64,000 nucleotides of DNA from Deltaproteobacteria bacterium (GTDB lineage Bacteria; Myxococcota; JACPTQ01): contig JACPTQ010000044.1 in the NCBI GenBank assembly GCA_016192705.1, positions 62,001-126,000 of the forward strand. Direction: 5' to 3'. Position numbers and translations under genes: made by a program. This document shows, piece after piece, positions 1 to 64,000 of the stretch (within the stretch, counting starts at the first letter, position 1; each line of letters opens with the position of its first letter). The notes beneath the pieces are model-generated. The model was not told the origin of the DNA. It worked only from the letters and a program-made list of their open reading frames with translations, and did no database searches.

Positions 1-723
1 GCGCCCCATCGCGTTCGTGTAGACAGGTAATTCGAGCGCCTCCGCACACGCAACGAGCTCGGCCGCCGCGTCGTCCCACCAAATCTGCGAGCCCGCCATG
101 ATCGCGCACTTTTCGGCCTTGTGGAGCGTCTCGACCGCGCGGTCGACGTACTCCGGGTCGCCAAACGGTCGCGCCCGCGTCAAATAGTCGCGCGGCCAAT
201 CGACGTTTTCCTCCTCGATGAAATTCATGAGCACGTCGACGGGCAACTCCAAAAAGCACGGCCCCGGCACGCCCGATCGCGCGATGCGAAACGCCGTCGT
301 CAAATATTCTGGAATGCGCCGCGTCTCGTGACACGACTTCGCCCACTTCGTGATCGGCTTCATGACCGACACGTGATCCATGTCTTGCAGCGACCCGCGC
401 TCCATCAAAAAGAAAGGCCCCGCACCGCCAATCACGACGAGCGGCACCTGCGCGTAGTACGCGTTCGCAACCGCGGTCACGACGTCCGACACACCCGGCC
501 CCGCCGTGACAATCGCAACGCCGACGCCGCGCGTGAGCCGCGCCCACCCGTCCGCCGCGTGCCCCGCCGCCTGCTCGTGTCGCGTGTCGATGATGCCGAT
601 CCCTTCCTTCAAGCACCCCTCGTAAATCGGCGCGATGTGCCCGCCGCACAGCGTAAAGACGCACGATACCCCCTCAGCCTTCAGCGTTTTCGCGACCATC
701 CAGCCGCCGTCGATTTGTCCCAT
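1..723 (-). CDS. Thiamine-pyrophosphate-dependent enzyme, acetolactate synthase-like (C-terminus off the left edge)
   Basis: The visible 241 residues are the N-terminal half of a TPP enzyme of the acetolactate synthase/oxalyl-CoA decarboxylase superfamily. The stretch DTRHEQAAGHAADG holds the conserved cofactor-activating glutamate (about residue 50), followed by the GPG segment (TAGPGVSD) and the PVDVL element that ends the PYR domain. The start is the ATG at 723. The central and pyrophosphate-binding domains lie outside the window, so substrate (pyruvate, glyoxylate or another 2-keto acid) cannot be decided. It sits 90 bp downstream of the marR-otsB-otsA run on the same strand and may be the last gene of that transcript, although no regulatory small subunit (IlvN-like) is visible here. 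Confidence 0.85.
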   Translation of the reverse strand, partial: MGQIDGGWMVAKTLKAEGVSCVFTLCGGHIAPIYEGCLKEGIGIIDTRHEQAAGHAADGWARLTRGVGVAIVTAGPGVSDVVTAVANAYYAQVPLVVIGGAGPFFLMERGSLQDMDHVSVMKPITKWAKSCHETRRIPEYLTTAFRIARSGVPGPCFLELPVDVLMNFIEEENVDWPRDYLTRARPFGDPEYVDRAVETLHKAEKCAIMAGSQIWWDDAAAELVACAEALELPVYTNAMGR

Positions 724-812
724 GCGAAACCTCCAGCCGATTGGTTTAGCACGGCCGGCCGAGCAAGATAAGGCGGGCTCGGATGGGTCGAAGCGACGCT
801 CGACACGGGTTT

Positions 813-1319
813 TTATCGATGGCGCCGTCGCTGCGTCGTTCCCTTGATCGAATTGTCCTCCAACGTGCGCACGATCGATTCGAGAACCGCCCGGGCTCCC
901 TTAACCTCCACGGACGAAACGGACGCCAGCGCCGCTCGAATCAAGTCCTCGATTGTTCCTGCGGTCGCGCCATGAAGCTGACGGCCCGTTGCGGTGAGGC
1001 CGAGCAACGACCGGCGAGCGTCACGCGGATCCGCGCGGCGCTGCACGAGTCCATCGCGCTCAAGGCGCTTGAGCATTGGCGTGAGCGTTCCGGGATGAAC
1101 ATGGAAGAGGCGTGCAAGCTGGCCCGCTGTTATTCCCGGAAACCGACCAATCATCCGAATGACGAGACGCTGAGGCCCGGTCACACCGAGTGTGGTGGCC
1201 ATTCGTTTCGACGCGCGCTGGAGTGCGTGGTCGACGGCCCAGATGAGCCGAAGAAACTCGAACAATTCGCCGGGTGCGAGCAGCGGCTGGTCGGTCGCGC
1301 TCTGAATCGAAGCACTCAA
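813..1319 (-). CDS. MarR-family transcriptional regulator
   Basis: A 168-residue winged-helix protein. The segment FPGITAGQLARLFHVHPGTL is the recognition helix-turn-helix and LERDGLVQRRADPRDARR is the beta-wing with the usual DxRxxR signature of MarR proteins. The start codon is a TTG overlapping the otsB stop (4-bp overlap), so it is translationally coupled to the trehalose genes otsA-otsB upstream. A GTTGGA-GA-TCCAAC palindrome in the otsA promoter (4360-4373) is a reasonable candidate operator. I infer that it autoregulates the ots operon; the ligand is unknown. Confidence 0.88.
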   Translation of the reverse strand: MSASIQSATDQPLLAPGELFEFLRLIWAVDHALQRASKRMATTLGVTGPQRLVIRMIGRFPGITAGQLARLFHVHPGTLTPMLKRLERDGLVQRRADPRDARRSLLGLTATGRQLHGATAGTIEDLIRAALASVSSVEVKGARAVLESIVRTLEDNSIKGTTQRRRHR

Positions 1320-2086
1320 CGCGCGATCCGCGACAACGGCAACGCTCGTCGCCGAAACTCAATGACGAGCCGCAGGAACTCGTCGATTTCGCGTTGGCTT
1401 CGGATGAAGTACGCCGCCTGCGAGTTCCGGGTCGCCCCCACGCGGATCGACAGAAGTCGCCCCGGCTGATCCAGCTCGAACACGTCCTCGTCCGTTCTGT
1501 CGTCGCCCACGTAAATCGCGGTGTCACACCCGAGTCGTCGGCGTTCCCGTTCGAGCGCGATTCCCTTATGCGGCGCGGACTTCGGCAACACATTGACCAC
1601 CTGCTTGCCGGGAATCACCCGCACGTCACCGAGCGTGGCGAGCACGGAGTCAATCGACGCACGCACCCGTTTCTTTTCGCGCGACCTTCGAAAGTGAATC
1701 GCAACCGAGTAGACCTTGTCCTCAATTTGGACGCCCTGCAGAGGCAGGAGCCACTCGTCGAGCGCCGATCGCCAGCCCGCGACCTTGTGCATAAGGCGAT
1801 CGTTCGCTTGCCACGGCTCGATCCCGTGGTTTCCAACGACGCCATCCACGTCGGCACCCTTCAATTTGCGCCTCGCATCGATTTGGGCGCGGCCCGAAAT
1901 CACGACGATCGGAAGGAGTTTGGTCGCCGCGCAAAGGAGCGCCCGCGTGCGTTTCCGCATTTCAGCGCGCTCCGGCACAGCGACGATGGGCGCGAGGGTT
2001 CCGTCGAAATCGAAGGCAACGAGAACGTTCGACCAGACAAACTGTTCGAGAACTTCGCGACCCTCCGGAGAAAAAATACTTTTCAT
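1316..2086 (-). CDS. otsB: Trehalose-6-phosphate phosphatase
   Basis: A 256-residue HAD-family phosphatase that removes phosphate from trehalose 6-phosphate to yield trehalose. HAD motif I is DFDGTLAPI (nucleophile and acid/base Asp, residues about 25-33). VVISGR is motif II, and YVGDDRTDEDVF near residue 195 is the motif IV metal site, all typical of OtsB. The length matches stand-alone OtsB proteins. The ATG overlaps the otsA stop by 4 bp, giving coupled translation with the synthase that makes its substrate. Confidence 0.93.
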   Translation of the reverse strand: MKSIFSPEGREVLEQFVWSNVLVAFDFDGTLAPIVAVPERAEMRKRTRALLCAATKLLPIVVISGRAQIDARRKLKGADVDGVVGNHGIEPWQANDRLMHKVAGWRSALDEWLLPLQGVQIEDKVYSVAIHFRRSREKKRVRASIDSVLATLGDVRVIPGKQVVNVLPKSAPHKGIALERERRRLGCDTAIYVGDDRTDEDVFELDQPGRLLSIRVGATRNSQAAYFIRSQREIDEFLRLVIEFRRRALPLSRIAR

Positions 2087-4335
2087 CGAACCTGTTCGCC
2101 TCCAACCGCCAATGCGTCCGAAAGACGCCCCGTGAGTCGGTCTCGGCGCCTAAGCCGGGCCGCATCGACGAGCATTCGCCCAGCCCATCGATAGACGTTG
2201 AATTCCGCGATAAACGCCCGCATGGCCCGCATTCGCTCTCGCTGTTCCTCGGCTGACATTTGGAGCGCCGTCGCAAGCGCCGCACTCGCTTCGTCTAAGT
2301 CGTACGGATTGACGATGAGCGCTTCAGTCAACTCGCGCGCGGCACCGGTAAACTGGCTGAGCACCAAGACGCCGCGTTCGTCGTCACGCGCCGCGACGAA
2401 TTCCTTGGAGACGAGGTTCATGCCGTCGTGAAGGCTGCTCACGTAGCAAACGTTCGCCGCGCGGTAAAACCGAAACACGGTCGGCGGCTCGTGGTGCGCG
2501 CGCATCAAAACGACGGGTCGATAACGACCGTCGCCGAAACGCTCGTTGACGCGTGCGGCGACGCGCTCGACGTTTTCGTTGAGCTGTCGGTAACGTTCGA
2601 TGGCCGTTCGACTCGGCGCCGCCAATTGTACAAATGTGAATCGGCCGCGAAACGCTGGAAAGCGCTCCAACAGGCGCTCAACGGCGAGGAAACGTTCTTC
2701 GACGCCCTTCGTGTAATCGAGGCGGTCAACGCCGACGCCGAGAAGCGCGTCTGCCGGAAGACCGAGCTCCTGGAAAACGCTCGCGCGACAGTCATCGACG
2801 GCCGGCGAAGTTTTCGCCCAACGCGTGGGCCATTCGAGTGAGATGGGATACGGCCGCACAAACGTGCTTCGCCCTTGTTGCACGACCGCGCTCTCCTCGC
2901 GATCGATGCGCGCCTCGATGAACCGGTCGACCGATTCAACGAAGTTGTTGCCGTCAAACCGCGTATGAAAGCCGAGAATGCTGGCGCCCAACATTCCATC
3001 GAGCAAGTCTTTGCGCCACGGGCAAATGCCGAACCGCTGCGAATTTGGCCACGGGATGTGCCAAAACATGATGACGGTTGCGCGCGGAAGCCGTTCGCGG
3101 ATCATTCGCGGCGCCAAGGCGAAGTGGTAATCCTGCACGAGAACAATTGGATCGTCCGAATCGACCTCGGCGACAACCGCGTCTGCGAAGCGCTCGTTGA
3201 CGGCCTGATAATGTTTCCAGTCGTCGTTCCTAAAGGTCGGGCGCGCATCCGCGATGTGGCAGAGTGGCCAAAGCCCCTCGTTTGAAAAGCCGTAGTAGTA
3301 CCCTTGCTCCTCTTCTTTCGTGAGCCAGACGCGGCGCACGATGTACGACTCATCGCCCGGTGGCACGCGAATGCGGCCGTTGGCGTCGGCTGTTTCGCGG
3401 TCCGCCGAACCGCCGCCGTGCGCGATCCACGTGCCGGAGCAGGCGCGCATGACCGGCTCGAGCGCGGTGACCAAGCCGCTTGCCGGATGGACGACCGTGA
3501 CGCCGCCGTCCCTTGCGCGGTCGTGGATGTACGGCTCGCGGTTCGCGACGACCACCACCTTTTCGCCGCGCAGAAATCGGTTGAGCGTCTGCTTCAGCCG
3601 TTCGGGCGTCCAAGGGCCACCCTCGCGGTCGGTTTCCTTTTCGTCGACGATGCGGTCGACCAGATCGCGCACGTCGCGGAGGATCGGTTGAAATTCTGGG
3701 CGCCGGCTCTGCCCGCGCAGAAACAGTTGAAGATCGCGATTCCAACCACGCCACGACAAGCGAACGCTGAGAATCGTCACGGCCGATGCCCCGAGCGCGA
3801 GAAGGGCGAATGCGAGGAGAATGAACCGCTGGGTCGTGGACTCACGGCGCGCGGCAAAGCTCAAGTCGTGAACGAGGACGACGAAACCGAGCGGCGTTTT
3901 TTCATCGACGACTGGAATCGCGGTGATGTGCACGTCGCCACCCGGGAGCTCATACGTTTTTCTCCATGTTTTCCATGCGGATGCGGGTGAATCGGTCGCG
4001 GGGCGAACGTGGGCGCCCAATTCACGGCACGAGAAACCCTCCGGGTAGTCTTTCGTTTTCGTGAGGAGCGTGAGGTCGGCGGCGCAGGCGGCCCCGGCCA
4101 TGATTCGCTCGTCGTGCGCAATCTCCGTCAGCCGATCGAACAGATACGCGCGTTCCGCGGCGCTCCAATGCGACGTGAGCGTGTGGCGCGCTCCGCTCAC
4201 GGCCAAGTCCGCGCGCAAGTTGACGTCTTTTTCGAACCAGTCCCGCGTCGTTCGGTTAACGAGAACGGACGCCACCCACGTGACGAGCGCAAGCCCGATG
4301 ACCAGCGCGACGACAAATCGAATCGCACGACGCAT
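2083..4335 (-). CDS. otsA: Trehalose-6-phosphate synthase with N-terminal membrane sensor-like region
   Basis: A 750-residue protein. Residues about 258-735 are a GT20 synthase (UDP- or GDP-glucose plus glucose 6-phosphate to trehalose 6-phosphate). Visible signatures are VVVANREPY, the QDYHFALAP segment, FWHIPWPNS, GFHTRFDGNNF, GVDRLDYTKGVEERF and SLHDGMNLVSKEFVAAR. Ordinary OtsA is about 460-480 residues. Here about 250 extra residues precede it: a membrane helix (7-26), a roughly 140-residue extracytoplasmic domain, a second helix (171-192) and a HAMP-like coiled segment (195-240). The catalytic domain would therefore be anchored on the cytoplasmic face of the membrane and could be controlled by an external signal, which is an inference. 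Transcription is divergent from the GH15 gene, and it heads the operon otsA-otsB-marR. Confidence 0.93.
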   Translation of the reverse strand: MRRAIRFVVALVIGLALVTWVASVLVNRTTRDWFEKDVNLRADLAVSGARHTLTSHWSAAERAYLFDRLTEIAHDERIMAGAACAADLTLLTKTKDYPEGFSCRELGAHVRPATDSPASAWKTWRKTYELPGGDVHITAIPVVDEKTPLGFVVLVHDLSFAARRESTTQRFILLAFALLALGASAVTILSVRLSWRGWNRDLQLFLRGQSRRPEFQPILRDVRDLVDRIVDEKETDREGGPWTPERLKQTLNRFLRGEKVVVVANREPYIHDRARDGGVTVVHPASGLVTALEPVMRACSGTWIAHGGGSADRETADANGRIRVPPGDESYIVRRVWLTKEEEQGYYYGFSNEGLWPLCHIADARPTFRNDDWKHYQAVNERFADAVVAEVDSDDPIVLVQDYHFALAPRMIRERLPRATVIMFWHIPWPNSQRFGICPWRKDLLDGMLGASILGFHTRFDGNNFVESVDRFIEARIDREESAVVQQGRSTFVRPYPISLEWPTRWAKTSPAVDDCRASVFQELGLPADALLGVGVDRLDYTKGVEERFLAVERLLERFPAFRGRFTFVQLAAPSRTAIERYRQLNENVERVAARVNERFGDGRYRPVVLMRAHHEPPTVFRFYRAANVCYVSSLHDGMNLVSKEFVAARDDERGVLVLSQFTGAARELTEALIVNPYDLDEASAALATALQMSAEEQRERMRAMRAFIAEFNVYRWAGRMLVDAARLRRRDRLTGRLSDALAVGGEQVR

Positions 4336-4359
4336 GCACCGACATTAAATCACCTTTTA

Positions 4360-4373
4360 GTTGGAGATCCAAC
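4360..4373. promoter_or_regulatory. Palindrome in the otsA/GH15 divergent promoter, candidate MarR operator
   Basis: GTTGGA-GA-TCCAAC is a perfect inverted repeat in the 61-bp gap between the divergent genes. Reading toward otsA, a TTGGAT hexamer inside the palindrome and a TTTAAT hexamer 17 bp further on resemble -35 and -10 boxes, so binding would block otsA. The predicted transcript would start only a few bases before the otsA ATG. The assignment to the MarR protein encoded at the end of the same operon is inference. Confidence 0.45.
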
Positions 4374-4396
4374 AATAATCTGCTACCCTGGAGGGT

Positions 4397-6163
4397 ATGC
4401 GGCTCGAAGACCTGGCGCTCATCGGCAACTGTCAGTTTTCCGCGCTCATCGAACGCACCGGTGCGGTGGTTTGGTGCTGCCTCCCGCGATTTGACTCGGC
4501 CCCCGTTTTTGCAACGCTCCTTGACGAGGAGGACGCTGGGCGATTCCTGGTCGCGCCCGCAGATGGCGAGGCGGGTACGTCGCGCTATCTGGAGAACACG
4601 AACATCGTCGAGACGACGTTTACGAGCCCGGGTGGCTCGTTTCGCGTGATCGATTTCGCGCCTCGCTTCATGCAGTACGACCGTGTGTTTCGACCGACGC
4701 AGCTGATTCGCATCGTCGAGCCGGTCGCGGGCACGCCGCAGATCCACGTCTCGTGTGATCCGCGGCTCGGGTGGTCGAAGGCCGCTCCCGACGTGGTGCT
4801 TGGCTCAAACCACATCCAGTTCGAGGGCTTCGCAAGTCCGCTTCGACTCACGACCGACATCCCACTCGCCTACCTCGGCGGGCCGGCCTTCGCGCTCACC
4901 GAGCGACGCCACCTCGCGCTCACGTGGGGTGCGCCGATCGAGGAGCCGCTGCCCGCGCTTTGCAGTCGTTTCCTCGACGAGACGTCCCGTTATTGGCGGC
5001 GCTGGGTGAAACACTGCAACATTCCGCCGCTTTTTCAGCGCGAGGTTATCCGCTCCGCACTTGCGCTAAAGCTTCACGTTTTCGAAGACACGGGGGCGAT
5101 TGTGGCGTCCATGACAACGTCGATACCCGAGGCGCCGGGAAGCGGGCGAACATGGGACTACCGGTACTGCTGGCTTCGTGACGCGTACTACGCGCTCGGC
5201 GCTTTTCGGTTGCTCGGTCACTTCGAAGAGCGCGAGAGTTTCGTTCGCTTCTTGTTAAACGTCGTGGCCTCGACGGACGAACTCTGTTTGGCGCCGCTCT
5301 ACAGGGTCGACGGCACGTCCGACCTCGATGAGCGCAGCCTTGATGAGTGGCCGGGGTTTGGCGGTGAGGGGCCGGTTCGAATTGGCAACGCAGCGGCGCG
5401 GCACCCACAAAACGACATCTTTGGCGAAATGGTCTTGGCACTGACGCCGGTTTTTCTCGATGAACGTTTCGGCAGGGAGCGGTCACCCCTCGCGTTGGAT
5501 CTTATCGAGCGCTTGGCGCGCAAGGCGATTGCGGTTGCGGGAACACCCGACGCCGGCATCTGGGAGTATCGGACGGAGTGGAAGCCGCAAACGTTTTCGA
5601 GCGTCATGTGTTGGGCCGCGGCGGATCGCATGGCGCGGGTTGCGCGACGGCACGCACCTGCGCTCGAATCCGAATTTCGGGAGGCGGCTGGCCGAATCCA
5701 CGCCGAGGTGTGTTCGCGGGCCTGGAGTTCAGATCTCGGCAGTTTTGTTGGGCACTACGGGGGGCGCGACGTCGACGCGTCGTTACTGCAGATGGCGCCG
5801 CTGCGTTTCTTGGCGGTAGACGATCCGAGACTGCAAGGAACGCTCACCGCAATTTCGAACAGGCTCGGGAACGCCGGTTGGCTCTTTCGGTACATTCGCG
5901 ACGACGGGTTTGGTTCGCCCACGGTGGCTTTCATCATCTGCACGTTCTGGCTCGTCGAGGCGCTCTCCGTGACGGGACGCGCCGAGGAAGCGAAGGCGGT
6001 TATGGCGAACGTTCACGCCGCGCTTTCACCGCTCGGACTCTTGTCTGAAGACTTCGATACCGCGACGCGCCGACTTTGCGGAAACTTTCCGCAGGCTTAC
6101 TCGCACGTGGGCCTCATCCACGCGGCTTTCGCCGCCTCGCCCGAGTGGGCGGAAATCCTTTGA
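4397..6163 (+). CDS. Glycoside hydrolase family 15 protein (glucoamylase/trehalase type)
   Basis: A 588-residue cytoplasmic-type GH15 enzyme without signal peptide. MRLEDLALIGNCQFSAL is the usual N-terminal beta-sandwich opening. The catalytic (alpha/alpha)6 barrel carries WDYRYCWLRDAYY, GIWEYR near residue 390 (region of the acid glutamate) and the C-terminal FPQAYSHVGLIHAA motif. Bacterial members of this size are either glucan glucohydrolases or trehalases. Being divergent from otsA-otsB, a trehalose-degrading or alpha-glucan-trimming role is likely but not proven. An ATG with GGAGGG two bases upstream was taken because the protein then begins exactly at the family N-terminus. Confidence 0.9.
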   Translation: MRLEDLALIGNCQFSALIERTGAVVWCCLPRFDSAPVFATLLDEEDAGRFLVAPADGEAGTSRYLENTNIVETTFTSPGGSFRVIDFAPRFMQYDRVFRPTQLIRIVEPVAGTPQIHVSCDPRLGWSKAAPDVVLGSNHIQFEGFASPLRLTTDIPLAYLGGPAFALTERRHLALTWGAPIEEPLPALCSRFLDETSRYWRRWVKHCNIPPLFQREVIRSALALKLHVFEDTGAIVASMTTSIPEAPGSGRTWDYRYCWLRDAYYALGAFRLLGHFEERESFVRFLLNVVASTDELCLAPLYRVDGTSDLDERSLDEWPGFGGEGPVRIGNAAARHPQNDIFGEMVLALTPVFLDERFGRERSPLALDLIERLARKAIAVAGTPDAGIWEYRTEWKPQTFSSVMCWAAADRMARVARRHAPALESEFREAAGRIHAEVCSRAWSSDLGSFVGHYGGRDVDASLLQMAPLRFLAVDDPRLQGTLTAISNRLGNAGWLFRYIRDDGFGSPTVAFIICTFWLVEALSVTGRAEEAKAVMANVHAALSPLGLLSEDFDTATRRLCGNFPQAYSHVGLIHAAFAASPEWAEIL

Positions 6164-7503
6164 GCCCACCGATAGGATTTGGCATTCGGTTGGCCGCCGG
6201 TCTTGCGATCCTTCTCGTCTTCTTGGGAGGGGCCGCAGTCTTGGCGATCGAGAATCTCGAACGCATTGTTGAAGATCGTGAATCGATTGTTCGGAAGCAG
6301 TTTGAGCGGGCTCTCTTATCGGAGCGGCTCGAGACCGCCGAGGAGTCGATGGTCGCAACCAGTCGGGCATACTTAATCACGCGAAACGGGGAATATCTTG
6401 AGAGGCTTGCTGGCGCTGAACGCGATTTTAGTCGCTCGCTTGGCGATCTCCGCGCCCGTTGGAGCACTCCCCTCGCGCGCGCCTCGCTCACACGCGTGTC
6501 GGACCTCGCGAAGGCCTATAACGCCGCCCAGCGTCAACTTGTCGCCGAGATCCCAACGAACGCCGACTTCGCGGAAGTTGGCCGACGTTTTGAGCAGGAA
6601 GTGGTTCCCAAACGTCGAAAGCTCGACGACGCCATTGAAGCGTTCTCGCAGATTGGCGATGCGGAGCTGAAAACCGCGCTGGATCTGTCGAAGGCGACGG
6701 CCTCCAAGGCTGCCCTGACGTCGCTTGCGGCGCTGCTCGTCGCGTTTATCGCGTGTTGTGTTTTGGCTTGGGTGTTGTTTCGACATCTTACAACGGTTTA
6801 CCAGCGGGAGTCGGCCGCCGTTCAAGCCGCCCGCCGAGCGCTCCTCGCGCGCGACGAAATTCTTGCCGTTGTGGCGCACGACCTCCGAAGCCCGCTTAAT
6901 GCCATCATGTTGGCCGGCTCACTTCTTCAGAACGGAGACGACGCGGGAAAGAAACACGGGGATCGGATCGTCAGGGTCGCCGCGCGAATGGCAGACATCA
7001 TCAAGAGCCTTCTCGACGCCGCAAGCATCGATGCCGGACGCTTCTCCGTCACAACCGAACCGGTCGATGTTCGGGAAATTGTGCGCGAAGTCACGGACGC
7101 AATCGATCCTCTTGCGTCTTCGAAATCAGTTCACTTTGAGGCTTCTGTGGAAGCCGCGGATATTCGGGTATCCGCCGATCGCGGTCGCATCGTACAAGTG
7201 CTCATGAACTTGGTTGGTAACGCGGTCAAATTCTCGTTTGAGGGGGGCGCTGTGCGGCTTTCCACAAAAGCTGACGGTGATTTCATTTGCTTTGCGGTTG
7301 CGGATACTGGACCCGGCTTGGCGCCAGACCACTTGCCCCACGTGTTTGACCGATTCTGGAAAGCCGACGCAGGGATGGAGCGCGGGACCGGGCTCGGCCT
7401 TTACATCGCGAAGGGGATCGTCGAAGCGCATGGTGGAACGATCCAGGTGGAGAGCCGGTTCGGCGAGGGGGCCAAGTTTTCTTTTACGTTGAGGCGAGAT
7501 TGA
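6160..7503 (+). CDS. Membrane sensor histidine kinase, orphan
   Basis: A 447-residue kinase. A membrane helix (about 7-30) is followed by an extracytoplasmic helical region resembling CHASE3-type four-helix domains (about 31-175) and a second helix (about 180-205). Then come a HisKA domain with H-box AHDLRSPLNA (His near 240) and an ATPase domain with NLVGNAVKF, DTGPGLA, FDRFWK and GTGLGLYIAKG. The start chosen is the TTG whose last two bases lie in the GH15 stop codon, because it puts the first helix right at the N-terminus. No response regulator lies next to it. The gene ends in the antiporter start (TGATG), suggesting a shared transcript and perhaps a role in sensing osmotic or ionic stress. 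Confidence 0.9.
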   Translation: MSPPIGFGIRLAAGLAILLVFLGGAAVLAIENLERIVEDRESIVRKQFERALLSERLETAEESMVATSRAYLITRNGEYLERLAGAERDFSRSLGDLRARWSTPLARASLTRVSDLAKAYNAAQRQLVAEIPTNADFAEVGRRFEQEVVPKRRKLDDAIEAFSQIGDAELKTALDLSKATASKAALTSLAALLVAFIACCVLAWVLFRHLTTVYQRESAAVQAARRALLARDEILAVVAHDLRSPLNAIMLAGSLLQNGDDAGKKHGDRIVRVAARMADIIKSLLDAASIDAGRFSVTTEPVDVREIVREVTDAIDPLASSKSVHFEASVEAADIRVSADRGRIVQVLMNLVGNAVKFSFEGGAVRLSTKADGDFICFAVADTGPGLAPDHLPHVFDRFWKADAGMERGTGLGLYIAKGIVEAHGGTIQVESRFGEGAKFSFTLRRD

Positions 7504-8846
7504 TGGGCCACGCGTCCAAACGATTGTCAGCGTTCGCGATTGGCGGAGCGGCCGTGCTTCTGTCATTCGCTTTCTTGCTCGTCGCCGCGCCCGCCCATGC
7601 GTCAGAAGGCGGCGGGCACGCCGATCCCGTGGCGTTGGTGGCGCTCTGGCTCGTCGTCATTCTCCTCGCGGCGAAGCTCGGCGGCGATCTCGCGGTGAGG
7701 CTCGGGCAACCGGCGGTTCTCGGCGAGCTCGTCATCGGCGTCATCCTCGGAAACCTCGCGCTCGTCGGCTACACCGGACTCGAACCGATCAAGACCGATC
7801 CGTTCATCGACATGTTCGCGCGCGTCGGCGTTCTCGTTTTGCTGTTCGAGGTTGGCCTCGAATCGACGGTCGGCCAAATGCTCAAGGTCGGATGGTCCGC
7901 GCTCCTCGTCGCGACGCTCGGCGTCATCGTGCCGTTTGGGCTTGGCTGGGGCGTTGGCGCGTGGCTCTTGCCCGACAAAGGCCCCTACGTTCACGCGTTC
8001 ATTGGCGCGACGCTCACGGCGACAAGCGTCGGCATCACGGCGCGCGTCCTTAAGGACATCGGGCGTTCGCAGTCGAACGAGGCGCGCGTTATTCTCGGCG
8101 CCGCGGTCATCGACGACGTGCTCGGACTCGTCATCTTGGCGGTGGTCACGGGAATCATCGGCGCCGCCAATCTCGGTGGCAGTCTCGCGGTGGGCGACGT
8201 CGCGCTCATCCTCGGTAAGGCCGCCGGCTTTCTCGTTGTCGCGCTTTTCTTGGGCGTTGTGTTCTCGCGGCGACTTTTCGCACTCGCTTCAAAACTCAAG
8301 GCGCGCGGCGTGCTCCTCGCAATCGGTCTCGCGTTTTGTTTTCTTCTTTCGTGGCTCGCGAACGTCATCGGCCTCGCGCCGATCGTCGGCGCCTTCGCGG
8401 CGGGTCTCATCTTGGAGGAGGCGCACTACCGTGACTTTGTGGATCGCGGCGAGCACGGCCTCGAGGAGCTTATCCACCCCATCTCGTCGTTTTTGGTGCC
8501 GATCTTTTTCGTGCTCATGGGAATGCGAACCGACCTTCGGTCTTTCGCGAATCCGAGTGTCCTTGGCCTCGCGGGCGCGCTGACGGTCGCGGCGATAATT
8601 GGTAAGCAAGCCTGTTCGCTCGGTGTTTTGACGAAGGGCGTCGATCGGCTGAGCGTGGGGATCGGGATGATCCCGCGCGGCGAGGTTGGCCTCATCTTCG
8701 CGAACATCGGGCTCGCGCTTTCGATCGGTGGGCGACGAATCGTTGACGACGCGACGTTCTCGGCTGTGGTCGTCATGGTCATCGCGACGACCATGGTGAC
8801 GCCGCCCGCGCTCAAGTGGAGCCTGGGTCGAACGCCGAAGCTCTGA
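7503..8846 (+). CDS. Cation:proton antiporter, CPA2/KefB-like
   Basis: A 447-residue integral membrane protein with a signal-like first helix and about 12 further hydrophobic segments. Family hallmarks include GDLAVRLGQPAVLGELVIG, LFEVGLE, TATSVGITARVLKD, IDDVLGLVILAVV and APIVGAFAAGL, which match the Na+/H+ exchanger (PF00999) fold. It lacks a C-terminal RCK/TrkA_N domain, so it is the short form. The ATG at 7503 overlaps the kinase stop by one base; a TTG at 7500 is an alternative. Exchange of Na+ or K+ for protons is inferred from the family. Confidence 0.9.
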   Translation: MGHASKRLSAFAIGGAAVLLSFAFLLVAAPAHASEGGGHADPVALVALWLVVILLAAKLGGDLAVRLGQPAVLGELVIGVILGNLALVGYTGLEPIKTDPFIDMFARVGVLVLLFEVGLESTVGQMLKVGWSALLVATLGVIVPFGLGWGVGAWLLPDKGPYVHAFIGATLTATSVGITARVLKDIGRSQSNEARVILGAAVIDDVLGLVILAVVTGIIGAANLGGSLAVGDVALILGKAAGFLVVALFLGVVFSRRLFALASKLKARGVLLAIGLAFCFLLSWLANVIGLAPIVGAFAAGLILEEAHYRDFVDRGEHGLEELIHPISSFLVPIFFVLMGMRTDLRSFANPSVLGLAGALTVAAIIGKQACSLGVLTKGVDRLSVGIGMIPRGEVGLIFANIGLALSIGGRRIVDDATFSAVVVMVIATTMVTPPALKWSLGRTPKL

Positions 8847-8909
8847 TTGCGACGGGCGATCCGAACTGGGATCGCGCAAGAAAGCGGCAAATGTGGTAAA
8901 CGCGCGGTC

Positions 8910-9275
8910 ATGCGATTTGCGGCAGCGACCATGTTTGTCGGGGGTTGGCTGATGCCCGCGGTTGCGCATGCGGCGGAACTCGCGTCGTCCGCGAAGAGAC
9001 TCGCGGCGGTTGTTGTTGTTCTCGGATTTGTTTCGTTCGCCGGAACACTCGTGAACTTGGTTCACGCCGAGCGGCCGAGCGTGACGAAGGCGTTCGTCGC
9101 GAAACTGACGCTCATCGCCGCCGTCGCCGCGCTCGCGTTTGTTCTTGTGTCGTTCATCATCGAGCGCACCGCCGCGCAGCATCCGCTCTACTTTGTTATT
9201 CCCGCGCTGACGTGTGTCCTCTGGCTTTTGTCGTCACTCGTCGTGATGCACGCGGGGCGCGCCAGTCAATCTTGA
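8910..9275 (+). CDS. Small membrane protein of unknown function
   Basis: A 121-residue protein with a cleavable-looking signal (MPAVAHAAEL) or first helix, followed by three hydrophobic segments around residues 30-50, 62-80 and 92-112. No recognised motif. It follows the antiporter by about 60 bp on the same strand and may be cotranscribed. The ATG at 8910 was preferred over an in-frame upstream TTG because the hydrophobic leader then begins at the N-terminus. Confidence 0.6.
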   Translation: MRFAAATMFVGGWLMPAVAHAAELASSAKRLAAVVVVLGFVSFAGTLVNLVHAERPSVTKAFVAKLTLIAAVAALAFVLVSFIIERTAAQHPLYFVIPALTCVLWLLSSLVVMHAGRASQS

Positions 9276-9276
9276 C

Positions 9277-9606
9277 TCATCCATCAATCGCCAGCGCGAT
9301 GGCGAGCGCCTGATTCAACTCGTCGATCTTTCGCGCCGGCAATGTACCGATGAAGTTCGTCAGGACCCTTTTCTCCAAGCTGATGAGCTCATCGCAATGG
9401 ACGGCGCTTGCGTGTTTCAACCCGTCTTCAATGTCCACGGCGACTTGAGTCGAGAGGCCGGAATTCGACGAATAGATCGGCGCACAAATTACCGTCGAGA
9501 AGCGGGATTCGAGGAGGACCTGTCGGCTGACCACGACGAAGACGCGCTGGCGCCGCGGATCATTCTTCGATCCGCGATAGACCCGATAAAGGTCGCCGCG
9601 ATTCAA
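9277..9606 (-). CDS. MazF/PemK-family toxin endoribonuclease
   Basis: A 109-residue MazF-fold protein. [19 protein letters not shown] and RVFVVVSRQ are the first strands with the conserved RGD-type start and the VVVS segment. TVICAPIYS and [16 protein letters not shown] match the substrate loop and dimer strand of PemK-like mRNA interferases. The start overlaps the antitoxin stop by 4 bp, the standard antitoxin-toxin order. It would cleave mRNA when freed from its ribbon-helix-helix partner. Confidence 0.85.
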
Positions 9607-9833
9607 CCACGCACCTGATACCGAAGAACGTCGGCCGCCTCAGCGTTCAATCGATCCGCGTTCGCGTCGAGAATTGCGCGGTCGCGTGCCTCGCGTTCTT
9701 TTCGTGCCTTTTCGGCCAGAAAATGAACCACGGCGGCCTCCACGAATGCCGATCGCGTATCGTCGCGACCAAGTGAACGGTCGATCATTTTAACCACGTC
9801 GGCTGAAAGGGTCACGGATGTCTTGACTTTCAT
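9603..9833 (-). CDS. Ribbon-helix-helix antitoxin of the MazF pair
   Basis: A 76-residue protein. [19 protein letters not shown] is a clear beta-strand plus helix of the CopG/MetJ ribbon-helix-helix fold, and [18 protein letters not shown] is the second helix. The charged C-terminal tail is the likely toxin-wrapping part. The ATG at 9833 was chosen because the DNA-binding strand starts there, preceded by TTGGAGT. It overlaps the toxin gene by 4 bp. The pair lies just downstream of the cyclophilin gene on the same strand. Confidence 0.82.
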
Positions 9834-9891
9834 ACTCCAAGTATACCCCATAAGATACTCCGCAAGGAAGGAGCCCTTGTCGTGGCGAGAC

Positions 9892-11763
9892 TCAGTCGAC
9901 CGTGACGCGAACGATCTTGTCGCCAACGATGATGCGGTCGACGACGTCCAACCCGGCGATCACTGTCGCGAAGTTCGTGTAGCGGCCGTCGAGATGCGGC
10001 TGTGCGGAGTGCGTGATGAAAAATTGGCTGCCGCCCGTGTGTCTGCCGGCGAGCGCCATGCCGACGCTGCCGCGAACGTACAAATCGAGCCCGTTGTAAA
10101 ACCCCTTTCGCGCGAGCTCTGCGAAGTTCGCGACGGTGCGCGGTGCGACGTCAGCGTGGAAGCGAATTTCGATCGAGCCCTTCGATGTGACAATTTTCGC
10201 GGTGCGCGGAAGAGCGGCGGGTTTCGCGGCGGCGGCATCGAGTCCTCTCCATTTCGTCGGGCGCTTGAACTTTGGGTTTAGGTGCGCGTGGAATCGATCG
10301 AGTCGTGCGCCGATCGACGCGACGCTCGGCTCGGGGTGCGCGGACAACTCGTGAAACACGGCGTCAACTTCGCCTGGGGGGTACTGCCCGAGCACCGTTG
10401 CGAGCGTGATGATGGCCTCGACGTTTTCGCCTCTCGCGTGCCGTCGCGCGGCGGCCATCATGGCCATCCCTAGGTTGGATCGTTTGAAATATATGCGTGA
10501 CTGCTGCGCGATCGTGTCGGCGGCGACGGCGGCGAGGACGGGGTCTGGGCCTGCGAGGGCTTCGACAAAAACCGGCCGCGCTACTTCGGGCTCGAGGTAA
10601 ACAACGGCGGGCAAAATCGCTGCACGAACTCGCGTGTCCGCCGTCTTGAGGATGGACGTTATCAACTCGGTAACCGCTTCGGATTTGCGCGGGAGCTTCG
10701 CGGCGAGCTCGGCGACGAGACCTGCGCGTCGCCAGGTTGGCATTCGAGTTCCTCCGCAATCGCGCGTCCGGACGCTGGTTTTATCGATGGCATCGAGAAT
10801 CATCGCGGCGCGACACGTAACCCAAGGGGTTGTGAGCCCAATGTCTTTAGCGGTCGCGTAAACCTCCTCGATCGCCACGCGCACGGCCGGTGGGAGCGAC
10901 TTTGCGACGAACAACGATTCGAGTGCCGCGAGCACGACGACCCCCTTGACGCTTTCGAGTTCCTTCGCGTTGTCGCGAATCTGTCGCCACAGCCGAACTG
11001 CGAAATCCGCGATACGCGCCGATTCCTTGCGGTGAACGAGAGTTCGCGCCGCTTCGACCTGGACGCGCCAATCGGCGTCGTTCTGAAGCAAGCGGTCGAG
11101 CCTTTCCGTCGGGACATCGTTCGAGCCGCGCGCAACTTTGACCGCGGCAGCACGAATCTCCGCATCGCGACTCGCGAGCGCTTTCTCCAAAGTTGCGGCC
11201 GGGAGCGGCTTGTTCGCGCGCGCCGCCGCGATGAGCGCGAGCTTGCGAATCGGATTTTCTTCCGATGCAGCGATCTTCGCGATGGCGTCGTCGAGCTGCT
11301 TTGCCCAATCGACTTTGCGCGCCGCGAATCCAAGCGCCATCTGCGTGAGCCCGCCCTGAAGCGAAGGCGACAGCACACGAAGGTAACTCGCGACGCGCCC
11401 ACCATCCGCGGTTTCACCGGTGTTTCCGATCGCGCGAATCATCGCGCCAAGCGCTGCGGCGTCGGGACCGCCCGACCGTTTCCACTCGGCATTAAACGCG
11501 CGGACGAGGTGCTTCGCGATCATCGCGTGATTCGGTTTCGCGCCGTCATCAAGCGCCTTTGATCCCAGCGCCCACGCGCCGTTTGCTCGAATTGGCGCAA
11601 CCGGCGATCGGAGCGCGTCGAACAAACGCTCGACATCGCCGACCCCCGGTGCCCGCGCGAAGTCGACGATTTCGGCCGGCGTTTTGAGCGCTGGCGCACA
11701 CGCGAGAGCCGACGCCGCCGCCAGGACATTCGCCGTCAGCCACTTCCATTCGAGCGTTTTCAT
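9892..11763 (-). CDS. Lipoprotein with HEAT-type helical repeats and an internally shortened cyclophilin domain
   Basis: A 623-residue exported protein. The N-terminus has a lipobox-like AASALAC. Residues about 40-510 are alternating helices with HEAT-like repeats (ASRDAEIRAAAVKVARG and similar). The C-terminal 100 residues are cyclophilin-like: KIVTSKGSIEIRFHADVAPR, FAELARKGFYNGL, HTGGSQFFITHSAQPHLDGR. The segment that normally follows FYNGL (the FHRxxPxFxxQGGDP block with the catalytic Arg) is missing, the sequence passing directly to LDLYVRGSVGMALAG. It is therefore probably not an active prolyl isomerase, though it may still bind peptides. It is the third gene of the serA-CPBP-cyclophilin run, 31 bp after the CPBP gene. 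Confidence 0.83.
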   Translation of the reverse strand: MKTLEWKWLTANVLAAASALACAPALKTPAEIVDFARAPGVGDVERLFDALRSPVAPIRANGAWALGSKALDDGAKPNHAMIAKHLVRAFNAEWKRSGGPDAAALGAMIRAIGNTGETADGGRVASYLRVLSPSLQGGLTQMALGFAARKVDWAKQLDDAIAKIAASEENPIRKLALIAAARANKPLPAATLEKALASRDAEIRAAAVKVARGSNDVPTERLDRLLQNDADWRVQVEAARTLVHRKESARIADFAVRLWRQIRDNAKELESVKGVVVLAALESLFVAKSLPPAVRVAIEEVYATAKDIGLTTPWVTCRAAMILDAIDKTSVRTRDCGGTRMPTWRRAGLVAELAAKLPRKSEAVTELITSILKTADTRVRAAILPAVVYLEPEVARPVFVEALAGPDPVLAAVAADTIAQQSRIYFKRSNLGMAMMAAARRHARGENVEAIITLATVLGQYPPGEVDAVFHELSAHPEPSVASIGARLDRFHAHLNPKFKRPTKWRGLDAAAAKPAALPRTAKIVTSKGSIEIRFHADVAPRTVANFAELARKGFYNGLDLYVRGSVGMALAGRHTGGSQFFITHSAQPHLDGRYTNFATVIAGLDVVDRIIVGDKIVRVTVD

Positions 11764-11794
11764 AGGCCGCTTCTACGGCAACAACTCGGGAACT

Positions 11795-12661
11795 TCAAAC
11801 AGACCTTCGCTCGAATCGAAGAAACGCGGCGAAGGCGATGGCAGCGCCGAGAGTTGTGACAATGATTCCAGCGAGGCTGGCTTCGAGACCCCACTCGCCG
11901 CCCGAGAGCCACGGATCCGCGCTCGTCGTCGATTCCCAAAACCGAGGCGACGTCAACAGCGATTGCGTAAAGTTCCACCCGACGTGCAACCCGATTGGCA
12001 GCAAGATATTGCGCGAGACGAGCATTGCGTAGCTAAGGAGGAAACCCGCGAGGGCGACCGAGACGATAGCGGCGACGGTCGGGTGCGGGTTGAAGAGGTG
12101 CGCCAAGCCGAACGCCGCCCCTAGGCCGATGGCAATTGCGTGCGGGCCGATCGCCTTTGCGCACACCGAGAACGCCCAGCCTCGAAACGTGTACTCTTCC
12201 CAAGCGGCGTTCAGGATCGTCGCGAAAAGGCCGGCGGCCAGAGTTCCGAGAAACGTGAGAGGCTCGACCGGCCGCCACGCGATTTCGAGCCCACCGGTTG
12301 CGAGCACCGTCGCGAACACGATCGCGAAAATGGCGCTGCCCGCGAGGAGTCCGATGAGCGCGAGGCGTGCGGTCGCAAAGGTTGCGGTCGGGATCAAGAT
12401 GAGGCCCGGCCGCTCAATCGCGCGGCTGCGGCGCTGGACGAAGACGGTCGCCGCGACGACAAGCCCCAACATCACCGCACCAACGAGAAAGTTCCGGACG
12501 AGCGACTTTTCGCCGAGAAACGACGCGGACTCCCAGAGCACCATCCGCACTGCCACGCTGACAGCGACAAAGCCGAGAGCCAACCCGAACGCCTTCAGTC
12601 TCGACCGCAGAGAGCGACTCCATCCGACACGCATTGGCCCTGGCGGCGGGCATTCGATCAT
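11795..12661 (-). CDS. CPBP-family intramembrane metalloprotease
   Basis: A 288-residue membrane protein with about seven hydrophobic helices. It has the three CPBP (PF02517, Abi/CAAX-protease-like) signatures: EEYTFRGW (EExxxR, near residue 156), FGLAHLFN, and HVGWNFTQS. It would cleave within or near the membrane; substrate unknown. The first ATG (12661) lies 9 bp after the serA stop; an internal ATG at 12634 is an alternative start. Confidence 0.88.
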   Translation of the reverse strand: MIECPPPGPMRVGWSRSLRSRLKAFGLALGFVAVSVAVRMVLWESASFLGEKSLVRNFLVGAVMLGLVVAATVFVQRRSRAIERPGLILIPTATFATARLALIGLLAGSAIFAIVFATVLATGGLEIAWRPVEPLTFLGTLAAGLFATILNAAWEEYTFRGWAFSVCAKAIGPHAIAIGLGAAFGLAHLFNPHPTVAAIVSVALAGFLLSYAMLVSRNILLPIGLHVGWNFTQSLLTSPRFWESTTSADPWLSGGEWGLEASLAGIIVTTLGAAIAFAAFLRFERRSV

Positions 12662-12670
12662 CGGTTGCTA

Positions 12671-14260
12671 CTACAACACGACCTGCGTGACCGAGATGAT
12701 GTGAGGAAGCACGCGAAGCTCGGCGAGGACGGCGTCGCTTGCCGGTGCGTCGATGCTCCAGAGCGCGACCGCGGCCGCACGCTCCTTCACGAGTCCGAGC
12801 TGCATGCGCGAAATGTTGATGCCGCGCGCCCCGAGGTGTGTTCCGACGGCGCCGATGACGCCGGGTTTGTCGTGGTTGTGCACGATGAGAATCGGCCCTT
12901 CGGGGACTGCCTCGAAGCGATACTCGTTGATGCGCGTCAACCGCGGTTCGTTTTTCCCAAAGAGGGTCCCTTGGACGAGAAGCGTTTCGGTTCCGTCCTG
13001 ACGAACCCTGAGCGTGATTTGGCTCGCGTAGTCTTTCGCCCGCGCTGACTTCGCCTCGATGACGTCGAGGCCGCGTTCGCGCGCGATAATCGGCGCATTG
13101 ACAAAATTGACTTGCGCGCCTTCGAGGTGCGTCGCGAGATACCCTTCGACCATCGCGTTCGTGAGCGGTGCCGTGGCGCGCTCGGCGATTTCGCCGTCAA
13201 ACTCAAGCGTGAGTCGCGACGCGCCGCCCCGTGTGAGCTGCCCGGCGAGCGATCCGAGTTTTCGCGCGAGCGGTAAATAAGCACCAAGCGCGTCAAGCAC
13301 TTCGCGCGACAGCGACGGAACGTTGACAGCGCCCGCGATGATACCGTCGTTCAAGTAGGCGACGATCTGTTCTGCGATGCCGACCGAAACCGCGACCTGC
13401 GCTTCGCCCGTCGACGCGCCGAGGTGCGGCGTGCAGATGAAGTTCGAGAGCTCGAAAAGCGGCGACGCCCCCGGCGGCTCCTTTTCAAACACGTCGAGCG
13501 CGGCCGCCGCGACTTTCCCGGCCTTCAGCGCCTCGGCGAGATCGACTTCGTTGACGATGCCGCCGCGCGCGCAGTTCACGATGACGACGCCGTCTTTCAT
13601 GCGCGCGATGGTGTCGCGCCGCACGAGGTTCCGCGTCTCGTCGGTGAGCGGCGTGTGGAACGTGAAGTAGTCGGCCCGCGCCCAAAGTTCATCGAGCGTG
13701 ACCGGCGTGATTTCGAGTCGCGCCGCGGCCTCTTTCGACAAGAACGGGTCGTACGCGACGACCTTCATCTTCAAGCCCCGCGCGCGATCGGCGACGATGC
13801 GCCCGATGTTCCCGAGCCCGACGATCCCGAGCGTCTTCCCGAAAAGCTCGCGCCCCATGAACTTCGACTTTTCCCACTTGCCGGCCTTCATCGACGCCGT
13901 CGCCTGCGGGACCATGCGCGAAGCCGCAAAGAGCAAGGCGATCGTGTGTTCGGCGGCCGCTGTCGCATTCCCGAGCGGCGTGTTCATGACGAGAACGCCC
14001 CGCTTCGACGCCGCATCGAGGTCGACGTTGTCGACGCCGATCCCCGCGCGCCCAACGACCTTTAAGTCGCGTCCCGCCTCGATCACCGCCGCCGTCACCT
14101 GCGACGCGCTTCGCACGACAAGCGCCTGATACCCAGGCACCGCGCGCACGAGTTCGTCGGGTTTCATCCCGACCTTCACGTCAACCGCAACTCCCGCCGC
14201 AGCCTTGAAAACATCGAGCCCCTCGGGCGCTAGCGCATCGGCCACTAAGATTCGATTCAT
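12671..14260 (-). CDS. serA: D-3-phosphoglycerate dehydrogenase
   Basis: A 529-residue SerA of the long type. It oxidises 3-phosphoglycerate to 3-phosphohydroxypyruvate with NAD+, the first step of serine synthesis. The NAD-binding motif GIVGLGNIGRIVADRARG and the catalytic segments NCARGGIVNE, ALDVFEKEPP and TPHLGASTGEAQ are present. The C-terminal third is the allosteric substrate-binding domain followed by an ACT domain (GPILIVHNHDKPGVIGAVGT), so serine feedback is likely. It is preceded by a toxin-antitoxin pair with only 17 bp between, so it may share the operator of that pair. Confidence 0.95.
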   Translation of the reverse strand: MNRILVADALAPEGLDVFKAAAGVAVDVKVGMKPDELVRAVPGYQALVVRSASQVTAAVIEAGRDLKVVGRAGIGVDNVDLDAASKRGVLVMNTPLGNATAAAEHTIALLFAASRMVPQATASMKAGKWEKSKFMGRELFGKTLGIVGLGNIGRIVADRARGLKMKVVAYDPFLSKEAAARLEITPVTLDELWARADYFTFHTPLTDETRNLVRRDTIARMKDGVVIVNCARGGIVNEVDLAEALKAGKVAAAALDVFEKEPPGASPLFELSNFICTPHLGASTGEAQVAVSVGIAEQIVAYLNDGIIAGAVNVPSLSREVLDALGAYLPLARKLGSLAGQLTRGGASRLTLEFDGEIAERATAPLTNAMVEGYLATHLEGAQVNFVNAPIIARERGLDVIEAKSARAKDYASQITLRVRQDGTETLLVQGTLFGKNEPRLTRINEYRFEAVPEGPILIVHNHDKPGVIGAVGTHLGARGINISRMQLGLVKERAAAVALWSIDAPASDAVLAELRVLPHIISVTQVVL

Positions 14261-14277
14261 GAACCACTCCCCGCCGG

Positions 14278-14607
14278 TTACGGCGCGAACATTTCACCCA
14301 GGATCGCGAGAACGCCGGTTCCCGCCTTCGTATCGATCCGTCCCATTCGCTTGATCAGTCGCTCCTTGTCAACCGTCCGAATCTGGTCAAGCACAACCTG
14401 GCCCGATTTTCGCGCAAATCGCACCGGCACCCGCGTTGGATAGTCAAGGCCCTTCGACGTCATCGGCGCAACGATGACCGTTCCGATGAAGCGATTCATC
14501 TCATCGGGCGAAACGACAACACAGGGGCGCGTCTTCCGAATTTCGCGTTCTTCGGTTGGGTCGAGCCGCACGAGGAAGACGTCAAACCGAGAAACTACCA
14601 GCGCCAC
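14278..14607 (-). CDS. mazF: MazF/PemK-family toxin endoribonuclease (second pair)
   Basis: A 109-residue MazF protein. SRFDVFLVRLDPTEEREIRK, TRPCVVVSPDEMN, GTVIVAPMTSK and GQVVLDQIRTVDKERL are the four conserved blocks of chromosomal MazF mRNA interferases. The GTG at 14607 was preferred over a TTG at 14622 because a GGAGAAAGAGGA stretch precedes it. Either start overlaps the AbrB-type antitoxin gene. Confidence 0.88.
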   Translation of the reverse strand: MALVVSRFDVFLVRLDPTEEREIRKTRPCVVVSPDEMNRFIGTVIVAPMTSKGLDYPTRVPVRFARKSGQVVLDQIRTVDKERLIKRMGRIDTKAGTGVLAILGEMFAP

Positions 14608-14849
14608 TCCTCTTTCTCCCAATTCGTTGCGCGTGTCTGGCCGCGGTCGAGGAGCGCATCATCGGCATGCTCAGCCATGGCGCGAAACGCCTCGGACCAA
14701 CCTTGTCGCGTTTGTTTGACGGGCCGCACCTCGATCCGATTTCCGACGCGTCGGATGTCGACCACATCCGAAAGCCGGCACTCCTCGAGGAACGCCTTTG
14801 GTATCCGGATGCCGCGCGAGTTTCCGATTCGGACGAGATTCGCACGCAC
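14595..14849 (-). CDS. AbrB/MazE-type antitoxin
   Basis: An 84-residue protein. Its first 45 residues (LVRIGNSRGIRIPKAFLEE, then VVDIRRVGNRIEVRPVK) form a SpoVT-AbrB swapped-hairpin DNA-binding domain. The acidic, Trp-rich C-terminus (TNWEKEEWRW) is the typical MazF-binding tail. The start is a GTG preceded by a strong AGGAGG eight bases upstream. It overlaps the toxin gene. Confidence 0.88.
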   Translation of the reverse strand: MRANLVRIGNSRGIRIPKAFLEECRLSDVVDIRRVGNRIEVRPVKQTRQGWSEAFRAMAEHADDALLDRGQTRATNWEKEEWRW

Positions 14850-14868
14850 CGTCAGGACCTCCTAGGAA

Positions 14869-14887
14869 ATAATTACTTTGTAATTAC
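14869..14887. promoter_or_regulatory. Candidate operator of the AbrB/MazF pair
   Basis: Two near-identical 8-bp palindromic blocks (ATAATTAC and GTAATTAC) separated by three bases lie about 20 bp upstream of the antitoxin start, in an AT-rich patch inside GC-rich surroundings. Paired boxes of this kind are usual targets of AbrB-type antitoxins, so autoregulation of the toxin pair and possibly of serA downstream is inferred. Confidence 0.5.
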
Positions 14888-14929
14888 ACCCGAATGCCGC
14901 CCCTGTCAATCCAAGTGCCCGTGGCGCGC

Positions 14930-16357
14930 TCACAGCGTCTTCAAGTATTCGATGACCGCGGCGCGCTCGTCGGTGGTCAAGGCGTCGCCAAACGTGTGGC
15001 CCGCGTTTGAGTAGCCGAGTTCTGTGGTGTCGTAGATGTACTTTTTCTTTTCGGCGTCGGGCTCGTTGGCTTTTCCGCCGTCGACCTCCGTGAATCGCCA
15101 CCCAACGGCGATCGGATCGTAGTCGTTCGAATTGAACGTGCGCGTCCAAAACCGCGGCCGCGTGCGGCTTTCAAGGAGAGCGGCAACTGTTGGCACCGAC
15201 CCATTGTGCAGATACGGCGCCGTCGCCCAAATGCCGTCGAGGGGTGGCGCGACGTAGCCGCGTTCGGGTTCGAGTCGCGCAGTGCGCCCATAAAACGACG
15301 CGTTAAACCACGCGATGTAGAGGTCCGCAAACTGCGTCGACCCGACAACGAGCGCGGGGTCGGTCCCGATGGTTTCGATCGGTACGACGCGATTTGGGTA
15401 TTCGCCGTCCGGGCCGTACGTGCCGTGGCACGAAGCGCAGTTACCTTCGAAAACGCGGCGGCCGATTTCCGCGCGCGCGCCCTCGACGGCGTATGGATAA
15501 GGTGGCGGCGTGAGCGACGCAATGAACGCACGAATATCGTTAAAGTACGCGTCGATCTCGGTCGCCTGCTCGACGCTGTCCGTGCAAAGCGTCGACGCCG
15601 TCATCATGATGCGCGCGTGATCGCCGCGGCCGGCGGCATTGTAAAACATCGCGTTCTTTTTTCGCATTCGCCACCACGGCGGCACATCGACCGGTACGAC
15701 GATTTCCGGCGGCAGCTCGAGAATTGGCGTGTCGGACCAGGCGAGCGTCGCGACGTCGCGGTGCGCGAACAAAACGGCGGCGAGGTTGTCGGCTGGATTC
15801 ACGCCGACCGTCGATGTCTGCACGTACGGTGCGATTGCCTTCGTGCGCGCTGCCCATTTGCGAAGCTCCGCCTTTTCGGCGTCGGTGTCCAAGAAGCCCT
15901 CGGCGGCTCCCGCGAGGTTTGCGGCCGCTCCATAGTTGTCGGTGAAATCGCCGTCGGCCGCGCCGAGCCCAACGACGAGGCGCCCCTTGATGTGGCCCGC
16001 GTGGCATGTGAGGCAGTTCGCCGAAACGACTTCGACGCCGGCCTTCGTCGTGAAGGCGGTCATGTTGTATGGGAGCGTCGCGTTTCGACCTGTTCGCCCC
16101 GGCAAGCGCATCGACGCCGGCGCCGGCCCGGCAAATCGCGCGTAAAGCGAGTACGGGATTCCGCACGAAACGTAACCGTTGTTGACGAGCGCCACGTAGC
16201 CCGCATCGGGGTCGCCCGCGCGTTGCGTTGTCGCGGGAACAACATCTCGCGCCGGTGGTGGTGTCGCGGATCCTCCGGACGGTCCACCGTTCACGCAAGC
16301 GAGCGGAAGAAGCGCGATCGCCACCTTTGAACACGCTTTGCGAATCCCAATCACCAT
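14930..16357 (-). CDS. Exported di-haem c-type cytochrome
   Basis: A 475-residue protein with a lipobox-like leader (IALLPLAC). Two haem-binding motifs are visible: CLTCH near residue 115 and CASCH near residue 306. PPLDGIWATAPYLHNGSVPT close to the C-terminus is typical of di-haem peroxidase/RoxA-like cytochromes, where it frames the second haem. Family members are periplasmic oxidases or peroxidases; the substrate is unknown. The ATG at 16357 was chosen because the leader starts there; longer frames upstream run into the divergent gene. Confidence 0.85.
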   Translation of the reverse strand: MVIGIRKACSKVAIALLPLACVNGGPSGGSATPPPARDVVPATTQRAGDPDAGYVALVNNGYVSCGIPYSLYARFAGPAPASMRLPGRTGRNATLPYNMTAFTTKAGVEVVSANCLTCHAGHIKGRLVVGLGAADGDFTDNYGAAANLAGAAEGFLDTDAEKAELRKWAARTKAIAPYVQTSTVGVNPADNLAAVLFAHRDVATLAWSDTPILELPPEIVVPVDVPPWWRMRKKNAMFYNAAGRGDHARIMMTASTLCTDSVEQATEIDAYFNDIRAFIASLTPPPYPYAVEGARAEIGRRVFEGNCASCHGTYGPDGEYPNRVVPIETIGTDPALVVGSTQFADLYIAWFNASFYGRTARLEPERGYVAPPLDGIWATAPYLHNGSVPTVAALLESRTRPRFWTRTFNSNDYDPIAVGWRFTEVDGGKANEPDAEKKKYIYDTTELGYSNAGHTFGDALTTDERAAVIEYLKTL

Positions 16358-16549
16358 AATCGAGTCGCGCAGTCTACCATATTTGTCCCGCGTTCTGCGA
16401 CCGCGATTTTGCGGATCATTTTTCCGCCTCGCTCGACCAAAACTGATCGCATCCGACTGAATTCCGGAGAGTTTTTGCTGACGCCGTTTGGGATCGCACA
16501 TTGCTTTGAATCCCTTCGAGGAGAGTCGTTGACGACGGAAGGGATCGCG

Positions 16550-18238
16550 ATGAAGCGTCTGACAGTTTTTGCTTTTCTTTTTTTGAGTTTGGCCTGTCGT
16601 GCCGAACCCGATCGCTCGCAAACCTCTGCTGGACCCGCCCCAAGAGGTCCCGTTACGGGAGATGCCGGTGCGCCGATCGATTCGACTTGCCGCTTTGACA
16701 CCGTCGCCGACGCGGGTCAACCAGCTGTCGTCGATGCTGGGCACGGCGGTCACCACGACGATGCAGGCCATCCGCCGGCCCACGGCGATGAGGCGATCGA
16801 TGCCGGTTTGCCGCCCGCGCGGGTGACGGTCAACGTGAACACGAGCGCCCGTTTCCAGACGGTGTCTGGATTTGGCGCTACGGCGGTTCCATTCGAAAAC
16901 GATCGTTTCTACAATTCGCACGTTTCGACCGTTCCGCCCGTCGTGTCAGCGACGCCCGCAAAGCGCCAGGCGTTGGCAAAACTCATTTTCGAAGACCTCG
17001 GGATGTCGCGCGCGCGCCTGCCGTATCGCGGCATCGAGCCGACGAATGACAACGGTGACGCGGAGGCGTTTGATTGGACGAAATTTGTTTTCGATTATCG
17101 TCCGACGCAAGACGCCATCGGCTCGCTCGCGACCGGCCCAGACCACACGGCCGCGCTCGTCAAAGACTCGATCCCGTTTGGGCTCACGACGTTTTTCCCG
17201 GTCAACTCAGTCGAGTGGGAGCCCGACTGGATGCATGCCGCCGCTGGTAGCCCGCGCGTGGCCCCCGGTATGGAAGCCGAGTTCGCGGAGTTCATCGCGG
17301 CGGCGGCCAAGCGATATGCCGACCTCGGCGTCGAGGTGCCGTACTTGAGCATTGCCAACGAGCCATCGTTTGCGACGGGTCTCGGCGCGAGTCTCACGCC
17401 CGCGCAGCTCGTCGATGTCGTGAAGTACGCCGGGCGGCGGTTTCGCGCGCTCGGGTTTTCAACGAAGCTCGTCGCGCCCGACGATTTTAGCCCCGCGAAC
17501 GCGCTGCCGTATGTGCGCGCGCTTTTGGCGGACACCGAGGCGCGCGGTTACCTCGGCGCCATCGCGTATCATTCGTACGATGCGTACGTCTCGACGCGCG
17601 ACATGCTTGCGACGTCGGGCATGGGCGCGCCGCCGGCCGGACCGATCGCCGCGCGTCAGGAGATCCGGGATCTCGCGGCGACGTGGGGACTCCCCGTGTG
17701 GATGACCGAGTCGAGCGGGTCGGTCGATGGGCTCGGGCGCTTCAAAAGCGCACTCGCACGCGTGAACCACGTTCACGACGAGCTTGTCTATGCGAACGTC
17801 GCGGCGTTCGACCAGATGAGCCACTGGTTTCTCGACCGGCCCGACTACGAAGAGGCGCTCGCGACGGTGTCGTTCGATGCGAGCGGCGCGCTCGCGACCT
17901 ACGCGGCGCTCCCGATTGGAACGGCGATGTCACAGTATGCGCGCTACGTCCGGCCCGGCTCGGTTCGCGTCGCGGCGACATCGACGAACGCCCGCGTTCG
18001 CGCGAGCGCATTCGTCGCGCCCGGCAATCGGCTCGTCGTCGTTATCATAAACAACTGGTCGACCGGCATCTCGCTTTCACTCTCCGCTCCGGGGACTCTG
18101 CTCGGCGGTGTTGGCGAGCGTATTGTGACAACCGAGCAAATTTCACGTGCCTCGACGAACTTCGCCGTGTCGAGCGGTTCGAACGATTTCTGCGTTCCTC
18201 CCGAGAGCATCACGACGATCGTGACTCCCCTCTTATAA
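16550..18238 (+). CDS. GH30-like glycoside hydrolase lipoprotein
   Basis: A 562-residue exported protein with lipobox FLSLAC. The opening of the catalytic part (residues about 108-122, QTVSGFGATAVPFE) matches the GFGxA entry of family GH30. YLSIANEPS supplies the acid/base Glu (271) and PVWMTESSG the nucleophile (Glu387) at the ends of strands 4 and 7, and a C-terminal beta-sandwich (VRVAATSTNARVRASAF) follows. GH30 enzymes cut beta-linked glucans, xylans or glucosylceramides; which applies here cannot be told. Divergent from the cytochrome with a 192-bp gap. Confidence 0.82.
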   Translation: MKRLTVFAFLFLSLACRAEPDRSQTSAGPAPRGPVTGDAGAPIDSTCRFDTVADAGQPAVVDAGHGGHHDDAGHPPAHGDEAIDAGLPPARVTVNVNTSARFQTVSGFGATAVPFENDRFYNSHVSTVPPVVSATPAKRQALAKLIFEDLGMSRARLPYRGIEPTNDNGDAEAFDWTKFVFDYRPTQDAIGSLATGPDHTAALVKDSIPFGLTTFFPVNSVEWEPDWMHAAAGSPRVAPGMEAEFAEFIAAAAKRYADLGVEVPYLSIANEPSFATGLGASLTPAQLVDVVKYAGRRFRALGFSTKLVAPDDFSPANALPYVRALLADTEARGYLGAIAYHSYDAYVSTRDMLATSGMGAPPAGPIAARQEIRDLAATWGLPVWMTESSGSVDGLGRFKSALARVNHVHDELVYANVAAFDQMSHWFLDRPDYEEALATVSFDASGALATYAALPIGTAMSQYARYVRPGSVRVAATSTNARVRASAFVAPGNRLVVVIINNWSTGISLSLSAPGTLLGGVGERIVTTEQISRASTNFAVSSGSNDFCVPPESITTIVTPLL

Positions 18239-18384
18239 CCTTCGACCAAACCCACCGTTTTGTTTTCGACGCTTTGAAATACTGGTAATTCAGGAAACGG
18301 CGCGTTATGCTTTTTGCGGTTTGCGGGTGCAAACTCGTGTGTTTGGTTTTTTTGGGTGACAAGAGGTCGAACGGAGGTAGACGG

Positions 18385-18762
18385 ATGAAGCGGCTGTTGG
18401 TGGTTCTCGTGGCTCTGTTGTTCACGCTCCCCGCGGTGACGGTTTTTGCCGATGAAGGCGGTGGCGACAAGCCGGCTGCGGCGGCTGGCGGCGGCAAGAA
18501 GGTCAAGAAAGGAAAGAGGGGCGGGGCGAAAAAAGGCGGCGCCGTACCGTGCTACGCAGTTTGCAAAGCCGACAAGAAGTTGCTCGCCAAGCGATCGTCG
18601 AGCGGCGGCTGCAAGGCGATGCTCCGCAAGTGGACTTGCTCGAAAGACGACAAGCCGGTTCTGAAGGGTGCGCGACGCGGCGGTGGAAAGAAGGGTGGCG
18701 GCAAGAAGGGTAAGGCCAAGGCCGACGCGCCAGAGAAGGGCGCCGCCGAAAAGGGCGAATAG
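18385..18762 (+). CDS. Small exported lysine/glycine-rich protein with four cysteines
   Basis: A 125-residue protein with a good signal peptide (MKRLLVVLVALLF... to VFADEGG). The mature part is very basic, rich in GGKK and KKGK runs, and contains four cysteines in the middle (CYAVC, GGCKAM, WTCSK) that could form two disulfides. The start is fixed by GGAGGT at 18373-18378. No family recognised. The basic tails suggest binding to an anionic partner such as nucleic acid or LPS, which is speculation. Confidence 0.7.
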   Translation: MKRLLVVLVALLFTLPAVTVFADEGGGDKPAAAAGGGKKVKKGKRGGAKKGGAVPCYAVCKADKKLLAKRSSSGGCKAMLRKWTCSKDDKPVLKGARRGGGKKGGGKKGKAKADAPEKGAAEKGE

Positions 18763-18795
18763 CTTTCTCTCATTTTCATTTCAAAAACTCTCCAC

Positions 18796-20814
18796 TCACG
18801 TCACAACGTACGGATCAACCTGGATGAAAATCCGCACACCCTTTGGCGGCGGTGTTGTTGCGCGTGTGTCGACGATGCGATCGGTTAGGCCGCGGATGCG
18901 ATCGGGCGCAACTTTACAAAGGAGGTGCGATCGGTAGGCGCCCGCGATGCGGCGGCGAGCGGCCGGCGCCGGGCCGATGAGGCGCACGAAGTTGTTGCCC
19001 GAAAGCGCGCGAACGAACGGGAGGAGCGCGGTGTCGGTTGTGTCGGGCGTGCGGCCCCGCGCTTCTATGATGACGAGGCGCGCGAAGGGCGGGTAAGTGA
19101 GGCGGCGCCGGAGGGCGAGCTCGTGCGCGAAAAACGCTTTCACGTCGTGGGTGAGCGCGAGGCGAAGAGCGGGGTGGTCGATGTTGAAGGCTTGGATGAG
19201 GACGCGGCCGGGACGATCGGCGCGGCCGGCGCGCCCGGCGACTTGAACGACGAGTTGAAACGTTCGTTCGGCGGCGCGGAAGTCTGGGCGCGCGAGACCT
19301 TGATCGGCGAGAAGGACGCCGACGAGCGTCACGCGCGGGAAGTCGTGTCCCTTTGTGACCATGCGTGTTCCGACGAGGATGTCGGCTTCGTGACGCGCAA
19401 AGCGGCCGAGGGCATCGTCGAGCGCCGCCGCCGTGCGAACGGCGTCGCGATCGAGGCGGATGATCCGGGCCCTGGGAAAGCGCGCATTGAGCGCCGATTC
19501 GACCTTCTCGACGCCGACACCGAGAAAGGCGAGCTCAGCGGCGCCACACGTCGCGCACGCCGCGGGAACTTGGCGAACGTTGCCACAGGTGTGGCAAAGG
19601 AGTTGATTGCGTGCACGGTGGTGAACAAACGGGATTTCGCACCCGTCGCAGTGGACGACGGCGCCACACGCTTGGCAGACGACGGCCGGCGAAGAGCCGC
19701 GGCGGTCGAGGTAGAGAATCGCCTGCTCTTCGCGCGCGAGCACATCGGTGAGTGCGGTTGCGAGGTCGGGTGTAATGAGGTCAGCGAGAATTGCGCGCGG
19801 CGCTTTGCGGAGGTCGACCCAGTCGACGACGGGAAGTGGGTGTGCGGTCGCGCGTTCGCGGAGCTCGAGAAGCGTAAAGCGCCCGTCGGATGCGGCCTGG
19901 AACGATTCGAGGCTTGGCGTCGCGCTGCCGAGCACGACGACGGCGCTGGCCGCGCGGGCGCGAACAACGGCGAGGTCTCGCGCGTTGTAGGGCAGGCCTT
20001 CTTCTTGCCGAAACGAACCGTCGTGCTCTTCGTCGACGATGATCGCGCCGAGATTCGCGAGAGGCGCGAAGATCGCCGAGCGCGCTCCGACAACGACACG
20101 CGCGCGTGGCTCCGCGAGCCCGGCCGTGCGACGCCATTCGTGGGTGCGCGTCGAATCGGCGAGACCGCTGTGCAGCACGGCGACGGCGTCGCCAAAGCGG
20201 GCACGAAATCGCGCGGAGAGCTGCGGCGTGAGTGCGATCTCGGGGACGAGAACAATGGCCGACGCTCCGCGATCGAGTAGGCGCGCGATGACGCGCAGGT
20301 AGACTTCGGTCTTGCCGCTCCCTGTGACCCCGTGCAGCAAGAACGCCTCGTGAGCCCCAATCGCCGCCGAAATCCGTTCGACGGCCGCCCTTTGTGCATG
20401 GGTGAGCGTCACGGTCTCGGCGGATCTGTTCGTCGCCGGAAACAACGGATCTTCGGAGGCTCGCGACGGCAAACGCGGTGGTCGCTTCGATCGTCTAAAG
20501 ATCGCGGCCGGACAGGCGTTTCGAAGCAGCTCGCCAAGCGGTACCGCGTAATACCGGCTCGCCCATTGAAGGAGGCCGATGATCTCGGCTGGGAACGGCG
20601 GGGCGTGGTCGACTGCTTCGACGACCTCGCGAAGCTCGAATTTTCCGTCCGGGTGTGGCGCTTCACCAATGACGAGGCCGACCTTCTCGCCCTTCCGAAA
20701 CGGAACCGCGACGCGGGCGCCGATCACAACGCCGGCCGAGATTGCGTCAGGCACCGCATACGAAAACGCATCCTGGTTCGTTCCCGGAAACGCGACGCTG
20801 ACGACGCGGGTCAC
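18796..20814 (-). CDS. priA: Primosomal protein N' (replication restart helicase PriA)
   Basis: A 672-residue SF2 helicase. It has the N-terminal 3'-DNA-binding domain (FSYAVPD...GARVAVPF), Walker A GVTGSGKTEVYLRV (near 158) and the DEEHD box (near 258). A double zinc-finger follows (CQACG, CDGCE, CHTCG, CATCGA; about 395-440), and then helicase C-terminal motifs ILVGTRMVTKGHDFPRV and VAGRAGRADRPGRV. It reloads the replisome at collapsed forks. The start overlaps the preceding gene by 4 bp. Confidence 0.95.
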   Translation of the reverse strand: MTRVVSVAFPGTNQDAFSYAVPDAISAGVVIGARVAVPFRKGEKVGLVIGEAPHPDGKFELREVVEAVDHAPPFPAEIIGLLQWASRYYAVPLGELLRNACPAAIFRRSKRPPRLPSRASEDPLFPATNRSAETVTLTHAQRAAVERISAAIGAHEAFLLHGVTGSGKTEVYLRVIARLLDRGASAIVLVPEIALTPQLSARFRARFGDAVAVLHSGLADSTRTHEWRRTAGLAEPRARVVVGARSAIFAPLANLGAIIVDEEHDGSFRQEEGLPYNARDLAVVRARAASAVVVLGSATPSLESFQAASDGRFTLLELRERATAHPLPVVDWVDLRKAPRAILADLITPDLATALTDVLAREEQAILYLDRRGSSPAVVCQACGAVVHCDGCEIPFVHHRARNQLLCHTCGNVRQVPAACATCGAAELAFLGVGVEKVESALNARFPRARIIRLDRDAVRTAAALDDALGRFARHEADILVGTRMVTKGHDFPRVTLVGVLLADQGLARPDFRAAERTFQLVVQVAGRAGRADRPGRVLIQAFNIDHPALRLALTHDVKAFFAHELALRRRLTYPPFARLVIIEARGRTPDTTDTALLPFVRALSGNNFVRLIGPAPAARRRIAGAYRSHLLCKVAPDRIRGLTDRIVDTRATTPPPKGVRIFIQVDPYVVT

Positions 20815-21539
20815 TTGATCGTGCTGGCGAGCCCGTCGCGCTCGAACGCCTTCGCCGGAACCGCCACGCCGGCTTCGAACGACTCCACAGAAAACGAGTC
20901 GACGCGGGCTCCATCGACCAGTGTCTCGAGGAGCCGCGGGAATTTTCCGGCAGTCAAAGACAGGTCGTAATCCGAGAAGCGAAGCTCCACCGATGAGCCA
21001 GTGGCGCCGCTTCCCTCAGCCGCCGAACCGATTGGCACGACGACGCGTGAGGGCGTAAAGGTGTCGCGGTCAATCCACAGCTGTGCTTTCCCTTTTTCGC
21101 GCGAGCCAATGACGTACGTCGCGCGACCGCGGTCGAGTGTCATCGAAACCTTCGCGTCGCCTCCCCGCGCTTTGAGCGCCGCGAGTGGATCGATTGAGCC
21201 AAAAACGACCCCCAACGGAATTTCTGGCCCCGACGCTTCGTCGACCGCGCCCGACTCGCTTTTCACGAGGCGACGTGCACCGTCCCAAACATCGACGCGA
21301 GTTTTCCCGTCGCTCGTCGTCTCAACGCGAACCTTATCTGGTGCTTGAAAAAGAACGACCCGCGTGGCCGCGCCGTCCCGCCCCGCAAGCCGCGCCGTTC
21401 CCCGCGCTATAAAACTGTCTTTGTGTGGTACACGCTCCAGCATTTTTTTGACGATGAACCAAGCCGGCGGAAGATACGCGACGGCCGTGACCGGAAATCC
21501 AAGCGCAACAACCAGCGCCATGATGGTCCGCTTTTTCAT
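20811..21539 (-). CDS. Exported LolA/outer-membrane-lipoprotein-sorting-like protein
   Basis: A 242-residue protein with a signal peptide (MKKRTIMALVVALGFPVTAVAY). The body has alternating strands such as ARLAGRDGAATRVVLFQAPD, KVRVETTSDGKTRVDVWDG and AQLWIDRDTFTPSRVVVP, a pattern seen in LolA/LppX-like half-barrel proteins, although similarity is by eye. It sits between galU and priA with 4-bp overlaps at both ends, so the three are translationally coupled. Confidence 0.65.
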   Translation of the reverse strand: MKKRTIMALVVALGFPVTAVAYLPPAWFIVKKMLERVPHKDSFIARGTARLAGRDGAATRVVLFQAPDKVRVETTSDGKTRVDVWDGARRLVKSESGAVDEASGPEIPLGVVFGSIDPLAALKARGGDAKVSMTLDRGRATYVIGSREKGKAQLWIDRDTFTPSRVVVPIGSAAEGSGATGSSVELRFSDYDLSLTAGKFPRLLETLVDGARVDSFSVESFEAGVAVPAKAFERDGLASTIK

Positions 21540-22408
21540 TTCGCCATCTTTTCGAACATCGGCGCGAGTGCCGCGCGAAGCGGCGCGCGTTTCATTGCGA
21601 ACGTGAGGTTGGCGCCCAAGAATCCAGCGGGCGTTCCCATGTCGAATCGCTGCCCCAAAAACTCAAGGCCCCACATCTTCCCTTCCTTAGCGAGTGCGTG
21701 GAGTGCGTCGGTGAGCTGTATTTCTCCGCCAGACTCGGACTTGGCCGCGGCAATGCGATCGAGGTGCGCGAACACGTCGGGCGGCAAGATGTAGCGGCCA
21801 ATGATGGCGAGGTCGGACGGGGCGCGGTCGACCGGCGGCTTTTCGACGAGCCCACAGAGCTTGTGGGTGCGCGGCGCGGGCGACGACGCGACGTCAGCGA
21901 TTCCATAGCTTGACAGCCGCTCGCGCGGCATCTTCTCGAGCGCGACAACGCCACCGCCGTGGGACTCGTGCAGATCGATGAGTTGTTTGAGGCACGGCGT
22001 TTCGGCGTCGACGATGTCGTCGGGCAGCACCACCGCGAACGGCTCGTCGCCAACAACCCGGTGCGCACAAAGCACGGCGTGCCCGAGGCCCTTTGCTTCA
22101 CCTTGGCGCACCAGCACAACTTCGGCGAGCGTCGCAATGCGCCGCAATTCGCGCACGAGATCGTCTTTCCCGCGCCGCGCAAGGACCTCCTCGAGCTCAA
22201 ACGAAATATCAAAGTGATCGGCAATCGCGTCTTTGCCGCGTCCCGTGATAATGACGACCTGATCGATGCCGCACGCGACCGCCTCTTCGACGACAACCTG
22301 TATCAGCGGAACATCGACGATCGGCAGCATCTCTTTTGGGATCGCCTTTGTGGCCGGCAAAAAGCGCGTTCCGAGTCCAGCTGCGGGTATAACGACTTTT
22401 CGGATCAC
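21536..22408 (-). CDS. galU: UTP-glucose-1-phosphate uridylyltransferase
   Basis: A 290-residue GalU making UDP-glucose from UTP and glucose 1-phosphate. IRKVVIPAAGLGTRFLPATK, PKEMLPIVD, VLPDDIVD, GLVEKPP and GRYILPP are the canonical blocks. The GTG at 22408 gives the standard N-terminus. UDP-glucose is a glycosyl donor for trehalose 6-phosphate synthesis and for envelope polysaccharides, linking it to the otsA locus biochemically. The gene overlaps its downstream neighbour by 4 bp. Confidence 0.94.
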   Translation of the reverse strand: MIRKVVIPAAGLGTRFLPATKAIPKEMLPIVDVPLIQVVVEEAVACGIDQVVIITGRGKDAIADHFDISFELEEVLARRGKDDLVRELRRIATLAEVVLVRQGEAKGLGHAVLCAHRVVGDEPFAVVLPDDIVDAETPCLKQLIDLHESHGGGVVALEKMPRERLSSYGIADVASSPAPRTHKLCGLVEKPPVDRAPSDLAIIGRYILPPDVFAHLDRIAAAKSESGGEIQLTDALHALAKEGKMWGLEFLGQRFDMGTPAGFLGANLTFAMKRAPLRAALAPMFEKMAK

Positions 22409-22461
22409 GACTGGGGAATTTAGCAGAGTCGCGCGAACCGCACCACCGTTTCGGCCGCACG

Positions 22462-23286
22462 TCAATCGAGCGCGGGAGCCGATTCGATGAGGTGTTCGAG
22501 AATGCGCGAAATATGGCGCGCGTCGCGCGGGTGGAACGTGAGCGTTGCCTCGTCCATATAGAGGGCGCGCGAAAGCTCAATTTGAAGCGCGTGGATACCA
22601 TCGCCGGGGCGTCCGTAGCGCCCGGTCGAAAAACCGCCCGCGTACGGATCGTTGAGCGCAATCGAAAGTCCGGCACGCTCGAAGTGGTTCTTCGCCCACT
22701 CTGTCACGCGCGGATCGCACGACAATCCGTGCCGATCGCCGAGAACAACGTCAGCGCGATCTGTTCCCGGATCGGTGTGGGCGGCTCGTCCGACCGAGGG
22801 CATCGAATGTGCCGCGACGAGAATCGCAAACCCGTGTTCGAGAGCAATCGCGCCGAGTTCGTTGCCGATGCGATGGTGGTACGGTCGCCAGGTCGATTCG
22901 ATGAGCTGATCAAAAAGGGCGCGCGGCAGTGGCGCGTTAAGGGTCGGGTGGCCGTCCGTGTCGACGCGCCAAATAACGCCGCGTGGCCGAGCGTCTCCAG
23001 AAAACCCTTCAACCGACAACGAATCGGCGTCGTCCTCGGCTCGATTCAAATCGACGACATAACGCGATTGTGTTGCGACGACGACGGTCGCGCCCGCGCA
23101 CGGCGCGAAATCCCAAAGCGCATCGACGAAAAGGTCGGCGTCGCGGCGGATTTGGTGATCGGTTAAGGCCCGGAGATTCTCAACTTCTGGAATAAGGGTG
23201 GTCGACGCATGCGGAATCTCGACGAGGATGGGACGCTTGGGACCGGCAGGAAGGAGTCGACGAAACGGTTGCGGGTCGCCTTGCAT
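22462..23286 (-). CDS. N-formylglutamate amidohydrolase-family protein
   Basis: A 274-residue member of the FGase family (PF05013). PILVEIPHAS contains the first metal-ligand region, DLNRAEDD the central motif, and HTDPGTDRADVVLGDRHG and LNDPYAGGF the later blocks. Members hydrolyse N-formylglutamate or related N-acyl amino acids. No histidine-degradation genes are nearby, so the natural substrate is open. The ATG at 23286 was chosen because an upstream extension is compositionally unlike protein. Confidence 0.85.
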   Translation of the reverse strand: MQGDPQPFRRLLPAGPKRPILVEIPHASTTLIPEVENLRALTDHQIRRDADLFVDALWDFAPCAGATVVVATQSRYVVDLNRAEDDADSLSVEGFSGDARPRGVIWRVDTDGHPTLNAPLPRALFDQLIESTWRPYHHRIGNELGAIALEHGFAILVAAHSMPSVGRAAHTDPGTDRADVVLGDRHGLSCDPRVTEWAKNHFERAGLSIALNDPYAGGFSTGRYGRPGDGIHALQIELSRALYMDEATLTFHPRDARHISRILEHLIESAPALD

Positions 23287-23315
23287 CAACGCGAGCGATG
23301 GTATACCAAAAGTAA

Positions 23316-25277
23316 GTGGGTTCGAAGTCGTTGTCCGCGAAAAACTTAGCGTGGGGCGCGCTTGCGGTCGCCCTCGCGATAGAACCTGCTTGCAGCAAGT
23401 CGACGGCGACCTCGGGCCTTGACCTGCAGATCGTGGTTGGGTCAAACGTCGACACGCTTCAGATTGCGTCGCTCGAGTTTTACTTGGACGAGCTTTCGGG
23501 AGCGCCGGGGCTCTTCGCGGTGTCGAACCTCGTCCCGCAAAACCAGCTTCTCGGCGGCGTCAATTACGCACAGACGACCGAAGACGCTGATGGCGACGCG
23601 AAGTTCGAGCTCCTCTTTAAAGTTGCGCAAAACGTTTTTTTGACGACGAACGCGCTGACCGTGAGTCTTTTGGGAAACGCTCTCAGCACGCAGTTCAAGA
23701 TCGTTGCTCGCGTGAAGAACGCGTCGGGGACAGTGATCGGGTTTGGCGAAAGCGCGGCGACGAACTTCGCGAGCCCTGTGGCTGCGGTTACGGTCAACGT
23801 TTGCGCGAACGGTGTTTGTGCGGGGTCGGACGCGGGCGCGGATGCCGGGTCGGATGCGGGGTCGGATGCGGGGTCGGATGCGGGTGCGGATGCGGGTGCG
23901 GATGCGGGATCGGATGCGGGCGCGGATGCGGGCGCGGATGCGGGCGCGGATGCTGGAGAGGGACCGTTCGATGCGGGGCCCGCGAAATCGTGGGGAACGG
24001 CGGTTGGAATCGAGAACTTGGCGAATGACTCGGGTTTCCCTCGGGTCGGTCTTGATTCGCAAGGTAATGCGGTCGTCGTTTGGCGATACGACGCGCCTGG
24101 CGCCTACCAAATTCAGTCGAGCCGATACACATACGACGCCGGCACGTCGGGCCAGTGGGCAGACGCTTCGGTCGTCCCCCTTCCAGCGTCCGGTTCGGAG
24201 GCGCTTTACCCCGCGCTCGCTGTATCGCCCGCAGGTCGCGCGTACACGGTCTACCGTTTCAACCACACGGGCCCACCGGGAATGAACATTTGGGGTAACG
24301 TCGCGGAGGCGTCGGGCAACTGGGACGCGAGCGTGAACTTCATCGGGAATTTCTCGCCGGATCAGGCTGGACATCCGGTGATTGCGATGAACGCAAACGA
24401 CACCGGTTTTGTTGTCGCGGAAGGAGATTCCGACGCCAGTGTGACAAATCGAATTCTCGCGACGGCGATCAGCAGCGGAAGTTGGGACACGACCGCGATT
24501 AACATCGAGACATCAACCCCGCAGAGTGCGTTCGGGCCAAGCGTTGCCGTTACGGACGCGGGGGTCGGCGTCGCGGTGTGGCAGAAAAAGGCGGCGGCCA
24601 ATGAGCCAATTACGGTCGTGTACAACCGGTTTGCAGCGGGCGGTTGGGGGACGACGACGGCTTTTCCAAGCAACACGTTTGGAGATGCGGGTCAATCGGC
24701 GATTGCCGCATCGCTGGGTGGGGTTTTCGTTGTCGCGTGGCCCGCGTACCTGACCGACCGGTACGCTCTTTATGCGACGTGGTCAACGAATTCGGCCGCG
24801 AGTGGGAGTTGGGCAATTCCCAGCCGCATCGACTCGGATAACGCCGCGGGTCAAAACTCGGAGAAGGTAAGCCTCGCGGTCGACCCGAATGGAAACGCGA
24901 TCGCCGTGTGGCGCCAGTGGTCGGGGACCGTGTGGAACGTTTGGGCGAACCGATTCACGACGGCGGACGGTGGGACGTGGGGCACGGCGGAGCAGATCGA
25001 GACGGTTGGGCGACATGCAGACCAGCCGATGGTGGCGATCGGCGCGAATGGGCGTGCGGTTGCGGTCTGGGGGCACGACAATGGTGGCGGCACCTACACC
25101 GACATTTGGGCAAACGCGTACATCCCGCAAATCGGTTGGGGTTCCGCGATTCGCATTAACACCGGAGAAGTCCTTTCTATCAACCCGCAAGTTGCCGTCG
25201 ATCCAGGCGGAAACGCGGTTGTCGTGTGGCAAGTCAACACGGGAGTCTTCGATGTCATGGCCAACGTCTATCGGTAA
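23316..25277 (+). CDS. Lipoprotein with Asp-Ala-Gly linker and beta-propeller-like domain (paralogue 1)
   Basis: A 653-residue exported protein with lipobox-like IEPACS. Residues about 30-168 form a beta-rich domain (LQIASLEFYLDELSG...TTEDADGDAKFELLFK), followed by eleven [S/A]DAG tetrapeptides. A C-terminal region of about 430 residues repeats blocks such as DSQGNAVVVWRY, DPNGNAIAVWRQW and DPGGNAVVVWQ that look like propeller blades. Long DAG linkers are common in Myxococcota surface lipoproteins. The GTG at 23316 is the only start that includes the leader. The C-terminal codons also hold the start of paralogue 2. Confidence 0.8.
   Translation: MGSKSLSAKNLAWGALAVALAIEPACSKSTATSGLDLQIVVGSNVDTLQIASLEFYLDELSGAPGLFAVSNLVPQNQLLGGVNYAQTTEDADGDAKFELLFKVAQNVFLTTNALTVSLLGNALSTQFKIVARVKNASGTVIGFGESAATNFASPVAAVTVNVCANGVCAGSDAGADAGSDAGSDAGSDAGADAGADAGSDAGADAGADAGADAGEGPFDAGPAKSWGTAVGIENLANDSGFPRVGLDSQGNAVVVWRYDAPGAYQIQSSRYTYDAGTSGQWADASVVPLPASGSEALYPALAVSPAGRAYTVYRFNHTGPPGMNIWGNVAEASGNWDASVNFIGNFSPDQAGHPVIAMNANDTGFVVAEGDSDASVTNRILATAISSGSWDTTAINIETSTPQSAFGPSVAVTDAGVGVAVWQKKAAANEPITVVYNRFAAGGWGTTTAFPSNTFGDAGQSAIAASLGGVFVVAWPAYLTDRYALYATWSTNSAASGSWAIPSRIDSDNAAGQNSEKVSLAVDPNGNAIAVWRQWSGTVWNVWANRFTTADGGTWGTAEQIETVGRHADQPMVAIGANGRAVAVWGHDNGGGTYTDIWANAYIPQIGWGSAIRINTGEVLSINPQVAVDPGGNAVVVWQVNTGVFDVMANVYR
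23826..23957 (+). repeat. Eleven tandem 12-bp repeats encoding [S/A]DAG
   Basis: 132 bp made of eleven 12-bp units close to GCGGATGCGGGG/TCGGATGCGGGC, in frame in the lipoprotein gene. Units are nearly identical at the nucleotide level, so length variation by slippage is likely. They form a flexible acidic linker between the N-terminal domain and the propeller. Confidence 0.9.
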
Positions 25278-27195
25278 ATCAGCCGTTCTGAGTGCGTTTG
25301 TCGCGTGCTCGACGAAAACATCGCCCGGCCTTGATATTCAACTTCTGCTCGACACCAACTCGATCACGTCGTCGCAGGTTGCGAGCGTCGAGTTTTTTCT
25401 TGACGAACTGAGTGGCGCGGCGGCGCTTTTTGCTGTGTCGAACATCGTCCCGACGAATCAAGTCATTGGCGGCGTCAACTTCGCGCTGACGACGGAGGAC
25501 GCCGATGGCGACGGGAAGTTCGAGGCGCTCTTTAAGGTCGCGCAAAATGTGTTTCTGACGACGAATTCGTTTTTGGTGACGTTATCGGGCAACGCGCTGC
25601 CTTCCCAGTTTCAGGTTGTCGCGCGTGTCAAGAATGGGTCTGGGAACATTTTGGGTTACGGCACGAGCGCGGCGACGAATTTCGCGGCACCGTTGCCAAC
25701 CATAGCGGTCAGCATATGCGCGAACGGGAATTGTGGAAGTGGCGCGGATGCCGGAATGGATGCGGGTGCAGGTACGGATGCAGGCGCGGACGCGGGAGCG
25801 GTGACGGACGCGGGTGCGGGTGCGGATGCGGGGACGGATGCCGGAGCGGGCGTGGATGCGGGAACAGACGCGGGGACAGACGCGGGAGTGGAACCTCCGG
25901 TCGTGAGACTGTGGCGCGGGCCGGCGCGCGTCGACGGCGATGTTTACGCGGCATCGGAATTGCGCGTCGCGCCACTTGGCGCCGGCGATTTCATGGCAGT
26001 CTGGCTCAACCTTAACGGCGGGGCGTATGCGAACGTCTGGGCCGCGCGATATGCGTTCGACGCGGGAACCGACGCGGGCGCTTGGGAGACGGCCCTCGAC
26101 ATCGACACGATCTTGAACGCAAGCCCCTCGGTCCAGGCTTGGCCGACCGCGATTGCAACGGGTCGCGGCGGCGCCACGGTCGTGTGGGCAAACGACACGG
26201 ATGGTGGAGAAAAACGCCTCGCACACATGACGACCTATTCGCCCGGTTCGGGATGGCGCCAAGACGCGAGCGTTGTCGACGCCTTTAGTTACCCCGTCGC
26301 AAATCCGTTTGTCGCGATGAATGAAGACGGCGGTGCGATCGTCGCGTGGACGACCGCTAATGGCAGCGTCGCGACTTGGACCGTACCGTACTTGAATGGA
26401 GTTGCGCTTGATTCGCCGCGAAACGTTAAGAACGGCACACCGACCGCCACGCGCGATCCCCGCGTCGCGATCGACGGTACCGGTCGGGTTTTCGTCACGT
26501 GGGTTCAGGACGACGTCGGGGTTGGATCGCGTCTCTACATGAATGCGTATCATTCATCAGGGTTACCGACGGTTCCATCCGAGGGAATGTGGAACACCGC
26601 GGATGCGGGCTCACATTGGCTTGCAATGAATTCGAGTGGCAAGGCGTTCTCTGCTTTTGTGATGAACACCGGCTCTGGTCCGCGTGTTTGGGCGGCGCGG
26701 TTTTCGAACGGTGGAGCCCTGTGGCACGATCCCCCGACTGGGTTCCAGCTTGACAACGACACGGAGACTTGCGTCGAACCGCGCGTTGGCATGGATGACT
26801 TGGGGAACGCGATCTTCATTTGGAGGACGTCCGGCTCCACTTCGAAGATCTACGCGCGGCGGTACAATGCGGCGGGGGCTGGGGTTTGGGAGACGGCGAC
26901 GACGCTTTTGAGCACGACGAGTGGAATCGCATCGGCGCGCCTCGCCGTTTCAACGTCGGGACAGGCGGTTGCGACGTGGGAATTCTCGACGCCTCCGGCA
27001 CCGACAGAGATTTGGGCGCGCGTTTTTGACCCGGACGCAGGCGACGCGGGATGGGGCCCACTCACGAAGATCGCGGACACCGTTTTGGATGCGGCTGCGC
27101 AGCGACCAGACGTCGCAATGGATCAAAGCGGGAACGCCATCATTGTGTGGGAACACGGCTCGAGCTTCGAGGTCTGGAGCAACGTCTATCGCTAA
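25252..27195 (+). CDS. Lipoprotein with Asp-Ala-Gly linker and beta-propeller-like domain (paralogue 2)
   Basis: A 647-residue paralogue of the preceding protein. The leader ends in the lipobox SAFVAC, and the N-terminal domain is closely similar (ASVEFFLDELSG, TTEDADGDGKFEALFKVAQN). A degenerate DAG linker of ten units and a propeller-like C-terminus (GNAIFIWR, GNAIIVWEHG) follow; both proteins end in NVYR. The ATG at 25252 lies inside the last codons of paralogue 1 in another frame (26-bp overlap). No function is known; a surface-exposed binding or structural role is likely. Confidence 0.78.
   Translation: MSWPTSIGKSAVLSAFVACSTKTSPGLDIQLLLDTNSITSSQVASVEFFLDELSGAAALFAVSNIVPTNQVIGGVNFALTTEDADGDGKFEALFKVAQNVFLTTNSFLVTLSGNALPSQFQVVARVKNGSGNILGYGTSAATNFAAPLPTIAVSICANGNCGSGADAGMDAGAGTDAGADAGAVTDAGAGADAGTDAGAGVDAGTDAGTDAGVEPPVVRLWRGPARVDGDVYAASELRVAPLGAGDFMAVWLNLNGGAYANVWAARYAFDAGTDAGAWETALDIDTILNASPSVQAWPTAIATGRGGATVVWANDTDGGEKRLAHMTTYSPGSGWRQDASVVDAFSYPVANPFVAMNEDGGAIVAWTTANGSVATWTVPYLNGVALDSPRNVKNGTPTATRDPRVAIDGTGRVFVTWVQDDVGVGSRLYMNAYHSSGLPTVPSEGMWNTADAGSHWLAMNSSGKAFSAFVMNTGSGPRVWAARFSNGGALWHDPPTGFQLDNDTETCVEPRVGMDDLGNAIFIWRTSGSTSKIYARRYNAAGAGVWETATTLLSTTSGIASARLAVSTSGQAVATWEFSTPPAPTEIWARVFDPDAGDAGWGPLTKIADTVLDAAAQRPDVAMDQSGNAIIVWEHGSSFEVWSNVYR
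25744..25887 (+). repeat. Degenerate DAG-encoding repeat tract
   Basis: About 144 bp encoding ten xDAG units with spacer residues (AG, AV). The nucleotide units are more diverged than those in the upstream paralogue, suggesting an older tract or one not recently homogenised. Confidence 0.85.
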
Positions 27196-27240
27196 GACGG
27201 CGCATGGAGATTTGAACGTGCGTTCTCGCGCCAGCACTGC

Positions 27241-28422
27241 TTACGCTGGTATTGCGTAACAGACCAGGTCGAATACGCCCTCGGAATGCGCGCGGAGAAA
27301 GAAGCGATAGCCGTCGCACATCGCCCTGAGCTGCAAGGGGAGTTGCCAGATGTCAACCTGCCGGTGGTAAACGCAAACCGCCAGCGAAGGCCGATGGCGA
27401 GCGATGGTGCCGGCGGCTCCACGCAACGCCTGGGCCTCGGCGCCCTCGACGTCGAGCTTTATATAGGTGGCTGGTGGCCCGTCTTGCAGCGCGTCGTCGA
27501 CACGCATAGCCGCGACCGAGACGGTCCGGCGGTCTTGGCGGGCCAGTGCGTTGAGGCTGGCGTCGGGCATACCGTCCGAGAAGAATTCGAGCGTCCCCTC
27601 TGCGTCAGACACAGCCGCCCGGTGGCAGACGATGCGATCGCGATCAGCGGCGGGTCGCCCCGACACGAATGCCTGGAGCTTGGCGAAATTGTCCGGGTCT
27701 GGCTCGAACGCCGTGATGCGGGAAAACGGGGTGCGGCGAGACAGAAAACGGCCGACGGTGTCGCCGTCGTAGGCGCCGCAATCGACATAGTGGTCGAACG
27801 GGCCGAGGTCGGGCAGATCCTCGGGGAAGTACTCGGTCTCCTCGGCCCGCGGGGGCAAGACGTCGAAATCGTGTTCGAGGCGCCAGCGGATCTGCGCTCG
27901 GTACTCGTCACGCGAGCGGTCATCGCTCCAGAGCGTGGCAGCCTCGCGCACGGCATCGCGCTCGGCGACGACGTTATGCGGCAAATCGAGGGCGTAGTGG
28001 GGCAAGAGGTGGGCGGCATGTCGCCAGAACAGTGGACCCAGCGGCAGGACGCAGGAACAGCCCAGTCGATGGAGCTGAGCGCGCGTGGCGGCGAAGCGCG
28101 ATGTCGAGCCCGCTGACCAGATGGTTACCACGAAGGCGGCGTCCTGTCCGTGGCGCGCGGCGGCCTCCTCGGGAGACAGGACGGGCAGCCCCGCGACGGT
28201 TTGGCCCCAGATCGCCGAATTGTTGTCCGCGAAGGCCAGCGGAGTCACCCCCGCTCGCGCCAAGCCCCGAGCGGCCTTGCGGCCAAGGTTTCCCGCTCCG
28301 AACAGCACGATGCGCCCGGCCCGATCGCCCGCGAGCTGTTCGAACGCTGCACGCTCCCACGCGCGCACCTCGGCGACGTCGCGGTTGAGCAGCTGGGTTA
28401 GAGTGTTATCGAAGGCGCGCAA
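27241..28422 (-). CDS. FkbM-family methyltransferase with N-terminal Rossmann-like domain
   Basis: A 393-residue protein. Residues about 35-130 hold a nucleotide-binding-like domain (RIVLFGAGNLGRKAARGLA, PLAFADNNSAIWG). The C-terminal half is an FkbM SAM-dependent methyltransferase: YVDCGAYDGDTV near 210 is the SAM loop, ITAFEPDPDNFAKL follows, and YIKLDVEGAEAQALRGA near 320 is the FkbM signature. Such two-domain proteins methylate sugars in polysaccharide or LPS clusters. It stands alone between lipoproteins and sugar-nucleotide genes, and its codon choice looks different from its neighbours, so transfer is possible. Confidence 0.85.
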   Translation of the reverse strand: MRAFDNTLTQLLNRDVAEVRAWERAAFEQLAGDRAGRIVLFGAGNLGRKAARGLARAGVTPLAFADNNSAIWGQTVAGLPVLSPEEAAARHGQDAAFVVTIWSAGSTSRFAATRAQLHRLGCSCVLPLGPLFWRHAAHLLPHYALDLPHNVVAERDAVREAATLWSDDRSRDEYRAQIRWRLEHDFDVLPPRAEETEYFPEDLPDLGPFDHYVDCGAYDGDTVGRFLSRRTPFSRITAFEPDPDNFAKLQAFVSGRPAADRDRIVCHRAAVSDAEGTLEFFSDGMPDASLNALARQDRRTVSVAAMRVDDALQDGPPATYIKLDVEGAEAQALRGAAGTIARHRPSLAVCVYHRQVDIWQLPLQLRAMCDGYRFFLRAHSEGVFDLVCYAIPA

Positions 28423-28621
28423 CTTTGTGATCCCGCGGCCATCCTAACACGCCCGGGCCCGAATCGGCGGTCGACCTCAATCTTGCGGCGAGCCGATGGC
28501 GCCAGCCGAAATCTGGCCGAGTCGATCGGGCATCGAGGCTGGGAATAGGCCTTCTGTCTCGTTTGGTTGACCCGGGTGAACGCGTGCGTTACCCCTTGAG
28601 CAAGACCGAGACGGAGGTTCG

Positions 28622-29827
28622 ATGAAAGCAATTGTTCTCGCGGCTGGGAAAGGGACGCACCTCACGCCGTTTTCGCCGGACCGAACGGCGTCGCTTGTCG
28701 ACATCTGCGGAACGACGGTTCTTGAGCACACGGTCAAGCTGCTTCGTGAGGCGGGCGTTTCGGACGTTGTCGTCGTCGTTAACCCAGCCGAGCAAAAAAT
28801 TCCGCGGCTCTTGGGCGACGGTCGCCACTTACACGTTTCGGTCGACATCGTTCGGCAATCGGGACCTGAGGGGATTGGTGGCGCGATCCTCGAGGCGGCA
28901 GGCCGGTTTCAACCGGGCGAAAACTTTTTTCTCGTTTACGGTGACACGCTCACCGCGTCGAACGTTTTTGTTCATGCGCAACAGTCGCACCACTTGCACC
29001 GCGCGCCCGTCGCGGCGGTTTGCTTGACGTCGAAAACCGATCCGTACGGCATCATCTATATGGAATCGGGGATGCGCATTTCGCGCGTTGTCGAAAAACC
29101 GAAAGACGTTGGACTCGGGAATTACGTTCTCGCGGGCGTTTTTGTGTTGCCACAGATTTTTTTCTCGTACCTGAAAGAAGCGAGCGGCTCGATGATTGGC
29201 GCGCTCGAGCGCGTTGTGGCGAAAGACCGGCTCTACGCGTCGATTTGGGAGGACGATTGGGTTGACTTGCGCTACCCGTGGGATGTGCTCAAGGCGAATC
29301 GCATCGTGATGAAGGGCTGGGACGCTGCGTCGATCGCGAAGACCGCAAAGATTTCCGAGGGGGCGACGCTCGTCGGGCCGGTGCGCATCGCGGAGGGCGT
29401 TACGATTCAAGCGGGAGCGTGTTTGCGTGGGCCGTGTTTCGTCGGCGCGGAAACGTTTGTCGGGAACAACTCGCTGATTCGCGAATTCACATCGGTGGGT
29501 GCGAAGTCGCAAGTCGGCTTTGGCGTCGAGCTTAAGAACTGCGTCATCTTCGGCGGCACGCACGTTGGGCGCTTGTCGTTTCTCGGCGACAGCGTGATCG
29601 GCGCGGGGGTCGATGTTGGCGCGGGCACGATGACGATCAACCGCCAACTGGACAACCGCGCGATCGACGTCGAGATCGCCGGGCGCAGCATCGCCTCGGG
29701 GCTCGCGAAGCTCGGGTCGTTCGTGGGCGACGGCGCGGTCATCGGTGCGTCGAACACGCTCGCGGCCGGGACGGTAATCGAGGCGCGTGCGGTTGTGCCG
29801 CACCAGTTCACGCACGGGCGGAAGTAG
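28622..29827 (+). CDS. GlmU-like nucleotidyltransferase/left-handed beta-helix protein, probably catalytically degenerate
   Basis: A 401-residue protein of the GlmU/sugar-1-phosphate nucleotidyltransferase type. The N-terminal 225 residues have the fold (MKAIVLAAGKGT, FFLVYGDT, RVVEKPKDVG, GNYVLAGVFVLP), and the C-terminal part is a left-handed beta-helix of hexapeptides. In the nucleotide-binding loop the essential Arg is His13, and the RPK segment reads RTA (Ala23 in place of Lys). In the acyltransferase part the HLSYxGD motif is changed to RLSFLGDS (Arg317 for the catalytic His). Sugar-site residues remain. It lies 4 bp before glmS, so it may regulate amino-sugar synthesis rather than catalyse it. 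GGAGG upstream supports the ATG. Confidence 0.85.
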   Translation: MKAIVLAAGKGTHLTPFSPDRTASLVDICGTTVLEHTVKLLREAGVSDVVVVVNPAEQKIPRLLGDGRHLHVSVDIVRQSGPEGIGGAILEAAGRFQPGENFFLVYGDTLTASNVFVHAQQSHHLHRAPVAAVCLTSKTDPYGIIYMESGMRISRVVEKPKDVGLGNYVLAGVFVLPQIFFSYLKEASGSMIGALERVVAKDRLYASIWEDDWVDLRYPWDVLKANRIVMKGWDAASIAKTAKISEGATLVGPVRIAEGVTIQAGACLRGPCFVGAETFVGNNSLIREFTSVGAKSQVGFGVELKNCVIFGGTHVGRLSFLGDSVIGAGVDVGAGTMTINRQLDNRAIDVEIAGRSIASGLAKLGSFVGDGAVIGASNTLAAGTVIEARAVVPHQFTHGRK

Positions 29828-29831
29828 CGCG

Positions 29832-31652
29832 ATGTGTGGGATCGCCGGCGTTGTCGGGCAAGGGAACGTGGTGGATACGCTCGTGCGGTCGATTCGAACG
29901 CTCGAATACCGCGGCTACGATTCGTGCGGGATTGCGGTTTTGCAAAACGGCGCGCTCGCGGTCAAAAAGGGCGTCGGAACGGTCGAGGAGGTGAGCCAAG
30001 CTGAGCGGTTCAGCGATCTCGACGCGGCGACCGGTATTGCGCACACGCGTTGGGCGACGCACGGCGCGGTTTCGGCCGAGAACGCGCATCCGTTCACATC
30101 GTGCGACGGTCGCATCGCGGTTGTGCACAACGGCATCATCGCGAACTGGACGGAGCTGCGTGCGCGGCTCGAAGCGCACGGGCACAAGTTTCGATCGCAG
30201 ACCGACACCGAGGTTGTGCCGCACCTCATCGAGGAGCAGTTGAAACTCGGCGCGGCCGATTTCGAAACGGCGTTTTGGCAGTCGCTCAACCTCATCGACG
30301 GCGCGTACTCGTTTGCGGTCGTGACATCCCTTGAGCCGGGGCGCGTGTTCGTCGCCAAGCACAAGAACCCCATCATCATTGGGCTCGGCGAAAGCGCGAA
30401 CTACATCGGAAGTGATTTCAACGCGTTCATCGACAAAACGAAGCGCGCGGTCGTGTTCGACGACGACGAATACGGCGTCATCACGAAGGACGATTTTTGG
30501 GTTAAGAGCCGGCTCACGCGCGAAGTTGTTTGCAAGGACGTGACGACGGTTCAGTGGGACGCCGAGATGGCGAAAAAGGGCGGCTACCCGCATTACATGC
30601 TCAAGGAGATCCACGAACAGCCACACGCGATTCGCATGGCGCTTGGTGTCGACGCACGCGGAATGGCGCAGGTCGTTGAGATGTTGCGCGCGGCCAAGCG
30701 GATTTATCTCGTCGGGACGGGAACGACTTACTACGTCGCGCTCGTTGGGCAGTACCTTTTCAAAGACCATGCACGGCGGTTTGTGAGCGCGGTCGCGGCG
30801 GATGAGTTTACGCTGCTCGCGGAGGTCGATGCGGAAACGGTTGTCCTCGCCGTGAGCCAATCGGGCGAAACGTACGACACGATGCAAGCGATTCGCTGTG
30901 CGAAGGCGGCGGGCGCGAAAACGGCTGCGGTCGTCAATGTGATGGGGTCGTCGCTCGCGCGTGAAGTTAACGTCGCGCTTTTGCAGATGTCGGGGCCCGA
31001 AATCTCGGTCATCAGCACGAAGGCCGCGCTCGCGCAGATGGTGGCGCTTTATCGCATTGCGGCGGACCTCGCGCGGGCCGACGGGACGGCGCGCGGCGAT
31101 GCGGCCGACGTTGCGGCGGCGTTTGCGGCGCTTCCCGACCTTGTGCAGCAAGTGCTGAACGAGAAGTCGGGTTTTTTGAACACGCTTGCGAAACACACGT
31201 GCGGCTGGAAGGACTGGCTCTTTTTGGGGCGCGGCGTCTATTACCCGATTGCGCTTGAGTGCGCCCTCAAGATGAAGGAAGTCGCATACCGCCACGCCGA
31301 AGGGATGCCAGCCGGGTTTTTGAAACACGGGACGCTCTCGCTCATTGACGACGACATCTGTTCTCTCATTTTTGTGCCGCCGAAGCGCGACGAAGCGCTT
31401 CATAAAATGGTGCTTGCCAACATCGAACAAATTCGCGCGCGCGAAGGGCATGTCGTTGGGTTCGTGTACGACGCCGACGAGTCGCTCGCGTCGCTCCTCG
31501 ACGAGCGCGTCTTGCTCCCGGATGTGCACCCATCGATTGCGCCGTTTCTGGAGCTGCTCTGCGGTCAAATGTTCGCGTACTTCACGGCGGTTGCGCTGAA
31601 ACGCCCGATCGACCGGCCGCGCTCACTCGCGAAATCTGTGACGGTCCCTTAA
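29832..31652 (+). CDS. glmS: Glutamine-fructose-6-phosphate aminotransferase (isomerising)
   Basis: A 606-residue GlmS that makes glucosamine 6-phosphate for peptidoglycan and LPS. Cys2 (MCGIAG) is the glutaminase nucleophile, with LEYRGYDS, HTRWATHG and HNGIIANW in the glutaminase domain. Two SIS domains follow (LVGTGTTYYVA, AVSQSGETYDT, LGRGVYYPIALE), and the standard C-terminus SLAKSVTVP closes the active site. The start at 29832 puts Cys at position 2. No glmS ribozyme is visible upstream (only 4 bp). Confidence 0.96.
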   Translation: MCGIAGVVGQGNVVDTLVRSIRTLEYRGYDSCGIAVLQNGALAVKKGVGTVEEVSQAERFSDLDAATGIAHTRWATHGAVSAENAHPFTSCDGRIAVVHNGIIANWTELRARLEAHGHKFRSQTDTEVVPHLIEEQLKLGAADFETAFWQSLNLIDGAYSFAVVTSLEPGRVFVAKHKNPIIIGLGESANYIGSDFNAFIDKTKRAVVFDDDEYGVITKDDFWVKSRLTREVVCKDVTTVQWDAEMAKKGGYPHYMLKEIHEQPHAIRMALGVDARGMAQVVEMLRAAKRIYLVGTGTTYYVALVGQYLFKDHARRFVSAVAADEFTLLAEVDAETVVLAVSQSGETYDTMQAIRCAKAAGAKTAAVVNVMGSSLAREVNVALLQMSGPEISVISTKAALAQMVALYRIAADLARADGTARGDAADVAAAFAALPDLVQQVLNEKSGFLNTLAKHTCGWKDWLFLGRGVYYPIALECALKMKEVAYRHAEGMPAGFLKHGTLSLIDDDICSLIFVPPKRDEALHKMVLANIEQIRAREGHVVGFVYDADESLASLLDERVLLPDVHPSIAPFLELLCGQMFAYFTAVALKRPIDRPRSLAKSVTVP

Positions 31653-31658
31653 TAAAAA

Positions 31659-31731
<73 letters not shown>

Positions 31732-31744
31732 AAACGCAATGCTT

Positions 31745-33013
31745 TCAACCAGTTATGCGACCACGTCCTCTGCGGGTCGCGCCTTCTGTAACCATACCGT
31801 AACCAAACGTACCTTTTTCGGCTGGCACGGCGGCATCCGCTGCGTTGTTGACGATCGACGCAACGGGCTCGGCACTTGGCCTCAGATCAACGTTGAGCAG
31901 ACAATAATCGGACTCGCGAAAGAGGTCGGTGCGCAGATGCGAATACCGCTCCGTAACGTTGATCGTGCTGTGCCCCATAACCTTTTGCAGTTTCTCCATC
32001 GAACCGCCAGCAAGAATCCACTGACTTGCGAAGGTATGCCTTGTCGCTTGATACCATGTCAAGTCCTTTAGCCCCGTAATATTGAGCGCACGTCGAAGAT
32101 TCCGTGCAAGCGTGTGTGGCCGCATGAACGTCGCGCGTCGTGTCGTCGTCCCGCCACGGCTTCCGTACTTCGGCGGAAACACGAGACCAGCGCCGCCGGT
32201 TCTCAGCCGCCACTCGACGAGAATGGGCTCAAGGCCCGACTGAATCGGCACCACGCGGCTTTCGTCATCCTTGAGGGGCGCGATCCGGCCGCCGCTTACC
32301 TGCCGCCGTACGTGGATTCGGCGCGTCGCGAGGTCGATATCGCCCCACTCAAGCCCAAGGACTTCGCCGGTACGTAAGCCCGCATAGGCGCCGACGGCGA
32401 ACGCGATGTTCACGGGCTCACGAAGCGCGAGAAACACTTTCTTCACATCGCTTGGGCATTCGATAAACGGCGTCGCATGGGGGTCGCTCGCCGGCTTGAT
32501 GAGGCGTCGCGTAGACCGCGGGAGCGCAAGAACCGGATTCGATGGCGCGAGTCCGCGCTCAACGAGGTCCGCAAAAAACGTTGACAAAAGCCTTACGCAA
32601 TGCCGAACCGTCGTTGAGCTGAGATTCTCGCGGAGTTTTGCCTCAACGAAGCAACGAATCTTCGCCGCGTCGACTTCCGCCGGGCGCAAGTTCCCCACGA
32701 ACGGATCCCAATGATTCTTCCACCGGTAATAATCGGCCTTCGCTGACCGATGCGTGGTCTTTCGGCGTTCGAGCCAATCTTTCGCAAGCGCACCAAGCGT
32801 CGGCACTCCACGCGGATCGGCGGGTAGCCCGGCACGCCCAGCCTTAATGTCCGAGACGATTTTATCCCTGACCTTTTCTGCTAACTCGGGTGTCGGGAAG
32901 CCCCCGGAGTATCGGGCGCGCCCATTCTCGCGCCACTTCACCCACCAAACGCCCGGGCTCCGCTGATAGACACACCCCATTCCGTGTGGTCGCTTTCTTT
33001 TTTTTCTCGCCAT
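31745..33013 (-). CDS. int: Tyrosine-type site-specific integrase
   Basis: A 422-residue phage-type integrase. The N-terminal AP2-like arm-binding domain (VWWVKWRENGRARYSGGF) is followed by a SAM-like core-binding domain (about 70-155) and the catalytic domain with Arg214 (AYAGLRTGEVLGL), Lys248, Arg325 (YQATRHTFAS), His348 (GHSTINVTERYSH) and nucleophile Tyr357. A tail of about 50 residues extends beyond the usual end. The ATG has GGAGG upstream. Transcription runs toward tRNA-Phe, only 13 bp beyond the stop. It is probably cotranscribed with the gene 10 bp upstream. Confidence 0.95.
   Translation of the reverse strand: MARKKRKRPHGMGCVYQRSPGVWWVKWRENGRARYSGGFPTPELAEKVRDKIVSDIKAGRAGLPADPRGVPTLGALAKDWLERRKTTHRSAKADYYRWKNHWDPFVGNLRPAEVDAAKIRCFVEAKLRENLSSTTVRHCVRLLSTFFADLVERGLAPSNPVLALPRSTRRLIKPASDPHATPFIECPSDVKKVFLALREPVNIAFAVGAYAGLRTGEVLGLEWGDIDLATRRIHVRRQVSGGRIAPLKDDESRVVPIQSGLEPILVEWRLRTGGAGLVFPPKYGSRGGTTTRRATFMRPHTLARNLRRALNITGLKDLTWYQATRHTFASQWILAGGSMEKLQKVMGHSTINVTERYSHLRTDLFRESDYCLLNVDLRPSAEPVASIVNNAADAAVPAEKGTFGYGMVTEGATRRGRGRITG
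31787..31813. promoter_or_regulatory. Paired TGGTTAC motifs, candidate integrase arm site (left)
   Basis: Two direct copies of TGGTTAC (minus strand), 11 bp apart start to start, inside the 3' end of the integrase gene. The surrounding 27 bp match 60161-60187 at 24 positions with the same spacing and orientation. Repeated short motifs flanking both att cores are typical arm-type integrase sites. Confidence 0.5.
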
Positions 33014-33023
33014 CGAATCCTCC

Positions 33024-33497
33024 TCATTTTTTTGAAATCAACTCTTCGCAATACTTCACCCCATCGTCCGTTAGGCTATATGTCCGAGCGCGACGCTCTC
33101 CGGTGGCATGCAGCAACTTCTTATGCCGGCTGAGTTTCTGCGCGAGCCCCTTCGCTCCGTGAAAACCAGACTCCCTAAGCGAGGCCGATATCGCGGTCGC
33201 ACGGACGGCGTCTTTTTTCGCCACGTGGCGGTAACCATAAATAATGAGAAGCGCAGCGTCCGCGACTTGAGCTTTTCGAAGGGGGCCCTCCGTCAAGATG
33301 ACTCGCCCGCCAGGTGTTTCCGTAAACGCCGAATACCAACCTTCCCCCGCACCTTCCGACTCTTGCGAAAGCACACCGCGAAGCGACGAAACAAAGCGTT
33401 CGATTTCAGAGTTAATGGCCGAGAGCGGTGCATCGCTGTCACCTGAAACGAGCAGAGAAACCTGGTCTGTCACCTGGATGTCGACCTTAAACCTCAT
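33024..33497 (-). CDS. Hypothetical island protein with a winged-helix-like C-terminus
   Basis: A 157-residue protein of unknown family. Residues about 75-155 (AALLIIYGYRHVAKKDAVRA, then ARTYSLTDDGVKYCEELISK) resemble a winged helix with a terminal TDDGxKY strand, as in small archaeal/bacterial DNA-binding proteins. The N-terminal half is beta-rich and acidic. The ATG at 33497 is chosen because AAGGGG lies seven bases upstream. It ends 10 bp before the integrase ATG, so it may be the first gene of the integrase transcript and a regulator of it. Confidence 0.6.
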   Translation of the reverse strand: MRFKVDIQVTDQVSLLVSGDSDAPLSAINSEIERFVSSLRGVLSQESEGAGEGWYSAFTETPGGRVILTEGPLRKAQVADAALLIIYGYRHVAKKDAVRATAISASLRESGFHGAKGLAQKLSRHKKLLHATGERRARTYSLTDDGVKYCEELISKK

Positions 33498-34030
33498 CAG
33501 CACCCCTTGAAATTCAGCCGAAACGCACCCATGTATCATAGTTTCGCCAAAGACTAGCATATAAATTCATAGAGTCAATACACGGAATTGTTGCTGCTAT
33601 ATATACGCATATTTGTAAAGAAATAAACCGCGCAGCCCGTGCGACGCCCATTATGGGCCCATTTTATCTCGAAAATCATGATGGCGATCGGCGCATTCAG
33701 AGGAAAGGAAAGCACTGGCCGCGCGATGACTATTATCCAATAATTACTGTAAATATATGTATTTATAGAGTCTTTGTGTGGACAACGCGGTATCCGGACG
33801 GTATGAACAGAGGGTCAAGAAACGCACCCCCGACGCTGAGGCGATGAGGTTTTGTTTTTCCAGTGGTTCGCCGTTGAGGGGGGATACCCCTAGGTTCACA
33901 TGCCCATGAAAAACATCTTGGGACTCCAACTGTCTAAACAGCCCAAATTTTCTGACAAACAGGTTTGTTTTTCTGGCGATCAGAGTGCACTGATTTGCTT
34001 TCAGCGAGGAAGAATCTGTATAATATAATT
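33498..34030. promoter_or_regulatory. AT-rich intergenic control region with leaderless-type promoter and operators
   Basis: About 530 bp without a convincing gene, much AT-richer than the surroundings. At its right end a TTGCTT box (33995-34000) and a perfect TATAAT (34019-34024) are spaced 18 bp and would start transcription at or next to the ATG of the HTH gene at 34031. Just upstream are an inverted repeat ACAAAC-AG-GTTTGT (33955-33968) and an AGTGCACT palindrome (33984-33991) abutting the -35 box, both plausible operators. A short hairpin AGGGG/CCCCT (33877-33891) and a 10-bp palindrome (33653-33662) were also seen. The leftward integrase transcript must also begin in this region. Confidence 0.55.
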
Positions 34031-34573
34031 ATGAGTAATTGTGAATATCATAGTGATGTAGACGAGGAGGCAGTCGCGCCCTCTGCTGGCCGTGAAGCCC
34101 GCCGCCGCAGACTGCCTCGCTTGCTCGGCCGCGGGAGCTCGTTGGCCGAGATCGCCGAAGAACTCGGCGTTTCTCCCAAAGTAATTCGAAACGACCTGCG
34201 CGTTCTTCGCGAACGTTCTGCAGAGTTCTTTTCAGAGTTCTCGCGGGAGGTTTATCTTTGCGACACACTCGCTCTCCTTCAGGACATAGAACAAAAAGCG
34301 ATCCGCCTATTTAACGAGTTGCCGCTCACCCATCCGGGGCGGATTCAGGCGCTTCGTGAAATGCGGAGTGCGCGAAAAGACGGAGTGGCACTCGTCCAAG
34401 ACTTGGGCCTCCTTGCGACAAGGCCGGAGCCGGCGAAAACGGTGCATATCGACCTCTCGAAAACCGGGCTCTCGCGCGCCGACATCGATCGTCTCGCGCA
34501 AGCGATTATCCTCGCCGAACATCCCGAACTTCGCGATATGGTCGCTCCTCCCGTTCCCGATCCGCAGGAGTGA
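34031..34573 (+). CDS. HTH protein of unknown role (phage regulator or small-terminase-like)
   Basis: A 180-residue protein. Residues about 25-62 form a clear helix-turn-helix (SLAEIAEELGVSPKVIRNDL). A long helical stretch follows (LALLQDIEQKAIRLFNEL, REMRSARKDGVALVQDLGLL), with an acidic C-terminus. HTH plus long helices recalls phage small terminase subunits and some regulators, but no diagnostic motif is present. The ATG lies 7 bp after a consensus TATAAT, so the mRNA would be leaderless; no ribosome-binding site is present. The adjacent genes are the MNT/HEPN pair. Confidence 0.65.
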   Translation: MSNCEYHSDVDEEAVAPSAGREARRRRLPRLLGRGSSLAEIAEELGVSPKVIRNDLRVLRERSAEFFSEFSREVYLCDTLALLQDIEQKAIRLFNELPLTHPGRIQALREMRSARKDGVALVQDLGLLATRPEPAKTVHIDLSKTGLSRADIDRLAQAIILAEHPELRDMVAPPVPDPQE

Positions 34574-34689
34574 CGCGCACGTCGTAACGGCTATGCCCCA
34601 CCGCGCCGCAGCCGACGTCTCAATCATCGCCTTCGCTTTTCCGTGGCTGATCCTTGACCAAACCACTTATATCGGTAGGATCAAGTGAG

Positions 34690-35025
34690 ATGAGCGAAAG
34701 TCAAATATTGAATCAAGACCCGACGCTCGCCCGGATTGTCGGGCGCCTCGTCGAGGCGTTTCACCCCGAGTCGCTTTATCTTTTCGGGTCTCGCGCGCGA
34801 GGCGAAGCAGACGCGGACAGCGATTACGACATCGTCATGGTCGTGAGCGACCTCCCGCAGCCGGCGTACCGGATAGCTCAAGACGCCCACAGCTCGCTCT
34901 GGGACATCGGTGCGGCGACCGATATCGTCGTCTGGTCGCGAAGTGAGTTCGCGCGGCGTCTGCACCTTAGAGCTTCGTTTCCGGCGACAGTCGTGCGTGA
35001 GGGGAAACTCCTTCATGCCGCATGA
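34690..35025 (+). CDS. MNT-domain nucleotidyltransferase antitoxin
   Basis: A 111-residue minimal nucleotidyltransferase. LYLFGSRARGEADADSDYDI contains the GSxxxG motif and the metal-binding Asp pair (about Asp45 and Asp47). In MNT/HEPN pairs this enzyme adds nucleotides to the HEPN toxin and neutralises it. The ATG at 34690 overlaps the motif-free leader best; the stop overlaps the HEPN gene by 11 bp. Confidence 0.85.
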   Translation: MSESQILNQDPTLARIVGRLVEAFHPESLYLFGSRARGEADADSDYDIVMVVSDLPQPAYRIAQDAHSSLWDIGAATDIVVWSRSEFARRLHLRASFPATVVREGKLLHAA

Positions 35026-35428
35026 TCCCGCTCGCGTAGACGAAACGCGGGCGTGGTTAGCGAAGGCCAGCGAGGACCTTCGGGCGGCGCAGTTGCTCGC
35101 CAACGCGGCGACGCCGCTCCTCGACAACGCGGCGTTTCATGCGCAGCAGGCGGTCGAGAAAGCGATGAAGGGGTACCTCGTGTGGCACGATGTTGTATTT
35201 CGGAGGACCCACGATCTCACGGAGGTTGGGCAACAGTGCGCTGGTGTCGACGCGTCGCTCGAGCCGCTCTGTAAGCGCGCGGAACGACTCTCGGTCTTTG
35301 CATGGTCGTCGAGATACCCCGGCGATCCGTCGGAGCCAGACGCTGATGAGGTCCGGGAAACGCTCGCTGTGGCGCAGGAAGTTCTTGACGAGGTCTTGCT
35401 TCGTTTGCCGCCGGAAGTTCGCCCGTAA
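35015..35428 (+). CDS. HEPN-domain toxin of the MNT pair
   Basis: A 137-residue HEPN protein (PF05168 type). AAFHAQQAVEKAMKGYLVWH and RRTHDLTEVGQQC are the two conserved helices, with the RTHDL signature at residues 64-68. Such proteins are tRNA- or mRNA-cleaving RNases held inactive by the MNT partner. The gene overlaps the antitoxin gene by 11 bp, indicating coupled translation. Confidence 0.83.
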   Translation: MPHDPARVDETRAWLAKASEDLRAAQLLANAATPLLDNAAFHAQQAVEKAMKGYLVWHDVVFRRTHDLTEVGQQCAGVDASLEPLCKRAERLSVFAWSSRYPGDPSEPDADEVRETLAVAQEVLDEVLLRLPPEVRP

Positions 35429-35429
35429 T

Positions 35430-35645
35430 CTATGGTGGAACCGTTACGAGGTGCCGCACGGCGCCCTCATACTTGAGCCCAGCGCGACGCATTTGATCTT
35501 GCAGCGCGAGGCGAATGAACTGCTCCTCGGCGTAACCCAAAGTCTTCGCGTATCGAGCGGCTGCCTCGGGCGATACCGGCTTGCCGTTCTCGATGTTGCT
35601 CAAGAATGCGCGCGTGACGTCGTTGTATATGTGCTCGGCGGCCAA
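35430..35645 (-). pseudogene. N-terminally truncated XRE-type regulator remnant
   Basis: The readable frame (71 codons from a TTG) contains the second half of an XRE helix-turn-helix (VTRAFLSNIENGK, then AARYAKTLGYAEEQFIRLAL), but the first helices are missing. A short piece resembling them (ARKREQLED) can be read just upstream in another frame, so the gene appears frameshifted or decayed. It lies in the gap between the HEPN gene and the helicase stop. Confidence 0.4.
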
Positions 35646-35686
35646 TTGGGTCCTCTAACTGCTCACGTTTCCGGGCGCAAGAATCG

Positions 35687-38600
35687 CTAACTTAGTTGCC
35701 GAACCACGTCGCAGATTCGGCGAATCTCACCGTCAGGGTCTCGCCACCAGGTTGTGCTCCAAATGCGGGCGATTCTCCATCCCTTGCTTTCGAGGAATCT
35801 CTGTCGAGCGATATCACGCTCGCGAACGCTTCTTCCGCTATGAAACTTGGCACCGTCGCATTCGATCCCGAGGCAATATCGAGTCGGATTAGCCGGATCA
35901 CGCACAGCGAGGTCGATTCGATACCCGCAGAGCCCGACCTGTGTATCGACTTCAAGGCCCTTTGCGACAAGGGCCTCATAAATCTGTTCTTCAAGAGGAG
36001 AGTCGAACCATTTGACTGCGGTCTGGTCGCCTACTTGGATTGCGGGATTCACGTCGGCGAGGATTTTTCTTGCGACTTTCGTATTTTTTTCGGACACGGC
36101 CTTTGCGTACTCGAGATATTGCCGAAACCGCACGCGTCCAAGCCCCGACTTTTTTCCTCGGCCAGCGGCGTCACCGTCGGTGGGGATGAAACTCGGGTCG
36201 AAAGAGCAGACGACAAAAACTGCTTCTTTTGCTCGGGTGATGGCGACGTTAAGTCTGTTTTCGCCCCCGCTCGCACTGAGCGGCCCGAACTGCAATCGCA
36301 GCTCTTTACGCTCTTCTACTTTTCCCTGCTTATTCTTTTTCTTCACAAGGACCGGAGCGTATCCGACGCTGAAGATGATGACGTCGCGTTCGTCGCCTTG
36401 AATGTTCTCAATGTTCTTCACAATCGGCCGTTCATCTATTTGCTCTTTCGCCTCTGCCTCCTGGTAGTACGCAGCGAAATCGCCGTCCATCTCCTTTCTC
36501 CGCTTGATCTCCTGTTCAATGGCCGCTTGTTGATGAATATTGAAGGTGATGATGCCAATGCTCCTGAACGATTCTTCAGCCGACGAGCGAAGCTGATCCG
36601 CCATAATGTCTACCGCGATCTTGGCTTCGACGAGATTCCACTTCCCGCGCCGATTCTGCGTTCCAAACCCACGTTGTCTGGCCGAATCAACGGTGTACGG
36701 CAGCGCCACCGCGTCCTCCCAGCGCCCCTCAACTTGCATCCACCGGATTGGGGGTGCCGACTCAGCGCCGCACAAGACATTGGCGCCGACCTGAAGTCCG
36801 CCGCCGTAAAACGCCTGATTACTGAACTCGATTAATTCTTGGTGGTTGCTCCGATAATGCCAGGAAAGAGCGCTGGTGCCTGCAAAGCGCTTCGCGAGGC
36901 TAAGGAGGCTATCGGCCTTCAAAGTTTCCCGCACTTCCGTCCGATCAATATCACCCTCGATTCCATTATTCGCGTCGACTTCTTCATCGTCGTCAGCCGT
37001 CATTGACTCGAAAAAATGGCTTGGCGGCATCTGCTCCTCGTCTCCCGCGACCACGATTCTCTTTCCTCGAAACGCTACTGGAAGGCTTCGCTCGGCGGTG
37101 AGCTGAGACGCTTCGTCAAATACGACGAGGTCGAAGACGCTTTCCTCGAATGGAAAAACTTCCGCTGCGGCCTCAGGCGTCGCAAGCCAGCACGGCGCAA
37201 CGCTAAGCACTGCGGGGCGATACAATGAAAAAAGGGCGCGGAGTGGTTTTCGCGCCCGCTTTTTTGAAAGCTCATGGACGAACTTACTCCACCTGGAAGC
37301 ATCCCCAGCGTGGCAGGCGATAATCTTGTTCCGGTGTTCTTGGACAAGGTTGTGCGCGACAACGGACAGCTTTTCATCGAGTTTCTGTTGCAACTCAGAT
37401 CGGAGCCGCTCGTAATTCTTGAGCGGATTTCCACGAATGTCTGGGTGCTTATTCTCGGCTTCATCAATCCAGCCGAGAAGTACTGTTTGTTCGATTTGCG
37501 GGGACCAGTCTTCGCCGGCTTTTAGTCGCGCTGCGCACTCCGCGAAAACGGGCGCAAGCGGACCTATCTCCTTGATGCTCAGATCATAATCTTGGATGTC
37601 GTAGAAGTGTTTCTTAACGAAGGCCAGCGTACCCTGAAGAGTCTCTATGGCCTTGGGCGGATCACCAAGCGCCGAAAGGACGCCGTCGATCCATTGTGGT
37701 TCCCAAAACTGGCTCAGCGCGCGAACCGCGGCCTTTAGTTCTTCGGCTCGCTCGATTGCCGCCCGCCATTCCGGAAACGGGACCGGCGGACGACACATCT
37801 TTGTGTTGGCTATGATTGATTTGGAACGGTACCAACGCGGCAGAAAGCCGCGATACCACCGCAACCCGATAGCATCACTCACGGTGATAGCCCAGACTAC
37901 CTGTTCCCGTTGCGAATCGTCGTGGATGTTCCAGGTCGTTGCCGCGCGGCGCAGAAGGTCAATGGCCCGCTCGAATTGTTGGAGTTGGAGCAGTTTCTCG
38001 TTGTTCGACAGGCTACCCCATTTTTTCCTCAGGTAGACCGGTGATGCAGTCCGATCGAATCGGTCGAATCCGTTGGCGAGTCTCTTGGCAAGGGCGCAGG
38101 CTTTTTCGAGAGCCGAGACGTTTTCGATGATGTCATCTGGAACCCTGATATAGGGCCGGAACCCCGTCTTTGCTTTCCGATAGATTTCCCAGAGTTGCGT
38201 GCCGTGAAATTGGGAATGTAAGGGCTGTGTGATTCTGCGAATCGCCTTAATCCTGTCGTCGATTTCGAGGCTCAGCGCGGCCGTACTGGACGTGGTCGAC
38301 GCACCCCTCGTTGTCGTCTCAACGACGTGGGTCAGCTTGGAGTAAATGCCAGCGCGGTCGGTAGTTTCATCGTGAAGGATATAGGCTATTCCTGACAGCC
38401 CGACCTCGTGCAGTCGCCGATACACGACATCGAGAGCGACGCGTTTTTGACAGCAGACAAGGACACGTTGACCTCGGCCGACGGCATTCGCAATGAGATT
38501 CACGATCACCTGGGACTTTCCCGTGCCCGGGGGACCATGGACAACAGTGCAGTCGTCGGATTGCGCCCGAACGAGAATAGCCTCCTGGGACGGATCGCTG

Positions 38601-39629
38601 GGGACGACGCCGTCGAATTCGCGATCGGGGATGGAATCTAAATCAAGTTCGATCCCGTTCACTACGTCTGTTGAAGATGCCGGATTTCTGCGTTCTTTTC
38701 CGCCATCGGTGAAGCCCAAGAGCTTGTTAACCACCGGGTGCCCTAAATCATCTTGTTCAGCGAGGCCAAGCAACTTCTCGAGATCCGCGTGAAGGGAAGT
38801 GCTTGACTGCCGAAAGATGCCAAGGACCGAGTAGCTAACCAGGGCAAGCGGGGTCTCGCCATATGCCCCGCAGCCGGTTTCGTCCTTCAGGTCTGGAATA
38901 CGATCAAATGGCTCATAAGGGCGCGCCTGAACATGAATCCCTGCTTCGGCGAGGATTGATGTAATCTGCGAAAAAGCTTTCGCCCCATCCACAGAATCAT
39001 CGTCCGTTAGTCTTCCTAATATCTCGTCGCGAAACTGATCCGCTATGCTGACACCGCAATGCTTCTGTACTGCCCTCACGAGGGCGTCATTGGGGGTAAC
39101 TTCGCCGGCCGCACTAAGAAACCAGCCCGACTGTTCATGCGCTACCGCCGCAGGAATAAGTATGAGAGGGGCTCTCACCAGAAAATCCTTGGACAGCCAA
39201 CCTTCCAGCCAAGCAAGCCCTACGAACAAATTGCTCTTGCCGGTTTCCTCGGCAAGAGCGTCGGCTGTTCTCTTGAGGCGCCGGAGGTTCTCGCGACTTT
39301 TGTCGGCGTCCTCAGTCAAGAGTCGATCGGGGAGAAGCGAAATGTTCAAGTTGGGGCGTTGGATCGCAGTTAGAAGCGCGGAAGATAGATGCGGCAGTCG
39401 GCCGCCCAAGTCGAAACTTGATTTTTGAGTGACCTTGCGGAATTTGATGCTCGGGTTACTCTTGTCAATTCTCAGAAGGCGATCGCGAAACGTTTTGAGG
39501 ATTTGAGCAACGTCGGCGCGGGATCGGCCGGCTGTAACGCTCGCGCGACTCGGAGAAAAGGTTGTCGCGCCGTTCTGAAGGTGGAGACGCTCGGCTGGAA
39601 CAAAGCCGTCTCCCTCCATTCGTTGATCT

Positions 39630-39640
<11 letters not shown>
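35687..39640 (-). CDS. SF1 helicase with C-terminal Vsr/MTES_1575-like nuclease domain
   Basis: A 1317-residue protein. The N-terminal region (about 45-160) resembles DUF4011 ([16 protein letters not shown]). The helicase has Walker [18 protein letters not shown] near 370, [16 protein letters not shown] near 840, [47 protein letters not shown] and [15 protein letters not shown], i.e. the DNA2/NAM7 branch. The last 100 residues form a PD-(D/E)XK-like nuclease: [48 protein letters not shown]. The ATG overlaps the hsdR stop by 11 bp, making it the fifth gene of the RM operon. Similar architectures occur in defence islands; I infer DNA-targeting antiphage activity. Confidence 0.88.
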
Positions 39641-42721
<3,081 letters not shown>

Positions 42722-42725
<4 letters not shown>

Positions 42726-43798
42726 GCCGTGTCCCCCTTGGCCCCCACTCTGCGCTTTAGCCAGATCTCGTCCGCGCCCTCGTTTTTCACACCTTCCTGA
42801 ATCGCCTCGACCGCCTTCTGGGAGTAACGCTTGAACACGGCTTTGCCGATCTTGATCTCCCTGTAGCTCTCGGTCTGGCTGCGAAGCCCGAGGTGATCCA
42901 CGACAGCCAGAGCCTTCGGCATCGTCAAACCGACCTTCTCGGCAAGCTGCTTCGCGCCGAGACTGTAGAAGCCCAGTTCATCGACGCGCCTTACGGCGAC
43001 GACCGAAGCGCCAGGAGTCCCTTCGGCCACCAGTTGGATGGGGACACCCGCTTTCTTTGACAACCGCAAGGAAAGGCTCGGTCCCGTGCCATCTGCCGCG
43101 ATCTCGACGGCCGCGGCACCGCGGAATACGTCGGTCCAAGCGCGGCCCTGCGAGACCTCCGTGCCGATCCGCCGCAGGTCCGCATTGCTGGGCTGGCCCT
43201 TCTCGCCCTGGATCGAGGCGTCCAGAATCGCTAGTGGGCGGATGCGCGCCAAGGCTTCGAGTCTTCTCCGCCGGCCCGGCTTCAATAGTTTCTTGATCTC
43301 GCAGACCTCGGACTCGAACAACGTCGCCAGTTCGGTGGGAGGGGCAGTCGAGACCGGAAGCACGCGGGTCGGCAGGTGGGAGGTGAAATCCTGGTCGAAA
43401 ACGCTCTTCAGCAGGTCCCGGAACAGAGTAACGCCCGACTGGACGTGCACGTATAGCTGGCCCTCCGAGATGTCGAGCAGGTGGTGCTGGGCCGCGTCCC
43501 GTAGTCCGTTGATCGTCCGGAGAACAAGCGCCTGCTCCTCGCTCAGGTACTTGATCGTCCCATCGCTTAGGGAACGTCGCACACAGGCATCGAAGCCGAT
43601 CGTCCCCTTAGCGCGCCGCTCACGAATGCGACCCATGCGGTGCAGAATCGCGGCCTTCATTAGCATCTCGAAGGCGTGATCGATCTGGATCAGCGTGCTG
43701 CTCACACGCCCACGGTCGTGGGGCCGGTTGAAGAGCTCGATGCTCAGCATAATCGAGTCGCACGCCTTCGCGAGAAGGAGTCTGGCCTCTCGTTTCAT
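42722..43798 (-). CDS. DUF3644-like HEPN protein embedded in the type I RM operon
   Basis: A 358-residue protein. Residues about 5-135 match the DUF3644 pattern ([58 protein letters not shown]). The last segment contains Arg100-x4-His105, the RNase signature of HEPN domains. The remainder (about 150-358) is of unknown fold and includes a predicted helix-turn-helix-like stretch ([21 protein letters not shown]). The ATG at 43798 overlaps the hsdS stop by 4 bp and the end overlaps hsdR by 4 bp. By family it may act as an abortive-infection RNase tied to restriction; this is inference. Confidence 0.78.
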
Positions 43799-45034
43799 GA
43801 GCCGATCTTCTCCATGAACCGCGTGGCCTGCTCCAGCCGCAGCTCGCCGGAGATGAGCTTGGGCAGCAGTGCGTCGCGCAGAACAGCGAGGGTGCGGGAT
43901 TCGCGGTGCGACGCGTGTTCCTTGAGGCGCAGCGAGTGGACCACGGCGCAAAACTCGTCCAGTATTTGGTCCGGGGCACACACGACCTGCAAAGAGGCCA
44001 TCGACGAGTTGGGAATGAATGGCTGTGCCGAACCCGTGCGCATTCCATCGAACTCGGTCATGAGCATTGCCTGCAGCACAAACTCGGGCCAGCGCTTCGG
44101 AACAACTGAGCTCGCATTGTTGTTTATCCACGCGCCGCTGTAGGTCCAGTGAACAGATCCGCAGTAAGCGCCGACGCGACCGAACGCGATCACGAACCCG
44201 TCGTGCGTTGTTCGATCCGCAAAACCCATAATCCCGTTGGCTCCAAACACTGGGAACGGCCCAATCGGCTGACACGCCACGGTGGTAAGCTGCTTGCCAC
44301 CGTGTATTGCAGCGAGGTCATCAAGCTGCGATACCCCCCACCCGTCTGGAATCTCCCCCAACTCGGATTCCACGAACTCGCTCGGGAAGAGCTTCGACGT
44401 CGCGGCGTCCATCCCCGTCGGTTGGTGGCCCGCGGCTTTCGCGCGAACGGGGTCGAAGTCGACGAACCACGACCTGAAGAGTGCCCGTGCCATCGCTTCG
44501 AGCGTCTCGTTCATCCGCCGGTTCAGCTCGATATTGTCGTCGAGCGTGCCGAGGATGTGGGCGATCGCGCGCTGCTCGCGGAGTGGAGGCAACGGAATTC
44601 GAACCTCCTTCAAGTCCCGAAGGTTTATCACCTGCTGGACCGACCCCATCGTCTGAGCCCCGAGGCCGGCCTGACCGATCGGCGAGGAGAGAAAGTACTT
44701 GATGAATATCGCGTCGACTTCCTTTCTCAGTCGAACCAGGCCGACCTGCCGAGCGATGTTGGCCCCGCGAAGGTTGTCAGGAACGATCGCAACCTGGCCT
44801 GGATTACCCACAAGCGACACAAGAAGCTCACCTCCTTGCAGGAGCGTCCTCTTGTATTGTGAAGAGACCTCGGGCGCTATGGTGCGCAGCTGTTCCGTAC
44901 GGATCTGACCGCTGGCAATGTCTCCTCCGCGCACAAATGGGACGCCACCGCGATCTTGCATTCCGGGCTTCACTACCCCGTAGGTGATAGGCGTTTCGGG
45001 CTCCGTGAGATCGGAGAGCGGTATCAGCGGCCAC

Positions 45035-45045
<11 letters not shown>
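43795..45045 (-). CDS. hsdS: Type I restriction-modification specificity subunit
   Basis: A 416-residue HsdS with two target-recognition domains. Each ends in a helical spacer with the conserved [24 protein letters not shown]-type motif (central, about 150-175) and the C-terminal [15 protein letters not shown]. The first recognition domain begins [12 protein letters not shown] and the second [17 protein letters not shown]. The target sequence cannot be predicted by eye. It overlaps hsdM by 11 bp. Confidence 0.93.
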
Positions 45046-46615
<1,570 letters not shown>

Positions 46616-46716
46616 CCGGCCTCGCCGGTTTGCGGTTCCCGACGAACTCCGCCGCTATGGAGGCGCGCGTGTCTTCCGTCCGAAAGCCCAATGGTGAACC
46701 TTTCGCCGAATAGTGT

Positions 46717-46732
46717 ACGACGCTAGCGTCGT
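46717..46732. promoter_or_regulatory. Perfect 16-bp palindrome between hsdM and the XRE regulator
   Basis: ACGACGCTAGCGTCGT is fully self-complementary, lies 18 bp upstream of the XRE start and about 100 bp upstream of hsdM on the other strand. It is a strong candidate binding site for the XRE protein, in the way controller (C) proteins regulate RM operons. Confidence 0.6.
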
Positions 46733-46750
46733 GGCCCACAAGTCGTGTCG

Positions 46751-47029
46751 ATGGCTACGGTCATTGGTGTGATTCGACGTCGCCGCAAAGAGCGCGCGGC
46801 TCAATACGAGAGCCCGGTTTATCGCGCCATTCAGTCGCGTTTGGCGGCGAATATTGCCCGTTTACGCGGGAAACGCGCATGGTCGCAAGAAGAGGCAGCC
46901 CACCGGTCAGAAATGTCGACGCGCCTATATCAGCGGGTTGAGTCCGCGACCGATAACTTCACTCTCACAACACTTGCTCGATTGTGTAAGGGGTTTGAGG
47001 TGGATATTTCCCGTCTCTTTGTTCGATAA
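46751..47029 (+). CDS. XRE-family regulator, candidate controller protein of the RM operon
   Basis: A 92-residue protein with a single XRE helix-turn-helix ([40 protein letters not shown]). The size and divergent placement next to hsdM are like RM controller proteins. The start ATG follows a GTG in frame 6 bp upstream; either could be used. The palindrome at 46717-46732 lies directly before it. Confidence 0.8.
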
Positions 47030-47142
47030 ATGTTGAGCTCTTGTCGATGGCCCTTGTCGTTTGTCAACCGCCATAACGCTTGAGGTTCCCCCTGCATGTG
47101 CGACCTTATCGCGAGCGATACTTTGGCGCATCCGCAGTTTCG

Positions 47143-47406
47143 TCACAGTCCGCGGTAAACGTCGCGCCGATGGCCGATTCGCACGACGAGGACCGTCACT
47201 GCGCGGTCATCGATTCGATAGACCACTCTGTAGTCGCCGACGCGCGCACGCCAGACGCCCGTCACGCCCTGTAGCGGCTTTGCGCCATGTGGGCGCGGAG
47301 AAGCGGTGAGGCTGTCAATCAACTCGCGGATTCGCCGCGCCGCGTCCTTGGGTAGTCGGCTGAGGGCGCGAAGCGCGGAAGAAGCGATGCTGACGATGTA
47401 AGCCAC
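47143..47406 (-). CDS. RelE/ParE-family toxin
   Basis: An 87-residue RelE-fold protein. IASSALRALSRLPKDAARRI is the paired N-terminal helices, and GVWRARVGDYRVVYRIDD and VLVVRIGHRRDVYR are the central and C-terminal strands. The Arg residues and the terminal RDVYR motif are those of ribosome-dependent RelE mRNases. It lies 3 bp after the Phd/YefM-like antitoxin. Confidence 0.87.
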   Translation of the reverse strand: MAYIVSIASSALRALSRLPKDAARRIRELIDSLTASPRPHGAKPLQGVTGVWRARVGDYRVVYRIDDRAVTVLVVRIGHRRDVYRGL

Positions 47407-47409
47407 GAA

Positions 47410-47685
47410 CTACAGCTTCAGTTTCTTGCGCGCCTCACTCCAGGGGATCAGCTTCTCCTTTTTCGCCGCAACGCGTGCCAATACGCGCCGCGCGGCCACC
47501 GAATCGTGCCGATCCTCAATCTCCTCCAAGGCACTCAAATCCTCAATCGGTATGAGTGCCGCAACTTGCTTTCCATGCCGTTCGAGGACGATTCGCTCCT
47601 TGCCATACGCGACGCGATTCAAGGTGTCCGCAAAATCCTCTCGAATCTCGCTGGTCGTCAAAGCCCTCGCTGATGTGCGTGCCAT
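47410..47685 (-). CDS. Phd/YefM-type antitoxin
   Basis: A 91-residue protein. LTTSEIREDFADTLNRVAYG and RIVLERHGKQVAALIPIEDL form the DNA-binding Phd/YefM domain, and the basic C-terminal helix (ARVAAKKEKLIPWSEARKKL) should wrap the toxin. AAAGG precedes the ATG, and a TATAAT lies about 35 bp upstream on the same strand. Confidence 0.87.
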   Translation of the reverse strand: MARTSARALTTSEIREDFADTLNRVAYGKERIVLERHGKQVAALIPIEDLSALEEIEDRHDSVAARRVLARVAAKKEKLIPWSEARKKLKL

Positions 47686-47750
47686 CCTTTAATCCTCTAA
47701 TTCATATATTTTGTACGTATTATACTGATAAGGCAATGGTCAAATTGGTT

Positions 47751-48731
47751 TCACTCGCCGTAGCGCAAGAGCGTCCCGTTCGCGCGCGCGATCACGGCGC
47801 GGCGGAGTTTGTCGGGTTCGAGGACGGTCGCGTCGCCGCCGAACGAGGCGACCCAAGCGGCGAGTTGGTCGAGCCCCGAGACTTCGAGCGTGACTTTGAT
47901 CGCGCCGCCTTTGAGATCGCGTATCGTTTGAGACGGGTGGTATGTGCGTTCCCGCAGGTATCGCGCCGCGCGGCGCTCAAAGCGGATGTGCGCCACGAAA
48001 GGCTTTCCGCGAAACATCTTAAACGCCGATGCGAGGTGGCGCTCCGGGTCGTACCCCTCCTGAACCTCGAACGTTTCGGTCAGCGCCTTCGCGCTTCGAA
48101 CTCGGTCAACCACAAACTGCCGCACATCGCGCCGCCGGTGACAGTAGGCAATCAAGTAAATCGTGCCGCCATGAAGGTGCAGCGTATACGGGTCGACGAT
48201 TCGCCGGGCCACGCGACTCGAAGAAAACGACTCGTAGACGATGTCGACCTGTCGCCGCAGGCGCGTCGCCTCGTGCAGCGATGCAAGTATCGCCGCCTTC
48301 TTCTCGTAATTGTGCCGCTTCGTCGCGCTCACACCAAGGATACCCGCCGCGCTCCGCGCGTAATCGAGCGCCTCGGGCGACAGCGTTCCGCGCACTTTCT
48401 CGAACGCCGATTTCATCGCGTCGGCGAAAAACGTTCCGTGAAAGCTCCTGACGAGGTCCCCTGCAAGCGCGAGTGCCGCGGCTTCTTTGACGTTGAGCGG
48501 CAGCGCCTTGACGAAACGATACCCCTCGACGAACCGCCATCGCGCGACCCCTGATTCCGCGTCACTGAAAATCGGGAAGCCGGCTTCTTGAAGCGCCGCA
48601 AGGTCTCGGTACACCGTTCGCTCCGTAACGCGCAGCTCTTCGCGAAGCTCATCGATGGTCAAGCCGTTCTGATGATGGTCGAGGCTCGTGATGAGTTGCC
48701 ACGTTCGTGTCAGTTGTGCCTCGCGTGCCAC
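47751..48731 (-). CDS. WYL-domain transcriptional regulator
   Basis: A 326-residue protein with an N-terminal DeoR-type winged helix (LTIDELREELRVTERTVYRDLAAL). A helical linker and a WYL domain follow (VDIVYESFSSSRVARRIVDPYTLHLHGGTIYLIAYCHRR), then a WCX-type C-terminus (IKVTLEVSGLDQLAAWVASFG). WYL domains bind nucleic acid or nucleotide ligands and often repress defence genes. It follows the Phd/RelE pair; the start is a GTG. Its targets are not apparent from the sequence. Confidence 0.88.
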   Translation of the reverse strand: MAREAQLTRTWQLITSLDHHQNGLTIDELREELRVTERTVYRDLAALQEAGFPIFSDAESGVARWRFVEGYRFVKALPLNVKEAAALALAGDLVRSFHGTFFADAMKSAFEKVRGTLSPEALDYARSAAGILGVSATKRHNYEKKAAILASLHEATRLRRQVDIVYESFSSSRVARRIVDPYTLHLHGGTIYLIAYCHRRRDVRQFVVDRVRSAKALTETFEVQEGYDPERHLASAFKMFRGKPFVAHIRFERRAARYLRERTYHPSQTIRDLKGGAIKVTLEVSGLDQLAAWVASFGGDATVLEPDKLRRAVIARANGTLLRYGE

Positions 48732-48818
48732 GCGCCAATTTTCCGATCCGGCGCTACGAAGCGCAAATTCCTGAACTCCTCAATCTGTTGTTCGGGCACT
48801 TCCTTTACGCGGCACACC

Positions 48819-49805
48819 TCACGACGATGTGCTCTGTTCCCAAGTCAGCTCAATCGACTCGCCGAGCTCGATTCGTGCGTTCGCGTCGAGCGGCGCCTGG
48901 TCGAACCCCCAACCATTGACGAGCGATCCGTTCTGGGACGCGAGATCGACGGCGAAATACCGTGCCGTCGCCGCCGCCGCCCCGTCTCGGACGATCGCAA
49001 GGTGCGGCTCTGAAATCGACGGGAGGTCGTAGCCCATCGCTGCGAGCGAACGTCTGCCGATTACGACTCCCTCGGCGTCCGGCGGGACCCCGACGACGCG
49101 AGAGACGCCACCCTGGTCTCCGCTAAGTCGCAGAACGGCAGCCACCCCAGCGTTCGCCGAAGGCCACGCGAGCGCATCAATGGGAATGAGCCCGCGAGTC
49201 AGTTCGTTGCCAGCCGCCGGTTTCGCGCATGACCGGCAGCGCCCCTTTAAGTAAATGCAGCCGCACTTCAATTTCTCCCAGGTGTCGGCCGCCGAAGTTC
49301 GCCAGGCCCGACGCCGGACAGGCAAGAAGAGGATTTCTGTCCTGGAAGTGCGGATCGCGAACCGCCGGCTGTGTGCGTGACGGAATGAGCGATTCTCGGA
49401 AGCAAACTCGTTTCGAGAGTCTCCTTCGTGGAGAAGGAATACCGACACGTCGTCCTCGCGTGAGTCGTTCGCCGTGTAGCGTGCGAGCAGGTGGCGTGCC
49501 GAAATGCCGGGGTCGCCGTCAGGTAGCTGAAGGTCGCATCGGTTGCTCGTGCCGATGGTGAAAAATACGGGTGACGCTGAAACCTGCCGGAAGCGCGGAT
49601 AATAAGAGGTCACGTCTTCGCGGGTGGCCGCGATTTGGAGGCCCTCCTCGTTGCGATCGCGGATCGAATCGAGAAGCGGCCGATGAATCTGCGAGAAGAA
49701 GGAGAAGCCGTCGACCTCCAAAAGGGCGGCGTCGCTCGGTTTCTCGGTTTTCTCGTCGAGGCAATCGGTCGGGATGGCGGCTGTCGTTTCACGCTTGGTG
49801 CTCAA
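48819..49805 (-). CDS. Double FHA-domain protein with central cysteine cluster
   Basis: A 328-residue protein. The first FHA core is TIGTSNRCDLQL...ISARH (residues 83-105), and the second is VIGRRSLAAMG...SEPHLAIV...SQNGSLVNG (248-298). Between them are four cysteines in C-x-C-x6-C-x2-C spacing (181-193) that could bind zinc. FHA domains read phosphothreonine. No kinase is adjacent. AAGGAGGG seven bases upstream fixes the TTG at 49805. This is the first of a group of genes in the island that look host-like in composition. Confidence 0.78.
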   Translation of the reverse strand: MSTKRETTAAIPTDCLDEKTEKPSDAALLEVDGFSFFSQIHRPLLDSIRDRNEEGLQIAATREDVTSYYPRFRQVSASPVFFTIGTSNRCDLQLPDGDPGISARHLLARYTANDSREDDVSVFLLHEGDSRNEFASENRSFRHAHSRRFAIRTSRTEILFLPVRRRAWRTSAADTWEKLKCGCIYLKGRCRSCAKPAAGNELTRGLIPIDALAWPSANAGVAAVLRLSGDQGGVSRVVGVPPDAEGVVIGRRSLAAMGYDLPSISEPHLAIVRDGAAAATARYFAVDLASQNGSLVNGWGFDQAPLDANARIELGESIELTWEQSTSS

Positions 49806-49880
49806 GTTCTGGCCCTCCTTGTGGCGTGATACTAGCGGGCGCAACTGACAGATCGGGTCAGCGAGGACGCGACCACGAAT

Positions 49881-51068
49881 TCATGCGGCCTCGCGCGAGT
49901 CGCAGGCATAGATGGCGCAGGCGCGGTTGTATTGCCAGCACTCGATGTGATGCGGCGTTCCGCATCGCGCGCAGTTGACGGGGCGCGCGTTGAGGTCGAA
50001 GTCGCGGCCGCAGACGAGGCAGCGGGCGTGATTCGTGGCGAGCCTGAATGAGCGAACGGTGAACTCCTCTTCCGCGGCGAGTCTGGCAGCGGCACGGCGC
50101 GCGCGTGCGCGGCGAACAAAGAGCGCGGCGCCCATCGAGAGCGCGGCAAAACCAGCGATGACGAGTGTTTGCGCAACGGGACTCGCGAGCAGGTTCGCGC
50201 GAACAGGATCTGCGGGTGCGGGAGCCGGAGCAGGAGCGGCGGCGGGGACAGGAGCGGGTGCGGAAACGGGGTCGGGCGCGGCTGAAAGCGGCGACACGGT
50301 CGCGAGCTGAGTTGGTGCTTGCGTTGCTTTGACGAGCGGGCGGAGCTTGTCCGCAAGTTCTCTGGCCTTCGTGGCGTCCTTTAAGTGAGGCGGATAGGCG
50401 CGTGCGATGGCGAACGCGGTCTCGGGCGCCGACTTCTCGATCGCCTTTGCGAATCGAAACGCCTTCGCCCAAAGCACCGCAACGCGCTGCTTCCCCTCGA
50501 CGCGCGACGCTGCCTCGACGAAAAGGGTTCCTTCTCCATTCTTTAGAAGGCCTAACGCGTCTTTCATGCGCGCCTTGTCCTGTCGCTCAGCGAGACGCGT
50601 TCGCGCGAGCGCGCACCACACGACCTTTGACCCGCCGATCGCTTCGGCCTCGCGGCAGCGTGTCTCGAAAGAGTCGAACCTTTTCTTCGCGAAGTCGGCT
50701 TGCGCGACGGCAACGATGATCCTGCGGAGCCGTTGCCGTCGCTCCTTGGCACGTGGCCAGTCGTCGGGAATCGCCCGGAGCATTTTGACAGCGCGTTCGC
50801 GATCCTTCGCCTTGAGCGTCGTAGTTCGCTGAAGTGCGCGATCGACAACGGCGCGCTGCCCGCGCTTCGATCCGACCTCCGCAACATGCGGCGTTCCCTC
50901 AAGCCGTCCGACAGCTACGATCGCAGCCTTGATGTACGCCCGCTCGCGCTTTCGCGCCGCCGCCGCTTGTTCTACGGCGGATTGCGACCCGGCACTCCAG
51001 CCGCCACCCATTCCGCGCGAATCGCACGCGGCGATAAGCGCTAACACCACGAATAGCACACGCTTCAA
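49881..51068 (-). CDS. Lipoprotein-like membrane protein with a C-terminal RING-like zinc domain
   Basis: A 395-residue protein. A leader with lipobox-like LIAACDS is followed by a helical, Arg-rich domain (30-240), a Pro/Ala linker (about 265-295), a membrane helix (about 305-325) and a cytoplasmic tail. In the tail Cys350, Cys353, Cys366, Cys369, His373/374, Cys377, Cys384 and Cys389 are spaced like a treble-clef RING/PHD (Prok-RING-like) finger. The TTG start follows GGAGGAG. Whether it has ligase activity is unknown; no E1/E2-like genes were seen in the window. Confidence 0.7.
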   Translation of the reverse strand: MKRVLFVVLALIAACDSRGMGGGWSAGSQSAVEQAAAARKRERAYIKAAIVAVGRLEGTPHVAEVGSKRGQRAVVDRALQRTTTLKAKDRERAVKMLRAIPDDWPRAKERRQRLRRIIVAVAQADFAKKRFDSFETRCREAEAIGGSKVVWCALARTRLAERQDKARMKDALGLLKNGEGTLFVEAASRVEGKQRVAVLWAKAFRFAKAIEKSAPETAFAIARAYPPHLKDATKARELADKLRPLVKATQAPTQLATVSPLSAAPDPVSAPAPVPAAAPAPAPAPADPVRANLLASPVAQTLVIAGFAALSMGAALFVRRARARRAAARLAAEEEFTVRSFRLATNHARCLVCGRDFDLNARPVNCARCGTPHHIECWQYNRACAIYACDSREAA

Positions 51069-51151
51069 GACGCTGCTCCTCCAATTCGGAGTCTACATGG
51101 TCTTACTGACAGAGTAGGACAGCGCCAAGAATCGTCGCCTCCACTCCGCGC

Positions 51152-52624
51152 CTACAGCCACAGCCCCGCGAAGATGAGCCGGACCGAGTTGTTGTACGGG
51201 TAGAGGAGCAGGCCTTGGCTGCCGCCTTGAAGCACAAGGCCGTCGGTAAGGCCGGCCTCTGAATTCGTGGGTGTCGCCGCGAACTTCCCGAGTGACACGC
51301 GCGGTGTCCATGCGCCATCGCGAAGCTCGCTTTTGTAGAAGGTGACGTCTGGGCTTGTGGTGCGCCAAACGAGCCGCAAAACGTTGTCCGCCTTGTGGAA
51401 GGCGCCGAGCGGATAGTTCATGACTGGGTAAAGGAGATCGTCCGCGTCGATCGGTTTTTCGGTCCAGCCGAGCGCTGACACCGACGAAACAAACGGACGG
51501 AGTTTGCCGCTCGCCGTAAACGCGAAGGCCGCGTCGCCTACCTCTGAAAGCGCGGTTGCAACGAGATTGCTCGACGGTGCGACGATCGTCGCGATGACTT
51601 CCGCGGCGGCCCAATCCGATTCGCCCTGCGATTTACGGCAGAGGAACGTCAACGTGCGGGTGGCCGGAACTGATTCGTCAGTCAAGCTGTAACACGCGAC
51701 GGCGTCGCCTCGCCGATTCACACGCGATATGAAGCCGCCAAGGTTGAGTTTGCCGTAGCTCCCAGACGGCACCGATTCCGACGTCTCCGCGATCTTGCCC
51801 TGCGCGAGGAGCACGCCGCCGGGCGAGTATTTTCGCACTTCGATAGACGACGTCACGAGTGACGGCGACGACGGCTGCGCACTGAAAACCGTCTTGTTGA
51901 TTTGGTAAAAGACGTTCGAATTTCCGCTCGGAAGCACGTGAAGCGCGAGAAGGCTCAACCACTGGGATTGTCCCGTCGTAGGCGTAAGCCGCTCGACGGT
52001 GGTTGCGGTTTGCTTCCAGCCCGATGCAGGCGCGTACGTAAAGAGTTCGATCGTTTGGTCGGCGGTATTCGACGCGTTTGCCGAATGCGCGACGAACACC
52101 CCTTGGCCCGCGGCGTTGAATCCCGAGTAGATCGATTGCGGCGGAAAGAGCGTATTGAGGTACGGCGTAAAGTATCCAAAGCCGTTCGGCTTCGTGTGCC
52201 GCAGCTCCGATATCTGAACGGAGCTCGGCAGCGTGATCATCACCGACACGTCCGATTCGCCAGTTGCGGCAACCGAGAAAAGCGAAGGTTGTGAGGTGAG
52301 CTTTTGCGGGGTCGACCAGGCGCCGTTTTCGTAGCGCGCGCCGAAGAGCCCATTTTGAACGCTGTCCGTGCACTGCTGCGTGAGCCAGACGACCGTGAAC
52401 GCGCCGTTCGGGCTCGCGACGGCCTTCGGGCTGCGGTTCGTGCAACCGTCTCTTTCAAGGTAGAAGAGCGCGCTCGACGAGTCGCTTGATCCACCTGACG
52501 TGCCGCCACCGTCCGCAATTCCCCCGTCCGATTCGTTCTGAATCTTCCCGCAGGCAAAAAGCGAAAAGGCAGCAACGCACGCGGCCCAAAAAACGACACC
52601 TACCTTTCGAAATGGTTGGAACAT
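51152..52624 (-). CDS. Lipoprotein with propeller-like repeats
   Basis: A 490-residue exported protein with lipobox FSLFAC (Cys25), a short Gly/Ser/Asp linker and a beta-rich body. Blocks such as ASPNGAFTVVWLTQQ and GDAAFAFTASGKLRP resemble those in the tandem DAG lipoproteins at 23316-27195, without the DAG tract. Two or more disulfide-capable Cys are present. GAGGAGG precedes the ATG. No function recognised. Confidence 0.68.
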   Translation of the reverse strand: MFQPFRKVGVVFWAACVAAFSLFACGKIQNESDGGIADGGGTSGGSSDSSSALFYLERDGCTNRSPKAVASPNGAFTVVWLTQQCTDSVQNGLFGARYENGAWSTPQKLTSQPSLFSVAATGESDVSVMITLPSSVQISELRHTKPNGFGYFTPYLNTLFPPQSIYSGFNAAGQGVFVAHSANASNTADQTIELFTYAPASGWKQTATTVERLTPTTGQSQWLSLLALHVLPSGNSNVFYQINKTVFSAQPSSPSLVTSSIEVRKYSPGGVLLAQGKIAETSESVPSGSYGKLNLGGFISRVNRRGDAVACYSLTDESVPATRTLTFLCRKSQGESDWAAAEVIATIVAPSSNLVATALSEVGDAAFAFTASGKLRPFVSSVSALGWTEKPIDADDLLYPVMNYPLGAFHKADNVLRLVWRTTSPDVTFYKSELRDGAWTPRVSLGKFAATPTNSEAGLTDGLVLQGGSQGLLLYPYNNSVRLIFAGLWL

Positions 52625-52762
52625 GGCGATTCCTCCTCATTATCGAGGCTATCCCCACCAACTGACAGGGCCGGTCAGCGGTTCGTCGCTCCGCTGCCCT
52701 GTTTTGGGGGCTGTCCTTATCCGTCAGTTAACGGGTGCAGAGTCGTTTATTGGAGGTGTCCT

Positions 52763-53161
52763 ATGCGTAAATGCCTGTGCTTGACGCTTCTCGCTTTGAC
52801 TTGTGCCGCCAACACTCCAACGAGCGAGCTCGCAGCGTGTCGCGCGTCGGAGCTTGGTTGTCGAATTGAGGCCGACCGCGCGAAGCAGTCGCTTCGGCAC
52901 GTCGAAGCGCGGGCGAACGCATTCCTCACGTTCGTTTCGATCGTCGACGCGATTGAGCGCCATGACGAAACATCGCTTAAACGCCATGGCCGGCAGCTGA
53001 CAGCGCTCGGCCTCGAATCGTACGAAATCGCCGCCGTCTCCCACGTTCTCGACTGGGCCACCGCCGTCGCGAAGGGCGAGCCCACGAAGAAGCCGCCCCA
53101 CGCCGACCGAAACGCGTGCCTCTCCTGGGTTTCACGCGAAATCTCGTCGCTGTTTGACTGA
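52763..53161 (+). CDS. Small exported protein of unknown function
   Basis: A 132-residue protein with a signal peptide (MRKCLCLTLLALTCAA) and a mature helical part with three further Cys, two near the start (ACRASELGC) and one near the end (RNACLSW). The ATG is fixed by GGAGGT at 52752-52757. Divergent from the lipoprotein at 51152-52624. No family recognised. Confidence 0.6.
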   Translation: MRKCLCLTLLALTCAANTPTSELAACRASELGCRIEADRAKQSLRHVEARANAFLTFVSIVDAIERHDETSLKRHGRQLTALGLESYEIAAVSHVLDWATAVAKGEPTKKPPHADRNACLSWVSREISSLFD

Positions 53162-53579
53162 ATGCGGACCAACAACACCCCGGACGGTCTGCCGTGGCTT
53201 GGCAGCGGCGGTGTGTCGGTCAACAATCGCGGCAAGGGACTGAACCCGAACCGCGGGAAGCATTATCTGTCGATGCGCCGACGCAAATCGGAATATTTAA
53301 TTGATTTAAAATACCCGCAGAATAATATTTGAATATTTATTGGGCAGCGATAAAGAACTGTGTGACTATCTGGGATAGGCCACTTTGTTCGTTTTTGTCA
53401 GGATTTATCGCTGATTTCAGAATTTCCATCGTGCTTCAGCCAACATGTGTTGTCGATGGATACATTGGCGTGGACGCAAAGTAGTTCTCGCCGATTTCTT
53501 TTTTCTGCGTTTTGACATGTTCCCGCGTTTTGTGAGATCACGTATTCGGGGCCGAAGAACAGAATCGATTGGAGGAAAC
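53162..53579. other. AT-rich intergenic stretch between cargo and replication module
   Basis: About 420 bp with no convincing gene on either strand. The middle part (about 53285-53460) is markedly AT-richer than its surroundings, with short runs such as AATATTT. It could hold a promoter or the origin for the replication genes that follow, but no iterons or clear boxes were found. Confidence 0.4.
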
Positions 53580-54128
53580 TTGAATTCAGAAAAGCTCGCA
53601 CCCGCAGTTTCTCTTGATTTATCCGACTTGGTTCAGACGGCTTTATCCGCCGGCTGCGCAATCGAACCCGCAGTCGTCTATCCCCCCTTTTCGCGGCCAT
53701 GGTGGCAAATCAAACCGTTGAGCCCAGTGCTCGCGTTGAACGGCGGTAAAGATTTTTTTGCTACGCCTGGGGTCGACGCGCTGAAGGCCGTCATCGATTC
53801 GTCACCGGTTCCTTCATTTTTTGATGAATTGGAGGCGGCGATTTCAAAGATCGGTTCACAGCAGGGCCGTGCTCTCCGGAGGACCCGTCGACGCGGGCGG
53901 CAAATCCGCACCCCTGTTCGGACGCGCTCAAATCGATCGCGCAGCTCGCGAGCGCGCCGACCAGTGCGGCGGTCGGTCCGTGCCCAAAACGCTGATGGCG
54001 ATAGCGGCCCTCCCCAACCCAGTACGGGGATAAGAGCTGGCAAACCGCTAATTGCACAGCCAAAGTTTGGTGGCGCCGACTTTCGGCCTCTGGCGTCTGA
54101 ATTCGATGGCACGCGAGGCGAACGATGA
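53580..54128 (+). CDS. Hypothetical protein of the replication module, possibly frameshifted
   Basis: Reads as 182 residues from a TTG preceded by GGAGG (53571-53575). The first about 95 residues look like ordinary protein (LDLSDLVQTALSAGCAIEPA, VPSFFDELEAAISKIG). The next about 50 are abnormally Arg/Ser-rich in this frame, while the +1 frame over 53870-54033 is more protein-like with better third-position GC. The last 28 residues look ordinary again. Two compensating frameshifts or sequence errors are possible. The stop overlaps the next gene by 4 bp. Confidence 0.5.
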   Translation: MNSEKLAPAVSLDLSDLVQTALSAGCAIEPAVVYPPFSRPWWQIKPLSPVLALNGGKDFFATPGVDALKAVIDSSPVPSFFDELEAAISKIGSQQGRALRRTRRRGRQIRTPVRTRSNRSRSSRARRPVRRSVRAQNADGDSGPPQPSTGIRAGKPLIAQPKFGGADFRPLASEFDGTRGER

Positions 54129-54451
54129 AGCCCGAGGTCATCGCCTCCGCCCTAACGGACCTCCTCGATCTCCCGTCGCGCCTTTCAAATGTCGAGGCGG
54201 CACTCCGCCGCCTTGAACAAAACGTGGGTGCGCTGGCGGAGCGCCTCCCGCCGCCGTACAAATCGCCGGCGGAAGCCGCAATTCAACTCGGCTGTAGCGT
54301 GCCCACCATTCGACGCCGAATTAAAGACGGCACTCTGCGAGCGGTTCGCATTGGGCGCAGTTGGCGCGTCGACACAACGTCGCTTGTTCCGCCGAGCGAA
54401 GAACAAATCACGGCTCTCGCGTTTACCGCGCGCACCGGGAGCGGCAAATGA
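54125..54451 (+). CDS. Excisionase-like helix-turn-helix protein
   Basis: A 108-residue protein. Residues about 44-92 (KSPAEAAIQLGCSVPTIRRR, IKDGTLRAVRIGRSWRVD) are a MerR-like/excisionase DNA-binding domain (HTH_17), with an N-terminal coiled segment (LPSRLSNVEAALRRLEQNV). Such proteins act as Xis or as regulators of replication genes in integrated elements. It overlaps its upstream neighbour by 4 bp and is followed by the primase gene. Confidence 0.82.
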   Translation: MKPEVIASALTDLLDLPSRLSNVEAALRRLEQNVGALAERLPPPYKSPAEAAIQLGCSVPTIRRRIKDGTLRAVRIGRSWRVDTTSLVPPSEEQITALAFTARTGSGK

Positions 54452-54570
54452 GTCGCGAGCGGGGCGGACTCGCTCCAGGAGCGCGCTTCGATTTGCCGTC
54501 GCGGCTTTTCGCCGATTCTTGGCAAATGCACGGAGGGGGCAATGAACGAAGATACGAACAAGTCGAATAA
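54448..54570 (+). CDS. Possible small overlapping ORF (40 codons)
   Basis: An ATG overlapping the stop of the HTH gene (ATGA) opens 40 codons ending 29 bp inside the primase gene. The overlap style is that of its neighbours, which supports translation, possibly only to couple the HTH and primase genes. No similarity recognised. Confidence 0.3.
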   Translation: MSRERGGLAPGARFDLPSRLFADSWQMHGGGNERRYEQVE

Positions 54571-57445
54571 CGATGTGCGCCCAAGCGGGATTGTTGTCGG
54601 GCCCGACGTGCCAGACGATTTTGCGACGTTCTGCGACGGCTTTGCCGTGGAGTTCTTGGGACAAGCGGGAGGAGCCGCGAGCGAATCATCGACGGGCGTC
54701 GAGCGGGTCTGCGTCTCAGTTGCACCGATGGTTTCAAACGGCTGCGTCGTGTTTTTTATTCCGGCACCGGCGCTCGCAGCGTTTTTCAACAGGTTTGGAG
54801 AAGCGAGCAAGGCGCTCAATTTCGCTGACGTTCAGTTCTGGCTCCAGAATAGGCTGACCAAACGCCGTGATCCAGGGGTTGAGGTTTATGGTGCCGCGAT
54901 AGATTACGATCTACCGGTCGACGATGTGCTCGCCGTAATCGCGAGTTCAGATGTTTCGAACCCGACAGCCGCATGGAAAACACAAGGCGGCGCCAAGTTC
55001 TGTTACCTCTTCGACCACCCCGTCAAAGAAGAAGAGTTCGAGATTGCAGCGATGCACCTGGCGACGTCGTTTGACGGTGTTGATCCCGGCTCGTGGGAGG
55101 TGACCCACGGACAGCACCTTCCGACCGCTTGGAAGACCGTTGGCGGCGACGTACGGGGGATTCAGTTTCCGGCAACGCAGCTCAACAATGTGCCGCTGAA
55201 CATTGGCGAATTAACGCAGGCCCTGCCGCCACGAGTCCATCGGTTGCTGGGTGGGAAACGTGCTCTTTCAAGGGCGGAACGGACGCGCGTCGACGAATAC
55301 CTTTCTGAGCGGGGTATCCCAGCCCCGGAGCAGTGCGGCGAGTCGCTGCGCTACGAAAGGTGCCCAACAGTCGATCACCGGGACGCAAAATGCTGCGAAG
55401 TCAGTCGGAGACTTTCGGGGGCAGTTCAAATCAACTGCTATGCGGGGCACGGGGGCGGGGGCCGAAAAACTTGGTCAGAATCCGAGATTTTCAGTCTCGC
55501 CACAGGAGAAAACAGCAGTGACGACGGGTACGACATTATCGGAGACGTTCCCGCTACGTGGGCCGGCTACCGTTTCGTAGAGCACAAAGCAAAGGCGGCG
55601 TTCAAGGAACCCCTTGCCGCCGACCAAGTGAAGGCGAACATACGTCTTTGGGAGAATGCAAAGGCGCACGCCGACGCAAAGCGCTTGGAACGGTGGGCCG
55701 ATCGGGAGAAAGCGACTCTCGCGGACCCGCCCACCATATCCGATTGGGAATCGCTCTACCGGAGCCGAGTGAGTGGCCGGTGGAGCGCCCGGGTTTACTT
55801 CGACGACGCATCCCGGCACTTGCGACTTATCGCGCCCAACGCTGATTCGGTCGCAGTCTCGGCGAGAGGAGCGACGCTGTCTGTAACGGCGAATCGCCAC
55901 GAGTGGAGAGCCTCGCTCGGCTACACGTATGTCTTGGAGAAGGCGCCCGCCGAAGAGGACAAATCGAGGCTCATCGCGAAACGCGATTGCAACCGCGCGT
56001 TCGACTCCAACTGGAACAAGGCGATGGGCGGGCACCCGGAGCACTTGGCGGCGCTCGGGGTTCCGCGCATTCGGCAGCTCGCGTTTCCCGCGGCTTTCGT
56101 CCACGAGTCTTGGCGGATCGAGCCGAATTCAAAACAGATCGTCGCGGTTATACCGGCCCCCGCGACGGCTGGAGACGCCGGCTTTGACGCACTCCCATAC
56201 TTCACTCAGCTTTGGCGCGCCGGACGCCTCCCCCTTGCTACCGAGAACGACGTTCGTCTCTTGCTGATGGCGATTGCGTCGCCACTCCTAAGAGAAGTCG
56301 CAGCGGGGCAACTTGGTCTCTACTGGTTTATTGGCCCACCCGGCGCAGGCAAGGATTTCTTGTGTGAAATCGTCGCCGATATTTATCGACGCGCGGCCGG
56401 CACAACCGGCAAAGCCAAGTTCGATCTCAATTTGACCGACGACCTGGAACTTAAGCGATCATTCGCGGCTGCCGGAAGCGCGGTCTTCGCGCGCGCCAAG
56501 GAGGCCGGCAAGCGGGCGGGAATGGCCGAGCTCCTCATTCGCGTCGCCGGAACGGATCAAATATCGGCGCGGGGTCTTTATAAGGATGAAGTTGAGATCC
56601 CCATGACATTTACGATTCTGGCTGACTCCGCCGAGGATCCGCCCGAACGACGTGAAATCTCCCGTCGCGCGGTGATGTTGACCGTGGCGCCCGTGGATGC
56701 GTCGGTCTCGCTCGGGGCGGTGCGCAATGAGATTCTTGGGCACGCGGCGGCCATTGTGGCCAATCTGATGTCTGTTATCGAGATCAAGCCGGTGGAGTGG
56801 TACCTCGACCGAACCAACGCCGGGTCACGTCCGCTGATTCCAGCCGCGCTTGCCGACCTGTTCGGCGCCACGCTCGCTGAAGTTCGTGGCCGCGATCTCC
56901 AGGAGCTGTTCGACGGCCTCCTCTTTTACACCTCGACACTTTCCGCCGACGAAGGGGATTCCCAACGAAAGAAAGCACGTGAGCGAGATGGCAAGGAGGC
57001 GACAGTTTTCCCGTCGTATAGGCTCTCTCACGCGATCGATGCTCTTCGGGAACATGCCGGGTTTAAGGCGGTCTTCGGCGAGTTCAAGACGCGCCGGCAA
57101 GTAGAAATGTGGCTCGAGCGCGAGACCAATTACCTCGATGTGAAACAAGGGAAACGCCCCTACTTGCGGATCGAGATCGATGGAACGTGGTTCGCCTTCA
57201 AGCTGGTGCGAGACAAGCGCAATTTCGTGCTCGTCCCCGAACTGAAGTTTTGCGATGCCATGGGCCTTGAGCCTGCGGCCAGCGGTCCCGTTCAGAATCC
57301 CACAATCAGTAACACCGAGTTAGGAGCCAGCCCGCGACAACCTCCTACGGGCGAAGGGGAATCGGACCCCAACGAGCCGATGCGATTTTCGGTAGACGAC
57401 CTCGTTACACGACCTCGGCAACGCGCCGCTGGAGAAAAAGAATGA
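54542..57445 (+). CDS. Primase-helicase of phage/plasmid type
   Basis: A 967-residue protein. The N-terminal part has a hydrophobic AAIDYDL segment (residues about 119-125) that could be the DxD of an archaeo-eukaryotic-type primase. A Cys/His cluster (C264, C274, H about 279, C284-285, C about 299) resembles a primase zinc finger. The ATPase has LYWFIGPPGAGKDF near 598, with Asp where Walker A normally has Ser/Thr, and FTILADSAEDPPERREISRR further on. Overall it matches large phage/plasmid primase-helicases. GGAGGG precedes the ATG. The stop overlaps the polymerase start by 4 bp. Confidence 0.78.
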   Translation: MNEDTNKSNNDVRPSGIVVGPDVPDDFATFCDGFAVEFLGQAGGAASESSTGVERVCVSVAPMVSNGCVVFFIPAPALAAFFNRFGEASKALNFADVQFWLQNRLTKRRDPGVEVYGAAIDYDLPVDDVLAVIASSDVSNPTAAWKTQGGAKFCYLFDHPVKEEEFEIAAMHLATSFDGVDPGSWEVTHGQHLPTAWKTVGGDVRGIQFPATQLNNVPLNIGELTQALPPRVHRLLGGKRALSRAERTRVDEYLSERGIPAPEQCGESLRYERCPTVDHRDAKCCEVSRRLSGAVQINCYAGHGGGGRKTWSESEIFSLATGENSSDDGYDIIGDVPATWAGYRFVEHKAKAAFKEPLAADQVKANIRLWENAKAHADAKRLERWADREKATLADPPTISDWESLYRSRVSGRWSARVYFDDASRHLRLIAPNADSVAVSARGATLSVTANRHEWRASLGYTYVLEKAPAEEDKSRLIAKRDCNRAFDSNWNKAMGGHPEHLAALGVPRIRQLAFPAAFVHESWRIEPNSKQIVAVIPAPATAGDAGFDALPYFTQLWRAGRLPLATENDVRLLLMAIASPLLREVAAGQLGLYWFIGPPGAGKDFLCEIVADIYRRAAGTTGKAKFDLNLTDDLELKRSFAAAGSAVFARAKEAGKRAGMAELLIRVAGTDQISARGLYKDEVEIPMTFTILADSAEDPPERREISRRAVMLTVAPVDASVSLGAVRNEILGHAAAIVANLMSVIEIKPVEWYLDRTNAGSRPLIPAALADLFGATLAEVRGRDLQELFDGLLFYTSTLSADEGDSQRKKARERDGKEATVFPSYRLSHAIDALREHAGFKAVFGEFKTRRQVEMWLERETNYLDVKQGKRPYLRIEIDGTWFAFKLVRDKRNFVLVPELKFCDAMGLEPAASGPVQNPTISNTELGASPRQPPTGEGESDPNEPMRFSVDDLVTRPRQRAAGEKE

Positions 57446-59478
57446 TTCGGCCGCGCGTCAACGACGGTGTTTTCGTCGATTTCGAAACGGTGATGACAGC
57501 GGAATACTCCCTGCGGCGCATGACCCCGCACGCCTATATCAACGACCCGCGCTTCAATATTCTTTCGGTGAGTATCGCCGTCGGCGACGGTGAGATCAGC
57601 GTCTTCTTCGGTGACCGCGACGGAAACGGCGGACTGGCGGCTGCAAAAAAGGTCTTGGAAGGATGGGCTGCGCAACAAAAATGGTTCGTCGCTCACAACA
57701 CGAACTTCGATGCGCTTGTCGCAAGAACTCACCTGGGGGTTTTTTTTGAAAGGCATTTCGACACGGTCGCGTACCTTCGGTTTCTCGGGGTCAAAGGGGA
57801 ATTGAAAACCGGGGCGCATCTCGTCGGGATGGAGAAGCACGTGGCGCCGAGCTTCGACGTAGGGGCTCTCGCAGAGCCTTCATCGCGCAATCATCTCGCG
57901 CGATACAACGCGATGGACGTCTTGATCTCGCGCGAGATCTTTCGGCGAGCCATCGGCGACGGCCGTTTTCCAGACCTCGAGTTTTTCGTCGTCAACCAAA
58001 CGTGCCGCGAGAACTTGGCCGGGATTCGAATCGACGCGACGGCGGCAAAGCGGCATCGACTCAACTTTCAAAACTCGCGGGATCAATTGATAGAGGCGAT
58101 GGCGCGGGAATTCCCTCAATTCGACACAACGAAGGTTAGGAGCGCGGATGCGACCAAGAAATTCTGCCGCATCAACCTCGGAGCCGACCTGACGTCAATC
58201 GACCGAAAGGACCCGGGGGTGCGAGAGGCGAAGAAAGCCAACCCACAACTCGACCGGTTCCTCACGTTGCGCGAGGATGTCGCGTCAGCCGCGCGAGTGA
58301 TCCAATTGGCGTCGACGCTGGAGCGTGGCCCCGGCCGGATCTACGCGCAGCTCACTTACGGGGGCGCCCACACAGGTCGGTTTTCTGGGGGCGGCACGGA
58401 ATCCGGGAAGTTCAACATTCAGAACCTTCCAAAACGCCGCCAGGGCGCGATTGACGCAGCGATAATCCGCGAGGCGCTCGTGCCCGATGAGAACGAGTCG
58501 TGGGTTGCCTGCGACCTCGCAGCAATCGAGCCGCGGATTACAGCCTTCCTCGCGCAACAATCGAACTTGGTCGATCGCTTCGCGGCGGGCGACGACGTTT
58601 ACATCTGGTTCGCCGGATTGGTTTTTCCCGGGAAGAAAATCACCAAGGGCGGCGAAAACAACCACCTCCGGCACTTAGCCAAAGTGGGGGTCATCGGTCT
58701 TTGCTACGGCATGGGACTCGATAGATTCCGGGAGACGGTCCGTGGCGAAGGGCTCCAGGTTGACGACGAGTTGGTCGCCAAGGTTTTTGAGCGCTATCGG
58801 TCTGAGTTCCCGTTAATTCGAGCTTTTCGAAACCGCCTCTGGAACGCTTTTGTAGAGGCGGCGCAAAACGGCAAGACAAGCGTAGTCGCTGGCTGCAGGA
58901 TCGGGCCGACGTCGGATGTGGAAGGCGTGGGGCTGTCGATCGGAGTCTTGTTGCCGACCGGGCGCTCGCTGTTTTATCGGCGGGTCAAGCGGGGGCAAGA
59001 GATCCGGTTTGGGCGCGTGGCAGATACGCTCAGATTCTCCGACCGGGTGGAATTCGACAAGGAAGATGACGGCCAGCCGCGGGTTCGGAAACCGAGTCGC
59101 CAAAAGAACCAGAAAGGGTCGGGGCGACATCTGACACCCAACGTCATCGTCGAGAATGTGGTCCAAGCGGTCGCGCGCGACATTCTCGCGGGACAGATGC
59201 GCGAAATTGACGCGCAGCCGAACTTGAGGGTCGTGTTCTCGGTTCACGACGAAGTCGTTGTTGCGTGCTCGGTGTGCCGGTGTTTCGTAGCGGATTGTGG
59301 CGAGTCCGTTTCGCGGGAGAACAATACGGGCGCGCACCGTGAAGATTGCTCGTGGATCGATGCGGCAAAGCGGGTCAAGGAGATGATGTCGCGACGGCCG
59401 AGTTGTTTAGACGCACTGAGGGACGCTCCAATCGCGTGCGAAGTCGATCAAGTGGTTCGTCAAAGCTACCGGTCGTAA
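57442..59478 (+). CDS. Family A (Pol I-like) DNA polymerase with 3'-5' exonuclease
   Basis: A 678-residue phage-type polymerase. Exonuclease residues are visible in FVDFETVM (Asp13, Glu15), AHNTNFDA and RYNAMDVLISREIF. Polymerase motifs are TGRFSGGGTESGKFNIQNLP, motif A ACDLAAIEPR (Asp358), motif B HLAKVGVIGLCYG (Lys414, Tyr422) and motif C VHDEVV (Asp603). No 5'-3' exonuclease domain. It is coupled to the primase-helicase by a 4-bp overlap, giving the island its own replication enzymes. Confidence 0.93.
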   Translation: MIRPRVNDGVFVDFETVMTAEYSLRRMTPHAYINDPRFNILSVSIAVGDGEISVFFGDRDGNGGLAAAKKVLEGWAAQQKWFVAHNTNFDALVARTHLGVFFERHFDTVAYLRFLGVKGELKTGAHLVGMEKHVAPSFDVGALAEPSSRNHLARYNAMDVLISREIFRRAIGDGRFPDLEFFVVNQTCRENLAGIRIDATAAKRHRLNFQNSRDQLIEAMAREFPQFDTTKVRSADATKKFCRINLGADLTSIDRKDPGVREAKKANPQLDRFLTLREDVASAARVIQLASTLERGPGRIYAQLTYGGAHTGRFSGGGTESGKFNIQNLPKRRQGAIDAAIIREALVPDENESWVACDLAAIEPRITAFLAQQSNLVDRFAAGDDVYIWFAGLVFPGKKITKGGENNHLRHLAKVGVIGLCYGMGLDRFRETVRGEGLQVDDELVAKVFERYRSEFPLIRAFRNRLWNAFVEAAQNGKTSVVAGCRIGPTSDVEGVGLSIGVLLPTGRSLFYRRVKRGQEIRFGRVADTLRFSDRVEFDKEDDGQPRVRKPSRQKNQKGSGRHLTPNVIVENVVQAVARDILAGQMREIDAQPNLRVVFSVHDEVVVACSVCRCFVADCGESVSRENNTGAHREDCSWIDAAKRVKEMMSRRPSCLDALRDAPIACEVDQVVRQSYRS

Positions 59479-59827
59479 CGCGGCAGGATGTGCAAACACC
59501 GAAGGGCGAAGTTGGCCTCGTGTCTACTCGCGCCCCAGACCCGCCCCTGGGTTGCCCCAGGCCTCCCCCAATCCAACCCCCTGGAATCACTGGTTGCCCC
59601 GGTACCCCAGCCTGAAACGGGACAAGAAAACGAAAGAGTTTTCCTGATTCTGGCAGAAGGGCAGTTCGGATTGCCTTAAAGGTGCCATCGCCGAAGTGGC
59701 TGACAAGGGCCGGGGCGCTGGGGCGGCCCGTGATTTCGCGGAGTTATGGCGCGATCCGACTTGGGGCAGACTTGGGGCGTGAAGCGGTGAGCGGGGGCGT
59801 TTCTCGCAAGGTACGCGTGACCGGCTC
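59479..59827. other. Intergenic region after the polymerase gene
   Basis: About 350 bp without a convincing gene. A 6-bp stem hairpin CCTGGG-TTGC-CCCAGG at 59546-59561 lies about 70 bp after the stop in a C-rich, repetitive stretch (several CCCC and GGTTGCCCC blocks). It has no T-run, so a terminator role is uncertain. Confidence 0.35.
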
Positions 59828-60133
59828 TCAGGCGCGCAGAGCGGTTATCGCAGCGTCGACGGTATCAAAGGGACCGCGGACGCGGCCAGCGGCATTGTCG
59901 GCGTCCGCTTCCCGCTCTTGGGCCTGCCATTCCGGCGTCCAGAAAAACCGCTGCGCGCGCGGAATTCGCCCGGCCGGAATTAGGTAGACGCCGTCTCCAA
60001 GGAACACGACTTCGATCTTGGCGCCCTTTCGAAGCCGCATTCGACGCGTCATTGCCTCCGGAAGCCGCACGCGAACTTCTCGTTTTAGGCCAAGCTTTAC
60101 TGTTGCCGTCGCGAGTCCCTTCGATACACTCAT
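59828..60133 (-). CDS. AbrB/SpoVT-domain protein at the right end of the island
   Basis: A 101-residue protein. TATVKLGLKREVRVRLPEAM and RLRKGAKIEVVFLGDGVYLI form an AbrB-type hairpin domain, and the C-terminus is acidic, as in MazE-like antitoxins (DADNAAGRVRGPFDTVDAAI). No toxin gene accompanies it. The ATG at 60133 is taken because the domain starts there. The upstream sequence includes a piece resembling the integrase C-terminus and, beyond it, the stranded tRNA promoter reading in this direction. Confidence 0.72.
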   Translation of the reverse strand: MSVSKGLATATVKLGLKREVRVRLPEAMTRRMRLRKGAKIEVVFLGDGVYLIPAGRIPRAQRFFWTPEWQAQEREADADNAAGRVRGPFDTVDAAITALRA

Positions 60134-60160
60134 GACACCATCGTACCGCAAGCCAATCGG

Positions 60161-60187
60161 TGTAACCATACTGTAACCAAATGCACC
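60161..60187. promoter_or_regulatory. Paired TGGTTAC motifs, candidate integrase arm site (right)
   Basis: Two TGGTTAC copies (minus strand) 11 bp apart, matching 31787-31813 at 24 of 27 bases with the same orientation. They lie about 110 bp inside the right attachment site and just upstream of the AbrB-like gene. Confidence 0.5.
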
Positions 60188-60294
60188 GAAATCGGGATCA
60201 TGTAACGTGATCACGCGCGATCGCCGATCTTCGCAAGTCCGCGTCCTGGCTACAAATGATCGCTTCTCGTGATCCCCCATGATCACGTCCGTGC

Positions 60295-60335
<41 letters not shown>

Positions 60336-60368
60336 GAACCCGATAGACGAGACGAAAACGCAGCAAAA

Positions 60369-60398
60369 GATATCGCTCGCTCGCGGACACGGTGTCAA
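60369..60398 (-). promoter_or_regulatory. Stranded native tRNA-Phe promoter
   Basis: On the minus strand a perfect TTGACA (60393-60398) and a GATATC/TATCTT -10-like box (GATATC at 60369-60374) are spaced 18 bp and lie about 34 bp before the tRNA half at 60335. This looks like the original tRNA promoter, cut from its gene by island insertion. It should now transcribe the tRNA half and run into the AbrB-like gene. Confidence 0.6.
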
Positions 60399-60511
60399 GT
60401 CGAGCCATATGCGGGGTTCAGGTCGTCCAACGAATGCCGGAACGCTCGCGGAGGGCAATGTGCTTGTAGATTGTGAGTCGGATCGGCGAGGCGCGTGCTA
60501 GGCTCGTGGCG

Positions 60512-61282
60512 ATGGACACGGAAACGACATTTATTACGGGCGGATCATCGGGGATCGGTCGCGCGCTGGCGCTCGAGCTCGCGCGACGGGGGCGCGCTGT
60601 TGGGCTTATGGCGCGGCGCGAGGATGAGCTTCGGAGCGCTTCGGCTGAGATTGAGAAAGCGGGCGGACGCGTCGCTTGGGCGGTTGCCGATGTTGTCGAC
60701 GCAAAAGCGATGCGCGCGGCTTTCGAAAGGCTGGAAGCGGCGCTCGGGTCCCCCGACTGCGTGGTTGCGAATGCGGGTTACGGCGTTATGTCAAAACCGG
60801 AACGGGTTACGGCCGATGCCGTCGCTAAGATGTTTGACGTCAATGTGATCGGCGCGGTGAGGCTCGTTGAGCTCGCGCTGCCCGGGATGCTCGCGCGCGG
60901 GCGGGGGCATCTCGTGGCGGTGTCGAGCCTTGCGGGGATTCGGGCGATGCCGCGTGCGGCGGCTTACGGCGCGACAAAGGCGGCGCTCACGCATTTTTTT
61001 GAGAGCCTGCGCATCGACTTGAAGCCGCGTGGAATCGACGTGACGGTCGTGACGCCGGGGTTCGTGAAAACGCCGCTCACAGCGACGAATAACTTTAAGA
61101 TGCCGTTTCTCGTCGAGGTCGACGACGCAGGACGCACCATCGCGCGTGGGATCGCGGCGCGCCGGCGCACCGTCGCTTTTCCGTGGCCGCTCGCGACGCT
61201 CGCCCGTGTTGGCGCGACGCTTCCTGCGCCACTTTACGAACGCATCGTTGCGCGCAAGTCGTTGCCGACGCCGCGCTCCTGA
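60512..61282 (+). CDS. Short-chain dehydrogenase/reductase
   Basis: A 256-residue SDR. TFITGGSSGIGRALALELAR is the NAD(P) loop, VANAGYG follows, and SSLAGIRAMPRAAAYGATKAA holds the catalytic Ser and YxxxK. The Arg-rich segment after strand 2 (ARRED) suggests NADP(H). Substrate unknown; similar enzymes act on lipids or polyols. The ATG at 60512 was chosen over upstream starts because it begins just before the first strand. It lies 15 bp before the GH57 gene and is probably cotranscribed. Confidence 0.88.
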   Translation: MDTETTFITGGSSGIGRALALELARRGRAVGLMARREDELRSASAEIEKAGGRVAWAVADVVDAKAMRAAFERLEAALGSPDCVVANAGYGVMSKPERVTADAVAKMFDVNVIGAVRLVELALPGMLARGRGHLVAVSSLAGIRAMPRAAAYGATKAALTHFFESLRIDLKPRGIDVTVVTPGFVKTPLTATNNFKMPFLVEVDDAGRTIARGIAARRRTVAFPWPLATLARVGATLPAPLYERIVARKSLPTPRS

Positions 61283-61297
61283 GCTAGAAGCCGTCCC

Positions 61298-63430
61298 ATG
61301 AATCAACCGCTTCAACTTCTCCTCTGCATCCACAACCACCAGCCCGTTGGGAACTTTGATGCGGTCCTCCGCGACGCTTTTGACCGCTGCTATCGGCCGT
61401 TTCTGGAAGTGCTTGCGCGGCACCCGCGGGTTCGATTGACGCTGCACTTCACGGGGCCGCTGCTCGATTGGTTCGCCGCGCATGAACCGGCGTTTCTTAC
61501 CGACGTTCGTGGTCTTGTTGCGCGCCGACAGGTTGAAATCATGGGTGGCGGCTACTACGAGCCTATTTTGTCGGCGATTCCGGCTGAAGACGCGATCGGT
61601 CAGATCGCGATGATGACCGACTTTTGCGAGCGCTCGTTTGGCGCGACGCCGATTGGGGCGTGGCTTGCGGAACGCGTGTGGGATGGCGATTTACCGCGCG
61701 TTTTGCACACGGCTGGGGTTCAGTACACGCTCGTTGACGACACCCATTTCATGTCGGCTGGGCTGCTCGACGATCCACTCGCGGGGTATTTCACAACCGA
61801 GAAGTCGGGATTGCCGGTCGGCGTGTTTCCGATATCGCGCGGGCTTCGGTATCGAATTCCGTTTCAGCCGGTCGACGAGGTGCTTGCCTATTTGCGGCGC
61901 CTGCACGCCGAATGCGGGCCGGTCGCGGTTACGTACGGCGACGACGGCGAGAAGTTTGGGCTTTGGCCCGGGACGGCCGAGTGGGTTTTTGGAAAGGGCT
62001 GGCTCGAGCAGTTTTTTGCCGCGCTCGAGGAGAATTCGACGTGGATTGAGGCGACGCCGGTGGGTGAGGCGTTCGCAGAGCGGGCGGCGCGCGGGATCGT
62101 TTACTTGCCGACGGCGTCGTATGAGGAGATGGGCGAATGGACGTTGCCGTCTGATGCGCAAGCGCGGGCACACGATGTTCGTGGCAAGCTTGAGGCGCGC
62201 GGTGAGCTCGACGAAGCGCGGCCGTTTTTGCGGGGCGGAATTTGGCCGAACTTTTTCTCGAAGTACGCCGAGTCGGATTGGCTCCACAAGCGCATGCTCG
62301 ATGTTTCGCGGCGGTTGCGTGGTGCGACGCTTGCGAGCGGCGCGCGGGCTCTGGCGACGCGCGAGCTTTACCAGGCCCAGTGCAACTGCGGGTATTGGCA
62401 TGGCCTCTTCGGCGGGCTCTATTACCAACATCTTCGGCACGCGGCGTGGGAGCACCTGATCCGTGCTGAACGCGTGGTGGATGCGGCCGGTGGGCGTGCG
62501 GTTCGGCGCGCTGACATCGATTGCGATCTTGAGGACGAAGTGGTTCTTGCGACGAAAGACGCGGTGGCCGCGATTCGTCCGCATCGGAGCGCGACGTTGT
62601 GTGAGCTCGATTCGCGCACGGGAGAAACGAATTTCCTTTCGGTGCTGACGAGGCGACGCGAGGGGTATCACGCAAAGCTCGACGCGGCGAAGACAAGGGA
62701 TGCGGCCGATGCGAGCGCCGCCCCCAAGTCGATTCACGACATCGCCGCCGTTAAGGAAGAGGGTCTTGCCGAAAAGCTGATTGTTGATCCGCACGATCGC
62801 GCGTCGTTTTACGATCACTTTTTAGATGCCGAGTGCACGGTCAACGATGCCTCGCGCGGGCGTGCGGCCGAGCTTGGAGATTTCGTTGGTGCGTCCTACG
62901 AGGTTGCGGGGATCGATGATGGCCCAGAATGGGCGCGGGTTCGATGCGTGCGACGTGGCGTCGTGCGCGGTTGCGATCTCGAAGTCGAAAAGCGATTTTC
63001 GCTCGCCCACCATCGGCCAACGCTTGAGGTAAATGTGATCCTCACCAACCTCTCTGACGCGGAGGTGCCGGTTGTCTATGCAACCGACGTCGCGTTCACG
63101 CTGCTCGCAGCCCCGGCAGATGCGACGTCGCGTTACGCCGAGGTTGCGGGCGCGCGACACTCACTCGCCGAGACGCTCAGTTTGTCGGACGTGTCGGGCG
63201 CGGTGGCGTTCGACGGCGATCGAAACGTCGGGCTCCGGGCGAGATTCGGGTCGCCGCTCGAGTTTTGGCAATTTGCGCTGGAGACGGTTTCGCAATCGGA
63301 AGGCGGGCTGGAGAGTACGTATCAGGGGACCGTGTGGATGGCGGTGTGGCGAGGCGTTCTCGCGCCGCGCCGTGAGCAACGAATTGTTGTGGCCCTTGAT
63401 TTTGGGAATCGGGAGGCCGTGGGCGTTTAG
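61298..63430 (+). CDS. GH57 4-alpha-glucanotransferase/alpha-amylase-like enzyme
   Basis: A 710-residue GH57 enzyme. The N-terminal barrel has LLLCIHNHQPVGNF, MGGGYYEPILSAIP, GAWLAERVWD (nucleophile Glu125) and YGDDGEKFG (catalytic Asp at 215/216). The middle helical part (FYNFFSK-like NFFSKYAESDWLHKRML, QCNCGYWHGLFGGLY) and the C-terminal beta domain correspond to DUF1925 and DUF1926 found in Thermococcales-type 4-alpha-glucanotransferases. It would disproportionate alpha-1,4-glucans such as glycogen, complementing the GH15 and trehalose genes at the left of the window. Confidence 0.92.
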   Translation: MNQPLQLLLCIHNHQPVGNFDAVLRDAFDRCYRPFLEVLARHPRVRLTLHFTGPLLDWFAAHEPAFLTDVRGLVARRQVEIMGGGYYEPILSAIPAEDAIGQIAMMTDFCERSFGATPIGAWLAERVWDGDLPRVLHTAGVQYTLVDDTHFMSAGLLDDPLAGYFTTEKSGLPVGVFPISRGLRYRIPFQPVDEVLAYLRRLHAECGPVAVTYGDDGEKFGLWPGTAEWVFGKGWLEQFFAALEENSTWIEATPVGEAFAERAARGIVYLPTASYEEMGEWTLPSDAQARAHDVRGKLEARGELDEARPFLRGGIWPNFFSKYAESDWLHKRMLDVSRRLRGATLASGARALATRELYQAQCNCGYWHGLFGGLYYQHLRHAAWEHLIRAERVVDAAGGRAVRRADIDCDLEDEVVLATKDAVAAIRPHRSATLCELDSRTGETNFLSVLTRRREGYHAKLDAAKTRDAADASAAPKSIHDIAAVKEEGLAEKLIVDPHDRASFYDHFLDAECTVNDASRGRAAELGDFVGASYEVAGIDDGPEWARVRCVRRGVVRGCDLEVEKRFSLAHHRPTLEVNVILTNLSDAEVPVVYATDVAFTLLAAPADATSRYAEVAGARHSLAETLSLSDVSGAVAFDGDRNVGLRARFGSPLEFWQFALETVSQSEGGLESTYQGTVWMAVWRGVLAPRREQRIVVALDFGNREAVGV

Positions 63431-63445
63431 CGATCCGTTGAGAAA

Positions 63446-64000
63446 TCATCGGGCGATCGGGTTTATGTCGATCGATCCCGCGTCGATGCTGGGCGTCGTG
63501 GCGATGTCGAAGGGCCCGAGCGAACCGGTTGCGCGCACGGCACTTGGGTTTCCGCCGAAGCTCTCCGGCAACAAAACACCGACCATGACCTTCGCGCCGC
63601 GGAGCCCCTCGAATCGGAAACTCCCGTTCGCGTTTGTGTCCGTCGCGGCGAGAAGATTGATCGACGCGAGGGGTGGCTGTTGAACGCGACCGTCTGTCGG
63701 GAAACGGTAAAGCGCCACCCGCAAGTTGGGTGCCGCACGGCCCCGGATCGTGACGACACCCGAAACGGATCCGTTTGCATCGGTGCGCGCTTCGTTCGCC
63801 GACAAATCCGTCGCCCGTTTGTCGCCCATTCCTTGTGCGGCGCGCTCGAGCTCCGCGGCGCGCGCGGCGCTGCCGACGTTTCGCGCGATTGCGGCGAGTC
63901 GACTTTTCTGGCCAGCGCTTCTTGCGAGAAATCGCGATTCGTCGAGTAAGAAGCCGCTCACCTCGCGAACGGCCGCTGTGACGGGCATTCGCGGAATACG
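63446..64000 (-). CDS. Protein with carboxypeptidase-regulatory-like domain (start off the right edge)
   Basis: The frame stays open to the window edge, so at least the last 184 residues are seen. Residues before the C-terminus include VSGVVTIRGRAAPNLRVALY and TNANGSFRFEGLRGAKVMVG, a prealbumin-like carboxypeptidase regulatory domain as found in surface proteins. The upstream part is helical and Ala/Arg-rich. The protein ends SIDINPIAR. Convergent with the GH57 gene (15 bp apart). Confidence 0.7.
   Translation of the reverse strand, partial: RIPRMPVTAAVREVSGFLLDESRFLARSAGQKSRLAAIARNVGSAARAAELERAAQGMGDKRATDLSANEARTDANGSVSGVVTIRGRAAPNLRVALYRFPTDGRVQQPPLASINLLAATDTNANGSFRFEGLRGAKVMVGVLLPESFGGNPSAVRATGSLGPFDIATTPSIDAGSIDINPIAR

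Follow-up and report, generated by a model that had tools for sequence, protein, structure and literature searches.

What kind of mobile element sits in a tRNA gene, brings a DNA polymerase of its own, and encodes no recognizable means of leaving the cell? The question is raised by a 28.6-kb island in the window (the whole 64-kb stretch of DNA analyzed here), which is part of a draft genome (88 contigs, 96.65% complete, 16S gene absent) whose host is the sole listed member of its family among 195 genomes of the host phylum. Our analysis favors, with moderate confidence, an intact and probably excisable self-replicating integrative island; its transfer would depend on something else, because the island is without genes for cell-to-cell transfer.

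The island is bounded by an exact 41-bp repeat of tRNA-Phe sequence, with its copies 28,604 bp apart; it is the longest exact direct repeat within the window (Table 1). The left copy is contained in a minus-strand tRNA-Phe(GAA) gene that is intact, and the stop codon of a tyrosine integrase is located 12 bp from the 5′ end of this tRNA, on the same strand. Of six GTAACCA occurrences in the window, four belong to paired GTAACCA-N4-GTAACCA repeats, one near each end of the island, that resemble arm sites of an integrase. Direct att repeats in a tRNA gene, an integrase at one end, and a Xis-like protein together identify a site-specific integrative island of the tyrosine-integrase type.

Table 1. 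Features of the island and its ends (positions in the window)
Feature	Position	Strand	Evidence or remark
tRNA-Phe(GAA), integration target	31658..31732	-	nt 2-42 (5′ part) form the repeated core
Left att core, 41 bp	31691..31731		Identical to 60295-60335
Tyrosine integrase, 422 aa	31745..33013	-	PF00589 9.7e-18; phrog_1 5.1e-52
Arm-type-like tandem repeat GTAACCA-N4-GTAACCA	31788..31805	+	Within the 3′ end of int
HTH protein, 180 aa	34031..34573	+	No assignable function
MNT-type nucleotidyltransferase, antitoxin-like	34690..35025	+	PF01909 1.7e-8; MntA model 8.8e-9, below cut-off
HEPN protein, toxin-like	35015..35428	+	PF05168 6.3e-22
DUF4011/SF1-helicase/MTES_1575 nuclease	35687..39640	-	ProA/Hhe/PDC-S37-like defense protein
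Type I restriction HsdR	39630..42725	-	
DUF3644/PDC-S19 protein	42722..44275	-	Flanked by hsdR and hsdS within the type I R-M operon
Type I HsdS	43795..45045	-	
Type I HsdM	45035..46615	-	
Phd/YefM antitoxin	47410..47685	-	PF02604 2.7e-13
WYL-domain regulator	47751..48731	-	
Three-gene group	48819..52624	-	FHA protein; membrane protein with C-terminal Prok-RING; lipoprotein-like 490-aa protein
A+T-rich leader	53225..53525		37-46% GC; exact 10-bp inverted repeat CAGCGATAAA/TTTATCGCTG
First module ORF, 182 aa	53580..54128	+	Function not assigned; GGAGG before TTG start
Excisionase-family HTH (Xis-like)	54125..54451	+	TIGR01764 'excise' 1.7e-10, above cut-off; PF12728 2.1e-8
Probable primase-helicase, 967 aa	54542..57445	+	AEP-like D121xD123, K152, D181; Cys/His cluster 274-303; SF3-like P-loop ATPase from ~593
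Family A DNA polymerase, 678 aa	57442..59478	+	PF00476 1.6e-21; phrog_17 1.6e-56 over nearly full length
Non-coding stretch 3′ of polymerase	59479..59827		Short repeats GGTTGCCCC x2, CCCCAG x3, CTTGGGGC x2
MazE/AbrB-like protein	59828..60133	-	PF04014 0.0017, sub-threshold
Second arm-type-like tandem repeat GTAACCA-N4-GTAACCA	60162..60179	+	
Right att core	60295..60335		Truncated copy of the tRNA 5′ half
Native tRNA-Phe upstream region	60336..60400	-	Stranded; perfect TTGACA

Outside the replication module, the remaining island genes have defense and stability functions. The cargo is defense: a type I R-M system, a ProA/Hhe-like nuclease-helicase, and HEPN-MNT genes. The family match of the DUF3644/PDC-S19 protein begins at residue 160, so its true start is probably near 43797. 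None of the three proteins of the FHA/Prok-RING/lipoprotein-like group, which lies beside the WYL regulator, has a PADLOC match. By eye, the 180-aa HTH protein looks like a terminase small subunit; the profile contact reaches only E 0.32, through the HTH, and the assignment was rejected.

All ORFs of the replication module are intact. The preliminary description had presented a Xis-like HTH, a large primase-helicase, and a family A polymerase as a tight run with 4-bp overlaps. Profile matches bear out the Xis-like protein and the polymerase, and ATGA overlaps are found at two of the three junctions (between the first ORF and Xis and, as had been stated, between primase-helicase and polymerase); the Xis/primase-helicase junction is instead a 90-bp gap. 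In the 967-aa protein, the helicase assignment is supported by a weak match of residues 595-700 to phage primase-helicases (phrog_1156, 7.9e-5) and by a Walker A motif (GPPGAGKD) in the C-terminal half. This half looks like the C-terminus of phage/P4-type primase-helicases; its match to TIGR01613 primase_Cterm (0.032) is below cut-off, and an acidic Walker B pair, as in SF3 helicases, is not apparent. The primase assignment is putative and is drawn from motifs: the AEP-like D121/D123, K152, and D181 are conserved in both homologs (the window protein and its one full-length homolog, which also keeps the Cys/His cluster), with no match to an AEP profile. Lysine in motif II is a variant described for DR0530-like AEPs (PMC5862659). 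The protein belongs to no Pfam family, a PDB sequence search gave no meaningful match, and no homologs were recognizable in the phage, plasmid, and viral-contig collections searched. AlphaFold models of the protein alone and with its full-length homolog had mean pLDDT values of 37 and 31, respectively, too low for fold searches.

The polymerase appears complete, with intact motifs of both the 3′-5′ exonuclease (DFET, HNTNFD, and YNAMD) and the polymerase domain (D358, K414, and H602-D603-E604). Its relation to tailed-phage enzymes is distant (~25% identity), and motif C is followed by a CxC...H...CxW insertion. The first module ORF, which has no family match in Pfam or PHROGs, most credibly starts at the TTG at 53580 behind GGAGG. 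Iterons downstream of the polymerase were considered and rejected; short repeats are present there but were matched in 21-47 of 500 shuffles. The A+T-rich leader might conceivably serve as an operator or origin, and the repeat-bearing stretch 3′ of the polymerase might be another candidate origin.

Whole-genome searches covered the 195 genomes of the host phylum and a sample of 379 Myxococcota genomes. In the host phylum the polymerase was found in the host itself and in none of the other genomes; in the Myxococcota sample, six genomes encode relatives, one of them outside the clade described below. By these counts the module is rare. Both the primase-helicase and the polymerase recur in G536 (Myxococcota), adjacent, in the same order, with a 4-bp overlap and at 39-40% identity each. 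In G216 and G245, the gene upstream of the polymerase, which it overlaps by 4 bp, encodes a Toprim-DUF3987 primase-helicase, and genes for a tyrosine integrase and an HTH_17 protein are close by; the neighboring ORFs tested in these two genomes have no PHROG family match. A comparable pair is found in G255, on a contig of short length. The polymerases of this branch paired with Toprim-DUF3987 proteins (G216, G255, and G245) keep the polymerase motifs, and their exonuclease motifs are degenerate or lost. Exact direct repeats were sought as ends of the G536, G216, and G245 elements, and none was convincing. A few kilobases from the module relative, G536 also encodes a 1675-aa protein with DUF3854, DUF927, and DNA_pol_A domains (L104:6389-11416), a fused primase-helicase-polymerase. 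In G453, a single 1580-aa protein (L109:925-5667) carries exonuclease and PolA domains behind a P-loop, with an AEP-like segment seen by eye; its P-loop part aligns weakly to the window primase-helicase. This single-chain arrangement suggests that the primase-helicase and polymerase halves work together.

In a tree of 27 polymerases, those of the window, G536, G195, G216, G255, and G245 form one clade (support 100/100); the 20 polymerases from phages, plasmids, and viral contigs all fall outside it, as does that of G453. The CxC...H...CxW insertion is present in five of the six clade polymerases and absent from all phage and viral rows displayed. Judged from these sequences, the module is part of a separate lineage of polymerases from chromosomal elements, in which the primase-helicase partner differs from one element to another. 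Recurrence of the pair, a separate polymerase clade, and a change of partner point to an evolving replicon of integrative elements and not to fresh prophage scrap. That the polymerase is conserved while its primase-helicase partner changes suggests that such elements are defined by the polymerase and not by the primase.

Several known systems share parts of this design. Pipolins are self-synthesizing integrative elements with piPolB (PMC7385651); like the island, they combine integration in tRNA genes, direct att repeats, a tyrosine recombinase with an excisionase-like protein, and a DNA polymerase of their own, and R-M cargo is common (PMC7385651). However, piPolB is a primer-independent family B enzyme, whereas the island polymerase is of family A (PF00476) and is accompanied by a separate probable primase-helicase. 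SCC/SCCmec and SaPI replicons are likewise islands with a replicative-helicase operon, and many SCC also encode an A-family polymerase (PMC7581432; PMC10061031). In contrast to the island, with its tyrosine integrase, full exonuclease domain, and separate probable primase, SCC uses large serine recombinases, and CcPol, the partner of an SSB-like protein, functions as a primase (PMC7581432; PMC10061031). The small gene of the CcPol-MP/PolA-SSB primase arrangement is missing between the island primase and polymerase. In TV-Pol elements, located near R-M operons, an A-superfamily polymerase adjoins a helicase gene and is in some cases accompanied by a lambda-type integrase; reportedly, a TV-Pol is never linked to a nuclease domain (PMC2579912), whereas the exonuclease domain of the island polymerase is intact. 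The class iii cryptic integrated elements that carry PrimPol-PV1 primases are tRNA-integrated and encode a primase-helicase without conjugation and phage genes (PMC5862659); they differ in that the island protein has lysine in motif II, is a putative AEP member only, and is joined by a family A polymerase. Phage modules with a similar polymerase (phrog_17) near a VapE-type primase-helicase are the last comparison; besides their low identity, these polymerases fall outside the island clade, and the phage exonuclease, SSB, and VRR-NUC genes are absent from the island. The best reading is that the island resembles pipolins or SCC/SaPI replicons in logic and is a member of neither; it seems to represent a type of genomic island that copies itself and has been little described.

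When the main ORFs of the island were scanned with Pfam and/or PHROGs, no relaxase, T4SS, terminase, portal, or capsid family was found. The preliminary description had recognized no relaxase, secretion, terminase large subunit, portal, or capsid gene in the 28.6 kb and had proposed HMM searches for a relaxase, T4SS, or packaging gene; these were run and found none, leaving its statement standing. Its picture of an integrated element with its own replication and no transfer machinery is also supported, and is strengthened by the homologous modules in other genomes. It had gone on to suggest a satellite or helper-dependent island; the integrated-element layout fits, but the satellite part was not upheld, as neither a hallmark gene nor an evident helper was found. 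A phage satellite would be excised upon helper infection, replicate with its own polymerase, and be packaged in helper capsids, its defense cargo blocking competing phages. An integrase, Xis, own replication, and defense cargo without structural genes do make a satellite layout, the polymerase has its distant relatives among tailed phages, and a P22-type antirepressor gene is located close to the module relative in G536. Nevertheless, the Pfam/PHROGs scans gave no match to the capsid-remodeling, terminase-small, or packaging-interference families of P4-like elements and PICIs, and no late-activation gene was found. The 96.65%-complete host assembly contains a single marginal match (72 residues) to phrog_2 (large terminase), and with no clear terminase there is no evident resident helper prophage. 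In addition, at 28.6 kb the island exceeds the size range stated for phage satellites (7-20 kb; PMC13376191), and its primase-helicase is missing from the phage and viral collections searched. Pipolins and SCC/SaPI elements carry replication enzymes of their own, the search for satellite hallmarks was negative, and the island's replication proteins group apart from those of the phages sampled; we therefore prefer a self-replicating island and consider a satellite improbable.

The island might also be a decaying prophage that kept phage replication and integration genes, lost its structural genes, and received defense genes. Its integrase is of the phage type, and temperate phages are known to have a primase-helicase beside a family A polymerase. 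This origin is nonetheless very unlikely: the terminase, portal, and capsid genes of a tailed prophage were not found (Pfam/PHROGs), nor was any phage structural fragment, while the att sequences at both ends and the genes for integrase, Xis, and replication are all intact; none of the phage polymerases sampled falls within the polymerase clade; the typical phage neighbors DUF2800, DUF2815, and VRR-NUC are absent; and other elements show this reduced layout as well. A proofreading polymerase is, to our knowledge, not typical of relaxase-less mobilizable elements. Mobilization by a conjugative helper through an unrecognized oriT or relaxase deserves equally little credence, for although many islands without their own relaxase are moved in this way (PMC11389934) and several cargo proteins are without assignment, no ORF scanned matched a relaxase family, no evidence of an oriT was seen, and neither the relaxase of ICEs and IMEs nor the T4SS of ICEs was found.

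In the self-replicating island that we favor, recombination by the integrase and the Xis-like protein at the 41-bp core, which lies in the tRNA-Phe anticodon region, would release a 28.6-kb circle. Domains and the conserved operon pairing suggest that the 967-aa protein would then open the circle DNA and lay primers, and that the adjacent proofreading polymerase would extend them. Replication of the circle would secure re-integration or inheritance after excision and would raise the dose of the defense cargo; transfer would rely on outside means such as transduction, a helper phage, a conjugative element, or natural uptake. Many defense islands show no visible way to move, and a conserved replicon with a proofreading polymerase predicts multiplication after excision.

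More tentatively, the island may represent a family of self-replicating integrative elements in at least two bacterial phyla, not yet described and marked by a distinct family A polymerase branch (with the CxC...H...CxW insertion in several members) that exchanges primase-helicase partners; here, the promoter of what is apparently the only tRNA-Phe gene may also have been replaced by the integrase transcript. The polymerase of the module can be used as a handle to find such a family.

Integration into the 5′ half of tRNA-Phe has placed the tRNA downstream of int on the same strand and left the native promoter-like region at the far end of the island. No second close copy of tRNA-Phe was found in the host assembly with a 101-bp query. 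Expression of a tRNA from an integrase promoter has been described for pTN3-like archaeal elements and is called seldom encountered in bacteria (PMC8371274).
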